Virus record (IMG/VR): IMGVR_UViG_3300033233_000073 | Location: 1 to 42,589 of that record | Length of the DNA: 42,589 nt | Direction: 5' to 3' (one strand) | Source: a virus | In this document: positions 1-42,589 of the stretch, one piece after another | Layout of the letters: each line of letters starts with the position of its first letter | Numbering within the stretch: position 1 is the first letter of the stretch | Notes under the pieces: model-generated | Database searches by the model: none | What the model was told of the DNA's origin: nothing | What the model saw: only the letters and a program-made list of their open reading frames with translations | Made by a program: the position numbers and the translations under genes

Positions 1-1395
1 TACTGCCGCGCGCTGGGCGAGCTCGGCGAGCCCACGACGCGCGAGCTCGAGACCGACGAGCTCGACCGCGTCTGGTACGAGTGCGAGGCCTGCGCTTGCG
101 AGATCGACGAGCACCACAAGAGCTGGATGCTCGAGCATGGCCGGCACATCCACCAGGCGCCGGGGCCCGGCCAGGTGCTGATGGATGACGATCCGGATCC
201 GCACGCGATCTGGGCGCTGGTGCGCGGCGCGGTGCGGCGGTTCCTGCCGCGCCACACCAAGGCGCTGTCGTGGCACGTCTCGGCGCTTTATTCGCCGCTG
301 GGGTGGTTCAGTTGGGCGAAGGCGGTCAAGCAATACCTCGAGGCGAAGAAGGGCGGCTACGACGAGGAAACGGGCGAATCGCTCGAGCAGGTGTTCTTCA
401 ACACCGTGCTCGGCGAGGCCTACGAGATCGCCGGCGAGCAGCCGAAGGTCAACCTGCTCAAGCAGCGCGTCGAGGGCTACGCGATCGGCCAGGTGCCCGC
501 GGGCGGGCTGATGCTCGTGGCGAGCGTGGACGTGCAGGGCGACCGGCTGGAAGTCGAGGTGGACGCCTTCGGCGAGGGCGAGGAGTGCTGGCTGGTCGAT
601 TACCAGGTGATCCACGGCGACCCGACGAAGCACGGCGAAGGCTCGGTGTGGGAGGCGCTCGCGGCGTACCGCGACAAGGCATTTCCGCACGCCGGCGGCC
701 AAACGCTGCGAATCTGGGCGATGGCCGTCGATTCCGGCTACCAGACGCACGAAGTGTATGAATTTTGCCGCAAATATGCGCACAAGCACGTCTTTGCGAT
801 CAAGGGCGATGACGGCAAAGCGGGCAAACCGGTGCTTTCGCGGCCTAATTGGGTCGACGTCAACCACCGCGGGCAGAAGATCAAGCGCGGCGTGCAGTTG
901 TGGTTCGTCGGCACCGATACCTCGAAGGAGCGGCTTTACCGGCGGCTCGATCTCGAAGTGCCGGGCCCGGGCTACCAGCACTTCCCGCGCGGGCTGCCGG
1001 ACGAGTATTTCGAGCAGTTGACGTCGGAAAAACTCGTGCGGCGGGTGGTGCGCGGGGTGGAAAAGCGCGAATGGATCAAGACGCGCGAGCGAAATGAAGC
1101 CTTCGACCTGAAGATCTACTGCTACGCGGCGGCGGTCTACGCCGGCGTGCAGCGCGTGAACTGGGCGCTCCTGCGGCAGACGATCAACCCCGAGCAACGC
1201 GATCTGTTTGCGCACGGGGCGTTGGCGACGCAGACCGGGGCCGCCGGCGCCGGAGCGAAACAAGAAGAGCGCGAGGGCGCGGACGCAGCGCCGGTGCAGA
1301 CGTCTGGACAGACGGCCGATGCCGGAGCGGATGCCGCGCCGAGCGCGCCGCCGCGGCCGCGGCGCGGTAATTGGGTGACGGGCTTTCGGGGCTGA
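1..1395 (+). CDS. terL: Terminase large subunit (lambda GpA family), C-terminal part; gene starts at 41565 across the circular join
   Basis: Open from base 1 with no start; it is the continuation of the gene starting at 41565, giving about 759 residues once the circle is closed. This part holds the end of the zinc-ribbon region (CEACACEI) and the nuclease half of a GpA-type terminase: the early acidic motif SVDVQGDRLEVEVDAFG, a second acidic motif AVDSGY, and the conserved tail segment FDLKIYCYAAAVYAG. GpA proteins use ATP to pump DNA into proheads and cut the concatemer at cos. The last 60 or so residues are low-complexity, rich in Ala, Gly and Pro, and probably flexible. Base 1 and base 14 differ from the overlapping copy at the right end, changing His to Tyr and Gln to Leu. 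The family call is firm; the exact protein depends on which end is correct. Confidence 0.93.
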   Translation, partial: YCRALGELGEPTTRELETDELDRVWYECEACACEIDEHHKSWMLEHGRHIHQAPGPGQVLMDDDPDPHAIWALVRGAVRRFLPRHTKALSWHVSALYSPLGWFSWAKAVKQYLEAKKGGYDEETGESLEQVFFNTVLGEAYEIAGEQPKVNLLKQRVEGYAIGQVPAGGLMLVASVDVQGDRLEVEVDAFGEGEECWLVDYQVIHGDPTKHGEGSVWEALAAYRDKAFPHAGGQTLRIWAMAVDSGYQTHEVYEFCRKYAHKHVFAIKGDDGKAGKPVLSRPNWVDVNHRGQKIKRGVQLWFVGTDTSKERLYRRLDLEVPGPGYQHFPRGLPDEYFEQLTSEKLVRRVVRGVEKREWIKTRERNEAFDLKIYCYAAAVYAGVQRVNWALLRQTINPEQRDLFAHGALATQTGAAGAGAKQEEREGADAAPVQTSGQTADAGADAAPSAPPRPRRGNWVTGFRG

Positions 1396-1416
1396 TTTCA
1401 GTCAAAGGAGATGTGA

Positions 1417-1899
1417 ATGGCGACCTTTCGCGGATTCAACAATTTCGTCGCCGACCTGTGCAACGGCGGCAACCTGAACCTGAGTTCCGACACGATCAAG
1501 CTCGGTCTGACGGCGACCTCGCCGAACGTGGCCGATACGGATCTCGACACGTCGCTATCGCCGGACAAGTTGATCTCGACTTCGAACGCGATTGAGATCG
1601 CATCCGGAAACGGTTACTCGGAGGGCGGTGGAACCGTCACCATCACCACGGCGTCGCAATCGGGCGGCACCTACACGCTTGCCGCAAACCAGGTCGTCTT
1701 CACCGCCTCCGGCGGCGCCATCACGGCGTTCCGCTACCTATATCTTTACGACAACACGGCTGGGGCTGCGGGCACGCGACCGGTGATCGGCTGGTGGGAT
1801 TATGGCTCCAGCCTGACGCTGAATGCCGGAGATTCGCTGACCGTCAAGTTCAACAACGCCAATCCCGGCACCATCTTCACGATCACGTCGCCAGCGTAA
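1417..1899 (+). CDS. Putative virion structural protein
   Basis: 160 residues, preceded by a clear Shine-Dalgarno (AAAGGAG) about 8 bases before the ATG. The N-terminus (FNNFVADLCNGG, SSDTIKLGLTATSP) matches the opening of a widespread phage family I know from structural modules, where a short N-terminal helix is followed by a beta-rich domain. The remainder is rich in Thr, Gly and Ser with alternating hydrophobics, as expected for a beta-sandwich. It lies directly after terL and before the portal, where head decoration or head fibre proteins often sit. A precise role cannot be read from the sequence. Confidence 0.7.
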   Translation: MATFRGFNNFVADLCNGGNLNLSSDTIKLGLTATSPNVADTDLDTSLSPDKLISTSNAIEIASGNGYSEGGGTVTITTASQSGGTYTLAANQVVFTASGGAITAFRYLYLYDNTAGAAGTRPVIGWWDYGSSLTLNAGDSLTVKFNNANPGTIFTITSPA

Positions 1900-1912
1900 T
1901 GAAGGGCTGAGC

Positions 1913-2086
1913 GTGAACCAGATCAGAGCAGGCCAGATCAAGGAATGCTGCGAACAACCCGAGAATCGCGTGGTGATCGAACAGCGCGACAGCGTGGTGG
2001 TCGAGCAGTGCAAGGTGTGCGGCTGCAAGCACCACACGCTATATGCGGATCCCATCGTGATCGGGGTCGCCGGCACCCCGGTGTAA
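1913..2086 (+). CDS. Small cysteine-rich (zinc-knuckle-like) protein, 57 aa
   Basis: Starts with GTG 13 bases after the previous stop, with AAGGGC as a weak ribosome site. Five cysteines: CC at residues 12-13 and a CKVCGCKHH cluster at residues 33-41, which could form a small metal-binding knuckle. Small Cys/His proteins of this kind are common between terminase and portal genes of lambdoid-type phages, but I do not recognise a named family. It stops 3 bases before the next ATG, so it is translated as part of the late operon. Function unknown. Confidence 0.6.
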   Translation: MNQIRAGQIKECCEQPENRVVIEQRDSVVVEQCKVCGCKHHTLYADPIVIGVAGTPV

Positions 2087-2089
2087 GCA

Positions 2090-3802
2090 ATGGCATTCGG
2101 TGCCGGAAACACGATCGGCACGGGCAGTCGTACCGGTTCGGGGACGACCACCACCATCACCACCACGGCGGCCACCGTCGCCGGGGACCTGATCGTCGTC
2201 GCCATCGCGAAGGACAACACCAGCACCACGGACGCCGACAATAACGAGATCACGAATTGCACCGACAGCGCGGGCAATCAATATCTCGAAGGCAAGGAAT
2301 TCACCAATTCATCCGGCTCCGCCGGTGATGGTGCGACGGTCGGCTGCTGGTACTCGAAAACCACGGTTGCTCTAGGCTCCGGCGGCACGATCACGGTCAC
2401 GCATTCGAGCGTCACCGACGTGGCGCTCTCGGGATGGAAATTCACCACCGGCGGCACGGGTAATGGCATCAACTTGACCTCATCCGCCACGCCGGTGGTG
2501 GATGACGCCACGGCGCACGGCACGAGCATCGCGATTTCCGGTTTGACGAGCGCCGAGTACCTGTTCGTCCGCGTAACCGCGGTGGAGGATGAGGCCTTCA
2601 CCGCGCGCACGGCCACCGCCAGTCATTCGTTGATCTCGCAGGCGATTTCCACCACGGCCGGGGCGAATGCCTCCAACATCATGGTGGACGGCGAATTTAT
2701 CATCGCCACCGCCACGGGCGACACCAGCAATCCGACATTCACCACCGCCGCTTCAACGCAAGGCGCGACGGTATTTTTCGCGTTCAAGGAAACGATCGCA
2801 AATGCGTTGAATGCGGCGCCAGGCAGCTTCGCAATGTCTGGCGCGGATGCCGCCAACAACAGAGCGGCGCAGATCAACGCCGCGTCTGGCGCCTTCGCGA
2901 TGGCCGGTAATGCGAGCACGCTGACCGTCGACCGGCCGCTGAACGCGGCAGCCGGCGCTTTCGTCTTGACGGGCCCCGATGTCGCGGACAACAAAGCAGT
3001 TGTCGTCAATTCCGAGCCCGGGACCTTCGCGCTCACCGCCCCGGGCGTGGCGAACAATGTCGGCTGGTTGTTCGATGCTGGAGCTGGCGTCTGCGAGATT
3101 GCGGGCGTCGACGCCAATCTGGTCTACGCCGCTGGCGGCACGGCCTATGACTTGAACGCGGCGCCGGGTACGTTCGCGATCGCCGGCACGGACCTGACGC
3201 TGACGTTCGGTTGGACGGCGAACGCGGCGGCCGGCACATTCACCATGGCAGGAGCGGACGCCGCAAACGCGCGGGCGGCCGCCCTCGACGCCGGCGCCGG
3301 AACCTTCGCCATCACCGGCGCAGATGCCGCAAACGAGAAGGCGGCAGTTCTCAATGCCGCTGCAGGAACTTTCGCGGTCACCGGCGCCGACACGGTGAAC
3401 AGCAAGGCGGTGATCGCCAGTGCCGCCGCCGGCGTTTTTGCGATTGCCGGAGCGGATATTGCCGCCGCGGTTGGCAGGTTACTGAACGCAGGGCCCGGGG
3501 CTTTTGCAATTCTCGGCGTCGACGCCAACCTCGTCTATGACATTGCCGGGGGCGTTGCCTACGATCTGAACGCCCAGACCGGTGCTTTCGCGATGGCCGG
3601 AATGGATCTGGCGCTGCCGGTTGGCAGAGTTCTAGGCGCCGAGCCAGGGGCTTTTGTCGTAGCGGGGATGGATGCAACGCTCGTTTGGCTGATTCCGCTG
3701 ATCGCTCGCGAGCCGATAGAACCATCGGCGCCTGGGCAAATCATTCCTGTGCCGCATACGCTGATCGAGCCGCAAGCAAATGGTTCGATCGGCGTCCACT
3801 GA
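2090..3802 (+). CDS. Virion protein with 13 tandem 22-residue repeats
   Basis: 570 residues. Residues 1 to about 239 form a Thr/Gly/Ser-rich beta-type domain. From about residue 240 to 533 (bases 2807-3689) there are thirteen tandem units of 22 residues with consensus LNAAxGxFAxxGADAANxKA. Units 5 and 11 each carry a 5-6 residue insert ending GGxAYD, so units 5-6 and 11-12 match each other best and the array shows a higher-order duplication. The last 37 or so residues are non-repetitive and proline-rich. No signal peptide or membrane segment is seen. Short Gly-Phe-Ala repeats with fixed period suggest a beta-solenoid or fibrous structure. From its place in the head module it is probably a head fibre or decoration protein; function is inferred from position only. 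Confidence 0.75.
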   Translation: MAFGAGNTIGTGSRTGSGTTTTITTTAATVAGDLIVVAIAKDNTSTTDADNNEITNCTDSAGNQYLEGKEFTNSSGSAGDGATVGCWYSKTTVALGSGGTITVTHSSVTDVALSGWKFTTGGTGNGINLTSSATPVVDDATAHGTSIAISGLTSAEYLFVRVTAVEDEAFTARTATASHSLISQAISTTAGANASNIMVDGEFIIATATGDTSNPTFTTAASTQGATVFFAFKETIANALNAAPGSFAMSGADAANNRAAQINAASGAFAMAGNASTLTVDRPLNAAAGAFVLTGPDVADNKAVVVNSEPGTFALTAPGVANNVGWLFDAGAGVCEIAGVDANLVYAAGGTAYDLNAAPGTFAIAGTDLTLTFGWTANAAAGTFTMAGADAANARAAALDAGAGTFAITGADAANEKAAVLNAAAGTFAVTGADTVNSKAVIASAAAGVFAIAGADIAAAVGRLLNAGPGAFAILGVDANLVYDIAGGVAYDLNAQTGAFAMAGMDLALPVGRVLGAEPGAFVVAGMDATLVWLIPLIAREPIEPSAPGQIIPVPHTLIEPQANGSIGVH

Positions 3803-3814
3803 TCGAGGGCCCGC

Positions 3815-4111
3815 ATGTCACTGGTGACGATCGTCGTCGATCCGGACGACAAGCGGACGATCTCGGTCGACTGGACCGACTTCATCGGTGCCGCTTCGAT
3901 CTCGAGCACCGCCTGGTCGGCGGCGAACGGGGTCACGCTCGGCACGCCGGCCACCTCGGGCAACCTGCGCTCGGTGCCGGTCTCGGGTTTCAAGGAAGGG
4001 TGCGATTACCTGGTGAGCTGCCAGGTGACGCTCAACACCGGCGAGATCAAGGACCAGACCGTGCTGCTCAAGTGCCGGACGCTCGGCGAAGACCCGCGAT
4101 TGGTGAGGTGA
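3815..4111 (+). CDS. Small virion-associated protein, likely Ig-like
   Basis: 98 residues, 12 bases after the repeat protein. The sequence alternates hydrophobic and polar residues (ISVDWTDFIG, YLVSCQVTLNTGEIKDQTV), the pattern of a single beta-sandwich domain. Proteins of this type (a DPDDKRTISVDWTDFIG-like start) are frequent beside the next gene in Proteobacteria phages and are usually called hypothetical structural proteins. It stops one codon before the start at 4115. Probably part of head or fibre assembly; not provable here. Confidence 0.6.
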   Translation: MSLVTIVVDPDDKRTISVDWTDFIGAASISSTAWSAANGVTLGTPATSGNLRSVPVSGFKEGCDYLVSCQVTLNTGEIKDQTVLLKCRTLGEDPRLVR

Positions 4112-4114
4112 GCG

Positions 4115-4663
4115 ATGAGCGCCGAGATCCCGACGATCGAGCCCGTGTCCGCGGTCTGCGGCGATACCTGGAGCTGGAAGAAAACGCTCAGCGACTACCC
4201 GGCGCCGACGTGGACGCTGACATATTACCTGCGGTCGCGCGAAGGCGAGCAGAACTTCAACGCCACGGCCTCGGGCACGGACCACCTGGTGAGCGTGACG
4301 GCGGCCGCCACCGCCGCGTATAAGGCCGGGCGCTACGGCTGGACGGCGGTCGTCACCTCGGGCGCCGAACGCCACACCGTCGGGCAGGGCGAGCTCGTGG
4401 TGCTCGCCGATCCGTCGAAGACCGGCATGGGGCAGGACCCGCGCTCGCACGCACGCAAGGTGCTGGAAGCGCTCGAGGCCGCGATCGAGGGCTCGGCGAC
4501 CGGCGGGCAAATGGATCTCGTCTCGTACACGATCGGCTCGCGCGCGCGGCAGCGCGACTCGGCGAAGCTCCTGCCCTGGCTCAATCGCTACAAGGTGATC
4601 GTCGCCGCCGAGGATGCGAAGAACGGAAGCGTCTCGACCTCGCGGTTGAGCGTGCGCCTGTAA
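4115..4663 (+). CDS. Conserved phage head-module protein
   Basis: 182 residues. The first half is beta-rich (WTLTYYLRS, GRYGWTAVV), the second helical with the recognisable stretch DPRSHARKVLEALEAAIEG followed by YTIGSRARQRDSAKLL. I know this combination from many siphophages, where it sits upstream of gpW/portal genes and is annotated as hypothetical. The C-terminal half resembles small head-completion or adaptor helices but lacks any catalytic motif. It lies 3 bases after the 98-aa gene and 16 bases before the next, so it is co-transcribed with the head genes. Confidence 0.65.
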   Translation: MSAEIPTIEPVSAVCGDTWSWKKTLSDYPAPTWTLTYYLRSREGEQNFNATASGTDHLVSVTAAATAAYKAGRYGWTAVVTSGAERHTVGQGELVVLADPSKTGMGQDPRSHARKVLEALEAAIEGSATGGQMDLVSYTIGSRARQRDSAKLLPWLNRYKVIVAAEDAKNGSVSTSRLSVRL

Positions 4664-4679
4664 TCCACCGGAGAACACC

Positions 4680-4913
4680 ATGCACCTGAAACTGCGCGCG
4701 AAGGCGAACGGACGGCTGGAAGTTCTCGATGAGGCGGGCAAGCCGGTACGGGGCATCCAGCGGGTGGAGCTTTTCTGCGATCTCGCGCACCCCGTGCCGC
4801 AGGTTCGCATCACGCTGAGCACCGAAGTGGAGATCGATGCGATCGCCGACGCGCGCCAGGCGATCGCGCCGCAGGAGGGCGAAAGCAGCCGCGCGGCTGT
4901 CCTGGAGGACTGA
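4680..4913 (+). CDS. Hypothetical protein, 77 aa
   Basis: Starts at an ATG with GGAG about 7 bases upstream and ends 3 bases before the next start. The sequence (HLKLRAKANGRLEVLD, then VRITLSTEVEIDAI) looks like a small beta-strand domain. Unrecognised; position in the head module between the DPRSHARK protein and the portal suggests a minor structural or assembly role. Confidence 0.55.
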   Translation: MHLKLRAKANGRLEVLDEAGKPVRGIQRVELFCDLAHPVPQVRITLSTEVEIDAIADARQAIAPQEGESSRAAVLED

Positions 4914-4916
4914 CCC

Positions 4917-5081
4917 GTGGGCCGGTTCCTCGCATGGCTTCGCGCCAAGATTGACGCGCGCGACGTTGTGGGCGCCGTTGGCCTCGTCCTGCTCGGCTTT
5001 GGCGGCGAGGCGATCCACGCCGGTGCGGGCTTCGCCGCGGCGGGCGCGGTGATGATCGCAATCGCGGTGCTGGTGCGCTGA
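4917..5081 (+). CDS. Small membrane-like protein, 54 aa
   Basis: GTG start 3 bases after the previous stop; its TGA overlaps the portal ATG (TGATG), which supports it being a real translated gene although it is short. Residues about 17-30 (VVGAVGLVLLGFGG) and 37-53 (GAGFAAAGAVMIAIAVL) are two short hydrophobic segments, so a two-pass membrane hairpin is possible. No family recognised. Membrane proteins are odd here between head genes; similar tiny ORFs occur upstream of portals in other siphophages. Confidence 0.5.
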   Translation: MGRFLAWLRAKIDARDVVGAVGLVLLGFGGEAIHAGAGFAAAGAVMIAIAVLVR

Positions 5082-6577
5082 TGGGTTTTCTCGCCAATCT
5101 GCGCGCGCCGCGCCCGCGGCGCGCGGGCGCGGCGTTTCCCGCGGCCGACATCGGGCGCCTCACCTCGAGCTTCGGGCAGGAAAGCGGCGCGATCAACCGG
5201 TGGCTGCGCTACGAGCTGCGCACGCTGCGTGCGCGCTCGCGGCAGCTCGCGCGGGGCGATGCCTACGGGGCGAAGTTCATCCGCGCCTGCATGGATAACA
5301 TCGCGGGCCCGAAGCCGTTCCTGATGCAGGCGAAGGCGAAGTTCAGGGACGGCCGCTTCAACACGGCGGCGAACGCGAAGCTCGAGGCCGCGTGGTATGA
5401 CCACACGCGCCCGGGCGCGTACGAGGTCACGGGCAAGCTCTCGGCGGCGGCCTTTCACCGGCTCAAGATCCGCTGCCTGGCGCGCGATGGCGAGGTGCTG
5501 GTGCGCACGTACCGCGGCGGCGAGTTCGGCGGCGCCGGGAAAAAGCAGATCCTCGACATCGACCGGCTGGACGAGCAGCGCAACGAAAACCTGCGCGGCG
5601 GCGGCGCGATCAAAATGGGCGTGGAGCTCGACCGCTTCAGCAAGCCGGTGGCCTACCACCTGCTCAAGGAGCACCCTGGCGAGATGGGCGAATGGAACCG
5701 CGGCAACGCCCGCGAGCACGAGCGGGTGCCCGCCGACCAGGTCCAGCACCTCTTCATCGCCGACTGGCCCGAGCAGGTGCGCGGCTTTCCATGGATGCAC
5801 GCGGCGATGCTGCGACTGTGGCACCTCGGTGCGTTCGAGGAGGCCGCGGTCATCAACGCCCGGGTGGGCGCCTCGAAGATCGCGACCCTCGAAACACCCG
5901 AGGGCAACGTCCCCGGCACGCTCGTCACCGGCAAGCAAAGCGCCGGCAACCTGCTGCAGGACATCGAGCCGGGGCAATACTGGATGCTTCCCGAGGGCAC
6001 GCGGCTCGGGGAGTTCATGCCGCAGTTTCCCGACCGGAGCGTGGGCCCGTTCATCCAGGCGTGCCTGCGCGGGGCGAGCGCCGCGGTGGGCATGGCGTAC
6101 CACTCGTTCGCGAACGATCCGGGCGAGGTGAATTATTCGACCGCGCGCGTGGCGCTCCTGGATGAGCGCGACATGTGGATGTCGATCCAACATTGGTACA
6201 TCGAGCACGACTGCGAACCCGAGGGCATCGACTGGCTGCGCGGCGCGATTCTGGACGGGGTCTTGCCGCAAGCCTATGAGAGCCTGCGCGGCGCGCTCAT
6301 CTACCAGCCGAAACGCTGGCAGTGGATCGATCCGGAGAAGGAAGTCAACGCCAAAGTGGCGGCGCTGGAGGCGAAGATCACCAGCCGCACGCGCATCGCC
6401 ATCGAGGCCGGTGAAGACATCGAGGACATTTTCGACGAACTGGCGGCCGAAGAGCAGCTCGCGAAGGACAAGGGCCTTTCGCTTGCGGCCGCCCAAGGGA
6501 AGCCCGCCAATGGACAAACACCCGCTGGAACGCCAGACCCTGGATCAGGAGACGCTGTTTCGGGAGCTGAAGAGTAA
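5081..6577 (+). CDS. Portal protein (lambda gpB family)
   Basis: 498 residues, in the normal range for this family (about 480-530). The portal is the dodecameric ring at the head vertex through which DNA passes. Diagnostic stretches are GDAYGAKFIRACMDNIAGP, the Arg-rich DGEVLVRTYRG, ILDIDRLDEQRN, VPADQVQHLF, the strongly conserved DPGEVNYSTARVALLDE and the C-terminal PKRWQWIDPEKEVNA. The C-terminus is helical and acidic, then Gly/Pro-rich. Translation is coupled to the upstream small gene, and its last 68 bases overlap the protease-capsid gene. Confidence 0.94.
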   Translation: MGFLANLRAPRPRRAGAAFPAADIGRLTSSFGQESGAINRWLRYELRTLRARSRQLARGDAYGAKFIRACMDNIAGPKPFLMQAKAKFRDGRFNTAANAKLEAAWYDHTRPGAYEVTGKLSAAAFHRLKIRCLARDGEVLVRTYRGGEFGGAGKKQILDIDRLDEQRNENLRGGGAIKMGVELDRFSKPVAYHLLKEHPGEMGEWNRGNAREHERVPADQVQHLFIADWPEQVRGFPWMHAAMLRLWHLGAFEEAAVINARVGASKIATLETPEGNVPGTLVTGKQSAGNLLQDIEPGQYWMLPEGTRLGEFMPQFPDRSVGPFIQACLRGASAAVGMAYHSFANDPGEVNYSTARVALLDERDMWMSIQHWYIEHDCEPEGIDWLRGAILDGVLPQAYESLRGALIYQPKRWQWIDPEKEVNAKVAALEAKITSRTRIAIEAGEDIEDIFDELAAEEQLAKDKGLSLAAAQGKPANGQTPAGTPDPGSGDAVSGAEE

Positions 6578-8555
6578 GCCGCAGCGCGTCGAGATCGCGC
6601 TCGATCGCGCCGGCGTGGACGTGGAAGCGCGCACCGTCGATCTGGCGTTCGCCTCGGAAGCGCCCTATGAACGCTGGTGGGGCGTCGAGATCCTCGATTG
6701 CACGCCAAAGAGCGTGCGCATGCGCCGGCTCAACAACAAGGCGGCGCTGCTGGTCGATCACACGAGCGCGAAGCACGTCGGGGTCGTGGAGCACGCCCGG
6801 ATCGACGGCGACCGCAAGGGCCGCGCCAAAACGCGCTTCGGGCGCAGCGACTATGCGGGCGAGATCCTCCGGGATATCGCCGACGGGATCCGCACCAAGG
6901 CGAGCGTCGGCTACATGATTCACGAGCTGGTGCTGGAGCGCAAGGAAGAAGATTTGTCAACCTACCGCGTCACCGACTGGGAGCCGTTCGAGATCTCTAT
7001 CGTCTCGGTTCCCGCGGATGACACCGTCGGCGTGGGCCGATCGGCACAGCGGTCATTAGAAGGAAGCGCCAAGATGGACGATAAAAAGCAGGAGCAGGTT
7101 GCAGATCCGAATGCCACGGATGCGCTGGTGAGCGGTTTTCGCGAAAGCGACGCCGCCTCGCGCGCCGACGAGCGCAAGCTCGTCGCGAAGAGGAACGAAC
7201 AGATCATCGCGCTCGGCGAGCAGTGGCCGGAGTACGGCGGGCCGGACCTGGCGAAGAAAGCCCTGGCCGATCCGACCATGACGGTCGAGGCCTTCCGCGC
7301 CTCGATGCTCAATCTGCTGGGCGAGAAGCACCGCGCGGCGATCGACACGGGGCGGCTGGAATCCGATCGCCTGAATCCCGCGCATCAGCAGCCCGGGGGC
7401 AGCGCGCCCTATGGCATGTCGCCGCGCGAGATGATCGCGGCCACCGGGCTGAAGGCCTTCAAGGGCATCGGCGCGCTGATGGGCAAGACCGACCAGGAAG
7501 TCGCCTACCGCGCCGGCATGTGGGCGATGGCGGCGATCCACGGCAACCCGCGCGCCATCCGCTGGTGCCAGGACGCGGGCGTGCAGTTGATGCAGGGATC
7601 CCGCGAGCAGCTCGGTTTCAGCGAGCGCACGATGACCGAGGGCGTCTTCACCTCCGCCGGCTGGATGGTTCCGGTGGAAATGGAAGCCGCGATCATCGCC
7701 AACCGCGAGGAATACGGCGTGGCGCGCCGGATCTGCAACGTCATCCCGATGAACTCGGCTTCGACGAGCTTCCCGCGGATCACCTCGGACGTGACGGCGT
7801 ACTTCGTCGGCGAAGGCAATTCGGGGACGCAATCGGATCCAGGCGGCGACCAGGTGACGCTGACGCTGAAGGACCTGATGGCGTGGACCAACATCGGCAA
7901 GTCGACGGCGATGGATACCGTCATTGCGCTCGCCGAAATGGTTGCGCGCGAGCAGGCCAGGGGCTTCGCGGTGAAAGAAGACGCCTGCCTCATCGTCGGG
8001 GACGGCACCTCGACCTACGGCGGCATGCAGGGCATCAAGACGCTGCTCGACAACGCGTCGTATGCCGGTGGCAAGGTGGCGGCGGCGACGCCGCATAACC
8101 TCCTCACCGAGATCGACGTGGCCGACGTCACTTCCCTGATCGGCATCCTGCCGGTCTACTCGCGAGCGGGCGCACGCTGGCTCGCATCGGGCGTTGCGGA
8201 CGCGCTCATTTTCGGGAAGCTCAAGCTGAACGCGGGCGGCAACACCGTGCAGACGGTGCAGGGCCGCATTGTCGAGGGCGATTACGCAGGGTTCCCGGTG
8301 ACGGTCGCGCATCACATGCCGGCAGGCGCCGCGACGGACTACAACGCGGCCACGATCATCATCCTGGGGAACTTCAACCTCGGCGTCGCGTTCGGCAGCG
8401 GCAGCGGCATGATGATGACGGTCGATCCGTACACGCTCGCGCACCAGAACCTCACGCGGATCATCACCACCGAGCGCATCGACATCAACGCCCACGGCGT
8501 CAACAAGTCGACCACCGTGGCCGGCCCGATCGTCGGTCTGCACGGCACGACCTGA
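6510..8555 (+). CDS. Fused prohead protease and HK97-type major capsid protein
   Basis: 681 residues from the ATG at 6510, chosen because AAGGGA lies about 9 bases upstream and the reading before it is only a shadow of the portal gene. Residues about 25-178 are a U35-type prohead protease: VDHTSAKHVGVV with candidate His83, TKASVGYM with Ser132, and VSVPADDTVGVG at the end. A charged linker leads to the capsid domain (about 375-681): GWMVPVEMEAAII, FPRITSDVTAYFVGEGNS, VTLTLKDLMAWTNIGKS and GDGTSTYGGMQGI are typical HK97-fold capsid motifs. In fused forms the protease acts as scaffold and cuts itself off during maturation; the cleavage site is not visible with certainty. Confidence 0.92.
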   Translation: MDKHPLERQTLDQETLFRELKSKPQRVEIALDRAGVDVEARTVDLAFASEAPYERWWGVEILDCTPKSVRMRRLNNKAALLVDHTSAKHVGVVEHARIDGDRKGRAKTRFGRSDYAGEILRDIADGIRTKASVGYMIHELVLERKEEDLSTYRVTDWEPFEISIVSVPADDTVGVGRSAQRSLEGSAKMDDKKQEQVADPNATDALVSGFRESDAASRADERKLVAKRNEQIIALGEQWPEYGGPDLAKKALADPTMTVEAFRASMLNLLGEKHRAAIDTGRLESDRLNPAHQQPGGSAPYGMSPREMIAATGLKAFKGIGALMGKTDQEVAYRAGMWAMAAIHGNPRAIRWCQDAGVQLMQGSREQLGFSERTMTEGVFTSAGWMVPVEMEAAIIANREEYGVARRICNVIPMNSASTSFPRITSDVTAYFVGEGNSGTQSDPGGDQVTLTLKDLMAWTNIGKSTAMDTVIALAEMVAREQARGFAVKEDACLIVGDGTSTYGGMQGIKTLLDNASYAGGKVAAATPHNLLTEIDVADVTSLIGILPVYSRAGARWLASGVADALIFGKLKLNAGGNTVQTVQGRIVEGDYAGFPVTVAHHMPAGAATDYNAATIIILGNFNLGVAFGSGSGMMMTVDPYTLAHQNLTRIITTERIDINAHGVNKSTTVAGPIVGLHGTT

Positions 8556-8564
8556 GGCTAACCA

Positions 8565-8607
8565 GCCGCCCGCGGATTCCCCGGGATCTCCGGACACCGC
8601 GGGCGGC
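8565..8607 (+). other. Strong hairpin in the capsid-to-next-gene gap
   Basis: GCCGCCCGCGG (8565-8575) pairs perfectly with CCGCGGGCGGC (8597-8607) around a 21-base loop. No T-run follows, so it is not a standard intrinsic terminator. It may stabilise the 3' end of the abundant capsid mRNA or act as an RNA-processing site. Confidence 0.5.
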
Positions 8608-8627
8608 TCATCGAAAAGGGAACTGGC

Positions 8628-9059
8628 ATGTATCCTCCTCTGAAGCAAAAGTTGCTCCTCACGAGCGCGCCCACCAGCGCGCAATCGCATACCGCGGTGA
8701 TCGATACGCTCGGCTACGACCGGGTGGCGATCGGCGTGGCCTTCGGCACGGTCGCGGAAACCACGCCCGAGATTACGCTGAAGCTCGGCGAAGGCGACAC
8801 CACGAGCTCATTCACCGACATTGCCGAGGCGGTTGCCGGTGGCGTCGGCGGATTCACGAAGCCCACGCCTCCGACGAATACCAGCGTCGCCGACACGATG
8901 CAATTCGACGTCGACACGCGCCACCGCAAGCGCTATCTGCTGCTGACCGTCACCCCGTTCACGACGAAGCAGGTCACGAGCTGGGCGACGCTCGGCCGGC
9001 CAGGCCAAGGGCCGCTCGCCGCCACCAGCGAAGGCCTGAGCGCGCGCGTCGGGTTCTAG
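8628..9059 (+). CDS. Putative virion protein after the capsid gene
   Basis: 143 residues with GGGAAC about 8 bases before the ATG. The sequence is beta-rich and lacks catalytic motifs: YDRVAIGVAFGTVAETTPEI, QFDVDTRHRKRYLLLTVTPF. Its place directly behind the major capsid gene is where lambda has gpFI and other phages have decoration or head-fibre proteins, so a capsid-surface role is likely. The gene ends 24 bases before a strong terminator, making it the last gene of the head transcript unless readthrough or antitermination occurs. Confidence 0.65.
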   Translation: MYPPLKQKLLLTSAPTSAQSHTAVIDTLGYDRVAIGVAFGTVAETTPEITLKLGEGDTTSSFTDIAEAVAGGVGGFTKPTPPTNTSVADTMQFDVDTRHRKRYLLLTVTPFTTKQVTSWATLGRPGQGPLAATSEGLSARVGF

Positions 9060-9083
9060 GCAAATCGTTTCTCCGTATCGGGG

Positions 9084-9110
9084 ATGGGCGCTCACGGGCG
9101 CCCATTTTTT
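9084..9110 (+). terminator. Rho-independent terminator
   Basis: ATGGGCGC (9084-9091) and GCGCCCAT form an 8-bp stem with a short TCACGG loop, followed by a run of six T. It sits between the head gene and the sugar cassette and should stop most rightward transcripts unless an antiterminator acts. Confidence 0.85.
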
Positions 9111-9126
9111 GAACCGCATCGATGGG

Positions 9127-10413
9127 ATGCCAATGCCAAGTGCACTGATTACAGGTATTACCGGACAGGACGGTTCCTACCTCGCGGAGTTGCTGCTCGC
9201 CAAGGGCTACGCCGTGCACGGCCTGGTGCGTCGCGTATCGCAGCCCAACTTTGGCAATCTCGCCGCCGTGCTCGGCCGCGTGTCGCTTCACACGGGCGAC
9301 ATGCTCGACGGCCCGAGCCTCTTCAGGACGATCCAGGCGGTACAGCCCGAGGAGATCTACAACCTGGCCGCGATGAGCCAGGTGCGCGACTCCTACGATC
9401 ATCCGGAAGTGACGCAGGAGATCAACGCCGGCGGTTTGTTGCGCATCATGGAGGCGGTCCGGGCGCTTGGCCTCGGTTGCAAGATCTACCAGGCCTGCTC
9501 GAGCGAGATGTTCGGCAAGGTACTCGAGACGCCGCAGAACGAGCGCACGCCGTTCTATCCACGCTCGCCCTACGGCAGCTCGAAGGTCAGCGCGTTCAAT
9601 CACGCGAGGATCTGGCGCGAGGCCTATGGCATGCGGGTGTACTGCGGGATTCTGTTCAACCACGAGAGCCCGCGCCGCGGCGAGGCGTTTCTCAGCCGCA
9701 AGGTCTGCAAGGCGGCGGCCGAGATCGCGACCGGCCGTGGAGAAAAGCTGAAGCTCGGAAACCTGGACGCGAAGCGCGACTGGGGCTACGCAAAGGAGTA
9801 CGTCGAGTGGATCCACGCGATCGTGCAGCACCCGACGCCGGAGGATTTCGTCATCGCCACGGGCGAGACGCACTCGGTCCGGGAGTTTGTCGAGCGCGCC
9901 TTCGCGCACGCCGGCATCGGCGACTGGGAGGCCCACGTCGAATACGACAAGGGACTCACCCGGCCCGCGGAAGTCGATCTGCTGTGCGGCGATGCAGAGA
10001 AAAGCCGCCGGCTGATCGGTTTCGAGCCGAAGGTCAAGTTCGACGCGTTGGTCCGGATCATGGTCGAGGCTGAACTGGCGAAGCTGAAGACCCGCCACAG
10101 CGATGCCAGGCGAGATCTTGTCGGCTTTCCGGAGGCGAAGGTCCTCGAGGCGAAGATGGACGCAGTGATCGGGCAGCATTATCACCTGCGCAAGGAAGAA
10201 AAATTCATTCTGAGCAGCGGCGAGTGCACGCTGCACCTGGGCGTGCCCCCGGAACCGATCCAGATGGCGATCGGGCGCATCTACAGCATCAGGCCTGGCG
10301 AATATCACGAGTTCCACATCAAGCGCGGCAGCGTGCTCGTCGGGCTCAACTCGCATGCCTACGATCCGAGCGACGATTACAGGCTGGACGCGGTGGAGCG
10401 GGTCGCCGCGTGA
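9127..10413 (+). CDS. GDP-mannose 4,6-dehydratase fused to a C-terminal cupin domain
   Basis: 428 residues from ATG 9127 (9133 is an alternative, and a TTG at 9109 lies inside the terminator). Residues 1-320 are an extended short-chain dehydrogenase: GITGQDG nucleotide loop (10-16), SSEMFG (125-130), Tyr149-x3-Lys153 catalytic pair, and the GMD hallmark NHESPRRGE with a following RK. GMD turns GDP-mannose into GDP-4-keto-6-deoxymannose, precursor of fucose, rhamnose, colitose and perosamine. Residues about 345-415 fit a cupin: HYH at 351-353, Glu357, Gly365, then RPGEYHEF (389-396). RmlC-like cupins isomerise or epimerise keto-sugars, so the fused domain may process the same product. Not normally a phage structural-module gene, so probably acquired; coupled by GTGA overlap to the next gene. 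Confidence 0.9.
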   Translation: MPMPSALITGITGQDGSYLAELLLAKGYAVHGLVRRVSQPNFGNLAAVLGRVSLHTGDMLDGPSLFRTIQAVQPEEIYNLAAMSQVRDSYDHPEVTQEINAGGLLRIMEAVRALGLGCKIYQACSSEMFGKVLETPQNERTPFYPRSPYGSSKVSAFNHARIWREAYGMRVYCGILFNHESPRRGEAFLSRKVCKAAAEIATGRGEKLKLGNLDAKRDWGYAKEYVEWIHAIVQHPTPEDFVIATGETHSVREFVERAFAHAGIGDWEAHVEYDKGLTRPAEVDLLCGDAEKSRRLIGFEPKVKFDALVRIMVEAELAKLKTRHSDARRDLVGFPEAKVLEAKMDAVIGQHYHLRKEEKFILSSGECTLHLGVPPEPIQMAIGRIYSIRPGEYHEFHIKRGSVLVGLNSHAYDPSDDYRLDAVERVAA

Positions 10414-11561
10414 AGTACAACCTCGGCGCCGGGCAGCAACCCGTCGAGGGCTACGACAACAGCTTCGACGCGGCGAACGGCAAAGCGGCCCATCCGCTCG
10501 CGCTGCCGGATGGCTCGGCGGACGAGATCCGGGCCTCGCACCTCTTCGAGCACTTCAGCCACCGGGCTGCGCTGGATGTGCTCAAGGACTGGGTGCGCGT
10601 GCTGAAACCCGGCGGGCTGCTCAAGCTCGCCGTGCCGGATCTCGACTACATCGCCCGAGGCTACCTCGAGGGGCGCCAGGAGCCGTGGCAGAGCTATCTC
10701 TGCGGGGCGCACAGCGACCAGAACGACGTGCACCTGGCGCAGTACGACGAGCCGAGTCTGGGTGCGGTGATGCGCGGCGCTGGGCTGGTCGGCGTGCATC
10801 GGTGGAAGAGCGACGGCAAAGACTGCTCGAGCCTTCCGGTGTCGCTCAACCTGGCGGCGTGGAAGCCGCCGGCCGTCTGGCCGAAGGTGGTCGCGGTAAT
10901 GTCGGTACCGCGGCTCGGCTTCATGGACAACTTTTTCTCGGCGATCGAGGCGGTGTCCCGATTGCGGATCCCGATCCGCAAAACGCAAGGCGCATTCTGG
11001 GCGCAATGCCTCACGCGCTCGATCGAGGAGGGGCTGAAGGAAGGCGCGGAATGGATCCTGACGCTGGACTACGACAGCGTCTACGGCGCGGACACGGTGC
11101 TGGACTTGCTCGCCACCGCAATCGCTCATCCGCAGGCCGATGCCCTGGTGGCGCTCGAGATGTCGCGCATCAGCGGCGTACCCCTGATGACGGTGCCCGG
11201 GCCCGATGGCGCCGCGATCTCCCAGATCGACCGCGCAGCGATGGACGAGACGCTGCTGCCGATCCTCACCGGGCACTTCGGCTGCACCTTGCTGAGGGCC
11301 TCGGCGCTGGCGAGGCTCGCAAAGCCGTGGTTTCTCGGCGTGCCGGCGAACGATGGCGGCTGGGGGCCGGGGCGAGTCGACGACGATATCCATTTCTGGC
11401 GGCAATGGAAGAAGGCGGGGAACAGCATGTTTTGCGCGCCCCGCTGCGTGATCGGTCACGCCGAGCTCTACATCATCTGGCCGGACCGCAATCTGGAGAA
11501 CACCCTGCAGCATGCGAGTGAATACTGGCGCGACGGATCGCCGATCGGAGTCTGGAGATGA
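10410..11561 (+). CDS. Fusion of SAM methyltransferase and GT-A glycosyltransferase
   Basis: 383 residues; GTG start overlaps the stop of the dehydratase (GTGA). Residues 1 to about 145 match class I methyltransferases: YNLGAGQQPVEGYDN (SAM motif I), ASHLFEHF, and the post-motif WVRVLKPGGLLKLAVPDLD. Residues about 158-383 look like a GT-A glycosyltransferase: VVAVMSVPRLGFMDN, then TLDYDSVYGADTV with an Asp220-x-Asp222 metal/sugar-nucleotide motif, and a late GWGPGRVDDDIHFW acidic segment. Such a protein could transfer a sugar and methylate sugar or acceptor. Together with the preceding gene it makes a compact sugar synthesis-and-transfer unit. Acceptor unknown: virion proteins, DNA and host surface are all possible. 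ATGA overlap with the next gene ties it to the structural operon. Confidence 0.8.
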   Translation: MKYNLGAGQQPVEGYDNSFDAANGKAAHPLALPDGSADEIRASHLFEHFSHRAALDVLKDWVRVLKPGGLLKLAVPDLDYIARGYLEGRQEPWQSYLCGAHSDQNDVHLAQYDEPSLGAVMRGAGLVGVHRWKSDGKDCSSLPVSLNLAAWKPPAVWPKVVAVMSVPRLGFMDNFFSAIEAVSRLRIPIRKTQGAFWAQCLTRSIEEGLKEGAEWILTLDYDSVYGADTVLDLLATAIAHPQADALVALEMSRISGVPLMTVPGPDGAAISQIDRAAMDETLLPILTGHFGCTLLRASALARLAKPWFLGVPANDGGWGPGRVDDDIHFWRQWKKAGNSMFCAPRCVIGHAELYIIWPDRNLENTLQHASEYWRDGSPIGVWR

Positions 11562-11815
11562 CCGAGGAACGCAGGAGACCGCTCAAGCAGTTTGTCGTGC
11601 TACGGGCTCATGGTCCTTATCGCAAGGGCGACAAGATCCAGCCCACGGGGATGTACCGCGATGTCCTGCTGAAGCGCGGCCTGATCGAGGAAATCAAGGA
11701 CGAGCCTGTCGATGCACCTGCCCGCATGAAGCAGCCTGCAATCGATCGCATGATCGCGCTGCCGGATCCCCCGGCGAGGTTGCCGCTCGTCACGCGCGGC
11801 CGGCGGGCTCATTAG
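11558..11815 (+). CDS. Small phage neck-region protein
   Basis: 85 residues, ATGA overlap with the glycosyltransferase fusion and 3 bases before the next ATG. The N-terminal half KQFVVLRAHGPYRKGDKIQPTG followed by LLKRGLIEEI resembles the small beta-barrel proteins found between capsid and connector genes in many siphophages (pattern: strand, Y-x-KGD, then LLxxGxxEEI). The C-terminal half is Pro/Arg-rich and probably disordered. Function unassigned; position suggests head completion. Confidence 0.55.
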   Translation: MTEERRRPLKQFVVLRAHGPYRKGDKIQPTGMYRDVLLKRGLIEEIKDEPVDAPARMKQPAIDRMIALPDPPARLPLVTRGRRAH

Positions 11816-11818
11816 GCT

Positions 11819-12100
11819 ATGCCCTTCACCGAAGACCTCTCGGTGTTCTTCAACACCGAGGACTTCGCCACGGCGGCGATGGCAAGCTGGGGCGGCACGG
11901 TGAACGTGATCTTCGATGCCGAATACCTCGATCAGCTCGGCATGGCGGGCACGAACCCGGGCGCGCTCGCGATGGCGTCCGAAGTGCCGGCAAGCGCGGT
12001 GAACGGCACCATCACCATCAATGGCACCGCCTACACGATTCGCGACCGCCAGCCGCAGGACGACGGCGCGGTGGTGCTGCTGCAACTGGAGCGCGCCTGA
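11819..12100 (+). CDS. Head-tail joining protein (gpFII-like)
   Basis: 93 residues. The sequence MPFTEDLSVFFNTEDFATAA, VNVIFDAEYLDQLG, NGTITINGTAYTIRDRQPQDDGAVVLLQLE is typical of the small beta-barrel head-tail joining family (lambda gpFII type): an N-terminal helix that loads into the connector, then a barrel ending in a ligand-like DG-x-VLLQLE strand. It completes filled heads so that tails can dock. The stop shares bases with the next start (TGATG). Confidence 0.8.
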   Translation: MPFTEDLSVFFNTEDFATAAMASWGGTVNVIFDAEYLDQLGMAGTNPGALAMASEVPASAVNGTITINGTAYTIRDRQPQDDGAVVLLQLERA

Positions 12101-12552
12101 TGGCGCTGCATGTCCGCGAGCAGATCGCCGTGGCGGTGAAGGCAGCCATCACTAGCCTGACGACCACTGGGGCGAACGTGTTCCGCGACCGCGACACGGC
12201 CGAGCGGCCGCTGCAATCGGGCGAGGTGCCTGGCCTGCTGATCGACGATAACGGCGAGCCGGCGGAGACGATCACCGTGGATGCCTCGGGGCTGCTCGAG
12301 CGCGCGATGCGCCTCTCGATCGAGGCGCACGTCAAGGCAACGAGCGGCTACAGCGCGCAGTTGAACCTGATCCTGAAAGAACTCGAGATCGCGCTCGCCG
12401 GCGCCTCGCTCGGGGGCGCGAAATACGCGCACCTGGTCGAAGTGGGCGCGCGCGAGAAATCCGAAGCTGGCGACCAGCCCACGCTGCGGCAGGTCTTCGT
12501 ATTCGAGCTGTTGTACTACACGGCGCCGGGCGCACCCGACACCGCCCTTTAA
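12100..12552 (+). CDS. Tail terminator / minor tail protein (gpU-like)
   Basis: 150 residues from ATG 12100, overlapping the previous stop. Starts with a helix (LHVREQIAVAVKAAITSL) then GANVFRDRDTAERPL and a central strand region PGLLIDDNGEPAETI, ending with TLRQVFVFELLYYTAPGAPD. This order and size match the tail-terminator family that caps the tail tube and fixes its length. Its location between the joining protein and the tail tube gene agrees. Confidence 0.75.
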   Translation: MALHVREQIAVAVKAAITSLTTTGANVFRDRDTAERPLQSGEVPGLLIDDNGEPAETITVDASGLLERAMRLSIEAHVKATSGYSAQLNLILKELEIALAGASLGGAKYAHLVEVGAREKSEAGDQPTLRQVFVFELLYYTAPGAPDTAL

Positions 12553-12579
12553 TCACCAGCTAGAGAAAAAGGAACCGCC

Positions 12580-13227
12580 ATGCCCAACGTGTCTTTGTGG
12601 ACCAAGGTTGCCATCGCCATCCAGTCCGCGCTCGCGGCCGCCGTCACGATCAACTCCATCACCAAGGCAAATCCCGGGGTGGTGGGCTATACGGGCACCG
12701 ACCCCGTGAACGGCGATTTTGTGCTCTTGGCGGCGGCCGGGATGAGCCAGGTCGATGGGCGCATTTTCCGGGTCGCCAACGTGAACGGCGCGGGCAATAC
12801 TTTCGAAATCGAAGGGGAAAACACGACCGATTACGACACCTTCAGCTCGGGCACCTTCGAGGTCGTCACGTTCGGCACCACGCTCGCCACCGCCACCACG
12901 CTCAGCGGGAGCGGCGGGGAATTCGCCTACGAGGACACGACCACGATCCACGTGGACAAGCGCACGCAGATCCCGACTCTGCCCGCGCCGATTGTCTACA
13001 CCTTCGAGAACATCTGGGACGTAGCCGACGCCGGGCTCATCGCGCTCAAAGCCGCCTCGGCGATCAAGGCCAAGCGCGCGGTGCGCATCACGTTCTCGAA
13101 CGCGCAGAAAGTGCTCTTTACCGGCTTTATCGGCGCGAGCCTGTTGCCGGTGGGCTCGGCGCCGGGCAAGGTGACCACGCCGGTCACGATCACCATGGAC
13201 GGCACGCCCACCGTCTACGCGACCTGA
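12580..13227 (+). CDS. Major tail tube protein
   Basis: 215 residues, Shine-Dalgarno AAAAAGGAAC before the ATG. Beta-rich with stretches such as DGRIFRVANVNGAGNTFEIEG, a segment TTTIHVDKRTQIPTLPAPIVYTFENIWD and a closing TPVTITMDGTPTVYAT. This is the layout of lambda gpV-like tube subunits in Proteobacteria phages, which stack as hexamers along the tail. It precedes the tail assembly chaperone pair, as in most long-tailed phages. Confidence 0.82.
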   Translation: MPNVSLWTKVAIAIQSALAAAVTINSITKANPGVVGYTGTDPVNGDFVLLAAAGMSQVDGRIFRVANVNGAGNTFEIEGENTTDYDTFSSGTFEVVTFGTTLATATTLSGSGGEFAYEDTTTIHVDKRTQIPTLPAPIVYTFENIWDVADAGLIALKAASAIKAKRAVRITFSNAQKVLFTGFIGASLLPVGSAPGKVTTPVTITMDGTPTVYAT

Positions 13228-13228
13228 C

Positions 13229-13606
13229 ATGGACCTCGATTCCCTGGCGGCGCGGCTCGCCGCCGCGCGCCAGATGGAGGCGAAAGTCGATGGCGCGACC
13301 TTCAAGCTGGAGGTGCCGAGCGAGCATGCGTGGCGCGTGACCTACGAGGAGCATCGCAATACGGCGGGCGATCTGCTGTATGCGCGCGCCTCGAGGGCGA
13401 TATTGGATAAGGCGCTCATCGGGTGGGATGGCGTTACCGCGAAGCATCTGTTGCCCGATGCGCCGGAGGAAGCAATCGCATTTTCGCCGGCCGCCCGTTC
13501 GATGCTGCTGGACGCCCGGACGGATATCGCCGACGAACTGAAGATCGCGCTGATCGACAAGGCGAATTCGGCGAGGGAAGCTCGGGAGGCCGCAAGAAAA
13601 AACTGA
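13229..13606 (+). CDS. Tail assembly chaperone, short form (gpG-like)
   Basis: 125 residues, starting one base after the tail tube stop. Charged and helical, with TFKLEVPSEHAWRVTYEE near the N-terminus and DELKIALIDKANSAREAREAARKN at the end. It sits between tube and tape-measure genes and ends exactly at a -1 slippery heptamer, the position of lambda G. The short form is made most of the time and coats the tape measure during tail assembly. Confidence 0.85.
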   Translation: MDLDSLAARLAAARQMEAKVDGATFKLEVPSEHAWRVTYEEHRNTAGDLLYARASRAILDKALIGWDGVTAKHLLPDAPEEAIAFSPAARSMLLDARTDIADELKIALIDKANSAREAREAARKN

Positions 13607-13890
13607 TCGCGCGCCTGGAATGGGAATTGAACGGCGAGGCGGGCGCGCCGTTGATGGGCATGAGCCACGAGCAATGGCTTGCAAGCCTCCCGGCGTTGAC
13701 GCCCGGCAATGAACTGGTATTTGCGGCCTGGCGGTTCTGCGGCGGCTGGAATCCGACGCTGGTGCCGGCGGCAGCGGCCTATTACGGCATCGAGGACATC
13801 GATTGCCTGCTCAGCCAGTTGCTCGCGATGCGCGATCTGATCGAGCAGCACCGCGCGGCGCAAGCGGCGGCCATTAAAGGGGGCGCATGA
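13229..13890 (+). CDS. Tail assembly chaperone, -1 frameshift product (gpGT-like)
   Basis: If ribosomes slip back one base on AAAAAAC (13597-13603), reading continues in the other frame to the stop at 13888-13890. It adds about 95 residues that begin KLIARLEWELNGEAGAP and contain AAWRFCGGWNPTLVPAAAAYYGIEDID. The joined protein is about 220 residues. The downstream frame has no start codon with a convincing ribosome site before the overlap, so frameshifting is the natural reading. The gene ends 4 bases into the start of the Z-like gene. Confidence 0.85.
13597..13603 (+). other. Programmed -1 frameshift slippery site AAAAAAC
   Basis: In the zero frame this is A-AAA-AAC followed at once by the TGA stop. 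A-AAA-AAC is a classic X-XXY-YYZ heptamer. It lies at the very end of the short chaperone and joins it to the open downstream frame. Confidence 0.85.
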
Positions 13891-14492
13891 TCCAGATCAA
13901 CATCCGGCATGACCTCAACCGCCTGTCGGCGGATCTGCGGCTGATGGCGAAAGAGCAGATGGCGGCGGCGGTGCGCGCGATCAACCGCAGCATGACGACA
14001 GTGAAGGCGCAAGGGGCGCGGGACCTGGCCAAAACAATCGGTCTGCCGGTGCGCTTGGCGAAGGGCCAGATTCGCTTCAAGCGCGCGACTCAGGCCGAGG
14101 CGCGCGCCCTGCTCACGTTTTCCGGGGTGCGCATTCCGCTGCGCCGTTTTGGCGCCTCGCAGACCGCCACCGGCGCGCAGGCGCGTCTCGCGGGCAAGAC
14201 GGTGAGCGTGCCCCACGGTTTCATCGCCCGGATGCCGGGCGGCCACACGGGCGTATTTCTGCGCGCGCCGACTGCCAAGGGCCAGCTTTACAACGCCTTA
14301 CGATACCGCGCACAGCGCCTGCGGCAGCGCGGGCGCGATTTGCCGATCGCCGAAATATTCGCGCCGAGCCTGGGCGAGACGCTCGTCAGGACTGCACTCG
14401 ACGTCGCGCTCGCGCGCCTCGCGCGCGAGCGCTTTGCCGTCGTGTTCGGGCAGGAAGCAAAGTTCCGGCTCGCCAAAAAGGGTCCCCAATGA
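13887..14492 (+). CDS. Minor tail protein Z-like
   Basis: 201 residues; start overlaps the chaperone extension stop. Basic N-terminal helical region (DLNRLSADLRLMAKEQMAAAVRAINRSMTT) followed by VKAQGARDLAKTIGLP and GKTVSVPHGFIARMPGGHTGVFLRAP matches the Minor_tail_Z family, which in lambda completes the tail top with gpU. Here it comes after the chaperones instead of before the tube gene, an arrangement seen in other siphophages. ATGA overlap with the tape measure gene. Confidence 0.75.
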   Translation: MIQINIRHDLNRLSADLRLMAKEQMAAAVRAINRSMTTVKAQGARDLAKTIGLPVRLAKGQIRFKRATQAEARALLTFSGVRIPLRRFGASQTATGAQARLAGKTVSVPHGFIARMPGGHTGVFLRAPTAKGQLYNALRYRAQRLRQRGRDLPIAEIFAPSLGETLVRTALDVALARLARERFAVVFGQEAKFRLAKKGPQ

Positions 14493-16705
14493 CCACCAAC
14501 ATCCGCGACGAACGGATCGAGCTGACCGCGGTCGACAAATTCTCGGCCGTGTTCGGGCGAATGGACACCGGCTTGAATCGCCTGCAGTCCTCGATCAACA
14601 CGATGAAGGGCGTGGCCGGCGCGCTCGGCGTCACGCTCGGCGCGGGGGCGTTTGTCGCCTGGATCAAGGGCGCGATCGACGCCGAGGCGGCCATGGGGAA
14701 ACTGGCCGGCCGCTCGGGCGAATCGGTCGAGACCTTCTCCGCGATGGCCTACGCCATGAAAAAGGCCGGTGAAGTCGATGCGGAGACGTTCCAGTCTTCG
14801 CTCAAGAAGCTCGACAAGGTCATTGCCGAAGCGGCTGCCGGCGGGAAAGAGGCGCAGGGCGTCTTCCGCGCGCTCGGCCTCGAGTTCAAGGATCGGTTCA
14901 CGGGCGAAGTGCGCAAAGGCAGCGAGGTGATGCTCGATCTCGCGGATGCCTTCGCCAAAGCGAAAGATGATCCGGTCAAGGTCGCCTATGCGCTGAAGCT
15001 CATGGGCAAGGGCGGCGATGAGATGGTGCCGGGGCTCAACAAGGGCAAGCAGGCGCTGCTGGAATTGATGGAGCAGGCGCGGGAATTCGGCAAGATCATC
15101 ACAAAGGAAGAGGCCGAAGGAGCGCGCGAGTTCAACAAGAACCTGGAGGACTTGTCCGCTTCGAGCGCGAAACTGGGGCGATCGCTCGCCAACGATCTGC
15201 TGCCCGCGCTGAAGGCGAGCACCGATGAGATCCTGCGGGCGAAAAAAGAATCCGGATTCTGGGGCGGCATCATCGCCGGCCTCGGGCAACTGCTCTTCAA
15301 TGCCATGGGAGGTATTCATGAGCCGATCAATCGGGCTGCCCAGGATGTGGTCAAGCTCGACGACGAGCTCGGGAAACTCGAGGCGCACGCGAGCCAGTTG
15401 AAGGGTCTCGGCCCGGCGGTGAACGAGGGCGTCCTGGCGCGGCTCAACGCCGACATCGCCGCCAAGCGCAAGGAGCTGGAAGAAGCGCAGAAATGGTTCG
15501 AGCGGGTGCAGGCGGGCGCCCGCGCGATCGAGGCGGGGACGCCGCCGCCCAAGGTCAAGGGCGCGCTCGACGCGAGCGGCCTGAAAAACCAGTCCGAGGC
15601 GCAGGCCGAGATAAAACGCTTCATTTCGGCGCTCCAGGCGCTGGAGCGCAAGTATTTCGATCTCACCCACGCCGGCGAAGCTGCGCTCCTGATGTGGGAG
15701 ACGCAGAAAGGAAGCCTCCGCGAGCTCACTCCGGCGCATAAGGCGGAACTCGCGGTGATGGCTCAGCAGATCGACGCCTACAACCGGGCCATTCTGATCC
15801 GAGATCAATATGTCCAGGCCTTCGAGCACCAAGTCAAAGCAACCGAGGACGCGCGCGAGGCGATCCAGGATCTGGCGGACGAGATGCGAGGCGAGACCCA
15901 GGACTTCGAATTCCAGATCTCGCTCATCGGCCGCTCGGCGCGCGAGCAGGAGCGCATGAACGCGGCGCGCGCGATCGATCTGGATATTCGCCGCAGAATC
16001 GCAGCGCTTCCCAAAGACGATTCGGCCGCCACGGGCGAGGCGACCGCGGAGATCCTCAGACTGGGCGACGCACGCAAAAAAAGCGCGGACGACTTCATCA
16101 AAGATCGCCAGAAGAAAGAGCGCGACTGGCTCACCGGCGCAAAGCAGGGATACGAAGAATATCTGGAGACGGTCAGGAACGCCGCGGCGAGCACGAAAGA
16201 GCTTTTCACGGACGCTTTCCGGGGCGCGGAGGATGCCTTCGTGCAGTTCGTCACCACCGGAAAAATCGAGGGCAAGAACCTCGCCCGCCAGCTCGAGGCG
16301 GACTTCGCGCGGCTTTTTTATCGCAAAGCCGTGAGCGGTGAGGGCGGGCTGCTCGAAGCCGCTAACAAGGGCCTGACCGCCCTCGTGGGTTCGATTTTCG
16401 GCGGCGGGCGCCAGCACGGCGGCCCGGTCGAAGCGCGGCGTATGTACGAAGTCAGCGAAGGCGGGCCCGAGATGCTCAGCGCCGGCGGACGCAACTATCT
16501 GATGATGGGCTCGCAGAGCGGGCAGGTGAGCCCCGCTGGCGCTGGCGGCGGCGGTCAGACGATCAATATCTACCCGGATCTGCGCGGCGCTTCGGTGGAG
16601 GCGATCCAGGCGCTGCACCGCATGGTGATCGATCTGCGCGCGAGCGTCCCCTCGATGTCGCTTGCGGCGGTGGCGAACGCGAACTTGCGCGGCCGGCGCT
16701 GGTAG
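14489..16705 (+). CDS. Tape measure protein
   Basis: 738 residues, mostly helical, with long coiled stretches (about 300-560). N-terminal ELTAVDKFSAVFGRMDTGLNRLQSSI and a hydrophobic patch GVAGALGVTLGAGAFVAW are typical; the C-terminus carries KELFTDAFRGAEDAFVQFV, FARLFYRKA and the Gly-rich HGGPVEARRMYEVSEGGPEML block shared by lambda gpH-like proteins. It sets tail length; at about 0.15 nm per residue the tail would be roughly 110 nm (inference). No lytic domain seen. Confidence 0.9.
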   Translation: MTTNIRDERIELTAVDKFSAVFGRMDTGLNRLQSSINTMKGVAGALGVTLGAGAFVAWIKGAIDAEAAMGKLAGRSGESVETFSAMAYAMKKAGEVDAETFQSSLKKLDKVIAEAAAGGKEAQGVFRALGLEFKDRFTGEVRKGSEVMLDLADAFAKAKDDPVKVAYALKLMGKGGDEMVPGLNKGKQALLELMEQAREFGKIITKEEAEGAREFNKNLEDLSASSAKLGRSLANDLLPALKASTDEILRAKKESGFWGGIIAGLGQLLFNAMGGIHEPINRAAQDVVKLDDELGKLEAHASQLKGLGPAVNEGVLARLNADIAAKRKELEEAQKWFERVQAGARAIEAGTPPPKVKGALDASGLKNQSEAQAEIKRFISALQALERKYFDLTHAGEAALLMWETQKGSLRELTPAHKAELAVMAQQIDAYNRAILIRDQYVQAFEHQVKATEDAREAIQDLADEMRGETQDFEFQISLIGRSAREQERMNAARAIDLDIRRRIAALPKDDSAATGEATAEILRLGDARKKSADDFIKDRQKKERDWLTGAKQGYEEYLETVRNAAASTKELFTDAFRGAEDAFVQFVTTGKIEGKNLARQLEADFARLFYRKAVSGEGGLLEAANKGLTALVGSIFGGGRQHGGPVEARRMYEVSEGGPEMLSAGGRNYLMMGSQSGQVSPAGAGGGGQTINIYPDLRGASVEAIQALHRMVIDLRASVPSMSLAAVANANLRGRRW

Positions 16706-16711
16706 CGGCGC

Positions 16712-17329
16712 GTGGCGATCAGCTTTCCGCTCGCGCTGCCGGCAGGGCGGGCGGTGAAGCGCATCGTATTCCGCGCGCGCTCGACCGTCGGCGTCTCGGC
16801 CTCGCCCTTCAGCGCCGAACAGCAGCTCTACGTGCACCAGGGCGAGGTCTGGTCGGCGGAAGTCTCACTCATCCCGATGCGGCGCGCGGACGCCGAGGAA
16901 TGGGTTGCATTTCAACTGGCGTTGAACGGGATGGAGGGCACGTTTTTGCTCGGCGATCTGCTGAACATCAGTCCGCGCGGCACCTGGAGCGGCGGCTCGC
17001 CGCTTGTCGCCGGCGCCTCGCAGAGCGGCAAGGTCCTCAATGTCGATGGCTTGACGGCCGGCGCTACCGGCAAGAAGGGCGACTGGTTCCAGCTCGGCAG
17101 CGGCTCGGGCTCGCGGCTGCACAAGCTCACGCTCGATTTCACCGCCAACGGGGCCGGTGAGGCGGGGCTCGATTTCTGGCCGCGGCTGAGATCCTCGCCC
17201 TCCGACGATGCTCCGCTGACGCTCGCGAGCCCAAAGGGGGTTTTTCGGCTGGCCTCGAACGAGCGCGAATGGTCGATCGAGCTGGCACAGCTCTATGGGC
17301 TGTCATTCGCCTGCATCGAGGCGCTCTGA
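16712..17329 (+). CDS. Distal minor tail protein
   Basis: 205 residues from a GTG six bases after the tape measure stop. N-terminal FPLALPAGRAVKRIVFRARSTVGVSASPFS and EQQLYVHQGEVWSAEVSLIPMRR, then AEEWVAFQLALNGMEGTFLLGD, are characteristic of the first protein after the tape measure in many Proteobacteria siphophages, analogous in place to lambda gpM / distal tail proteins. Beta-rich; no enzyme motif. Confidence 0.75.
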   Translation: MAISFPLALPAGRAVKRIVFRARSTVGVSASPFSAEQQLYVHQGEVWSAEVSLIPMRRADAEEWVAFQLALNGMEGTFLLGDLLNISPRGTWSGGSPLVAGASQSGKVLNVDGLTAGATGKKGDWFQLGSGSGSRLHKLTLDFTANGAGEAGLDFWPRLRSSPSDDAPLTLASPKGVFRLASNEREWSIELAQLYGLSFACIEAL

Positions 17330-17332
17330 CCC

Positions 17333-17989
17333 ATGGCCTCGCGCAACCTCACCGCGCCGATGCTCGCGGCGATCGCCGCCGGCACGGTGCGCCCGGGGCT
17401 GCTCTATGAGGGCGAATTCGTCTCGGGCGGGTCGCCCGCGTTTCTCAACCTGTGGTCCGGGGTGGGACTCTTGTCGTGGGACTCCAAGACCTGGACGGGC
17501 GGCGGCCAGCTCATGGGGCTCTCGCCAATCGAAGAATCGCGCCAGATGTCGGCGGTCGGGTTCACGGTGACGCTCTCGGGCATGCCTTCGAGCCTCATCG
17601 CGACCGCGCTCGCCAACGTGCGGCAGGGCCGCCCGGGCAAGCTCTGGCTGGCGCTCTTCGACGCGGCGGGCGCGATCATCGCGGACCCCTATCCATTGCA
17701 GTCGGGCAGGCTCGACGTGAGCCTGATCGAGGATGCGGGCGAAACCTGCACGATCTCCGTGCAGTACGAATCGCGCCTGGTCGATCTGGAGCGCGCGCGC
17801 GAGCGGCGCTGGACGCACGAGGACCAGCAGATCGACCATGTGGGCGATCTGGGATTCGAGTACGTCGCGGCGCTCCAGGATATGCAGATCACCTGGGGCG
17901 GCCCGGCCGCGGCAGCCTCTCCGATTGCGAATCCGGTAATCGCCGCCGGCGCGGCAAGCGATTCCGGCAACTATTCGAGCGGTTTCTGA
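17333..17989 (+). CDS. Minor tail protein (baseplate hub-like, gpL position)
   Basis: 218 residues, 3 bases after the previous gene. Recognisable segments: PGLLYEGEF, LNLWSGVGLLSWDSKTWTGG, a central RQGRPGKLWLALFDAAGAII and the C-terminal HEDQQIDHVGDLGFEYVAALQDM followed by WGG. This pattern belongs to a conserved tail-tip family that forms the ring to which the J-like protein attaches. No cysteine cluster like that of lambda gpL was seen. Confidence 0.75.
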   Translation: MASRNLTAPMLAAIAAGTVRPGLLYEGEFVSGGSPAFLNLWSGVGLLSWDSKTWTGGGQLMGLSPIEESRQMSAVGFTVTLSGMPSSLIATALANVRQGRPGKLWLALFDAAGAIIADPYPLQSGRLDVSLIEDAGETCTISVQYESRLVDLERARERRWTHEDQQIDHVGDLGFEYVAALQDMQITWGGPAAAASPIANPVIAAGAASDSGNYSSGF

Positions 17990-18004
17990 GCCGCCAGGCT
18001 GAGC

Positions 18005-18415
18005 ATGAGACTCGACGGCTGGGAAATTCGGCTCGCCGCAGTGATCGAACACGCGCGCAATGCGCCCTACGCCCTGGGCGAGCACGACTGTTTTCGCGTC
18101 GCTTGCCGGGCGGTCGAGGCGCTGAGCGGAAAGAATCACTGGCCGCAATTCGCCGGGCGTTACGCGACGCGCGCCGAAGCTCTGCGGCTGATCGCGCGGC
18201 ACGGCTCGAGCTTCGAAGAGGCGTTTTCGTGGCTGTTCGGCTCTGATGCCGTGGATGTGCGCCGGGCGCGGCGCGGCGACATCGTCTGCATCCAGACCGA
18301 AGAGGGCGAGAAGCACCTGGGCGTATGCGTGGGCGCCGAAAGCGCCTTTACGCTGGCAGCCGGCTCGGTCTACCTGCCGACGCTGAGTTGCCTGTGCTGC
18401 TGGAGGATCGGGTAA
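18005..18415 (+). CDS. Tail-tip NlpC/P60-like protein (DUF6950-like)
   Basis: 136 residues. The motif YALGEHDCFRVACRAVEALSG places a candidate catalytic Cys in a helix start, followed by a possible His partner in KHLGVCVGAES. This layout is that of small papain-like NlpC/P60 or DUF6950 proteins found between gpL- and gpJ-like genes (gpK position), which may cut peptidoglycan during DNA entry. Spacing to the J-like gene is zero (stop 18413-18415, ATG 18416). Confidence 0.72.
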   Translation: MRLDGWEIRLAAVIEHARNAPYALGEHDCFRVACRAVEALSGKNHWPQFAGRYATRAEALRLIARHGSSFEEAFSWLFGSDAVDVRRARRGDIVCIQTEEGEKHLGVCVGAESAFTLAAGSVYLPTLSCLCCWRIG

Positions 18416-20872
18416 ATGCCGACCTCGATCATCGCCGCGATCGTGGGTTCGTTTGTTGGCGAGTGGGTCGCAGCCGAATTTGCCCTCGCCGATCTTCTCG
18501 GCGGGTTCCTCACCGCCAGCGTGGTGCGCGGCGCGGTAGGATTGGTCAGCTCAACCGTCATCGGCAGCGCCCTGCGCGGCACGCGCGATGACAAGGGTTC
18601 CACGACCGTCGCCGATAGCGGCACGCCGGTCTCGGTTCGCCAGGCGGCTGCGCCCTGGCAGATCGTCTATGGCGAGCGGCGCTGCGGCGGGATCTACACA
18701 TTCATCCACGTCTCCGCCGACAATCAGTATCTGCACCTGATCCTCACGCTCGCGGGTCACGAGTGCAACGCGATCGGCGACGTCTATTTCGACGACGAGG
18801 TGGTGCCGCTGGATGGCTCGGGCAACGCCACCGGCAAATATGCGGGTTTCGTGCGCATCAAGAAATCGCTCGGCGGCGAAGGCGCGAGCCAGCCGTTTCC
18901 GGATCTCGCCACCGAGTGCTCGGACAAGTGGACCGCGAATCACCTGCAGCGCGGGCACACCAAGCTCTACGTGCGGCTGCTGCACAACCGGGATCTGTTC
19001 GCGCGCGGCACGCCGAACATCACTTGCATCGTGCAGGGCAAGACACTGTGGGACCCGCGCAGTTCGACGACGGTGTTTTCCAGGAACCCGGCGCTGGCGG
19101 TTGCCGATTATCTGACGAACACCACGTTCGGGTTCGGCGCGGTCTATGCCGAGGAGATCGACGAGGCGTCGCTCATCGCGGCGGCCAATATCTGCGACGA
19201 GGACGTGAATCTGGCCGGCGGCGGCACGGAGGACCGCTACCGCGCCAACGGAGTGGTGACGACCGACGTGCAGCCCAAAGAGGTGCTCGGCCGGCTGCTC
19301 GATGCGATGGCGGGCAAGGCGGCCAACATCGGCGGGCGCTGGTTCATCCACGCCGGCGCCTACGACACGCCCACGGTGACGCTCGACGAAAGCGACCTCT
19401 CCGGGCGGATCGCGACGCAACCGCTCACCAATCGGCGGGTGAACGCCAACGGCGCCAAGGGCGTGTTCGTCGATCCGGGCAACAACTGGCAGGTGGTGGA
19501 TTTTCCGGCGCTCGCCGGGGCCGCGTTCCTCGCCGAGGATAACGGCGAGCGCGCCTGGAAAGACCTCGATTACCGGGCGTTCGTCACCAGCAGCACGCAG
19601 GCGCAACGCCTCTCGAAGATCGTGCTCTACTTCCTGCGCCAGGGCCTCAGCTGCACGATGCAGTGCAAGCTGACCGCCTGGCGCGCGATGACCGCGCGCA
19701 CGGTACTGGTCAACAACACCAAGTTCGGCTGGTCGGCGAAGCCCTTCGAGGTCGAGGCTTCGGGCTTCCGGTTCAATGCGGACGGCACGCTCGGCGTGGA
19801 GTTGTCGCTGCGCGAGACCGCGGCTGCGCTCTACGACTGGTCGACGAGCGATGAGCAGGCGCAGGCCGCGGCGCCGAATACGAATCTGCCCGATCCATAC
19901 AACATCCTGCCGCCGACGAGCCTGGTGCTCGATGATGCGCCGCTCATCCTGGAAGATGGCTCGGTCATTCCGCGCATCAAGGCGACCTGGACAGCCTCCA
20001 GCACGCCGTTCCAGACTGGGTTCGAAGTGCGCTGGAAGAGCGGCGCTGGGGCGTGGACGACGCAGTACGTGAGCGATGCGCTCGCCTACCTGCAGCCGCT
20101 CTCGGTCGGCTCGGATTACGACATCGAGGTCTACACGCTCACGAGTATCGGGCGCTCGCAGACTGCGCTCACGGCGAGCAACCACACCGCGGCCGGCCAG
20201 GACACGGCGCCGCCGACCACCAACACGTTCCAAGGCAGCGGCGGCGCGTGGCAGAACATCCTCACGTGGGATGTGACCACCTCGCGCGCCGACATCTGGC
20301 GCACCGAGATCTGGGCCTCGCTCACCAACGATCGCAACACCGCCACCAAGGTGAGCGACAAGGCCTGGCCCGCCAAGACTTTCGTTCACCTGGGCTTGAG
20401 CGGGAGCCAGACCTGGTACTACTGGTCACGCGTGGTGGACACCTCGGGCAACTACTCGACGTGGAATCCGTCGAGTGCTACCGCGGGCCTCGCGGTGACG
20501 ACGAAAGATTCCGCCGCGCTGTCTGGCGGCCAGTCGCCGAACGACTACGGCGGGATCTTCTGGGGGAATGCAACTAAAGCGCCGATACGCCTGATGCCGC
20601 TGCCCATTGCCCCCAGCAGCGGCGACGAGGGTGCTATCTACTACGATTCCGGGTGGCACTCGTTGCTGTTTTGGGATGGCAACTCGTGGGTGTTCATCTC
20701 CGGTGGGTCCCGCGCGGCATTTCCGCCGATCCTCGTCCTCGATTCACTGATTCCTGGTGTCGCCGCGCCGGTTATGGGCAATGTCCACGTCGATCCATCG
20801 ACCGCGACGCCGCCAGATCTTTCGCTCGACTCCTTAATTCCTGGGGTGTCCGTGACTGCGACTTCACCGTAG
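18416..20872 (+). CDS. Tail tip attachment protein (gpJ-like host-specificity protein)
   Basis: 818 residues. Begins with a hydrophobic Ala/Gly region (about 1-55), then VSVRQAAAPWQIVYGERRCGG and the tail-hub domains (YLHLILTLAGHECNAIGDVY, ARGTPNITCIVQGK, NPALAVADYL), typical of the J/phage-tail family. Residues about 495-670 resemble fibronectin type III domains (ATWTASSTPFQTGFEVRWKS; SVGSDYDIEVYTLTSIG). The C-terminus ends in two copies of a PPxLxLDSLIPGV peptide. Probably forms the tail tip and binds the host receptor. Shorter than lambda gpJ (1132 aa). Confidence 0.88.
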   Translation: MPTSIIAAIVGSFVGEWVAAEFALADLLGGFLTASVVRGAVGLVSSTVIGSALRGTRDDKGSTTVADSGTPVSVRQAAAPWQIVYGERRCGGIYTFIHVSADNQYLHLILTLAGHECNAIGDVYFDDEVVPLDGSGNATGKYAGFVRIKKSLGGEGASQPFPDLATECSDKWTANHLQRGHTKLYVRLLHNRDLFARGTPNITCIVQGKTLWDPRSSTTVFSRNPALAVADYLTNTTFGFGAVYAEEIDEASLIAAANICDEDVNLAGGGTEDRYRANGVVTTDVQPKEVLGRLLDAMAGKAANIGGRWFIHAGAYDTPTVTLDESDLSGRIATQPLTNRRVNANGAKGVFVDPGNNWQVVDFPALAGAAFLAEDNGERAWKDLDYRAFVTSSTQAQRLSKIVLYFLRQGLSCTMQCKLTAWRAMTARTVLVNNTKFGWSAKPFEVEASGFRFNADGTLGVELSLRETAAALYDWSTSDEQAQAAAPNTNLPDPYNILPPTSLVLDDAPLILEDGSVIPRIKATWTASSTPFQTGFEVRWKSGAGAWTTQYVSDALAYLQPLSVGSDYDIEVYTLTSIGRSQTALTASNHTAAGQDTAPPTTNTFQGSGGAWQNILTWDVTTSRADIWRTEIWASLTNDRNTATKVSDKAWPAKTFVHLGLSGSQTWYYWSRVVDTSGNYSTWNPSSATAGLAVTTKDSAALSGGQSPNDYGGIFWGNATKAPIRLMPLPIAPSSGDEGAIYYDSGWHSLLFWDGNSWVFISGGSRAAFPPILVLDSLIPGVAAPVMGNVHVDPSTATPPDLSLDSLIPGVSVTATSP

Positions 20873-20883
20873 AGGTGCCCGAC

Positions 20884-21585
20884 ATGGAAAAAAACAAGCT
20901 CATCGTTCCCGACGCTGAAATTTTCGTGCCCGGTACGCCGAAGCCTGAGGCCGATTATCTGGAGCTGGAGCGCCTCGGCGCGAAGCTCGGCATCCCGGTG
21001 CCAATGGTGCACGTGAAGGTCGAGGCCACCAATCCAGATGGCTCGCCGGGTGAGCGGTATGAGGGGCGCAGCCGGACGTTCAATCGGAATTTCTGGAACA
21101 GGCTACTTGCGCTTCTCAGTGGTTTTGGCACCAGCGGGACAACTTTCGGCGCCGGGTATCTGACCAACAAAAACACCAGCGGAGCTTCTGCCAACCATTC
21201 GTATAGCGGTTACATTTATTGGATCAACAACACCGGCAATTATGGTAGGGGCATCGGTGTCGGCACGGGCACGGCAGCGGAGGATTTTGAGGGGTACAAC
21301 CTAAGCGCTCCAATCAGCGGTGGTTCTGGGGCGGGGCAGCTCGTGTACAACACACAAGACCCGACTACAGAATCGTACAACTCCGGGACGAAAAAATGGT
21401 CGATGACGTTGAAGATGATTTTGAACAACAATTCTGGCGGCACGATCGTTGTGGCGGAAACAGCGATCGTGGACGGTTCGTTGCCAGCGCTAATCTGCCG
21501 TGATCTGCTGGGCTCGGCTGTGTCGGTGCTCAACGCCGGACAATTAACCGTCACCTACACCATCACGTTGACGTTCCCGGCATAA
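20884..21585 (+). CDS. Putative tail fibre / virion protein
   Basis: 233 residues from ATG 20884, 11 bases after the J-like gene. N-terminal part carries VHVKVEATNPDGSPGERYEG then RSRTFNRNFWNRLLALLSG, a motif known from many phage fibre-associated proteins (a strand followed by an aromatic helix). The rest is Gly/Asn/Ser/Thr-rich beta sequence without low GC bias except around AACAACACC codons, which are more AT-rich than neighbours. It probably attaches to or extends the tail tip. Confidence 0.65.
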   Translation: MEKNKLIVPDAEIFVPGTPKPEADYLELERLGAKLGIPVPMVHVKVEATNPDGSPGERYEGRSRTFNRNFWNRLLALLSGFGTSGTTFGAGYLTNKNTSGASANHSYSGYIYWINNTGNYGRGIGVGTGTAAEDFEGYNLSAPISGGSGAGQLVYNTQDPTTESYNSGTKKWSMTLKMILNNNSGGTIVVAETAIVDGSLPALICRDLLGSAVSVLNAGQLTVTYTITLTFPA

Positions 21586-21614
21586 TCCAGAGCCGCACAT
21601 GCAACAACTGATCC

Positions 21615-21896
21615 ATGCCAAATGCCACCCCACCCGATCTAGACCTCGACTCGATGCCCCCGGGCGTCTCTGTCGGCACGGCGCTGGACGACGTGAATGC
21701 CTGCAATGCGAAGCCGCCATCCCTTGGCCTCGATGTGCCGCGACCGGCCAGCAGTGGCCGCACATCGGCAGCAGAGGGTGGGGCGATCAGTCGATCGCGG
21801 CGGATCTTGGTGGCGATAATTGCAATCGCGCTTGCCTGCGCCACGGCGCTCGTGGTTTTCTGGAATTGGGAGGCGTTCGGCGCGGGGCTCGATTAG
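21615..21896 (+). CDS. Small protein with PPDLDLDS motif and C-terminal membrane helix
   Basis: 93 residues. Starts TPPDLDLDSMPPGVSV, almost the same peptide that ends the J-like protein, and repeats a weaker PPSLGLD form at residues about 34-40. After a polar linker, residues about 64-84 (RILVAIIAIALACATALVVFW) form a single membrane helix with a short tail. Translation start is an ATG in a weak context. Its late position next to the lysis cassette and single anchor hint at a virion or lysis accessory role; unknown. Confidence 0.5.
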   Translation: MPNATPPDLDLDSMPPGVSVGTALDDVNACNAKPPSLGLDVPRPASSGRTSAAEGGAISRSRRILVAIIAIALACATALVVFWNWEAFGAGLD

Positions 21897-21922
21897 AGCC
21901 GCAGCGGAAAAAAGAGGGGCGA

Positions 21923-21950
21923 CCGGCGCAGTGCGCTAACACCGCGCCGG
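21923..21950 (+). other. Hairpin in the gap before the lysis genes
   Basis: The 161-base gap 21897-22057 has no credible gene. It contains CCGGCGC (21923-21929) pairing perfectly with GCGCCGG (21944-21950) around a 14-base loop. It may be an mRNA processing or pausing structure; no T-run follows. Confidence 0.35.
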
Positions 21951-22057
21951 CCCGTTTGCCGGAGATGCAACCTTCGAGCAGGATAAGGCCCCTGCCACGA
22001 TCGCGGGGCGGCTGTAGGGCATCGCGTTCTAAATCACACCGACCCGGAGGCCGAGGC

Positions 22058-22165
22058 ATGACGATCCGCTCCGCTGACAACATCTGGCATGTCGTGCTCG
22101 CCATCGCCGTCGGGGTCGTGCTGGCGCTTGCGCTGAACGGCCTCGCGCGGTTGCTTGGATATTGA
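22058..22165 (+). CDS. Tiny single-span membrane protein, 35 aa
   Basis: ATG at 22058 with CGGAGG about 10 bases upstream. Residues 10-33 (WHVVLAIAVGVVLALALNGLARLL) are one hydrophobic helix. Such micropeptides often open lysis cassettes and may be holin-like or modulate lysis timing. Unrecognised; accepted because of the ribosome site and hydrophobic pattern. Confidence 0.5.
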   Translation: MTIRSADNIWHVVLAIAVGVVLALALNGLARLLGY

Positions 22166-22246
22166 TCGATCGCAATCTGGTTTTCGACCGCAGCATCTTG
22201 AGCGCCCGCATGCGCGAGGCCTTCATTTCCCGATTCAGGAGGATCC

Positions 22247-22732
22247 ATGAACGTCGCCGCACGCCACATGCTGCCGGTGGAGATGCTCGCTGCGCTGGTC
22301 TCGATCGCGCTCGGGCTGGTTGCCGCTCTCGGCCGCGGGCCGCTTTATGCGGCGCTGCACGGGTTCGCGCCCTGGCTCGGCTACACGCAGAACTTCTGGT
22401 GGGGCGTGGCGCTGCTCCTCGGCGGCACGTTGCTCGCTGGGACCGCGCTGGACGAATGGCGCTACGGGCGCGGCTGGGACAAGCGGCGCCTGGTGCTCGC
22501 GGCTGACATCCGCTGCGGCGCGGCGCTCGCACTGATCGTGGCGCACTTGTCGCTTGCCGCGGCGCTGGCGGTCACCGGGCACGCGGCCGCGCTCTTCGGG
22601 GTGATGCTCATCGCTTTGATTCTCGTCCTGTTTCTCGGCTGGTCGGCGGTGATGACGCGCCGGCTTTCGGTGTGCCTGGATGCGAAGTACCGCACCTCCA
22701 GGCTGCACGTGCGGATCGGCGCCAAATGGTGA
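22247..22732 (+). CDS. Lysis-cassette membrane protein, about four spans
   Basis: 161 residues with AGGAGG about 6 bases before the ATG, one of the best ribosome sites in the window. Hydrophobic segments at about 9-30, 50-66, 84-108 and 112-134, with a positively charged tail (TRRLSVCLDAKYRTSRLHVR). Sits at the head of the lysis group, immediately upstream of a holin-like gene. Could be a holin or antiholin partner; family not recognised. Confidence 0.6.
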   Translation: MNVAARHMLPVEMLAALVSIALGLVAALGRGPLYAALHGFAPWLGYTQNFWWGVALLLGGTLLAGTALDEWRYGRGWDKRRLVLAADIRCGAALALIVAHLSLAAALAVTGHAAALFGVMLIALILVLFLGWSAVMTRRLSVCLDAKYRTSRLHVRIGAKW

Positions 22733-23136
22733 AGGCCGAAGCCGCCGCGGCGCTGGAGGCGACGCTCGTCTCGGTTGCGCTCGTCGCGCTCAAAGTGCTC
22801 GGTTGGGCGCTGGTGGTGGCGGCGCTTTCGCTCTTCGGCTGGAGCGTGAGCTCGCTGCACCTGCTCGCTGGCTGGACCGACGGCGAGCTCGCCGCGCGGC
22901 TGGAGATCGTGCGCGGGGTGCTCGCCTCGGTGGGCGCCGGCGCGGTCGCGGCGCTCGCCGGCTTCTATTACGAGCTGCCGATCGTGCTCATCTGCATCGC
23001 GGTTTTTTTCGCAGGGATGTCGGGCGAGCGGTACTTGAAGCCGATGGCCGAGCAGCTCCTCGGGCGGCTCAACGCTGCGTTCCTCGGCTTGTTCGGCCGC
23101 AACGGCGGCGGTGGTGGAGGGCCGAAGGCGTCATGA
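22726..23136 (+). CDS. Holin-like membrane protein
   Basis: 136 residues from ATG 22726, overlapping the previous gene by 7 bases (a GTG at 22729 would also work). Three hydrophobic stretches at about 11-40, 62-80 and 84-100, then a polar tail with ERYLKPMAEQLLGRLNAAFLG and six glycines. The KPMAEQLLGRL-type tail resembles LydA/lambda-like holin families of Proteobacteria phages. Placed before the DUF5675 protein and the spanins, it is the best holin candidate. Confidence 0.6.
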   Translation: MVKAEAAAALEATLVSVALVALKVLGWALVVAALSLFGWSVSSLHLLAGWTDGELAARLEIVRGVLASVGAGAVAALAGFYYELPIVLICIAVFFAGMSGERYLKPMAEQLLGRLNAAFLGLFGRNGGGGGGPKAS

Positions 23137-23495
23137 CAGCCACATGGCTGGTCCTCGCCTGGCTGTTCGCGGGGATCACGAGCGTGTACGTGATTGCGCC
23201 CGCAGGGGCGCAGGTGCCCGTGCCCACGCCCGGCGCGCGCGGCGTGCGCTTCGACTGCGCCGAGCTCGCCGCCGCAATCGGCCGCGTCGCCATATACCGC
23301 GACGTCGACGCCGACCAGGCGAAGACGATCGCCATGTTCCGCGCCAAGAATCCGCAGGTGGGCATGTTGCACATGCAGGCGATCGAGCGCGAGATCCGGC
23401 GCGTGTGGCGCGAAGGCCTCGCCCCCGGGGAGGCCGAATTCGCGCTCTACCGGCGCTGCCAGGCGCAGCTCGGGGACATGGGGATGGAGGGATGA
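23133..23495 (+). CDS. Exported or anchored protein in the lysis cassette
   Basis: 120 residues; ATGA overlap with the holin-like gene. N-terminus TATWLVLAWLFAGITSVYVIAPAGAQ is a good signal peptide or anchor (possible cleavage after AGAQ). The rest is helical and charged with two cysteines (DCAELAAAIGR and RRCQAQLGDM) that could pair in the periplasm. Not recognised; periplasmic location and position suggest it helps wall degradation or spanin work. Confidence 0.55.
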   Translation: MTATWLVLAWLFAGITSVYVIAPAGAQVPVPTPGARGVRFDCAELAAAIGRVAIYRDVDADQAKTIAMFRAKNPQVGMLHMQAIEREIRRVWREGLAPGEAEFALYRRCQAQLGDMGMEG

Positions 23496-23932
23496 TGGAA
23501 CTGGTTCTGCAACGCAATTCGAGCCTTGAGCATGCGACATTAGGACGCCTGGACATCGACGGCGATTTCGAGTGCCACACGCTCGAGGACGTGGTGCGCG
23601 AGATGCCTGGCCTTTCGGTCGCGCAATGGAAGATCGCGGGGGAGAGCGCGATCCCGGCCGGGCGCTACCAGGTGCTGATCACGCGCTCGGCGCGCTTCGG
23701 CAGGGACCTGCCGCTGCTCGTCGGCGTGGAAGGGTTTGCAGGCGTGCGGATCCATTCCGGCAATACGGCGGCCGACACCGAAGGCTGCATCCTGGTCGGC
23801 CGCAAGGCGGCCGGCGACACGGTGATCGAGAGCCGGATCGCATTCCTCGATCTCTTCGAGCAGATCGAGGGCGCGATCGCCGCGCACGAAGAAGTGTGGA
23901 TCAAGATCCGGAATGCGGAGGCGGCAGCATGA
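23492..23932 (+). CDS. DUF5675 family protein, endolysin candidate
   Basis: 146 residues from ATG 23492 (overlap ATGATGG; 23495 alternative). Features of the family: TLGRLDIDGDFECHTLEDVV, AIPAGRYQVLITRSARFG and VRIHSGNTAADTEGCILVG. The last motif, His-x-GN followed by GCI, resembles the HG...GC(I/V)R core of YkuD L,D-transpeptidase-like proteins, making Cys and His plausible catalytic residues (inference). It lies where the endolysin is expected, between holin-like and spanin genes, and no lysozyme, amidase or transglycosylase is found elsewhere. No signal peptide. Confidence 0.75.
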   Translation: MMELVLQRNSSLEHATLGRLDIDGDFECHTLEDVVREMPGLSVAQWKIAGESAIPAGRYQVLITRSARFGRDLPLLVGVEGFAGVRIHSGNTAADTEGCILVGRKAAGDTVIESRIAFLDLFEQIEGAIAAHEEVWIKIRNAEAAA

Positions 23933-24438
23933 ACCCGCTCGCGATCTTCGCAGGTCCCTACGGAATGCTCGCCAAGTGGGGCTTGATGGCGCTCCTCGTG
24001 GGCGCGTTCGGCCTGTGGTCTTGGTTCAAGGGCAACGAGCACGGCACGCAGAAGTTGATCGACTACCAGGCGAAGCAAGCGATCGAGGCTGTGCGCATCG
24101 CCAAGGGGCGCGAGACGGTGACGATACAGATGATCGCGCGCTACGTGAAAGTGCAGGGCGCGACGCAGGTCGTCACGCAGACCGTCGAAAGAGAGGTGGT
24201 CCGATATGCGGAAGCAAATCCCGGTTTTTGCCTTGATCCTGCTTGGCGCGTGCTCCACGACGCCGCAGCTCTTAACTCCATTCCCGCAAGCCCCGGCCGA
24301 GCTGATGCAGCCGGCGGAGCGCCCAAAGCCGCTGAAGCCCTCGCCGGCGTCACCGAAAACTACGAAGCCTGCCACCGCACCGCGGACCGGCTAGATGCGC
24401 TGCAGGGCTGGGTGAAGCAGCAGGCGGCAATGCGGTGA
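23929..24438 (+). CDS. Rz: Rz-like inner-membrane spanin
   Basis: 169 residues; ATGA overlap with DUF5675. One N-terminal membrane helix (about 14-32, AKWGLMALLVGAFGLWSWF) followed by a charged helical periplasmic part (YQAKQAIEAVRIAKGRE, ARYVKVQGATQVVTQTVE) and a C-terminal helix with YEACHRTADRLDALQGW. This is the layout of an i-spanin, which with Rz1 fuses inner and outer membranes at the end of lysis. The nested lipoprotein frame confirms it. Confidence 0.85.
   Translation: MNPLAIFAGPYGMLAKWGLMALLVGAFGLWSWFKGNEHGTQKLIDYQAKQAIEAVRIAKGRETVTIQMIARYVKVQGATQVVTQTVEREVVRYAEANPGFCLDPAWRVLHDAAALNSIPASPGRADAAGGAPKAAEALAGVTENYEACHRTADRLDALQGWVKQQAAMR
24206..24394 (+). CDS. Rz1: Rz1-like outer-membrane lipoprotein spanin, nested in Rz
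   Basis: 62 residues entirely within the Rz gene in another frame. Signal sequence QIPVFALILLGAC with a lipobox L-G-A-C at residues 12-15, then a short Pro-rich mature part (PAERPKPLKPSPASP). Pro-rich small lipoproteins nested in Rz are the signature of lambda Rz1. Ribosome site GAGAGG lies about 10 bases before the ATG. Confidence 0.85.
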   Translation: MRKQIPVFALILLGACSTTPQLLTPFPQAPAELMQPAERPKPLKPSPASPKTTKPATAPRTG

Positions 24439-24469
24439 GACCTGGCGTGCTGCGGAGGGCGAGGGCGGC

Positions 24470-24703
24470 GTGATCGAGCTCCCAATGTGGATTCTGGTGT
24501 TCATGTTCCACGGTCGCCCCATGGCGTCCGGCCCGCATGAATTGGAGCCGTGTGTGCTGATGTCCAAGGCGCATCCTGGATCTCACTGCTGGAATCCGAA
24601 GACGCAGCAGCGCATATCCGCCGGTGCGACGGCGCCTGGTGGGAGTGCTGGCTCTGAATTTCAAGGATTCGCAGGGCGCAACATCGTAAGGCAACCCCTG
24701 TGA
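24470..24703 (+). CDS. Small hypothetical protein after the spanins
   Basis: 77 residues from a GTG with GAGGGC upstream. Opens with a hydrophobic IELPMWILVFMFHGRP and contains two Cys (EPCVLMSK, SHCWNPK). The C-terminal third is Gly/Ala-rich and less protein-like. It may be a short membrane-associated moron or not a gene at all; the upstream ribosome site is the main support. Confidence 0.35.
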   Translation: MIELPMWILVFMFHGRPMASGPHELEPCVLMSKAHPGSHCWNPKTQQRISAGATAPGGSAGSEFQGFAGRNIVRQPL

Positions 24704-24757
24704 AGGTGCCGCGCAGGTCCTCTGCGCGGCGGGTTCAACTTCACAAGGAGCAGTGAC
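24700..24757 (+). promoter_or_regulatory. Two-part hairpin immediately before a ribosome-binding site
   Basis: GTGAAG (24700-24705) pairs with CTTCAC (24739-24744); inside it GCCGCGCAG (24708-24716) pairs with CTGCGCGGC (24722-24730). The Shine-Dalgarno AAGGAG (24745-24750) starts one base after the outer stem and the ATG follows at 24758. The structure could control or insulate translation of the next gene. Confidence 0.5.
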
Positions 24758-25033
24758 ATGAAACTGATGCGATGCAAGTTCCAGATCCACCAGGTGGACG
24801 AGACGTTCTACCAGAACCAGCCCAAGGAGGAGCCGATGGTGAAGGTGAAGATGGGCGCGGTCTACCAGAACGAGGCCGGCAATCCGCACAACGCCTGCAG
24901 CGAGAATCACATCTTCGGCAAGTCCACGCCGCAGGGTGCGTTCGAGGCCACGATCCGCAATCCGGATGTGTGCGCGCTGCTTAAGGCGCACGTGGGTAGG
25001 CAGGTCTATCTCGACTTCACCCTGGCCGACTAA
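24758..25033 (+). CDS. Conserved phage hypothetical protein, 91 aa
   Basis: Strong AAGGAG 7 bases before ATG. The sequence KLMRCKFQIHQVDE, VKVKMGAVYQNEAGNPHNACSENHIFGKSTPQGAFEATIRNP, VYLDFTLAD belongs to a family seen in many Proteobacteria phages, usually a small all-beta protein of unknown role. Lysine and glutamine content is higher than in neighbours. It is the last rightward late gene, followed by a terminator at 25132, and stands alone with its own structured leader, so it may have its own promoter. Confidence 0.7.
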   Translation: MKLMRCKFQIHQVDETFYQNQPKEEPMVKVKMGAVYQNEAGNPHNACSENHIFGKSTPQGAFEATIRNPDVCALLKAHVGRQVYLDFTLAD

Positions 25034-25131
25034 ATCCAGAAGTTCGCACGACAATCACATAGGAGGGGCCGCCGATGACGTAGACCGCCGACGACAGCCA
25101 CGAACTCGTGGCAGCATGTTCAAACACCGAG

Positions 25132-25165
25132 ACGCCCGGATCCCGCAAGGGGTCCGGGCGTTTTT
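25132..25165 (+). terminator. Rho-independent terminator ending the late region
   Basis: ACGCCCGGA (25132-25140) pairs perfectly with TCCGGGCGT (25153-25161), 12-base loop, then a T-run. A smaller hairpin GCCACGA/TCGTGGC precedes it near 25098-25112. It stops late transcripts before attP and the opposing integrase operon. Confidence 0.85.
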
Positions 25166-25496
25166 GCGTTGTAATATGGCAACCGGGCCGCGACCGCAGG
25201 GCGCGGCCCCTTTCCTGGCCGCCCCGCGCCACGGTCCCGCAGGGACGGTGCGCCCGCAGGGCGAGCGTGGACGGCCGGGGGATCGTTTTTGTCGCTTTAG
25301 GGGTACCGGCGAGCGTGGAGGCTCGCTGCTGCTCGCGCCAGCGTCGGTCCATGCTCCGGGCCGTCGATCGCCAGCGTCGCGCCTGCGCGATCGTGGCGAC
25401 TCCTGACCCGCCCATGACCCGCCCGCGAGCCCTCGATGTGGGATTTTGTCATGTTCTGCCCTCTGAGGCCCAAATGACAGGAGGTGCCACGTCGGT
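25166..25496. other. Non-coding attP arm with direct repeats
   Basis: No convincing gene. Holds GGCGAGCGTGGA twice (25260-25271 and 25308-25319) and TGACCCGCCC twice with starts 11 bp apart (25404 and 25415). An 11-bp step puts both copies on the same DNA face. Such repeats beside a core site are candidates for integrase arm-type or excisionase sites (inference). Confidence 0.45.
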
Positions 25497-25541
25497 CTTT
25501 TAATCCGTTGGTCGGCGGTTCGAATCCGCCACGACCTACCA
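25497..25541 (+). other. attP: attP core: 3' portion of tRNA-Lys(UUU)
   Basis: From CTTTTAATCC (anticodon loop with UUU) through GTTGGTCG, the T-arm GGCGGTTCGAATCCGCC and acceptor end ACGACCTACCA there are 45 bases matching the 3' half of a tRNA-Lys gene. The base before it is T where the tRNA stem needs A, so identity to the host gene probably begins here. Integration at this core would restore the tRNA. The integrase stop codon is 16 bases away. No 5' half is present, so it is not a functional tRNA. Confidence 0.85.
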
Positions 25542-25557
25542 CTCTTTAATCAATCAC

Positions 25558-26523
25558 TTAGGCGTGTTTGCGGAGCGTCTTTGTGACCCGGGCCAGACCC
25601 GCTATTTTGCCGACTGCTTCCTCGAGGTGCGCGGTCGCCAGGTGCGCATAGCGGCTGCTTACGCCCAGGTTGGAATGGCCGAGCAGATCGCGGACCGCGG
25701 CGAGCGGCGCCCCGGCCTGCACCAGCCAGCTCGCGTAGGTATGGCGCAGGTCGTGGAAGCGGATGTGCGGCATCTTCGCCTTGGCGCGGGCGCGGTCGAA
25801 GCCGTTGCGCAGCTCGTGCACCGTGAGACCTAGGGGCAGAGAGATATCGAGCGCCTCGGGCGGCAGTGGCACCAGGCGCGGGCGGCCGCTTTTGGACTCC
25901 TGGACATAGAGCGCATTGCCGCGCCGGCTGGATTCGTCGAGCGCGAGGAGTTCGCTGCGCCGGAGGCCGGAGGTGGCGGCGAGCAGGATCGCGTTGCGCA
26001 CGCGCCGATCGCGCGCAGCCGCCACAAGCCGCTGCACTTCGGCCGGGCTGAGATAGACGTGGCGGGCACGCTCGCCTGGCAGCAGTTGCACGCGGCCGGC
26101 AACCGGGTTCTCCAGCCAGCCCCATTGGCGGTGGGCGAGGTTCACAACGCGGCGCAGGATCGCCAGGCGCCGGTTGATAGTGGCCGGCTTGAGGCCGTCG
26201 GCGAGCCAGGCTCTGGTGGCGGATTCTGCAGCGTTGGCCACATCCTCGAGCGCGCGGCCGGCGATGTGCGGCAGGAGGGAACGCGCCTTATTCTGCAGAT
26301 CGTGCTCGGTGCGCAGCGTGCGCGCCTCGCCCGTCAGCCAGCGGTGGAGCGCTTCCTCGAGTGAGTAGCGCGCCTGGCGGCCAACTCGACGATCGGCGAT
26401 GCGGCCGCGCGTGCGGCGCTCGAAGTCGAGCGCGTCCGCCCGGGACCTAAAAGTTCTTTCAACCCGATTCCCCAAGTACTGAACACGAGCCTGCCATCCT
26501 TTTCCATGCTTGCGGACTGGCAT
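25558..26523 (-). CDS. int: Tyrosine recombinase integrase
   Basis: 321 residues. N-terminal arm-binding part starts RKHGKGWQARVQYLGNR. Core SAM-like domain about 54-140. Catalytic residues all present: Arg188 (ATSGLRRSELLAL), Lys211 (ESKSGRPR), His257-x2-Arg260 (RFHDLRHTYASW), His283 (LLGHSNLG) and Tyr292 (SSRYAHLA). It integrates the phage at the tRNA-Lys site next to its own 3' end. The start at 26523 has a weak ribosome site and lies 170 bases inside the upstream excisionase frame, so coupling or an internal start is possible. Confidence 0.94.
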   Translation of the reverse strand: MPVRKHGKGWQARVQYLGNRVERTFRSRADALDFERRTRGRIADRRVGRQARYSLEEALHRWLTGEARTLRTEHDLQNKARSLLPHIAGRALEDVANAAESATRAWLADGLKPATINRRLAILRRVVNLAHRQWGWLENPVAGRVQLLPGERARHVYLSPAEVQRLVAAARDRRVRNAILLAATSGLRRSELLALDESSRRGNALYVQESKSGRPRLVPLPPEALDISLPLGLTVHELRNGFDRARAKAKMPHIRFHDLRHTYASWLVQAGAPLAAVRDLLGHSNLGVSSRYAHLATAHLEEAVGKIAGLARVTKTLRKHA

Positions 26524-26693
26524 GCGGAGACGCGGCGGGCTTCCAGGTAGCGGTCGAGATCGGCGGCGAGGATTCTAACGCAGCCCCGGATGCGCACTGC
26601 GGCGAGCTCGCCATCGGCGATCTCGCGCTTGATGGTGCGCGGGCTGACTCGGGCCTGGAGCGCGGCTTCTGGGATGGTGAGGACGGAAGTCAT
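26334..26693 (-). CDS. xis: Excisionase / MerR-like helix-turn-helix protein
   Basis: 119 residues from ATG 26693, which overlaps the previous stop (ATGA). Residues 2-55 (TIPEAALQARVSPRTIKRE, LAAVRIRGCVRILAADLDRYLEARR) are a HTH_17-type winged helix used by excisionases and AlpA-like factors. Beyond about residue 57 the frame runs through the first 190 bases of the integrase gene and reads as low-complexity Ser/Ala/Arg, probably incidental. Most likely directs prophage excision together with the integrase. Confidence 0.75.
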   Translation of the reverse strand: MTSVLTIPEAALQARVSPRTIKREIADGELAAVRIRGCVRILAADLDRYLEARRVSACQSASMEKDGRLVFSTWGIGLKELLGPGRTRSTSSAARAAASPIVELAARRATHSRKRSTAG

Positions 26694-27013
26694 CGGTTGG
26701 CGAGATCGAGCAGCACGTCTGCATGGCATGGCTCCTCGAGCGCGCACCAGCAGGCAAGGTTCTTGCCGCGCAGCGACTCGAGCAGATCCGGCCATTTCGC
26801 GAGGTGCGAGAGGATGGACTGCCGGTAGATCGCGACCGCGATCGCGGGCGAAACGACGAACGTGTGGCGGTTGCCGTCGACGGCCTCGACCGTCATCTCC
26901 GCGCCGACCTTGACGATATTCCCCCATTTGCTCGGCCGCGCCACGCTCATCGTGTTCAGTGGCATGCGCCAGCCTCTGGTGCGGCGGAGCTGTACTCGGC
27001 GAGGAACGGTCAT
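26690..27013 (-). CDS. DUF4326 family protein
   Basis: 107 residues. RVQLRRTRGWRMPLNTMSVARPSKWGN at the start and LLESLRGKNLACWCALEEPCHADVLLDLAN at the end are the two conserved blocks of DUF4326. The C-x-C...PCH cluster may bind metal. Function of the family is not established. It overlaps the genes on both sides by 4 bases, within a row of small DUF proteins. Confidence 0.88.
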   Translation of the reverse strand: MTVPRRVQLRRTRGWRMPLNTMSVARPSKWGNIVKVGAEMTVEAVDGNRHTFVVSPAIAVAIYRQSILSHLAKWPDLLESLRGKNLACWCALEEPCHADVLLDLANR

Positions 27014-27450
27014 ATCAAGCGCTTTTGCGTCGGATCCGGCGGCGCTGAGTGCAGTAGGTCATCTGGAATCTCGAATAGCGCTTGAAAACCGCGATAGGAA
27101 ATCGGTCGCGGCAGTTCCTTCATGTTCATCGTGTCCCATGCATAGCGCCCTGGCGCAAAGTTGCCCTGGGTGCGTTCGTCTGCATCGACATGCAGGCGTT
27201 CGGTTGGAAGACAAGCGATTAACTGAGCGGTTGCGATCAGCGCACCGGCCGGAAGCTCGACCGTCCAATGGCTCCCGAATTCCTCTTCGCAAATCTCGCG
27301 CAACTCCTCATCGATCTCGGTACAAATCGTTTTCGCGGCATGCACGGCAATCGAACCACGGTATTGGGTCGCCCAGGAGCGCGTTTCGAATCGCTTGCGG
27401 CCGTTCGCCCAGAGCGAAGCCCACGGTTGCCAGAGAGAGAGGGCTTTCAT
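27010..27450 (-). CDS. ASCH-domain (PUA-like) protein
   Basis: 146 residues. MKALSLWQPWASLWANGRK, FETRSWATQYRGSIAVHAAK and GALIATAQLIACL are the hallmark of ASCH domains, PUA-like folds that bind RNA or modified nucleotides; some hydrolyse modified nucleosides. The later part (FAPGRYAWDTMNMKELPRPISYRGFQALFEI) is also family-like. ATGA overlap at both ends. Confidence 0.88.
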   Translation of the reverse strand: MKALSLWQPWASLWANGRKRFETRSWATQYRGSIAVHAAKTICTEIDEELREICEEEFGSHWTVELPAGALIATAQLIACLPTERLHVDADERTQGNFAPGRYAWDTMNMKELPRPISYRGFQALFEIPDDLLHSAPPDPTQKRLI

Positions 27451-27716
27451 CTCGGGTAATCGTCGTGCGTGCGGCCAATCTGGCGGCGCGCGATCACCAT
27501 GCGGGCGAGCTGTCTCTGCGTGATCTCGCTGGCACCGTTGGTCACCGCCAGCGCCCGCTTGGTGAGGCAGATGTCGTAGTGATCGCCCTGATACCAGCGC
27601 CGCGCTACCCCGATCTGATCAGCCATCGTGTGCAACTCGGCCTCGGTGTCGGCGATCATGTGGCACATCACCATTCGGCCGTAGGGCGCTCGCATGTTGT
27701 CGACGTAGGTAGTCAC
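27447..27716 (-). CDS. DUF4031 family protein
   Basis: 89 residues from a GTG. Conserved YVDNMRAPYGRMVMCHMIADTEAELHTMADQIG and WYQGDHYDICLTKRALAVTNGASEI match DUF4031, a small alpha/beta family of unknown activity common in actinobacterial and proteobacterial genomes and phages. Conserved Asp, Cys and His residues suggest a metal or nucleotide site. Overlaps neighbours by 4 bases. Confidence 0.88.
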   Translation of the reverse strand: MTTYVDNMRAPYGRMVMCHMIADTEAELHTMADQIGVARRWYQGDHYDICLTKRALAVTNGASEITQRQLARMVIARRQIGRTHDDYPR

Positions 27717-28690
27717 GCCGGGTATTCGTCATGCGTCCGGCCGTCGAGCAGGCGGCCGGCGCGTTTTTTACCGAACCGGCGCAGCGGCGTCGCCTCAGCC
27801 TCGAGACTGGAGTGCAGGGGCCATTTGAGGATTTCGCTGCGCCCATCGCATGTGAGCATGCAGTCTCCGCCGACGACCATCTGCGGCTTGCCTGGCGCAT
27901 TTTCGCGCCGCGGAACCGGCGCCCATGCACCCCACTGCTTGAAGAAGAACGGGACGTTGGCGACGGCGCATTCATCGCGCAACCTGCCTACCCAGCGCGG
28001 ATGCATCGGCCTGGCCCCGGGCCCTGATTCACCGCCGGCGACGACCCAATCGAGCTCATGGAGCGATGGAACGACGATATCGCCAAGCAGCGGCTCAGCC
28101 GAGATCCAGCGCACTGCCGCCGGCATCTGCAGCAGCAACGGGATGCGCTCATCTGCGGTGGGTTGGTCCTCGCAACTCACGCCGAGCCAGATATGCTTCG
28201 GTGGCCACTTGTTGGCGGAGAACAGCGGTCCCGATTGCGGCTTCCCCATCGCCGGTTTGCCGTCGCGCGTGATCCAACCATCGCCGTCCGGACGAAACCT
28301 CGACAGGTATGCCAGCATCCGCGCCGGCCGCTTCGTGAGGATCTGAAAGGTGTGGTTCTTCGCTCGCATCATCATGCGCCAAATGCGGTCGATGAACTCA
28401 TCCGGCACATCCTCGTGAAAAAGATCGCTCATGCTGTTCACGAAGATCCGCCGCCGCTTTTTCCAGTGGAGCGGCTCGTCGAGCAGTTCTGGCACCAGGC
28501 GCACATTGCCGGTCCATACCGGCCCGCCCTTCGACATCTGCGTCAAGCCTTCGTAGGCCTTGCCGGCGCCGGAGAAGCGGTGCGCCTGGCGCATCGCGTA
28601 GCAGTTGGTGCAGCCCTTGGAGACGATCGAGCACCCGCGCACCGGGTTCCAGGTGGCGTCCGTCCACTCGATGGAACTGGTGGCGCTCAC
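27713..28690 (-). CDS. Gp37/Gp68 family (DUF5131) three-cysteine protein
   Basis: 325 residues. IEWTDATWNPVRGC with the Cys triad C-x6-C-x2-C (GCSIVSKGCTNCYA) starts the family, followed by IFVNSMSDLFHEDVPDEFIDRIW, FQILTKRPARM, IWLGVSCEDQ, WISAEPLLG and WVVAGGESGPGARPM. The cysteine pattern and TIM-barrel-like blocks recall radical SAM proteins, but the spacing differs from CxxxCxxC, and the reaction is unknown. GTG start overlaps the upstream small gene (GTGA). Possibly works with the adjacent small DUF proteins. Confidence 0.9.
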   Translation of the reverse strand: MSATSSIEWTDATWNPVRGCSIVSKGCTNCYAMRQAHRFSGAGKAYEGLTQMSKGGPVWTGNVRLVPELLDEPLHWKKRRRIFVNSMSDLFHEDVPDEFIDRIWRMMMRAKNHTFQILTKRPARMLAYLSRFRPDGDGWITRDGKPAMGKPQSGPLFSANKWPPKHIWLGVSCEDQPTADERIPLLLQMPAAVRWISAEPLLGDIVVPSLHELDWVVAGGESGPGARPMHPRWVGRLRDECAVANVPFFFKQWGAWAPVPRRENAPGKPQMVVGGDCMLTCDGRSEILKWPLHSSLEAEATPLRRFGKKRAGRLLDGRTHDEYPA

Positions 28691-28818
28691 GCGTACGCCT
28701 TCGTGAGCCGATGGTCGACCGCCAGCCCGCGCCGGCGCACGACCACGGTGGCGCGCGCGATGAACTTCGCGAGCTCCGCTACGGCGCGGTAGATGTCGGT
28801 GTCGCTATGCAGGCTCAC
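28687..28818 (-). CDS. Small hypothetical protein, 43 aa
   Basis: GTG start and GTGA overlap with the DUF5131 gene. Contains a helical LHSDTDIYRAVAELAKFIARA stretch and a basic tail. Poor ribosome site; retained because it fills the gap with the same 4-base overlap pattern as the rest of the operon and starts 24 bases after the DUF1566 frame ends. Confidence 0.4.
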   Translation of the reverse strand: MSLHSDTDIYRAVAELAKFIARATVVVRRRGLAVDHRLTKAYA

Positions 28819-28842
28819 GACAGGGCGGGAACGGCCGAATGG

Positions 28843-29241
28843 TCAAATGGGATATCTGCGGACCGCCCGCGCCCGGCCCTCGCTCGACTCGTACCAGTAG
28901 CCCTGGTAGCCGCTGCCGAAGTACTGGAGCCAGGCGAACTCGGCGTCGGACGCGTGAGCCTCGCTGGACCAGTACCAGGTCAGCTTGAAGTGCTCGGCCG
29001 CGTTGGCGAAGAGCAGCGCTTATTCCTTGCGCGTGGGCAGTTCGCCGCCCTGCTTCTTTGCCCAGGCGATCGCGTCCTTCCAGTTCGCGTTCGTCTGCCC
29101 GGGCAGCAGGACCAGGTGGTGCGATGGCTTGCCGTCCTTCAGCAGGATGCCGGCGTAGGCCTCGCCCTTGGCGAGAGCGGGAAGGGGGAAGGCCGCGGCG
29201 GGGGTGGCGACGGGTTTGCGGATTGCGGTAGTGCTGGGCAT
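28843..29241 (-). pseudogene. DUF1566 (Lcl-type) protein interrupted by an in-frame TAA
   Basis: Start ATG 29241 with GGAG 7 bases upstream. 73 codons read to GGELPTRKE, then TAA at 29020-29022, then 58 further codons in the same frame: ALLFANAAEHFKLTWYWSSE, AWLQYFGSGYQGYWY and GRARAVRR before TGA. In intact phage relatives the stop position is normally Gln (LPTRKEQALLFAN), so a single CAA-to-TAA change explains it. The family has a C-type-lectin-like fold and unknown phage role. It could be a real mutation, a population variant or an assembly error; a 73-residue fragment would lack the core. Confidence 0.82.
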
Positions 29242-29261
29242 GTGGTTTCTCCGTATGGGTT

Positions 29262-31004
29262 TTATGCGGCGACGATGGAAACTTGCTCTTCGAACTGCGC
29301 TCTGAGAATCGCAGCGGCGAGCGGTGGGCACACGGAGTTGCCGCAGCAGCGTACCTGCGCCGACTTCGTGAACGGCTTGCCCTCGGCGTCCGTCTCGATG
29401 CGATAGGTGTCCGGGAATCCCTGCGCCCTGAAAAGCTCGCGCGGTTGCAGCATCCGCATGCCGATATCGGCGATGGCGTATTCCTCGCCGTTGACCGTCA
29501 CCAGACCAAGGCGGTCCGTGGTATCGAGCGTGCTTACTGGAACATCAAGCGAGTTGCCGATGCTGCAGCCGTTGTACCGGCTCAGGAATGCGCGGACTTC
29601 GCCATAATGAATACCGCCGCGCCCGCCGCCGGCCTGAATGGTGTGTAGCGGCAGGTCAAGCTGCTGGCCGTGCTGAGACGTCCCCTTGAACTTCGTCAGG
29701 TGCGAGGCTACGACGGCGTGATGGTTGCCGCTCGTGACCGTCGGGATCGGCACTTCCATCTGCCGGCCGGAGTGTCCCGTGGTGTTGGTCATCAAGTTAG
29801 CGGCGACCAGCGCGTTGTGGTCGCAGGCAGTGATTGTGCTTACCGGTTCCCGCATGCCCGAGCCAGGGCGTTGCCCGCGATCGCCGTAGTGCTTCGCCAG
29901 AAAGGCCGATACCAGCGCATGCTTTTGCCCATCGACCACGGTACCGAGCGGTTTCTCCAGTCCAGGCACCCGCGGTTGCTGGCCGGGACGCTCGCCGTAG
30001 CCGGTCTGAATCAGGGTCGGCGAGACCAAGCCGAAGCGTGGGTCGCCGCATTGCGTGGGTAGCGGATCGTGCAAGTCGCCAGCGCGTGTCTCGTTGCCCT
30101 TGATCCCGTAGTACGGCGAAACAAACGGCGTCACCAGCGAGAACTCGCCGCCCTTCGTTTCGGCCGCGATCGTACGCAGTGGCTCGTCGATCGGGTGCAC
30201 CGTGTCCCGCCCGTTGTAATGGGCGATCGGGACGATGAACGGCTGCGCTGCCTCGATGACGTACTTGCGGATGCCGCGCGCGATCCGGCGCAGCGTGTTC
30301 TCGGCTAGGGGCCTGATGCGCTCGAAAATGGACGGGCATGGTAGCGACCATTCGATGCACTCGGCAGCAGTGCGCCACGCATGCGCCCGGTGCTTCCCGT
30401 GCGTCGGCGCCGGCCAGGCGATGGCGTTTCCATCGCAGCGCGCGATCAAGAAGAGCCGCTTGCGAGTCGTCGGCGCGCCATAGTCAGCGGCAACGAGCGC
30501 CTGAACGGCCACGTCGTAGCCGCAGCGTTCGAGCTGGCGCACGAAGCGCCGGAACGTCAGCCCTTTGCGCAGTGAGCAGGGCCGGCCGTCCTCAAGCAGC
30601 GGCCCCCAGTGCTGAAACTCCTCGACGTTCTCCAGCACGATGACGCGCGGGCTGACCGCCTTCGCCCACTTCACCGCGACCCATGCCAAGCCGCGAATCT
30701 TTTTCTCGACCGGGCGCCCGCCCTTGGCCTTCGAGAAGTGCTTGCAGTCCGGCGAGAGCCACATCAAGCCCACGCGCGAGCCACCGACAGCCTTGACCGG
30801 ATCGACCGCCCACACGTCCTCGCAGTAATGCAGGGAGGACGGGTGGTTGACGCGATGCATACGCAACGCTTCGGGGTCGTGGTTGATGGCGATATCCGGA
30901 CTGCGTCCGAGCGCCATCTCTATGCCGAGCGAGGCCCCGCCACCGCCGGCGAACGAATCGACGATCAGCTCATCGTGATGCAGCCGCAGAACCGGCGCCC
31001 TCAT
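29262..31004 (-). CDS. Cytosine-C5 DNA methyltransferase with repeat-containing target region
   Basis: 580 residues, longer than typical (350-450). Motif I VDSFAGGGGASLGIE, motif IV SPDCKHFSKAKGG with catalytic Cys87, motif VI VLENVEEF, motif VIII AADYGAPTTRKRLF, motif IX/X GFPDTYRI and QVRCCGNSV. Between VIII and IX, residues 256-503 are seven tandem units of 32-38 residues built around FLxxYYG...G...PLxTI...HALV, occupying the target-recognition region. Probably protects phage DNA from host restriction or marks it. The start overlaps the upstream frame's stop (ATGA). Confidence 0.92.
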   Translation of the reverse strand: MRAPVLRLHHDELIVDSFAGGGGASLGIEMALGRSPDIAINHDPEALRMHRVNHPSSLHYCEDVWAVDPVKAVGGSRVGLMWLSPDCKHFSKAKGGRPVEKKIRGLAWVAVKWAKAVSPRVIVLENVEEFQHWGPLLEDGRPCSLRKGLTFRRFVRQLERCGYDVAVQALVAADYGAPTTRKRLFLIARCDGNAIAWPAPTHGKHRAHAWRTAAECIEWSLPCPSIFERIRPLAENTLRRIARGIRKYVIEAAQPFIVPIAHYNGRDTVHPIDEPLRTIAAETKGGEFSLVTPFVSPYYGIKGNETRAGDLHDPLPTQCGDPRFGLVSPTLIQTGYGERPGQQPRVPGLEKPLGTVVDGQKHALVSAFLAKHYGDRGQRPGSGMREPVSTITACDHNALVAANLMTNTTGHSGRQMEVPIPTVTSGNHHAVVASHLTKFKGTSQHGQQLDLPLHTIQAGGGRGGIHYGEVRAFLSRYNGCSIGNSLDVPVSTLDTTDRLGLVTVNGEEYAIADIGMRMLQPRELFRAQGFPDTYRIETDAEGKPFTKSAQVRCCGNSVCPPLAAAILRAQFEEQVSIVAA

Positions 31005-31005
31005 G

Positions 31006-31492
31006 TCACGCCTCGAACTGATCCAGCACCAGGTCCGCGATCGCGAGCGACTGTTCGCGGCTGAAGGTCTGCGGCGCGCCGCCGCGGAACAGCACGATGC
31101 AGCGCTCGTGGGTGATGGCGGCGATGAATTCGCCGTTCGCGCGCGGCGCCTGGGCCGTGCGCAGGCGCCTGCGGTAGGGCGAGCGCGGCTTGCGCCCGGC
31201 GCCGGTCGCGCCCTTCGCCTTGTGCGGGCGGCCGCGCTTCATTTTCTTTACGCGTTTCGATTTGCTCTTGGGGGGGGGGCGACGCGGCCTCCATCTTCTG
31301 CTCCGGCAGGGCCCAGACGCGCTTCAGGGTCGCACCGGCAGCTTTGATCAGGCCGAGCTTACGCAATCGCACGCCACTAGCCTTGACTTTGAGCGGATCG
31401 ATGCCGGCGCCATCGGCGAGCATGCGCGGCGCGGACGGGCCGAGCCTCTTGAGCGAGGCGAGGATGGCTTTGTCGATGTCTTCGTTAGTCAC
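31006..31492 (-). pseudogene. Winged-helix-like protein split by a frameshift at a 10-base C tract
   Basis: GTG start 31492 with AAAGGA five bases upstream. First 75 or so codons (NEDIDKAILASLKRLGPSAP, KASGVRLRKLGLIKAAGA) look like a winged-helix domain. At the C10 tract (31270-31279) the frame must shift to enter the second half (KSKSKRVKKMKRGRPHKAKG, FIAAITHERCIVLFRGGAPQ, REQSLAIADLVLDQF), which ends at 31006. With nine C the two halves form one protein of about 160 residues; as given, the first frame runs on through low-quality Arg/Ala sequence to 31001. May be phase-variable, slippage-expressed, or an assembly error. Confidence 0.75.
31270..31279. repeat. Homopolymer of ten G (ten C on the coding strand)
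   Basis: Uninterrupted 10-base tract inside a coding sequence, the longest mononucleotide run I noticed in the window. Homopolymers of this length are prone to polymerase slippage and sequencing miscalls; here the length decides whether the gene is intact. Confidence 0.9.
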
Positions 31493-31502
31493 GGCGATCC
31501 TT

Positions 31503-31592
31503 TCAGCGTATGTCGTTGCAGCGCTGGTGGCTCTGGAAATCAAGCGCGAACACGGCGAGAAAAGTGCTGGCGAACAGCGCGAGCGCGATCAT
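31503..31592 (-). CDS. Tiny membrane peptide, 29 aa
   Basis: ATG 31592 overlaps the upstream stop (ATGA). Residues 2-17 (IALALFASTFLAVFALDF) are one hydrophobic helix, and FASTFLxVFALxFQS resembles the start of a small phage membrane family (DUF7220-like) that is usually about twice as long, so this may be a truncated copy. Confidence 0.45.
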   Translation of the reverse strand: MIALALFASTFLAVFALDFQSHQRCNDIR

Positions 31593-31855
31593 TCGGACCA
31601 GTTGTCGCGCAGGAGGTAATCGTTCGCCCGCTCCAGCGCGGCGCCCGCATCCGCGGTGCGCCCTTGCGCGAGCGCCAGGCGCGCGTCGACGAGAAAATCG
31701 ATCAGCGCGAGAACGTGGCGCTTGTGGATGTAGCGCCCGGCATTGTCCGGAATGCGGTGCAGGCGCGGAACGCCAGGCACTTCACCAGCGTCGGTGCGGA
31801 TCTCGAAGCGGTAGGCCGGGAACGGATGCCCGGGCGGCATGCTCACGACGCCCAT
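31589..31855 (-). CDS. Hypothetical protein, 88 aa
   Basis: Overlaps the next frame by 4 bases and the upstream gene by 13. Contains PAYRFEIRTDAGEVPGVPRLHRI and HVLALIDFLVDARLALAQGR: a short beta part then a helical hairpin. Not recognised; typical of small early operon proteins. The annotated start could be the internal Met six residues in. Confidence 0.5.
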   Translation of the reverse strand: MGVVSMPPGHPFPAYRFEIRTDAGEVPGVPRLHRIPDNAGRYIHKRHVLALIDFLVDARLALAQGRTADAGAALERANDYLLRDNWSE

Positions 31856-32016
31856 CGCGCGGGCCTCGGCTCGATGTAGGCGAATTCATCGCGCTGGACG
31901 ATGCGAAAGGCAGGCGAGCGCGGCGCGTTCGGCGTCGCCATCGGGAAGCGCGGGCGGCAGAGGCCGCGGCGCAGGCCGAAGCGCAGGCGCAGGGATTCGA
32001 TCAGTGCGCGGATCAT
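31843..32016 (-). CDS. Small basic protein, 57 aa
   Basis: ATG 32016 overlaps the upstream stop (ATGA). Arg-rich first half (IRALIESLRLRFGLRRGLCR) and a second half FRIVQRDEFAYIEPRP. Unrecognised; accepted on overlap pattern. Confidence 0.45.
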   Translation of the reverse strand: MIRALIESLRLRFGLRRGLCRPRFPMATPNAPRSPAFRIVQRDEFAYIEPRPARWAS

Positions 32017-32309
32017 GAATGGGCCCTCATCAGGTTGAGAAGATCGGCGGCGCCGGGCTGGGCCTCTTCGTAGGTGCGCGCGCCATCACGCGCGGCATCC
32101 CACCACACACCGGCGCAGTCACCCGAGGGTATGCGCTCGAGGGCGTGCTCGATCGGCAGTGGTAGGCGGCGGCAGCGCGCGATCACGGCGCGGAACTGGC
32201 GCAGGCGCACCAGCTCGGCGAGAAGCGCGCGCCGGGCGGTGTCGTCGAGCTCGCCCTTCGCCTCGAGGTCGAGGACCTCGGCAAACTCCTGGGCGGAGAG
32301 CGGGCGCAT
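32013..32309 (-). CDS. Hypothetical protein, 98 aa
   Basis: Start chosen at ATG 32309 because it overlaps the upstream stop (ATGA); a longer upstream reading adds only Gly/Ala/Arg. Helical: RPLSAQEFAEVLDLEAKGEL then ALLAELVRLRQFRAVIARCR, and a WWDAARDGARTYEEAQPG tail. Not recognised. Confidence 0.55.
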   Translation of the reverse strand: MRPLSAQEFAEVLDLEAKGELDDTARRALLAELVRLRQFRAVIARCRRLPLPIEHALERIPSGDCAGVWWDAARDGARTYEEAQPGAADLLNLMRAHS

Positions 32310-32527
32310 CAGGCGGCCGCCGCGAGCCGCGCCGCCGGAACCGGCTTTGTCCAACGGCCGGACCGGGCGCTCAGCTTGCGCACCAGAAAATCGTCGCCCA
32401 GGTAGCCGACGAACTGGCAGCGCTGCGAGCCGTTGCTGCCATGCGGACAGATATAGTCACGACCATAGCGCGGGGTTTCGCAGGTCCCTGCGCGCACCCC
32501 ATCGATGGTGATCGGGAACTGCCTCAC
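32309..32527 (-). CDS. Small cysteine-containing protein, 72 aa
   Basis: GTG 32527 overlaps the upstream stop (GTGA). Sequence RQFPITIDGVRAGTCETPRY then DYICPHGSNGSQRCQFVGYLG with three Cys and a His, possibly metal-binding, and a basic tail. The long upstream extension of this frame is a shadow of the neighbour gene. Confidence 0.5.
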   Translation of the reverse strand: MRQFPITIDGVRAGTCETPRYGRDYICPHGSNGSQRCQFVGYLGDDFLVRKLSARSGRWTKPVPAARLAAAA

Positions 32528-32820
32528 GGCCGCGGCTCCGGCATGCCGTGGCGCGAGCGGCGGTAGGTGCCGCGCGAGCCGACCATCATGCACTCGGCGA
32601 CGAGCTTGCCCTCGCGTGGCGTGACGACGATGTGCAGTTGTTCGCTCTCGGCTGGCAGCGGGCAGGCGGCGATGGCGACCGGCGCCGGCTTGGCCACGCG
32701 CACTTCGAGGATCCGGCCCGCCAGGTAGTCGAGTCCGACATAGACCACGAGCGCTAGAACGGCGCCCGCCGCGAGGGCGCCGAGGATTTCTGGCCAGATG
32801 CGGTCGGGCTGGACAGTCAC
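32524..32820 (-). CDS. Single-pass membrane protein, first gene of the leftward operon
   Basis: 98 residues from a GTG with GGGGAG about 9 bases upstream. Residues about 9-35 (WPEILGALAAGAVLALVVYVGLDYLAG) form one membrane helix; the rest is a soluble tail with LHIVVTPREGKLVAECMMVG. First translated gene after the P_L promoter, about 400 bases from its start. Role unknown; small membrane proteins at this place can act in exclusion or host takeover. Confidence 0.6.
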   Translation of the reverse strand: MTVQPDRIWPEILGALAAGAVLALVVYVGLDYLAGRILEVRVAKPAPVAIAACPLPAESEQLHIVVTPREGKLVAECMMVGSRGTYRRSRHGMPEPRP

Positions 32821-32885
32821 GAGGGGCGCTCCCCGCGCGTAGAATCGTTCGGAGGAGCGTTCGATCCACCCGAAAGGAGGCCCTC

Positions 32886-33230
32886 GTGAGCCTTGGAAAC
32901 TTCAAGGCGAAATGCCCGCGCTGTCGCAAGACAACTTTCGAAGCGCCCGCCGGGACGAAACGCAAGCCGGATGAGCGCCTCACCTGCACCGGATGCGGCC
33001 ACGTCGTGCGTTACGAGGATCTCGTCGGACAGGTGCGCGCGGAATTCCGTAAGCGCACCGGCCAAAGCCCAAGAGCAAACCGGCGCGGAAGCGCGCGCGT
33101 CGGCGCAAAGCAGCTCAGCGCAAGTCATCTATATAATTCCCTAATTAAAGGCGGCGCTGCGGGGTCGCGCTGCTGCTTGGGGCTATTGGTGCTGCTGGAC
33201 ATCGGCCCTCCGTGGGGGACGGAGGGATGA
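32886..33230 (+). CDS. Zinc-ribbon protein, opposite to the P_L leader
   Basis: GTG start 32886 with an ideal AAAGGAGG about 6 bases upstream. CPRCRKTTFEAPAG and CTGCGHVVRYEDL give a two-knuckle Cys4 ribbon, like the ECs_2282-type small phage proteins. After about residue 75 the frame becomes less protein-like, so the real C-terminus may be shorter than the 114 residues open. An opposing frame (32817-33128) also exists but lacks recognisable motifs. Confidence 0.6.
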   Translation: MSLGNFKAKCPRCRKTTFEAPAGTKRKPDERLTCTGCGHVVRYEDLVGQVRAEFRKRTGQSPRANRRGSARVGAKQLSASHLYNSLIKGGAAGSRCCLGLLVLLDIGPPWGTEG

Positions 33231-33269
33231 TAGAACCAAGGTTCTTAGCTTGTCAAGAACCCCGGTTCT
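33227..33269 (-). promoter_or_regulatory. P_L promoter with two operators
   Basis: Reading leftward: -35 TTGACA (33251-33256), 18-base spacer, -10 TATCAT (33227-33232). Operators AGAACC-N2-GGTTCT at 33256-33269 (touching the -35) and 33232-33245 (in the spacer, touching the -10), centres 24 bp apart. Drives the leftward operon toward integrase; repressor binding would block it. Confidence 0.8.
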
Positions 33270-33307
33270 AATCAGGCGATCAGGGCCACCTTAACGAAGC
33301 TCCGGGA

Positions 33308-33712
33308 TCATGAGCCCTGTTTTTTACGCGTTGAGGGACTCCGCGCCCTTAGCGTTTGGGCTTGCGGGACGTCTGCTTTTGCGGCCTGGATGAGTTGAGC
33401 AATCGAAGCAATCTCTTTGATCGCGATGTCGACTGCGTAATTGGGGAGTTCCTGCATTATTTTCAGCGCCGTGATGATGCGTTGATCCTGCCCAAGCTCA
33501 GTTGCACCCATCGATCCATCTTCCAGCGCGAGCCACTCAGGACGAACGCCGCAGGCTCGTGCGTATTGCACCGTGAATTCAGAGCCTTCGGCTTCCCCGC
33601 GTTCGAGTTTTGAGACATTCTCTTGCGTGCCAACCTCTGCTTTGGCGGCAAGTGCCGACTGCGAAAGTTTGGCATGTTCTCTGGCTGCGCGGAGGCGTTC
33701 CCCATATTTCAT
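33308..33712 (-). CDS. CI-type phage repressor (XRE helix-turn-helix)
   Basis: 134 residues from ATG 33712; the longer frame reads through operator DNA. Residues about 1-65 are an XRE HTH: YGERLRAAREHAKLSQSALA, VSKLERGEAEGSEFTVQYARACGVRPEWLALEDG. The C-terminal part is helical with a Lys/Arg tail and no S24 peptidase motif, so SOS self-cleavage is not expected; induction must work otherwise. Lies between two operator clusters and should repress P_L and P_R while controlling itself from the P_RM side. Confidence 0.9.
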   Translation of the reverse strand: MKYGERLRAAREHAKLSQSALAAKAEVGTQENVSKLERGEAEGSEFTVQYARACGVRPEWLALEDGSMGATELGQDQRIITALKIMQELPNYAVDIAIKEIASIAQLIQAAKADVPQAQTLRARSPSTRKKQGS

Positions 33713-33725
33713 GCTTGGACACTCT

Positions 33726-33792
33726 AAAACCGTGGTTCTAGATTGCCAAAGAACCATGGTACTTGACGGATTAAGAACCACGGTTCTAGACT
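33726..33792 (+). promoter_or_regulatory. P_R promoter with three operators
   Basis: -35 TTGACG (33763-33768), 18-base spacer, -10 TAGACT (33787-33792). Operators: 33726-33739 (AAAACC GT GGTTCT), 33750-33763 (AGAACC AT GGTACT) and 33774-33787 (AGAACC AC GGTTCT), centres exactly 24 bp apart. The inner pair sits on P_R just as at P_L; the outer weaker site lies toward the repressor start and likely tunes its own transcription. Confidence 0.8.
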
Positions 33793-33801
33793 ACGCCTTC
33801 A

Positions 33802-34092
33802 ATGAGCAAGGAAGTTCTCCAGAAGGCCGTCCAAATAGCTGGTGGCCAGGTGGCGCTTGCCGCTGGCATTCGAAGCGAGATGCCGGGCCTGAAGGTGAGC
33901 CAAGCGCACATCTGGAAGTGGCTTAACAGGGTCCAAGCCGAAGTACCTCCTGCCGAATATGTCATCGCAATTGCGAAGACCGTGGACTTTGAAGTCACGC
34001 CACATGAATTACGACCGGATATCTACCCTCACCCGCGCGACGGTTTACCCGGTCAACTGCCGGAGCCGCTGTGCGAGGAGCGCGCCGGATGA
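33802..34092 (+). CDS. Cro-like YdaS-family HTH regulator
   Basis: 96 residues, first gene under P_R. SKEVLQKAVQIAGGQVALAAGI, VSQAHIWKWLNRV and EVPPAEYVIAIAKTVDFEVTPHELRPDIYP are the YdaS/Cro-type HTH signature. Expected to bind the same operators and favour lytic growth. The last 18 or so residues are Pro/Gly-rich. Confidence 0.88.
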   Translation: MSKEVLQKAVQIAGGQVALAAGIRSEMPGLKVSQAHIWKWLNRVQAEVPPAEYVIAIAKTVDFEVTPHELRPDIYPHPRDGLPGQLPEPLCEERAG

Positions 34093-34155
34093 AGCCATTC
34101 TCTTGTTTTGACGACCCCTTCCCTGTACCTACGTGTACCTAAATTAGGGACAGCT

Positions 34156-34557
34156 ATGGACAGCACACAAATCCCCCTGTTTTTTGATCGTGTTGAAGGT
34201 GCATTGGAGCATTTGATCAACGTTTGCGGCGGTCGCAAAAAGTTCGCGGCCGAGATGTGGGCCAACATGCCAGCGCGCGATGCGCATAATCGGCTCGATG
34301 CCTGCCTCAATTCGGAGCGGCGCGAGAAATTTTCCCTGCACGAGCTGATACTCATGCTCAAGCGCGGGCGCCAGGTCGATTGCCATATCGTCATGCAGTT
34401 CCTCGCCGCCGAGTGCGGCTACCGCGCCGAGCCGATCGAGCCCGAGAACGAGCGAGCGCGTCTGCAGCGGGAATTCGTCGAATCGGTGAAGCGCCTGGAC
34501 GCGATCCGGGAATCGCTCGCCCGCATCGAGCCCACGCAGGTCAGGGCGGTGAAATGA
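34156..34557 (+). CDS. Early regulator-like helical protein
   Basis: 133 residues from ATG 34156 with AGGGA upstream; an earlier in-frame start at 34108 gives no family sequence. Segments FFDRVEGALEHLINVCGGRKKFAAEMW, RLDACLNSERREKFSLHELILMLKRGR and FLAAECGYRAEPIEPENERARLQREFVESVKRL belong to a family commonly found just downstream of cro in high-GC Proteobacteria phages, in the CII position. DNA binding is likely but not shown. Confidence 0.65.
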   Translation: MDSTQIPLFFDRVEGALEHLINVCGGRKKFAAEMWANMPARDAHNRLDACLNSERREKFSLHELILMLKRGRQVDCHIVMQFLAAECGYRAEPIEPENERARLQREFVESVKRLDAIRESLARIEPTQVRAVK

Positions 34558-34796
34558 AAAACTCTGTCCGGCTCACGTGTCCGATCGATCCGCGGCGTTG
34601 TCGGCCCTCCCTCGAACAATTGCTCCGGCGAGCAAGGTCGCTAGTTCCGTTGCCAGCATGTGCGGACTGCCCGGAACGGGCAGGCAAATCTCTAACAGAT
34701 CGGTCCGCAACTGTTCGGCGTTCAGCGCCCCTTGGCGTCCCAAAGCGTAGGCGAACCCGCATAGTACCGTTCGGAGATCGCGGACATGCTCATTGA
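34554..34796 (+). CDS. Possible small Cys4 protein (competes with the opposite-strand gene)
   Basis: ATG 34554 overlaps the previous stop (AATGA). 80 residues with LTCPIDPRRC and PACADCPER, possibly a zinc knuckle, and an Arg-rich tail. Supported by overlap with the operon, weakened by unusual codon third positions and by an antisense frame with better protein character. Confidence 0.35.
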   Translation: MKNSVRLTCPIDPRRCRPSLEQLLRRARSLVPLPACADCPERAGKSLTDRSATVRRSAPLGVPKRRRTRIVPFGDRGHAH

Positions 34797-34827
34797 GCGC
34801 GGCGAGCGATACATCGGGAAAAGTCAT
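34573..34827 (-). CDS. Possible antisense small gene, 84 aa
   Basis: ATG 34827 with GGAGGG about 6 bases upstream. The sequence FPDVSLAALNEHVRDLRTVLCGFAYALGRQ and LEICLPVPGSPHMLATELATLLAGAIVRG is well-formed and helical with GC-rich third positions. It runs against the surrounding rightward operon and has no recognisable family. If real it would need its own promoter; 34828-34984 upstream holds an AGGAGG on this strand but no clear gene. Confidence 0.45.
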   Translation of the reverse strand: MTFPDVSLAALNEHVRDLRTVLCGFAYALGRQGALNAEQLRTDLLEICLPVPGSPHMLATELATLLAGAIVRGRADNAADRSDT

Positions 34828-34984
34828 GGAGCCCTCCGTGGTTAGAAAAGGTCAGTTCGCGCCTCCAATTCTGCCACGCAGGGGCTCCATGACCTGGGCG
34901 CGGCCGTGAAACGCGCTCTGTTGCACATCGTGGTCTGCCTCCTGGAAGGGCGGCGCGCTACGGGCTGCCGAAGGCGATGGCTGG

Positions 34985-37564
34985 ATGAACGTCGCTGAGC
35001 CCGCGTTGGAGTATCGACAATTCCTGAAGGCGAAGGTCAAACTGGACCATGCCTGCGGCTTCGATGTCGATCCGAGGGAGCTGAATCCGGCGCTAAAAGA
35101 TCACACACGCGCGATGGTGCGCTGGGCGCTGCTTGGTGGGCGTAGGGCCCTATTTGCTGCCTTTGGGCTGCACAAGACTTGCGCGCAGCTGGAGATCATG
35201 CGGCTGATAGGCGCGCGCCGCCCAGGAATTAGGTTGATCACGCTCCCGCTCGGCGTGCGGCAGGAGTTCACCAGGGATTCCGCGTTTTTCTTTACAGGCG
35301 AGCACGTCATACTACTGAAGTTCATCCGGCGCGCCGGCGAAATCGAGGACGACCGGACGATCTATCTCACGAACTACGAATCGGTGCGCGAGGGAATCCT
35401 CGATATCGCGGCAATCAAACCAGTCGCGGTGAGCCTTGACGAGGCCTCGATCCTGCGTGGTTTCGGCGGTACGAAGACTTTCCGTGAAGCTATGGCCGTG
35501 TTCGCTGGCGACGATCGCCGCGACCAAGCGCAGCGCGTATCGAGCGATGGCGTTCCCTTCCGGTTCGTTGCCACGGCAACACCGAGCCCGAACGAGTACA
35601 TCGAGATCCTCGCCTACGCCGCGTTCCTCGGAATCATGGATGTCGGCCAGGCGAAGACGAGATTCTTCAAGCGCAACAGCGAGAAGGCCGACGCGCTGAC
35701 GCTGCATCCGCACAAAGAACGGGAGTTCTGGCTGTGGGTCGCATCGTGGGCGCTGTTCGTCCAGAAACCATCCGATCTCGGGTTTAGCGACGAAGGCTAC
35801 GCACTGCCGGCGCTCGATGTGCGCTGGCACGAACTACCGTCCGACCACAGCACCGCAGGCATAGAAAAAGACGGGCAGGGCCGGATGTTCCGCTCAGCCG
35901 CGATCGGCGTGCAGGACGCGGCGCGGGAGAAGCGCGACAGCCTGCAGGATCGGATAGCGAAGCTGCTTGAGTTGCGCGCCGAGGACCCGGCGGCGCACCG
36001 GCTGCTTTGGCACGATTTGGAAGCAGAGCGGGGCGCAATCCAGACCGCATGCCCGTACGCCGCGGCCGTGTACGGCTCGCAGGACCTTGACCTGCGCGAG
36101 AAACTGATCACCAGTTTCTCAGAGGGCGAAATCGCGGAGCTTGCCGGGAAGCCCTCGATGCTCGGCCAGGGCTGTAATTTCCAGCGTCACTGCCACCAGG
36201 CGATCTACCTCGGCATCGGCTTCAAGTTCAATGATTGGATTCAAAGCGTGCACCGCTTGCAGCGGTTCGGCCAGGCGCAACCGGTGCGCATCGACCTGAT
36301 CTACACCGAGGCGGAACGCGAGGTACGGCGCGAGCTAGAGCGCAAGTGGCGCCAGCACGTCGAGCAGGTCGAAATCATGAGCGCGATCATTCTGGAGTAC
36401 GGCCTGTCGGTTGCCTCGATGGCGCACGCGCTCACCAGATCCATCGGCGTTGAGCGCGCCGAGGCCTCGGGGAGGTCCTGGACGTTGCTCAACAGTGATT
36501 GTGTGGAAGAAACGCAGAGCATGCCAGCGGACAGCGTCGGGCTGATCGTTACCTCGATCCCGTTCTCCCACCAGTACGAGTACTCGCCGAGCTACAACGA
36601 CTTCGGGCACACCGACGACAACGCGCACTTCTGGCGGCAGATGGACTTTCTCACACCGCAGTTGTTGCGAGTACTCCAGCCCGGGCGCGTGCTCGCGGTA
36701 CACGTCAAGGATCGGATCACCCCTGGCGGGATAAATGGCTTCGGCTTTCAGACCGTCTCCAGAATCTCGGACGCCTGCGCTGATCACTTCGAGCGACACG
36801 GGTTCGCGTTCCTTGGCCGCAAGACGATCGTTACCGATGTTGTGCGGGAGAACAATCAGACCTATCGCCTTGGCTGGTCGGAGCAGTGCAAGGACGGTTC
36901 TCGAATGGGTGCCGGGTTGCCCGAATACGTGATGCTCTTCAGGAGGCCGCCAACCGATCGCTCGAACGGCTACGCCGACCTGCCTGTGGCGAAGTCGAAG
37001 GACAAATACACGCGCCCGCGCTGGCAATATGACGCGCACGGCTACATGCGATCGAGCGGCGATCGGATATTGCAACCCGAGGACCTGACCGGGTTGGCGC
37101 AGGATGCGATCTACAAAAGATTCCGGAAGTACTCGCTCGAAAACATCTATGACTTCGCGCGTGATGTAATTCTCGCCGAGCACGTTGATCGCTCTGGGTG
37201 GTTGCCTTCGACCTTCATGCTGATGCCGCCGGCGTCCTGGCATCCGGATGTCTGGACGGATGTAGCGCGCATGCGCACGCTGAACAGCAGCCAGGCATCG
37301 AAGGGCAAGGAAATGCACCTTTGCCCGTTGCAGTTCGACATCGTCGATCGGATCATTACGCAGTTCTCAATGGACGGCGAGACCGTCTTTGATCCATTCG
37401 CCGGCCTAGGCACCGTGCCTTTTTGTGCCGTGAAGCTCGGAAGGCGAGGCCTCGGCGTTGAACTGAACGCGGCCTACTACCGGGACGCGATTTGGTACTG
37501 CCAGCAGGCCGAAGCGCAGCGCGCGACGCCATCGCTTTTCGACCTGCAGGAGCTTGCCGCATGA
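34985..37564 (+). CDS. SNF2-type helicase fused to a beta-class DNA methyltransferase
   Basis: 859 residues. Helicase half: FAAFGLHKTCAQLE (degenerate Walker A, GLHKT at 61-65), AVSLDEASIL (motif II, 152-155), VATATPSPNEY (motif III), SMLGQGCNFQ and SVHRLQRFGQAQPVRIDLIY (motifs V/VI, 423-430). Methyltransferase half (about 500-859): LLNSDCVEETQSMPADSVGLIVTSIPF with SIPF in place of DPPY, YEYSPSYNDFGH, HVKDRI, then FDPFAGLGTVPFCAVKLGR (SAM site) and GVELNAAYY. Order IV-target region-I is beta class. Fusions of helicase and methyltransferase, such as phage P1 DarB, protect DNA against restriction; this one is smaller and lies where replication genes are expected. Substrate base (N4-C or N6-A) unknown. 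Confidence 0.88.
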   Translation: MNVAEPALEYRQFLKAKVKLDHACGFDVDPRELNPALKDHTRAMVRWALLGGRRALFAAFGLHKTCAQLEIMRLIGARRPGIRLITLPLGVRQEFTRDSAFFFTGEHVILLKFIRRAGEIEDDRTIYLTNYESVREGILDIAAIKPVAVSLDEASILRGFGGTKTFREAMAVFAGDDRRDQAQRVSSDGVPFRFVATATPSPNEYIEILAYAAFLGIMDVGQAKTRFFKRNSEKADALTLHPHKEREFWLWVASWALFVQKPSDLGFSDEGYALPALDVRWHELPSDHSTAGIEKDGQGRMFRSAAIGVQDAAREKRDSLQDRIAKLLELRAEDPAAHRLLWHDLEAERGAIQTACPYAAAVYGSQDLDLREKLITSFSEGEIAELAGKPSMLGQGCNFQRHCHQAIYLGIGFKFNDWIQSVHRLQRFGQAQPVRIDLIYTEAEREVRRELERKWRQHVEQVEIMSAIILEYGLSVASMAHALTRSIGVERAEASGRSWTLLNSDCVEETQSMPADSVGLIVTSIPFSHQYEYSPSYNDFGHTDDNAHFWRQMDFLTPQLLRVLQPGRVLAVHVKDRITPGGINGFGFQTVSRISDACADHFERHGFAFLGRKTIVTDVVRENNQTYRLGWSEQCKDGSRMGAGLPEYVMLFRRPPTDRSNGYADLPVAKSKDKYTRPRWQYDAHGYMRSSGDRILQPEDLTGLAQDAIYKRFRKYSLENIYDFARDVILAEHVDRSGWLPSTFMLMPPASWHPDVWTDVARMRTLNSSQASKGKEMHLCPLQFDIVDRIITQFSMDGETVFDPFAGLGTVPFCAVKLGRRGLGVELNAAYYRDAIWYCQQAEAQRATPSLFDLQELAA

Positions 37565-37695
37565 AGCGCGCCGCGATCGCGTTCTTCTGCGGCCTGGCGC
37601 TGGTCCTTGGCACGCTCCTGGGCGTGTGCCTGGTGCTGTGGAATCTGCCGCGCTGGACGCTCGCGGCGATGCGCGAGATCTGGAAGAGCGTGTGA
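37561..37695 (+). CDS. Small membrane protein, 44 aa
   Basis: ATGA overlap with the fusion gene and GTGA with the next. Residues about 4-27 (AAIAFFCGLALVLGTLLGVCLVLW) are one membrane helix with a short aromatic/basic tail (LPRWTLAAMREIWKSV). Unrecognised; overlaps on both sides support translation. Confidence 0.6.
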   Translation: MKRAAIAFFCGLALVLGTLLGVCLVLWNLPRWTLAAMREIWKSV

Positions 37696-37892
37696 CCGAG
37701 TCCCTCAAGCCCGGCGACCTGGTGCGCACGCCCACCGGACGCACTGCGCGGGTGGACGATCTGCGGGCCGATGGCCGGCGCGAGCTGCGCTACGTGGATC
37801 GGGATGGCGGCGAGGTGGCATTGCGCGCCGATCGCCTGACGCTCGTCGCCGCGGCGCCGCGGCGGCGCTGGACGAAGCACACGCTCGCATGA
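37692..37892 (+). CDS. Small beta-barrel (KOW/SH3-like) protein, 66 aa
   Basis: GTG overlaps the previous stop; ATGA overlap with the next. LKPGDLVRTPTGRTARVDDLR and LRYVDRDGGEVALRADRLTLV form the strand-turn pattern of small KOW- or SH3-like barrels common in phage early operons. Function unknown. Confidence 0.6.
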   Translation: MTESLKPGDLVRTPTGRTARVDDLRADGRRELRYVDRDGGEVALRADRLTLVAAAPRRRWTKHTLA

Positions 37893-38401
37893 GGATGCTG
37901 CCGTACGCGAAACGCATCATGGCGCGGCGCCTCGCCGAGGACGACTACTGGCTCGCGATCGTGGCGCTTGGCTGGCTGCGCGATGCGGACATTTTGTCCG
38001 GGCATCCGGGGATCGCGCGCCTCGGCTGCCCGGCCGACGTGGATCCCGCCGGCGCGGATTGGCGAGTGATCACCGGCATGGATGTGCTCTGCGTGCCGTT
38101 TGCGCCGGCGCCAGATGCGTTCCTGCACTCGGTCTGGGCGGCGATCTGGCGCGCGCGCCCGGCCACGCTCTGGCTCGCCGATGGGCGCGGCCATGCGGGC
38201 AGGATTTACGCGACGATGCTCTGCGGCCGGATCGAGTTCGTGCAATGGTCGCCGGCGCGGGTGCGGCTGGATGCGTCCTACCGCGCCGAAGTGGAGCTGG
38301 TGCGCAGGATCGCGTTCGAGACGGGCGCAGCGCCGCTTTACTGCAATCCGGAATTTGCCGCGGCGCGCCGTTCCGGGACGGAACATGCTGCGCCGGCCTG
38401 A
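37889..38401 (+). CDS. Hypothetical protein, 170 aa
   Basis: Starts at the overlapped ATG 37889. Conserved-looking blocks: YAKRIMARRLAEDDYWLAIVALGWLRD, ITGMDVLCVPFAPAP, ARPATLWLADGRGHAGRIYA and ASYRAEVELVRRIAFETGA. Mixed alpha/beta, no known motif. Located just upstream of the VapE-like helicase gene, so a replication accessory role is possible but unsupported. Confidence 0.55.
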   Translation: MRMLPYAKRIMARRLAEDDYWLAIVALGWLRDADILSGHPGIARLGCPADVDPAGADWRVITGMDVLCVPFAPAPDAFLHSVWAAIWRARPATLWLADGRGHAGRIYATMLCGRIEFVQWSPARVRLDASYRAEVELVRRIAFETGAAPLYCNPEFAAARRSGTEHAAPA

Positions 38402-38410
38402 ACCGACCGC

Positions 38411-39799
38411 ATGCCGAGCGAACGCGAGATCGTACAGGGGATTGTTTCCGGCGCGCTCAACGACTGGCACGCCCGGTTGCGAACGAGCGAGAAGGGGAAG
38501 CTCCTGCAATGCTGGCAGAACGTGTACACGTTCCTCGGATTCCATCCGGCATGGAGCGGGGTGCTCGCGCTCGATACGTTCGCCCAGCGCGTGGTCAAGC
38601 GTAAGCCGCCGCCTTTCGAGCGCGCCGCGGTCGGCCCATGGACGCCGGACGATGACGCGGAGCTGGGGCTCTGGCTCGCCGCGCAGGACGGCGAGGACCG
38701 CTTCGTGGTCATCTCGAAGCAGACGCTCATCGATGGGATTTCGGCGAGCGCGATGCGGCACCGCTTTCACCCGGTGCGCGAATATCTGGAGGCATGCAAG
38801 CCATCCGCAAAGCCACTCATCGATTGCTGGACGACACGCTTTCTCGGCGCGCGCGCGTCGCGCTACACGGCGGCTGTGGGGCGTTATTTCCTCATGAACA
38901 TGGTGACGCGCATCCTCGAGCCCGGCTGCATCATGCGCTCGGTGCCGGTGCTGGAAGCGGCGCAGGAACGCGGCAAGTCGACGGCGCTCCACGCGCTTGC
39001 GCAGCCGTGGTTCTCGGACTCGCACTTCGAACTCGCCTCGAAAGACGCGTTCGAGGTGATCCAGGGCGTGTGGCTGTATGAGATCTCGGAGATGGAGCAG
39101 TTCAGCAAGGCCGAGACGACGCGCGTGAAGCAATTTATCTCGAGCCGCGAGGACAACTACCGCCCGCCCTATGAGCGGCGGGCGCAGCGCATGCCGCGCC
39201 AAGTGTGCTTCGGCGGTACGACGAACGACCGGCAATATCTCAGGGACTGGAGCGGCAACACGCGCTTCTGGCCGTTGCGCTGCGAAGAGGAGGGCGAGAT
39301 CCGCATCGAGGAATTGGCGCAGGCGCGGGACGGACTCTTCGGCGAGGCGTTTGCGTTGTGCCGGGCGCGGGCGCGGCGGCACCCGACGCGCGAAGAATCG
39401 GCGGCGCACTTCGAACCCGAGCAGGAAGCGCGCCGCCCCGAGCACCTATGGATGCCGATGGTCGCGAAGTGGCTTAATGATCCCGCGCTCGTGGTGCGCC
39501 GGAACGAGGTAATGGTCACAGAGGTGCTGTATGAGGGCCTCGGCATCAAGCCGGATCGCATGACCGCGACGATGCAGCGCGATGTGGGCCTGATCCTGAC
39601 GGCCCTCGGCTGGGAGCAGGCGAGGCCTGGCGGGCACAACGGCTACCGGCCGCGCGTATATCGCAGGCCTGCGGCAGTGGGTGGCGCTGATGCTGTCGGC
39701 GCTCCCGCAATCCACGTCCCCTCGATCATCGCTCCGGGCGATATCGATCCGTCCATTGGCCGCGAACCTGGAGAAGACGATGAACTGCTGCCACTCTGA
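38411..39799 (+). CDS. VapE-family (virulence-associated E) replicative ATPase/helicase
   Basis: 462 residues. LEAAQERGKST at 181-191 is the Walker A (the usual first Gly is Ala), then YEISEMEQFSKAETTRVKQFISSREDNYRPPYERRAQRMPRQ and FGGTTNDRQYLRDWSGNTRFWPL, the strongest VapE signatures with sensor Asn and arginine finger. Phage VapE proteins are DNA-dependent ATPases that unwind at the phage origin. No separate primase is seen; N-terminal 150 residues are not a recognised primase. An iteron-rich region follows immediately. Confidence 0.88.
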   Translation: MPSEREIVQGIVSGALNDWHARLRTSEKGKLLQCWQNVYTFLGFHPAWSGVLALDTFAQRVVKRKPPPFERAAVGPWTPDDDAELGLWLAAQDGEDRFVVISKQTLIDGISASAMRHRFHPVREYLEACKPSAKPLIDCWTTRFLGARASRYTAAVGRYFLMNMVTRILEPGCIMRSVPVLEAAQERGKSTALHALAQPWFSDSHFELASKDAFEVIQGVWLYEISEMEQFSKAETTRVKQFISSREDNYRPPYERRAQRMPRQVCFGGTTNDRQYLRDWSGNTRFWPLRCEEEGEIRIEELAQARDGLFGEAFALCRARARRHPTREESAAHFEPEQEARRPEHLWMPMVAKWLNDPALVVRRNEVMVTEVLYEGLGIKPDRMTATMQRDVGLILTALGWEQARPGGHNGYRPRVYRRPAAVGGADAVGAPAIHVPSIIAPGDIDPSIGREPGEDDELLPL

Positions 39800-39814
39800 A
39801 CGCAGCCTCCTGCC

Positions 39815-39996
39815 GCGTCCGGGTGCGTCCGGGTGCGTCCGGGTTGTGGATAAGGCACCCGGACGCGGAATCGGCGGTGCAATTCAATGCCTTACGGAAC
39901 GCGTCCGGGTTGTCCAGGTGGAATCGCGCGCGCCGACGCGCGGGGGCGCGCACGTACGCGCGCGCCCCCGTGCGTTACCCGGACGCACCTGGACGC
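39815..39996. repeat. Iteron array with GC-rich palindrome, candidate origin of replication
   Basis: GCGTCCGGGT occurs three times in perfect tandem (39815-39844), again at 39901-39910, and inverted (ACCCGGACGC) at 39857-39866 and 39977-39986, plus one inverted copy with one mismatch at 39987-39996. Between them, CGGGGGCGCGC (39941-39951) and GCGCGCCCCCG (39960-39970) form an 11-bp perfect palindrome around 8 bases. An AT-rich stretch follows (near 40000). No gene spans 39800-40033. Location behind the VapE gene fits an origin. Confidence 0.65.
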
Positions 39997-40033
39997 ATGA
40001 GAATAATTCTCGACAAAGAGGATAAGGAGCGCC

Positions 40034-40627
40034 ATGGGTGATCCGCGGAAACCGTGCTTGAGAGAACGGATCGGTGCAGCGGTCAACGCGCAGGACCTCG
40101 GCGAGGATATCGAGATCGAGCGCCTGAAGCACGTCGATCGTATCGGTGCCCTCGGCTGGGCAGCCGGTAAAGGGCTTAAGCCGCGCCTGTCGTCGCTTCT
40201 CTGGCGGCTACGCTACGGGATGGACAAACGCTGCCGGCACGAGGCGAGCATTGTCTTGGCCGCATGGCTCTGCAGCAAGGATGAGGTACGGAACAAATGG
40301 AACCTGAGTTCGCCCACCGAGCTGCTCGTGCGCTTCTCCACAATCGTGCTCATCGAGTGGGAGCACGAGGCCTGCGCTGCTTGCGGCGGCAAGGGTACGG
40401 TGCCGATGAATGCTGACCAGGAGAATCCGATCGGCTGGCGTTCGTACTGCAGTCATTGTCACGGTTCAGGACGGCGCGTGCTCAGCCATGGCGAGCGCGT
40501 GTCGCTCCTCGGTCTGACGTTCACAGTCTATGAGAAGCGCTGGCAGCGGCGCTTCTCTCAGGCGCATCGGTGGATGCGCGATGTTGAGTCCGTGCTGTCT
40601 GGTCATTTGCGTTTTCGGCTTTCTTAG
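40034..40627 (+). CDS. DnaJ-type zinc-motif protein, possible late regulator (Q-like)
   Basis: 197 residues with AAGGAG 8 bases before ATG. Two CxxCxGxG motifs (CAACGGKG and CSHCHGSG) form a DnaJ-like zinc centre. Lambdoid antitermination Q proteins can carry this motif, and the gene occupies the last early position before the packaging genes. The N-terminal half is helical without a recognised domain. Late antitermination is an inference from motif plus position. Confidence 0.55.
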   Translation: MGDPRKPCLRERIGAAVNAQDLGEDIEIERLKHVDRIGALGWAAGKGLKPRLSSLLWRLRYGMDKRCRHEASIVLAAWLCSKDEVRNKWNLSSPTELLVRFSTIVLIEWEHEACAACGGKGTVPMNADQENPIGWRSYCSHCHGSGRRVLSHGERVSLLGLTFTVYEKRWQRRFSQAHRWMRDVESVLSGHLRFRLS

Positions 40628-40888
40628 AATAGTATGCTCGCCCAGCAGCAACGCGAGCAGGCGCAATCACCTCCGCGGCCCGAATAAGAAAAGCAAGCAG
40701 CCAGTGATACGGGGCCAGTAGCCGCGGTTGAGTCGGACGCCTTCGCTCGCTCTGGAGAATCCGAAGCCCGATCGGCGCGAGCCCTCGGGCTTCTGTATTT
40801 GTACACAGGGATCGGCATAAAGTTTTCGGGTCCTTCCTATGCTTCTCGCTTGCGGCCACCAAGACCGCGGAAAGCATTTAGTGAATGA
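40628..40888. other. Non-coding gap with a terminator-like hairpin, candidate cos region
   Basis: No supported gene up to 40942. GAAGCCCGA (40763-40771) pairs perfectly with TCGGGCTTC (40785-40793) around 13 bases, followed by a T-rich TGTATTTGT. It could be the terminator that a late antiterminator must override. In lambda-type phages cos lies just upstream of terS, so it may be here; the cut site cannot be seen. Confidence 0.45.
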
Positions 40889-40941
40889 TGACCTGGGGGG
40901 TGGTCGCTCCTGGGTGGTCTATTGACCTTTGGGGTGGTCGC
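40889..40941 (+). repeat. Direct repeats immediately upstream of terS
   Basis: TGACCTNNGGGGTGGTCGC occurs at 40889-40907 and 40923-40941, starts 34 bp apart, differing only at the two N; a shorter GGGTGGTC copy lies between at 40912-40919. Each contains GACC-N8-GGTC inverted arms. The second ends one base before the terS start codon. Candidate small-terminase (cosB-like) binding sites, or an operator for terS. Confidence 0.6.
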
Positions 40942-40942
40942 G

Positions 40943-41635
40943 ATGGAAGACTGGATCGGTCTGCGGGCGTATGCCAGGCACCGTCGCGTGGCGCTCTCGG
41001 CCGTGCAGAAGGCGATTGCGACGAAGCGCGTGACGGTGATCCGGCGGAATGAACGCGGGCACGTCATCGCCATCGAGCGGCATGCGGCCGATCAGCAGTG
41101 GACGGCGAATACCGACCCGGTCGAGGCGGCGCGCAACGGCAAGCTGGAGGCGCCGCCACCGGGCGCCGCGGCACCACTGCCTGATACAGCATGTCAAGTG
41201 GACGGCGGGCTCGAGAGCCGGGCTGCTGCTGGCAATGCAATGAGCGGAGCTGCCGTGGGCGAGGTGCCTGCAGGGGTCGCTGCCGCCAGCAAAGCTAGCG
41301 CTGGCATCGAGGACCAGGGCGACTACCTGGCCGCGCGCGCGAAGCGCGAGGGCTTCCTGGCGAAGCAGGCCGAGCTCGACTACCTGGAGAAAATCGGCGT
41401 GCTCGTTGCGACCGCCGAGGTGCAGCGCGAGATGTCGGAGATCTTCACCCAGTTGAAGTCGAACGTTTTCCGGATCTCTGACCGTAAGGCGCAGATCCTG
41501 GCGGCTGAAGCCGACCCGGCGCGGGTGCACCGGCTGCTCAGCGAGGAGTTCCGGACGGTGTTTGATGAATTCTCGAATCGACTTTCAGGCGACGCTGCCG
41601 CAGGGACTGCGGAGCGCGAGGCGGCTCTGCCGTAG
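40943..41635 (+). CDS. terS: Terminase small subunit (Nu1-like)
   Basis: 230 residues from ATG 40943 (seven further upstream codons overlap the repeat and are less likely). N-terminal WIGLRAYARHRRVALSAVQKAIATKRV is a winged-helix DNA-binding start, followed by HVIAIERHAADQQW, a low-complexity Ala/Gly linker (about 60-125) and a C-terminal helical part YLAARAKREGFLAKQAELDYLEKIG and MSEIFTQLKSNVFRISDRKAQILAAE, typical of Nu1-type small terminases that bind cos. Overlaps terL by 71 bases. Confidence 0.85.
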   Translation: MEDWIGLRAYARHRRVALSAVQKAIATKRVTVIRRNERGHVIAIERHAADQQWTANTDPVEAARNGKLEAPPPGAAAPLPDTACQVDGGLESRAAAGNAMSGAAVGEVPAGVAAASKASAGIEDQGDYLAARAKREGFLAKQAELDYLEKIGVLVATAEVQREMSEIFTQLKSNVFRISDRKAQILAAEADPARVHRLLSEEFRTVFDEFSNRLSGDAAAGTAEREAALP

Positions 41636-42589
41636 CATCGCGGCGCGCGCGCTCGCGCCGGAGCCCGAGCTTATGGTGTCCGTGTGGGCGGATCACCACC
41701 GGCGCCTGTCGTCGAAGGCCTCGAGCGAGCCCGGCAAGTGGGAGACCTCGCGCACGCCGTATATGCGCGAGATCATGGACGCGCTGACGCTGTCGCACCC
41801 ATGCACCGACGGCGACTTCATGAAGGGCACGCAAATCGGCGGGTCGGAGGGACTCTACAACGCGATCGGCTACATCGCCGACCAGGCGCCATGCCCGGCG
41901 ATGCTGGTGATGCCGACCACCGACACGGCGAAGCGCATCTCCAAGCAACGCCTGCAGCCGATGATCGACGAGACGCCGGCGCTCGCGGCGAAGTTCAGCG
42001 AGGCGCGCTCGCGCAACTCGTCGAACACCGTGTTGATGAAGGATTTCCCGGGCGGCGTGCTGGTGATCACCGGCGCGAATTCCGGCCCTGGCCTGCGCTC
42101 GATGCCGGTGCGGGTGCTGCTGCAGGACGAGATCGACGCGTATCCGGACGACGTCGACGGCGAGGGCGATCCGTGCGCGGTGGCGGCGAAGCGCACCGAC
42201 ACCTATTCGCGCGCGAAGCGGTTCTGCTGCTCGACGCCGAAGATTAAGGGTAAGTCGCGCATCGACCGGCGCTATCGCGCGGGCACGCAGGCGCGCTATT
42301 TCGTGCCCTGCCCGAAGTGCCGGCACGAGCAGCCGCTGCGGTGGGCGCAGATGCGCTGGGCGCTCGAGCGCCGGCGCGAGTTCATCTGCCCGGCCTGCGG
42401 CGGGATCTCGGAGATCGACCGCGGAGCCATCGGTACGCAGGCCTGCCAGCACTGCCGCGCGCAGGGCGAGCTCGGCGAGCCCACGACGCGCGAGCTCGAG
42501 ACCGACGAGCTCGACCGCGTCTGGTACGAGTGCGAGGCCTGCGCTTGCGAGATCGACGAGCACCACAAGAGCTGGATGCTCGAGCATGG
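41565..42589 (+). CDS. terL: Terminase large subunit (lambda GpA family), N-terminal part; continues at base 1
   Basis: Runs off the right end; the other part is at 1-1395. ATPase motifs: FMKGTQIGGSEGLYNAIGY (Walker A-like, residues about 85-103), TTDTAKRISKQRLQPMIDE, VLLQDEIDAYPDDVDG (Walker B with catalytic Asp-Glu, about 184-190) and RAKRFCCSTPKIKG (coupling motif). Zinc-ribbon cysteines follow (CPKCRHEQ, CPACGG, CQHC, CEACACEI). Start at ATG 41565 inside the end of terS. Confidence 0.94.
   Translation, partial: MNSRIDFQATLPQGLRSARRLCRSIAARALAPEPELMVSVWADHHRRLSSKASSEPGKWETSRTPYMREIMDALTLSHPCTDGDFMKGTQIGGSEGLYNAIGYIADQAPCPAMLVMPTTDTAKRISKQRLQPMIDETPALAAKFSEARSRNSSNTVLMKDFPGGVLVITGANSGPGLRSMPVRVLLQDEIDAYPDDVDGEGDPCAVAAKRTDTYSRAKRFCCSTPKIKGKSRIDRRYRAGTQARYFVPCPKCRHEQPLRWAQMRWALERRREFICPACGGISEIDRGAIGTQACQHCRAQGELGEPTTRELETDELDRVWYECEACACEIDEHHKSWMLEH
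42450..42589 (+). repeat. Terminal direct repeat (circular closure overlap)
   Basis: Bases 42464-42589 are identical to 15-140 (126 bases). Extending outward, 42450 (C) versus 1 (T) and 42463 (A) versus 14 (T) differ. It makes the sequence a circle of about 42,449 bp. The length is what k-mer assembly of a circular molecule leaves; it is not evidence of a physical terminal repeat. Confidence 0.9.

Follow-up and report, generated by a model that had tools for sequence, protein, structure and literature searches.

Glycosylation of phage virions has been documented for few isolates, most of them actinobacterial. In the cluster O mycobacteriophages, which include Corndog and Firecracker, an O-methyltransferase and glycosyltransferases are encoded between the portal and protease genes and were proposed to modify the capsid (PMC4351075). 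PMC12363180 names Corndog gp38 as needed for capsid glycosylation and describes gp108–gp110 of Che8 as phage-encoded glycosyltransferases for virion proteins. Among other viruses, A197 of STIV, whose coat protein is glycosylated, is described in PMC10551542 as essential and as possibly glycosylating that coat protein, and chlorovirus PBCV-1 encodes a GDP-mannose 4,6-dehydratase (GMD) and glycosyltransferases, comprising most of its capsid-protein glycosylation machinery (PMC7019647).

The window studied here is a 42,589-nucleotide stretch of an uncultured phage (IMG/VR record IMGVR_UViG_3300033233_000073), in which two sugar-related genes lie among the head genes, all on the plus strand. A protease-major capsid protein fusion (6504..8555) matched phrog_617 and phrog_4523 in its N-terminal part and phrog_10 over residues 335–661; its start is an in-frame ATG that we chose within a longest open reading frame beginning at 6162, and the capsid part extends from about 7494. 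Directly 3' is a gene for a protein of 143 residues, g8628 (8628..9059), that belongs to phrog_5707, a family with no assigned function. It is followed by gene 1 (9127..10413, ATG start; an in-frame TTG at 9109 is likewise open) and gene 2 (10410..11561, GTG start), which overlap by 4 bases. Downstream are a small gene (11558..11815) that had no Pfam or PHROG match but is conserved 3' of gene 2 in some relatives (homologues in 24 loci with a local HMM) and a head closure/head-tail attachment gene (11819..12100; PF05354 at 42 bits, cut-off 26; phrog_82, head closure Hc1). The preliminary description had reported two adjacent, overlapping genes with domain fusions, placed between the capsid genes and the head-tail joining gene. 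The placement was right, based on the capsid fusion and g8628 upstream and the PF05354 gene downstream, and the fusions were borne out by Pfam, a cupin profile and a GT-A structure. Chance is not an issue for this arrangement, as near-full-length homologues of both genes occupy the same place in other phages. Elsewhere in the window are an integrase gene (25558..26523, away from the head operon), a gene for a Thr/Ala-rich repeat protein (2090..3802) and, far from genes 1 and 2, two DNA methyltransferase genes; nothing favored the earlier suggestion that the pair might modify DNA.

Gene 1 encodes a dehydratase domain (residues 1–320; 9127..10086) and a C-terminal cupin domain (10099..10413). 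Residues 7–312 matched the Pfam model GDP_Man_Dehyd (PF16363; E 2.5e-113, 379.4 bits, cut-off 27), and the best match to a solved structure was human GMD (6gpj, E 7.7e-95). We call the protein GMD-like because it fell short of the cut-off of the NCBIfam gmd equivalog TIGR01472 (380 against 415 bits). Its GITGQDG (GxxGxxG) motif, S125-S126-E127 and Y149/K153 were invariant in six of six aligned rows; human GMD has Thr where gene 1 has Ser125, and we take the S/T-x-E and YxxxK residues to be catalytic. The last ~95 residues stayed below the cut-offs of the Pfam cupin models when the full protein was searched. However, a nine-row profile of this region matched cupins among solved structures (best E 1.7e-7), with QdtA (4zu7) matching profile positions 14–93 at E 7.3e-6, and the residues of the motif H351-x-H353-x4-E358 ... 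H394 were invariant in all nine rows. The cupin alone scored 22.3 bits against the cut-off of 20.8 for the D-lyxose isomerase model Lyx_isomer, over only 49 of 222 model positions (16.6 bits for the whole protein), and did not reach the cut-off of the sugar 3,4-ketoisomerase model FdtA (14.8 against 23 bits), one that eight of the nine rows matched at E up to 0.5. The cupin is a separate gene in L008, L009 and L010.

GMD-like genes, known from cyanophages and other phages, are common in phage records: 192 of 50,697 deposited ones matched gene 1, all at less than 60% identity. In 190 of these the match covered less than 80% of gene 1, and the other two are both records of one archaeal virus. 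A cupin and dehydratase pair was found in other phage contexts too, and 37 of the 48 loci of a cupin scan had no full gene 2 alongside. Neither a second PF01370 epimerase/dehydratase nor a PF01041 aminotransferase was found in the record of this phage, so that the gene 1 route would stop at a keto-sugar unless a host or unrecognized enzyme finishes it. Judged by its gene content, this phage could not make the sugar unaided. For comparison, the records of L040, L042 and L051 had one PF01370 match each, and that of L010 had two.

Gene 2 encodes a methyltransferase domain (about residues 1–155; 10410..10874) fused to a GT-A glycosyltransferase domain (about residues 156–383; 10875..11558). The former exceeded the Methyltransf_11 cut-off (26.5 against 21.2 bits), through a match confined to the model's C-terminal half (49–93 of 95). 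In the 59-row alignment used for AlphaFold, from which L039 (stop), L044, L064 and L068 were left out, H44, E47 and H48 were present in every row, G6 in 58, G8 in 57 and D20 in 47. The glycosyltransferase half was weak in Pfam (E 0.029) and did not reach the cut-off of Glyco_tranf_2_3 (14.8 against 27 bits); Glyco_trans_2_3 matched 15 of the 59 relatives at E up to 0.01. The predicted structure was a compact two-domain fold with no membrane helices predicted, and its second domain had a GT-A fold, with VIA Z scores of 14–18 to GT-A enzymes. The nearest was STIV A197 (2c0n; Z 18.2 for residues 158–353, rmsd 2.3 over 164 residues, 11% identity), followed by LH3, mimivirus R699, B4GALNT1 and COLGALT1, and the fold likewise resembled TarP, RmlT and WrtF; similarity of GT-A folds does not tell the choice of acceptor. 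The DXD motif is D220-Y-D222, and D220, D222, D326 and H350 were retained in 59 of 59 rows. PADLOC gave no defence match for gene 1, gene 2 or g8628.

Compared with the described systems, the locus resembles that of cluster O in having a methyltransferase and glycosyltransferase among head genes (PMC4351075 and the Firecracker map). It differs in that the cluster O genes are four separate ones lying between those for portal and protease, the capsid is of another type and the stretch mapped shows neither GMD nor cupin. The Che8 genes, by contrast, are at the far right end of that genome. No similarity to gene 2 was seen for Firecracker gp36 (hhalign probability 0.4%, with a single sequence on one side and therefore weak power) or for Che8 gp109 and gp110 (0.1% each, single sequences, likewise weak power), and homology of gene 2 to these virion glycosyltransferases was set aside. 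A197 shares the GT-A fold and a virus with a glycosylated coat protein, but lacks a methyltransferase domain and belongs to an archaeal virus with a different capsid; its own donor and acceptor are likewise putative. PBCV-1 is a eukaryotic virus whose GMD works with GMER, whereas here a cupin is fused and there is no second epimerase-family enzyme. The location had been called undescribed. A glycosylation cassette among head genes is in fact already known from Corndog-type mycobacteriophages, and the gene 2 module is a widespread variant of this; the gene 2 family and its slot themselves were not named in the open-access literature searched.

The relatives of gene 2 had a consistent setting. 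We compared 82 viral loci, 81 of them reached by gene 2 or its alignment and L009 by gene 1 only. In 76 of the 82, g8628 was upstream of gene 2, and the capsid gene was present as well in 72 of those 76. Of the six exceptions, four begin within 125 bases of a contig end, in L077 g8628 was hidden by an over-long ORF call, and L053 was a true miss; when the loci were clustered at 60% identity, g8628 was beside gene 2 in 38 of 40 clusters, L053 and L077 again being the exceptions. The trio of capsid gene, g8628 and gene 2 occurred in two head backgrounds: a lambda-type portal together with a fused protease in this phage, and a PF04860 portal together with a Clp protease in L005. In the genome collection only seven gene 2 loci were found, all on MAG contigs, and six of these adjoin g8628.

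A capsid-based scan that was blind to gene 2 returned 80 loci, of which 75 were new and were counted (5 re-found loci were left out), and 48 of the 75 had at least 3 kb downstream. In all 48, g8628 adjoined the capsid gene, and gene 2 was present in 31. Gene 2 is thus not essential to this capsid type, as 17 of the 48 lacked it (genes were read in 14 of the 17). A search with the capsid protein matched 99 cultured-phage records, all below 60% identity, and the maps of two of them, FoX3 and KA2-1, showed no glycosyltransferase product between the capsid and neck genes. In KA2-1, however, the note on Hc1 refers to a VOG that bears the name glycosyltransferase.

Within the module, gene 2 is constant and gene 1 optional. 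Besides this phage, gene 1 was in the slot between g8628 and gene 2 in 4 of 76 loci, and the closest relatives, L002 and L015, were without it. The two-gene block sought at the capsid/connector boundary of other phages recurred as regards gene 2, whereas gene 1 was mostly absent; with the missing PF01370 and PF01041 enzymes, this told against the suggestion of a self-contained system. Alternatives to gene 1 in the slot were a sulfotransferase (above cut-off in L048, L057, L068 and L069), an FkbM-type methyltransferase or a cytidylyltransferase (L029 and L048). FkbM was above the Pfam cut-off in L058 only among those tested, below it in L062 and L081, and without a match in L009, L018 and L073; the FkbM-like genes of L009, L017, L018, L062, L073, L081, L084 and L087, and a kinase half in L029, were named by eye. 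By eye, the slot gene of L052 resembled a glycosyltransferase too, but it had no match.

The protein g8628 is 17% Thr in this phage, and phrog_5707 was matched by 36 of 40 relatives in an alignment picked from the 79 loci with a match. Its AlphaFold model (pLDDT 77.7, pTM 0.72) was a beta-sandwich consisting nearly entirely of strand. Foldseek and VIA matches were weak and mixed (Eph receptor domains, a plant virus coat, GOLD domains), with no single convincing fold relative; they included the BPP-1 cement jelly-roll 3j4u_H (Z 7.1, within the range that VIA calls common) and the Carin1 capsid chain 8cjz_A (Foldseek E 5.8e-3). Searched by tblastn at E 0.01, g8628 of this phage or of L056 had no match in cultured phages. 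We take g8628 to be a putative cement- or decoration-like protein of the capsid. In loci with gene 2, its Thr content of 13.4% was about double the 7.1% found for the capsid protein. It was also higher with gene 2 than without (13.4% in 122 loci, 11.8% in 14; Mann-Whitney p 0.004), which is a hint only, as the effect is small and the loci are related, some of them sharing contigs.

To compare divergence, 105 loci were dereplicated at 85% identity to 80. Distances of g8628 correlated with those of the C-terminal half of the glycosyltransferase at r 0.69, with its N-terminal half at 0.52, with the methyltransferase at 0.49 and with the capsid halves at 0.47–0.48. Spearman values at three dereplication levels were 0.51–0.59 for the C-terminal half and at most 0.37 for the others. 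The partial values were reached in 0 of 499 permutations, although all correlations were positive and such distance-matrix signals can stem from shared history; in 80-column subsamples the lead over the N-terminal half narrowed (0.70 against 0.63). Gene linkage alone would predict the reverse order, so that this signal runs against gene order. The C-terminal half of the glycosyltransferase thus co-diverges with g8628 more than does any other part tested.

Gene 2 probably encodes an enzyme that adds a methylated sugar to one of the virus shell proteins, and we consider it likely that the module glycosylates the virion, with gene 2 glycosylating and methyl-capping the cement-like g8628 and the exchangeable slot enzymes setting the sugar. 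The core, by synteny, is the capsid gene, g8628 and gene 2 in that order. At a late stage of infection, the glycosyltransferase half of gene 2 would transfer a sugar from a nucleotide sugar to g8628, and the fused methyltransferase would cap it by O-methylation. In this phage, gene 1 would alter the donor, its dehydratase converting GDP-mannose to GDP-4-keto-6-deoxymannose and its cupin isomerizing or epimerizing that product (in the manner of a 3,4-ketoisomerase or an epimerase), after which a host enzyme may finish the sugar. A possible benefit would be that the particle interacts differently with its receptor, its host or its environment.

A virion target had already been proposed in the preliminary description, and it gained support from the tie of gene 2 to the capsid gene and g8628 in nearly every locus reaching far enough, from its rarity in the genome collection and from the co-divergence with g8628. 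The acceptor could instead be the major capsid protein or a tail or fiber protein such as the repeat protein encoded at 2090..3802. Glycosylation of mycobacteriophage capsids and tail tubes is a known precedent (PMC12363180) and 72 of the 82 loci include the capsid gene in this block, but we regard this as unlikely given that the capsid protein tracks the C-terminal half of the glycosyltransferase less closely than g8628 does (r 0.41–0.45 against 0.69) and is poorer in Thr.

Host pathways for surface polysaccharides commonly contain GMD, cupin isomerases and GT-A enzymes. This background, the resemblance of gene 2 to TarP, RmlT and WrtF and the presence of an integrase could be accommodated if the target were the host surface (O-antigen, capsule or teichoic acid), altered late in infection or in lysogeny so that other phages are kept out or progeny released. 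Modification of host O-antigen, which had been raised earlier, fits the place and linkage less well than a virion target: the genes are in the head operon, neither beside the integrase nor in a membrane-protein cassette, gene 2 has no predicted membrane helices, is nearly absent from the genome collection and stays beside g8628, and its glycosyltransferase co-diverges with that protein. We therefore consider a host-surface role improbable. Least probable, and hardly to be expected, is that the genes are cargo inserted at a permissive gap in the late operon, with a metabolic or DNA-related role and no link to the particle. The 17 capsid loci without gene 2, the varying slot contents and the occurrence of the cupin and dehydratase pair in other phage contexts would agree with cargo, but the slot genes that can be named are sugar-tailoring enzymes and gene 2 was at no other place in the loci seen.

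Returning to glycosylation of the virion, the slot holds other donor-making or tailoring enzymes in relatives, so that coat sugars could be swapped. More tentatively, and with rather less than even confidence, we speculate that a large group of uncultured tailed phages carries a dedicated cement-protein glycosyltransferase with a fused sugar methyltransferase, co-evolved with its acceptor, and that swaps of donor-making or sulfating enzymes in the slot switch the coat sugar as in bacterial serotypes. A scan of viral contigs found at least 588 relatives of gene 2, whereas the 50,697 deposited phage records held only one match, weak and on the methyltransferase side; as far as sequence can indicate, this suggests that capsid glycosylation is ordinary in uncultured phages. 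The recurrence of gene 2 at the same capsid spot in many such phages may represent a common way to change the coat, and g8628 is a specific, testable candidate acceptor. Sugar-nucleotide genes among head genes, often called auxiliary metabolic genes, may serve the particle and not host metabolism.

The small gene g8628 (8628–9059) lies directly 3' of the capsid gene. Between it and a head-closure gene (11819–12100), which forms the downstream flank, are gene 1 (9127–10413) and gene 2 (10410–11561), overlapping by four bases. The two-gene sugar feature placed between capsid-side and head-closure genes in the preliminary description is therefore real. The two record ends (1–140 and 42451–42589) share a 139-base overlap of 99% identity inside the terminase large subunit gene; the window of 42,589 bases thus probably represents a whole circular (or permuted) genome, despite its record class of linear. 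The phage is probably temperate and siphovirus-like, with a recognisable terminase, lambda-type portal, protease-capsid fusion, tape measure, central fibre and integrase.

Elsewhere in the genome, a 570-residue Thr/Ala/Gly-rich protein with repeated blocks, judged by eye, is encoded between terminase and portal (2090–3802); a PHROG search with it returned no match, and it is possibly a fibre or a second glycan acceptor. We also observed an 859-residue protein with helicase and DNA methyltransferase domains (34985–37564; phrog_16, phrog_67) and a 580-residue DNA methyltransferase (29262–31004, minus strand; phrog_116, E 8e-98).

The AlphaFold model of gene 2, built from 59 relatives, had a pLDDT of 94.1. 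Residues ~1–155 form a short class I methyltransferase and residues ~156–383, by predicted structure, a GT-A glycosyltransferase (GT) domain. The top VIA match of the latter was STIV A197 (Z 18.2, 164 residues, 2.3 Å), followed by human LH3 (17.4), mimivirus R699 (16.9), B4GALNT1 (15.9) and COLGALT1 (15.1), with TarP, RmlT and the fucosyltransferase WrtF slightly lower. D220 and D222 (the DXD motif), D326 and H350 were invariant in 59/59 rows.

Viral contigs scanned with a 5-row gene 2 alignment yielded at least 588 relatives, 80 of which were kept; with earlier loci, and each contig counted once, this gave 82 loci holding gene 2 (designated by L numbers). A g8628-like gene was upstream in 76 of the 82, and the capsid gene as well in 72. 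Of the six exceptions, four (L041, L076, L079, L083) begin no more than 125 bases from a contig end, one has g8628 within an over-long ORF call (L077) and one is a true miss (L053). The link was kept in 38 of 40 clusters formed from these loci at 60% identity. The same alignment found seven loci in a genome collection, all in MAG contigs, with g8628 in six and the capsid gene too in five, so gene 2 is essentially a viral gene. Carriers of the trio of capsid gene, g8628 and gene 2 vary in portal, protease and terminase, so the trio does not simply reflect wholesale copying of a single phage lineage.

In 47 of the 76 loci, g8628 and gene 2 were less than 150 bases apart. Wider slots held gene 1, a sulfotransferase over cut-off (L048, L057, L068, L069) or methyltransferase genes, of which the one in L058 passed the FkbM cut-off and the others were named by eye. 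A cytidylyltransferase-like gene was present in L029 and, 3' of the sulfotransferase, in L048; further contents were a second gene 2 copy with a connector (L022), tail-like genes (L054) and small genes of no known function (L046, L047, L050, L066). In L022 the two copies (7091–8449 and 9532–10710) flank the connector-like gene. In L048, L057 and L069 a nucleotidyltransferase-like gene whose end resembles MazG (by eye) comes after the sulfotransferase, and a sulfated coat sugar is possible there. In L009 (6183–7955), gene 2 carries an additional FkbM methyltransferase fused N-terminally (67 bits against a cut-off of 22.7).

Neither gene is obligatory: capsid loci can lack gene 2, and gene 2 loci can lack gene 1. 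A capsid-alignment scan gave 75 new loci, 48 with at least 3 kb downstream of the capsid gene; all 48 had g8628, 31 had gene 2 and 17 did not. Most of the 14 gene 2-less loci that were read continue, by eye, into connector-like genes, and one (L111) has a different methyltransferase. Four of the 76 loci (L005, L040, L042, L051) had gene 1 in the slot between g8628 and gene 2; the closest relatives, L002 and L015, had none there. A cupin scan returned 48 loci (46 new, two re-found). Ten of the new loci (L175, L176, L178, L182–L186, L210, L216), three of them on contigs seen earlier, had gene 1-type genes with a full gene 2, and L213, L215 and L217 had a short gene 2-like match only; re-found L009 has both, at a distance.

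Residues 1–320 of gene 1 are GDP-mannose 4,6-dehydratase (GMD)-like, scoring under the NCBIfam equivalog cut-off, with cofactor and active-site motifs conserved in 6/6 fused relatives. The C-terminal ~95 residues form a cupin whose HxH-E-H pattern is fully conserved (9/9 rows). Gene 1 is a fusion: L008, L009 and L010 encode dehydratase and cupin as separate, neighbouring genes. No Pfam family was clearly matched by the cupin; its profile matched quercetinase, cupins of PMI-like and other types and, across most of the domain, QdtA. With the RmlB-FdtA-FdtB pathway as model, the cupin would, by analogy, convert GDP-4-keto-6-deoxymannose as a ketoisomerase or epimerase. In other loci the genes next to the pair, a DegT aminotransferase upstream in L208 and a GT11-family gene upstream of the fused gene in L006, are consistent with sugar-nucleotide work. 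In L208 (6892–9321), aminotransferase, dehydratase and cupin stand in series before glycosyltransferase-like genes (by eye), possibly a phage-encoded GDP-amino-deoxysugar pathway.

To address the acceptor, pairwise distances were correlated across 80 dereplicated loci. Distances of g8628 tracked those of the GT C-half most closely (r 0.69); the coefficient was 0.52 with the GT N-half, 0.49 with the methyltransferase, and 0.47 and 0.48 with the capsid halves. As a yardstick, the GT halves gave 0.58 with each other and the capsid halves 0.66. Once capsid, methyltransferase and N-half were controlled for, the C-half kept a partial correlation of 0.50 with g8628; the values for the N-half and the methyltransferase were 0.12 and 0.08. 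Across three dereplication levels, Spearman coefficients were 0.51–0.59 for the C-half and no more than 0.37 for the remaining parts; in 80-column subsamples the C-half averaged 0.70, the N-half 0.63, the capsid 0.57 and the methyltransferase 0.53. The DNA order is capsid, g8628, slot, methyltransferase, N-half, C-half; the C-half is farthest from g8628, and therefore linkage alone predicts the opposite ranking. The acceptor site of GT-A enzymes is usually in the C-terminal half. These correlations, which fall short of proof, point to g8628 as the glycan acceptor. The g8628 model is a beta-sandwich of moderate confidence, with weak structural matches that include a phage jelly-roll cement protein.

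Together, we consider virion glycosylation probable, with g8628, as we infer, the favoured acceptor; the virion was the target class guessed in the preliminary description, and it is likely. Another virion protein as acceptor is unlikely, a host-surface target is less likely still, and unrelated cargo very improbable. The preliminary description took gene 1, which proved to be an optional part, as central: the core of the module is gene 2 with g8628.

Virion glycosylation is documented in mycobacteriophages (PMC12363180), and PMC4351075 describes a methyltransferase-glycosyltransferase cassette within the head module of cluster O phages. Gene 2 had no sequence similarity to the Che8 and Firecracker enzymes tested. 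The open-access literature searched yielded no description of this methyltransferase-GT family, of its link to a cement-like gene, of the exchangeable slot or of a GMD-cupin fusion. The module would therefore be a variant of known phage virion glycosylation, apparently new in these four features.

Follow-up and report, generated by a model that had tools for sequence, protein, structure and literature searches.

A clade of phage SNF2 translocase-methyltransferase fusions with a KsgA/Erm-like motif IV and a recurrently switched ATP site

Fusions of an SNF2-type helicase to a DNA methyltransferase (MTase) form a large, already known phage family (phrog_16), and the fusion in itself is not unusual. 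Full-length members from Mycobacterium Cheoctovirus Saal (gp68), Pseudomonas phi297, Paracoccus Pthi1 and Rhizobium RR1-A share the SIPF motif IV of the protein described here, and the family varies in the type of its ATP site, which is GLGKT or GLGKS in Saal and phi297 and GLHKT in Pthi1 and Pan5. Our literature search returned no published methylome or assay of phrog_16-type fusions, and for no member of the family did we find data on methylation, ATPase activity or anti-restriction. Beta-class MTases are defined by motif IV preceding motif I. Members of this class such as TTHA0409 (PDB 2zie) and CcrM have the same fold and motif order as the MTase half of our protein, but their aligned chains carry the canonical PP at motif IV and they have no translocase. 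The SNF2 ATPases Ino80, ISWI, ALC1 and RapA share the fold and motifs II–VI of the helicase half and differ from it in their canonical Q-motif Gln and GKT P-loop. The KsgA/Erm rRNA adenine dimethylases have the same motif IV signature, an analogy of the active site alone, whereas their RNA substrates, non-permuted fold and lack of a helicase set them apart. DarB of phage P1 also joins an SNF2-type helicase to a DNA MTase; however, it is a virion protein of 2255 residues in which an N-terminal gamma-class MTase is followed by the helicase, whereas our protein has the helicase first and a beta-class MTase second.

The gene analysed here occupies positions 34985–37564 on the plus strand of a window of 42,589 nucleotides (the whole of the stretch analysed, from IMG/VR virus record IMGVR_UViG_3300033233_000073); all its parts are given below in window coordinates on that strand. 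It is an intact reading frame with an ATG start and no internal stop, encoding 859 residues. The phrog_16 profile matches residues 17–858 (E 1.1e-105) and so spans both domains, and the sole Pfam match is to PF01555 (residues 519–835, 53.3 bits against a cut-off of 26.7). We identified 308 phage records by tblastn, 300 of which cover at least 80% of the protein; they are mainly from phages of Mycobacterium, Flavobacterium, Arthrobacter and Pseudomonas and are frequently annotated as "DNA helicase/methylase". IMG/VR contigs yielded additional relatives, and bacterial genomes yielded others as prophages. The homologue in Pseudanabaena phage Pan5 (L172:4016-6565) is labelled "restriction endonuclease EcoP15I, modification subunit" in GenBank, which is likely a mis-annotation. 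The contig JAHFTW010000006.1, from a metagenome-assembled genome labelled Thermoplasmata, contains two identical copies of the gene ~57 kb apart (L084 and L085), probably because the contig is contaminated or a prophage was duplicated during assembly.

The AlphaFold2 model of the fusion protein (mean pLDDT 80.6) contains an SNF2 fold of two RecA lobes in its helicase half, which spans residues 23–473 (35051–36403). Residues 27–463 of the model superimpose on the Ino80 ATPase with a VIA-align Z score of 29.5 over 389 residues at 3.1 Å. The catalytic residues of SNF2 motifs II, III, V and VI are all present; motif II is DEAS (residues 152–155; 35438–35449), motif III is TATPSP (197–202; 35573–35590) and motif VI is HRLQRFGQ (423–430; 36251–36274). 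Residues 395–400 read QGCNFQ. The Q-motif Gln and a GK[TS] P-loop are both missing, with Thr at residue 41 (35105–35107) and a variant Walker A, GLHKT, at residues 61–65 (35165–35179), in which Gly63 is replaced by His and Lys64 and Thr65 are kept. The MTase half (residues 497–856; 36473–37552) matches TTHA0409 in the model comparison and is arranged as motif IV, the TRD region, motif X and motif I. Its motif IV, SIPF, starts at residue 524 (524–527; 36554–36565) and motif I, DPFAGLGT, at residue 803 (803–810; 37391–37414), in the order expected of the beta class. The last Gly of the FxGxG element of motif I is replaced by Met or Phe in most relatives (DPFGGLMT or DPFGGLFT), and the window protein has the canonical form. 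The original prediction of an SNF2-MTase fusion bearing GLHKT and SIPF, with motif VI (QRFGQ) and MTase motif I retained, was thus borne out in all these features.

Based on the architecture, fold, conservation, ATP-site coupling, sister-clade contrast and gene neighbourhood described here, we hypothesised that this protein belongs to the early or replication module and modifies phage DNA against restriction, with both odd motifs serving as functional alternatives. We give this reading somewhat better than an even chance, its catalytic activity, target base, degree of methylation and anti-restriction role all being predicted. The SNF2-type motor would probably act as a double-stranded-DNA translocase that carries the covalently joined MTase along newly made phage DNA, and the beta-class MTase would methylate exocyclic amines, so that the phage DNA could escape recognition by host restriction enzymes. 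The evidence leans towards cytosine N4 as the better guess for the target, because motif IV contains a Ser and the closest annotated viral MTases act on cytosine N4. The departure from FxGxG in most relatives counts against the hypothesis as a whole.

The motif IV of the window protein does not follow the standard pattern, [DNS]PP[FYW]. In a first alignment of 162 proteins we found SIPF in 152, SVPF in nine and SLPF in one; in a larger deduplicated set, S[ILV]PF is present in all 207 unique clade members (195/11/1), and position 2 is never Pro. This fixation identifies the MTase as a variant of the PF01555 class and not as a standard member, and it answers in the affirmative the question whether SIPF is conserved among homologues. 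The clade is separated at 100* support in the MTase tree (FastTree) from a sister clade that includes Fancypants gp69/gp70, Dulem virus 39 and Flavobacterium VK52. The sister clade comprises homologous SNF2 helicases and N4/N6 MTases, as separate or fused genes, at ~30% identity and in a similar genomic slot, but its motif IV is SPPF in 83 of 85 proteins, with one APPF and one SIPF, so that Pro is found in 84 of 85. Fifty of its tree rows have a separate helicase gene and 35 a fused one. Fusion can be ruled out as the cause of SIPF, since 35 of the 85 sister-clade MTases are fused to the helicase yet keep Pro. The one sister-clade SIPF (L234, contig IMGVR_UViG_2894613022_000006) represents an independent change from SPPF, and the helicase of this locus is a separate gene. 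Both versions occur in one slot of Cheoctovirus phages, downstream of an HNH gene, where SIPF occurs in the fused gene of Saal and SPPF in the split genes of Fancypants.

Monomethylating enzymes feature (N/D)PP(Y/F/W) at motif IV, whereas the dimethylating KsgA and ErmC' have (A/S/N)(L/I/V)P(Y/F); the small hydrophobic residue that replaces the first Pro alters the backbone such that a monomethylated substrate can rebind (RlmJ paper, PMC3814359). The motif of all 207 clade members, S[I/V/L]PF, fits the KsgA/Erm signature exactly: the first Pro is replaced as in KsgA/Erm, whereas Ser, Phe and the second Pro are kept together with the position-2 main-chain carbonyl, an arrangement that should give space for an already methylated amine. 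Judged by this signature, we recognise here a clade-fixed, KsgA/Erm-like motif IV, for which the term "degenerate" is wrong. The same comparison tentatively predicts dimethylated DNA, a reasonable extrapolation whose outcome we nonetheless consider rather doubtful, as it starts from RNA MTases whose domain topology differs. Our literature search found no precedent for a DNA MTase that makes dimethylated bases. A change of Leu to Pro at the corresponding position of KsgA reportedly impaired the second methylation. The fuller proposal, that the family makes N4,N4-dimethylcytosine or N6,N6-dimethyladenine through this motif IV, driven by an SNF2 motor that toggles between a Q-motif Gln and a P-loop His or Gln, seems to us similarly speculative. 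Should SIPF indeed mean dimethylation, hundreds of phages, many of them grown on the standard laboratory host Mycobacterium smegmatis mc2 155, would carry such a DNA modification, and the dimethylated base may be mistaken for m4C or m6A in SMRT sequencing.

The strongest alternative is that the protein is an ordinary orphan m4C/m6A MTase with a translocase, making a monomethylated product that is unaffected by a tolerated, lineage-fixed and neutral change to Ile, Val or Leu in motif IV; we regard this as possible, though clearly less probable than our main hypothesis. In DNA MTases the first Pro contacts the amine through its main-chain carbonyl (PMC3814359), that is, through the position-2 carbonyl and not through the Pro ring, which is consistent with a neutral change, as is the presence of the SPPF sister clade in the same slot of related phages (fused in Saal, split in Fancypants). 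However, fixation in 207 of 207 proteins over ~50% divergence, the restriction to Ile, Val and Leu, and the independent replacement of Pro by Ile in L234 suggest more than drift.

The genomic surroundings also agreed with what had been proposed for this gene, namely a place in the early operon where a replication gene is expected. Upstream we identified an HTH repressor (33308–33781, minus strand), a YdaS/Cro-like gene (33802–34092, plus strand) and a CII-like regulator (34108–34557, plus strand). Downstream follow a VapE-type primase-helicase of the replication module (38411–39799, plus strand; PF05272, E 1.3e-62; phrog_256), a Q-like antiterminator and the small terminase subunit, and an integrase is encoded at 25558–26523. 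These genes indicate that the phage is temperate and that the fusion gene is early. The same phage encodes a second DNA MTase, of the C5-cytosine type (29262–31004, minus strand; PF00145, E 7e-20; phrog_116, E 8e-98), which is also present in three of the four near relatives. A C5-cytosine MTase is the commonest neighbour cluster of the family, found in 53 of 161 loci, 40 of these with a recognisable motif, and lies within 4 kb of the helicase-MTase gene in at least 40 of the 161; taken as raw counts, these figures suggest layered DNA modification. The neighbourhood could also be read to mean that the helicase serves in replication initiation or at the fork and that methylation is secondary, for example in origin marking. 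VapE adjoins the gene in the window, and relatives adjoin clamp, SSB, RecT, primase or replicative helicase genes. We nonetheless consider this reading unlikely, given that the MTase always accompanies the helicase in the clade, whereas the replication neighbours differ between phages.

The ATP site of the helicase shows a paired variation that involves the Q motif, whose loss together with the Walker A Gly had been missed in the original prediction. Of 204 unique relatives, 142 have Gly at residue 63 and the other 62 have His or Gln, with no further residue represented. A scan of ~850 alignment columns, made with no prior hypothesis, identified residue 41 as separating the two types completely; this residue aligns with the Gln of LRSYQ in ALC1 and represents the Q-motif Gln. 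At this position the Gly63 type carries Gln (138), His (3) or Glu (1), whereas the His/Gln63 type carries Thr (26), Asn (17), Cys (7), Val (7), Ile (2), Ala (2) or Ser (1) and never Gln or His. The pairing is without exception (204/204), Gln or His occupies exactly one of the two positions in 203 of the 204, and the counts were reproduced from the raw sequences without an alignment. All 80 sister-clade helicases have Gln41 and Gly63, which is therefore probably the ancestral state. No HK or QK P-loop was found in other helicase-like ORFs among the 5323 ORFs of the loci.

On a full-length tree built without columns 35–67, the ATP-site switch needs 14 changes, which rules out a single origin of GLHKT on this tree, and in 12 of 12 supported, independent pairs both positions switch (sign test, p 0.0005). 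The helicase-only tree, on which recombination weighs less, needs 10 changes, with six of six supported pairs concordant (p 0.03), and trees of lobe 1 alone need 9–11 changes, with three to four supported pairs. The MTase-only tree requires 20; that it needs more than the helicase-only and lobe-1 trees indicates that recombination between helicase and MTase inflates the full-length count. On these trees the paired switch recurs, and the independence of several switches, though not of every one, is secure. Lys64, Asp152, Glu153, Arg424, Arg427 and Gln430 are invariant in both ATP-site types. Residue 429 in motif VI, where Gly instead of Leu tends to accompany the His63 type, and Thr65 also tend to track the switch, associations that are suggestive only because the scan took in ~850 columns, whereas the 41–63 pairing is complete. 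Residue counts at MTase motif I show no clear difference between the two ATP-site types.

The Q motif hydrogen bonds to the P-loop in XPD, and ATP hydrolysis by the SNF2 protein SMARCAL1 needs motifs Q and I (PMC4608764). By analogy, a Gln or His that is lost from the Q-motif helix and regained in the P-loop could maintain the link between the two; this reciprocal change probably restores the contact argued from the literature. An altered NTP preference may be the alternative, considering that helicases lacking the Q motif are not ATP-specific (PMC4608764). With all other catalytic residues invariant in both types, the motor is predicted to be active with an alternative ATP-site wiring. GLHKT represents one of the two states between which the ATP site has recurrently switched, and it is not degenerate; "degenerate Walker A" overstated a change of the last Gly alone, with Lys64 and Thr65 kept. 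For GLHKT, the question of conservation is answered in part: it is a recurrent state coupled to the Q motif in 204 of 204 proteins, but it is not universal, His or Gln63 occurring in 62 of them. Such exceptionless pairing offers natural, repeated double substitutions for probing the disputed role of the Q-motif Gln in SNF2 motors.

The loss of both the Walker A Gly and the motif IV Pro in the window protein might instead point to a decayed enzyme, with one or both halves catalytically dead and retained for a structural or DNA-binding role. This is improbable, as all other catalytic residues are invariant and the changes are paired or clade-fixed and not scattered, in contrast to the random motif loss in close homologues that was to be expected of decay. 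The gene is also under purifying selection (dN 0.14 against dS 0.9–1.05 for the two nearest relatives, at 81% amino acid identity).

Even less probable is that the protein supplies modification and translocation to a restriction system carried by the phage, of the type III or ISP-like kind. HNH or other nuclease genes adjoin some members, but at the sequence level we identified neither a nuclease domain nor a conserved partner nuclease. Residues 1–30 leave no space for such a domain, and the commonest neighbour clusters of the 161 loci, which were assigned by eye apart from the C5-MTase cluster, included no conserved nuclease.

Membership of the DarB antirestriction family, with the protein packaged and co-injected, is scarcely credible despite the shared pairing of SNF2-type helicase and DNA MTase and the NVPF motif IV of P1 DarB, since the absence of significant similarity (best BLASTP E 0.82), the reversed domain order and the different MTase class rule out the suggested "DarB-like" label as kinship, and the gene has an early-operon position. 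An anti-restriction function that works like that of DarB is possible for the window protein. Among DarB proteins, NVPF is found in P1, D6 and one Streptococcus relative, and others have NPPF/NPPY or NAPF; NVPF is thus not a DarB-wide trait. NPP(Y/F) has been given as the motif of the DarB family (PMC5512222), from which P1 and D6 depart. In P1 DarB (L175:10469-17236, minus strand) the NVPF motif lies near residue 176, and one Bordetella relative has NAPF.
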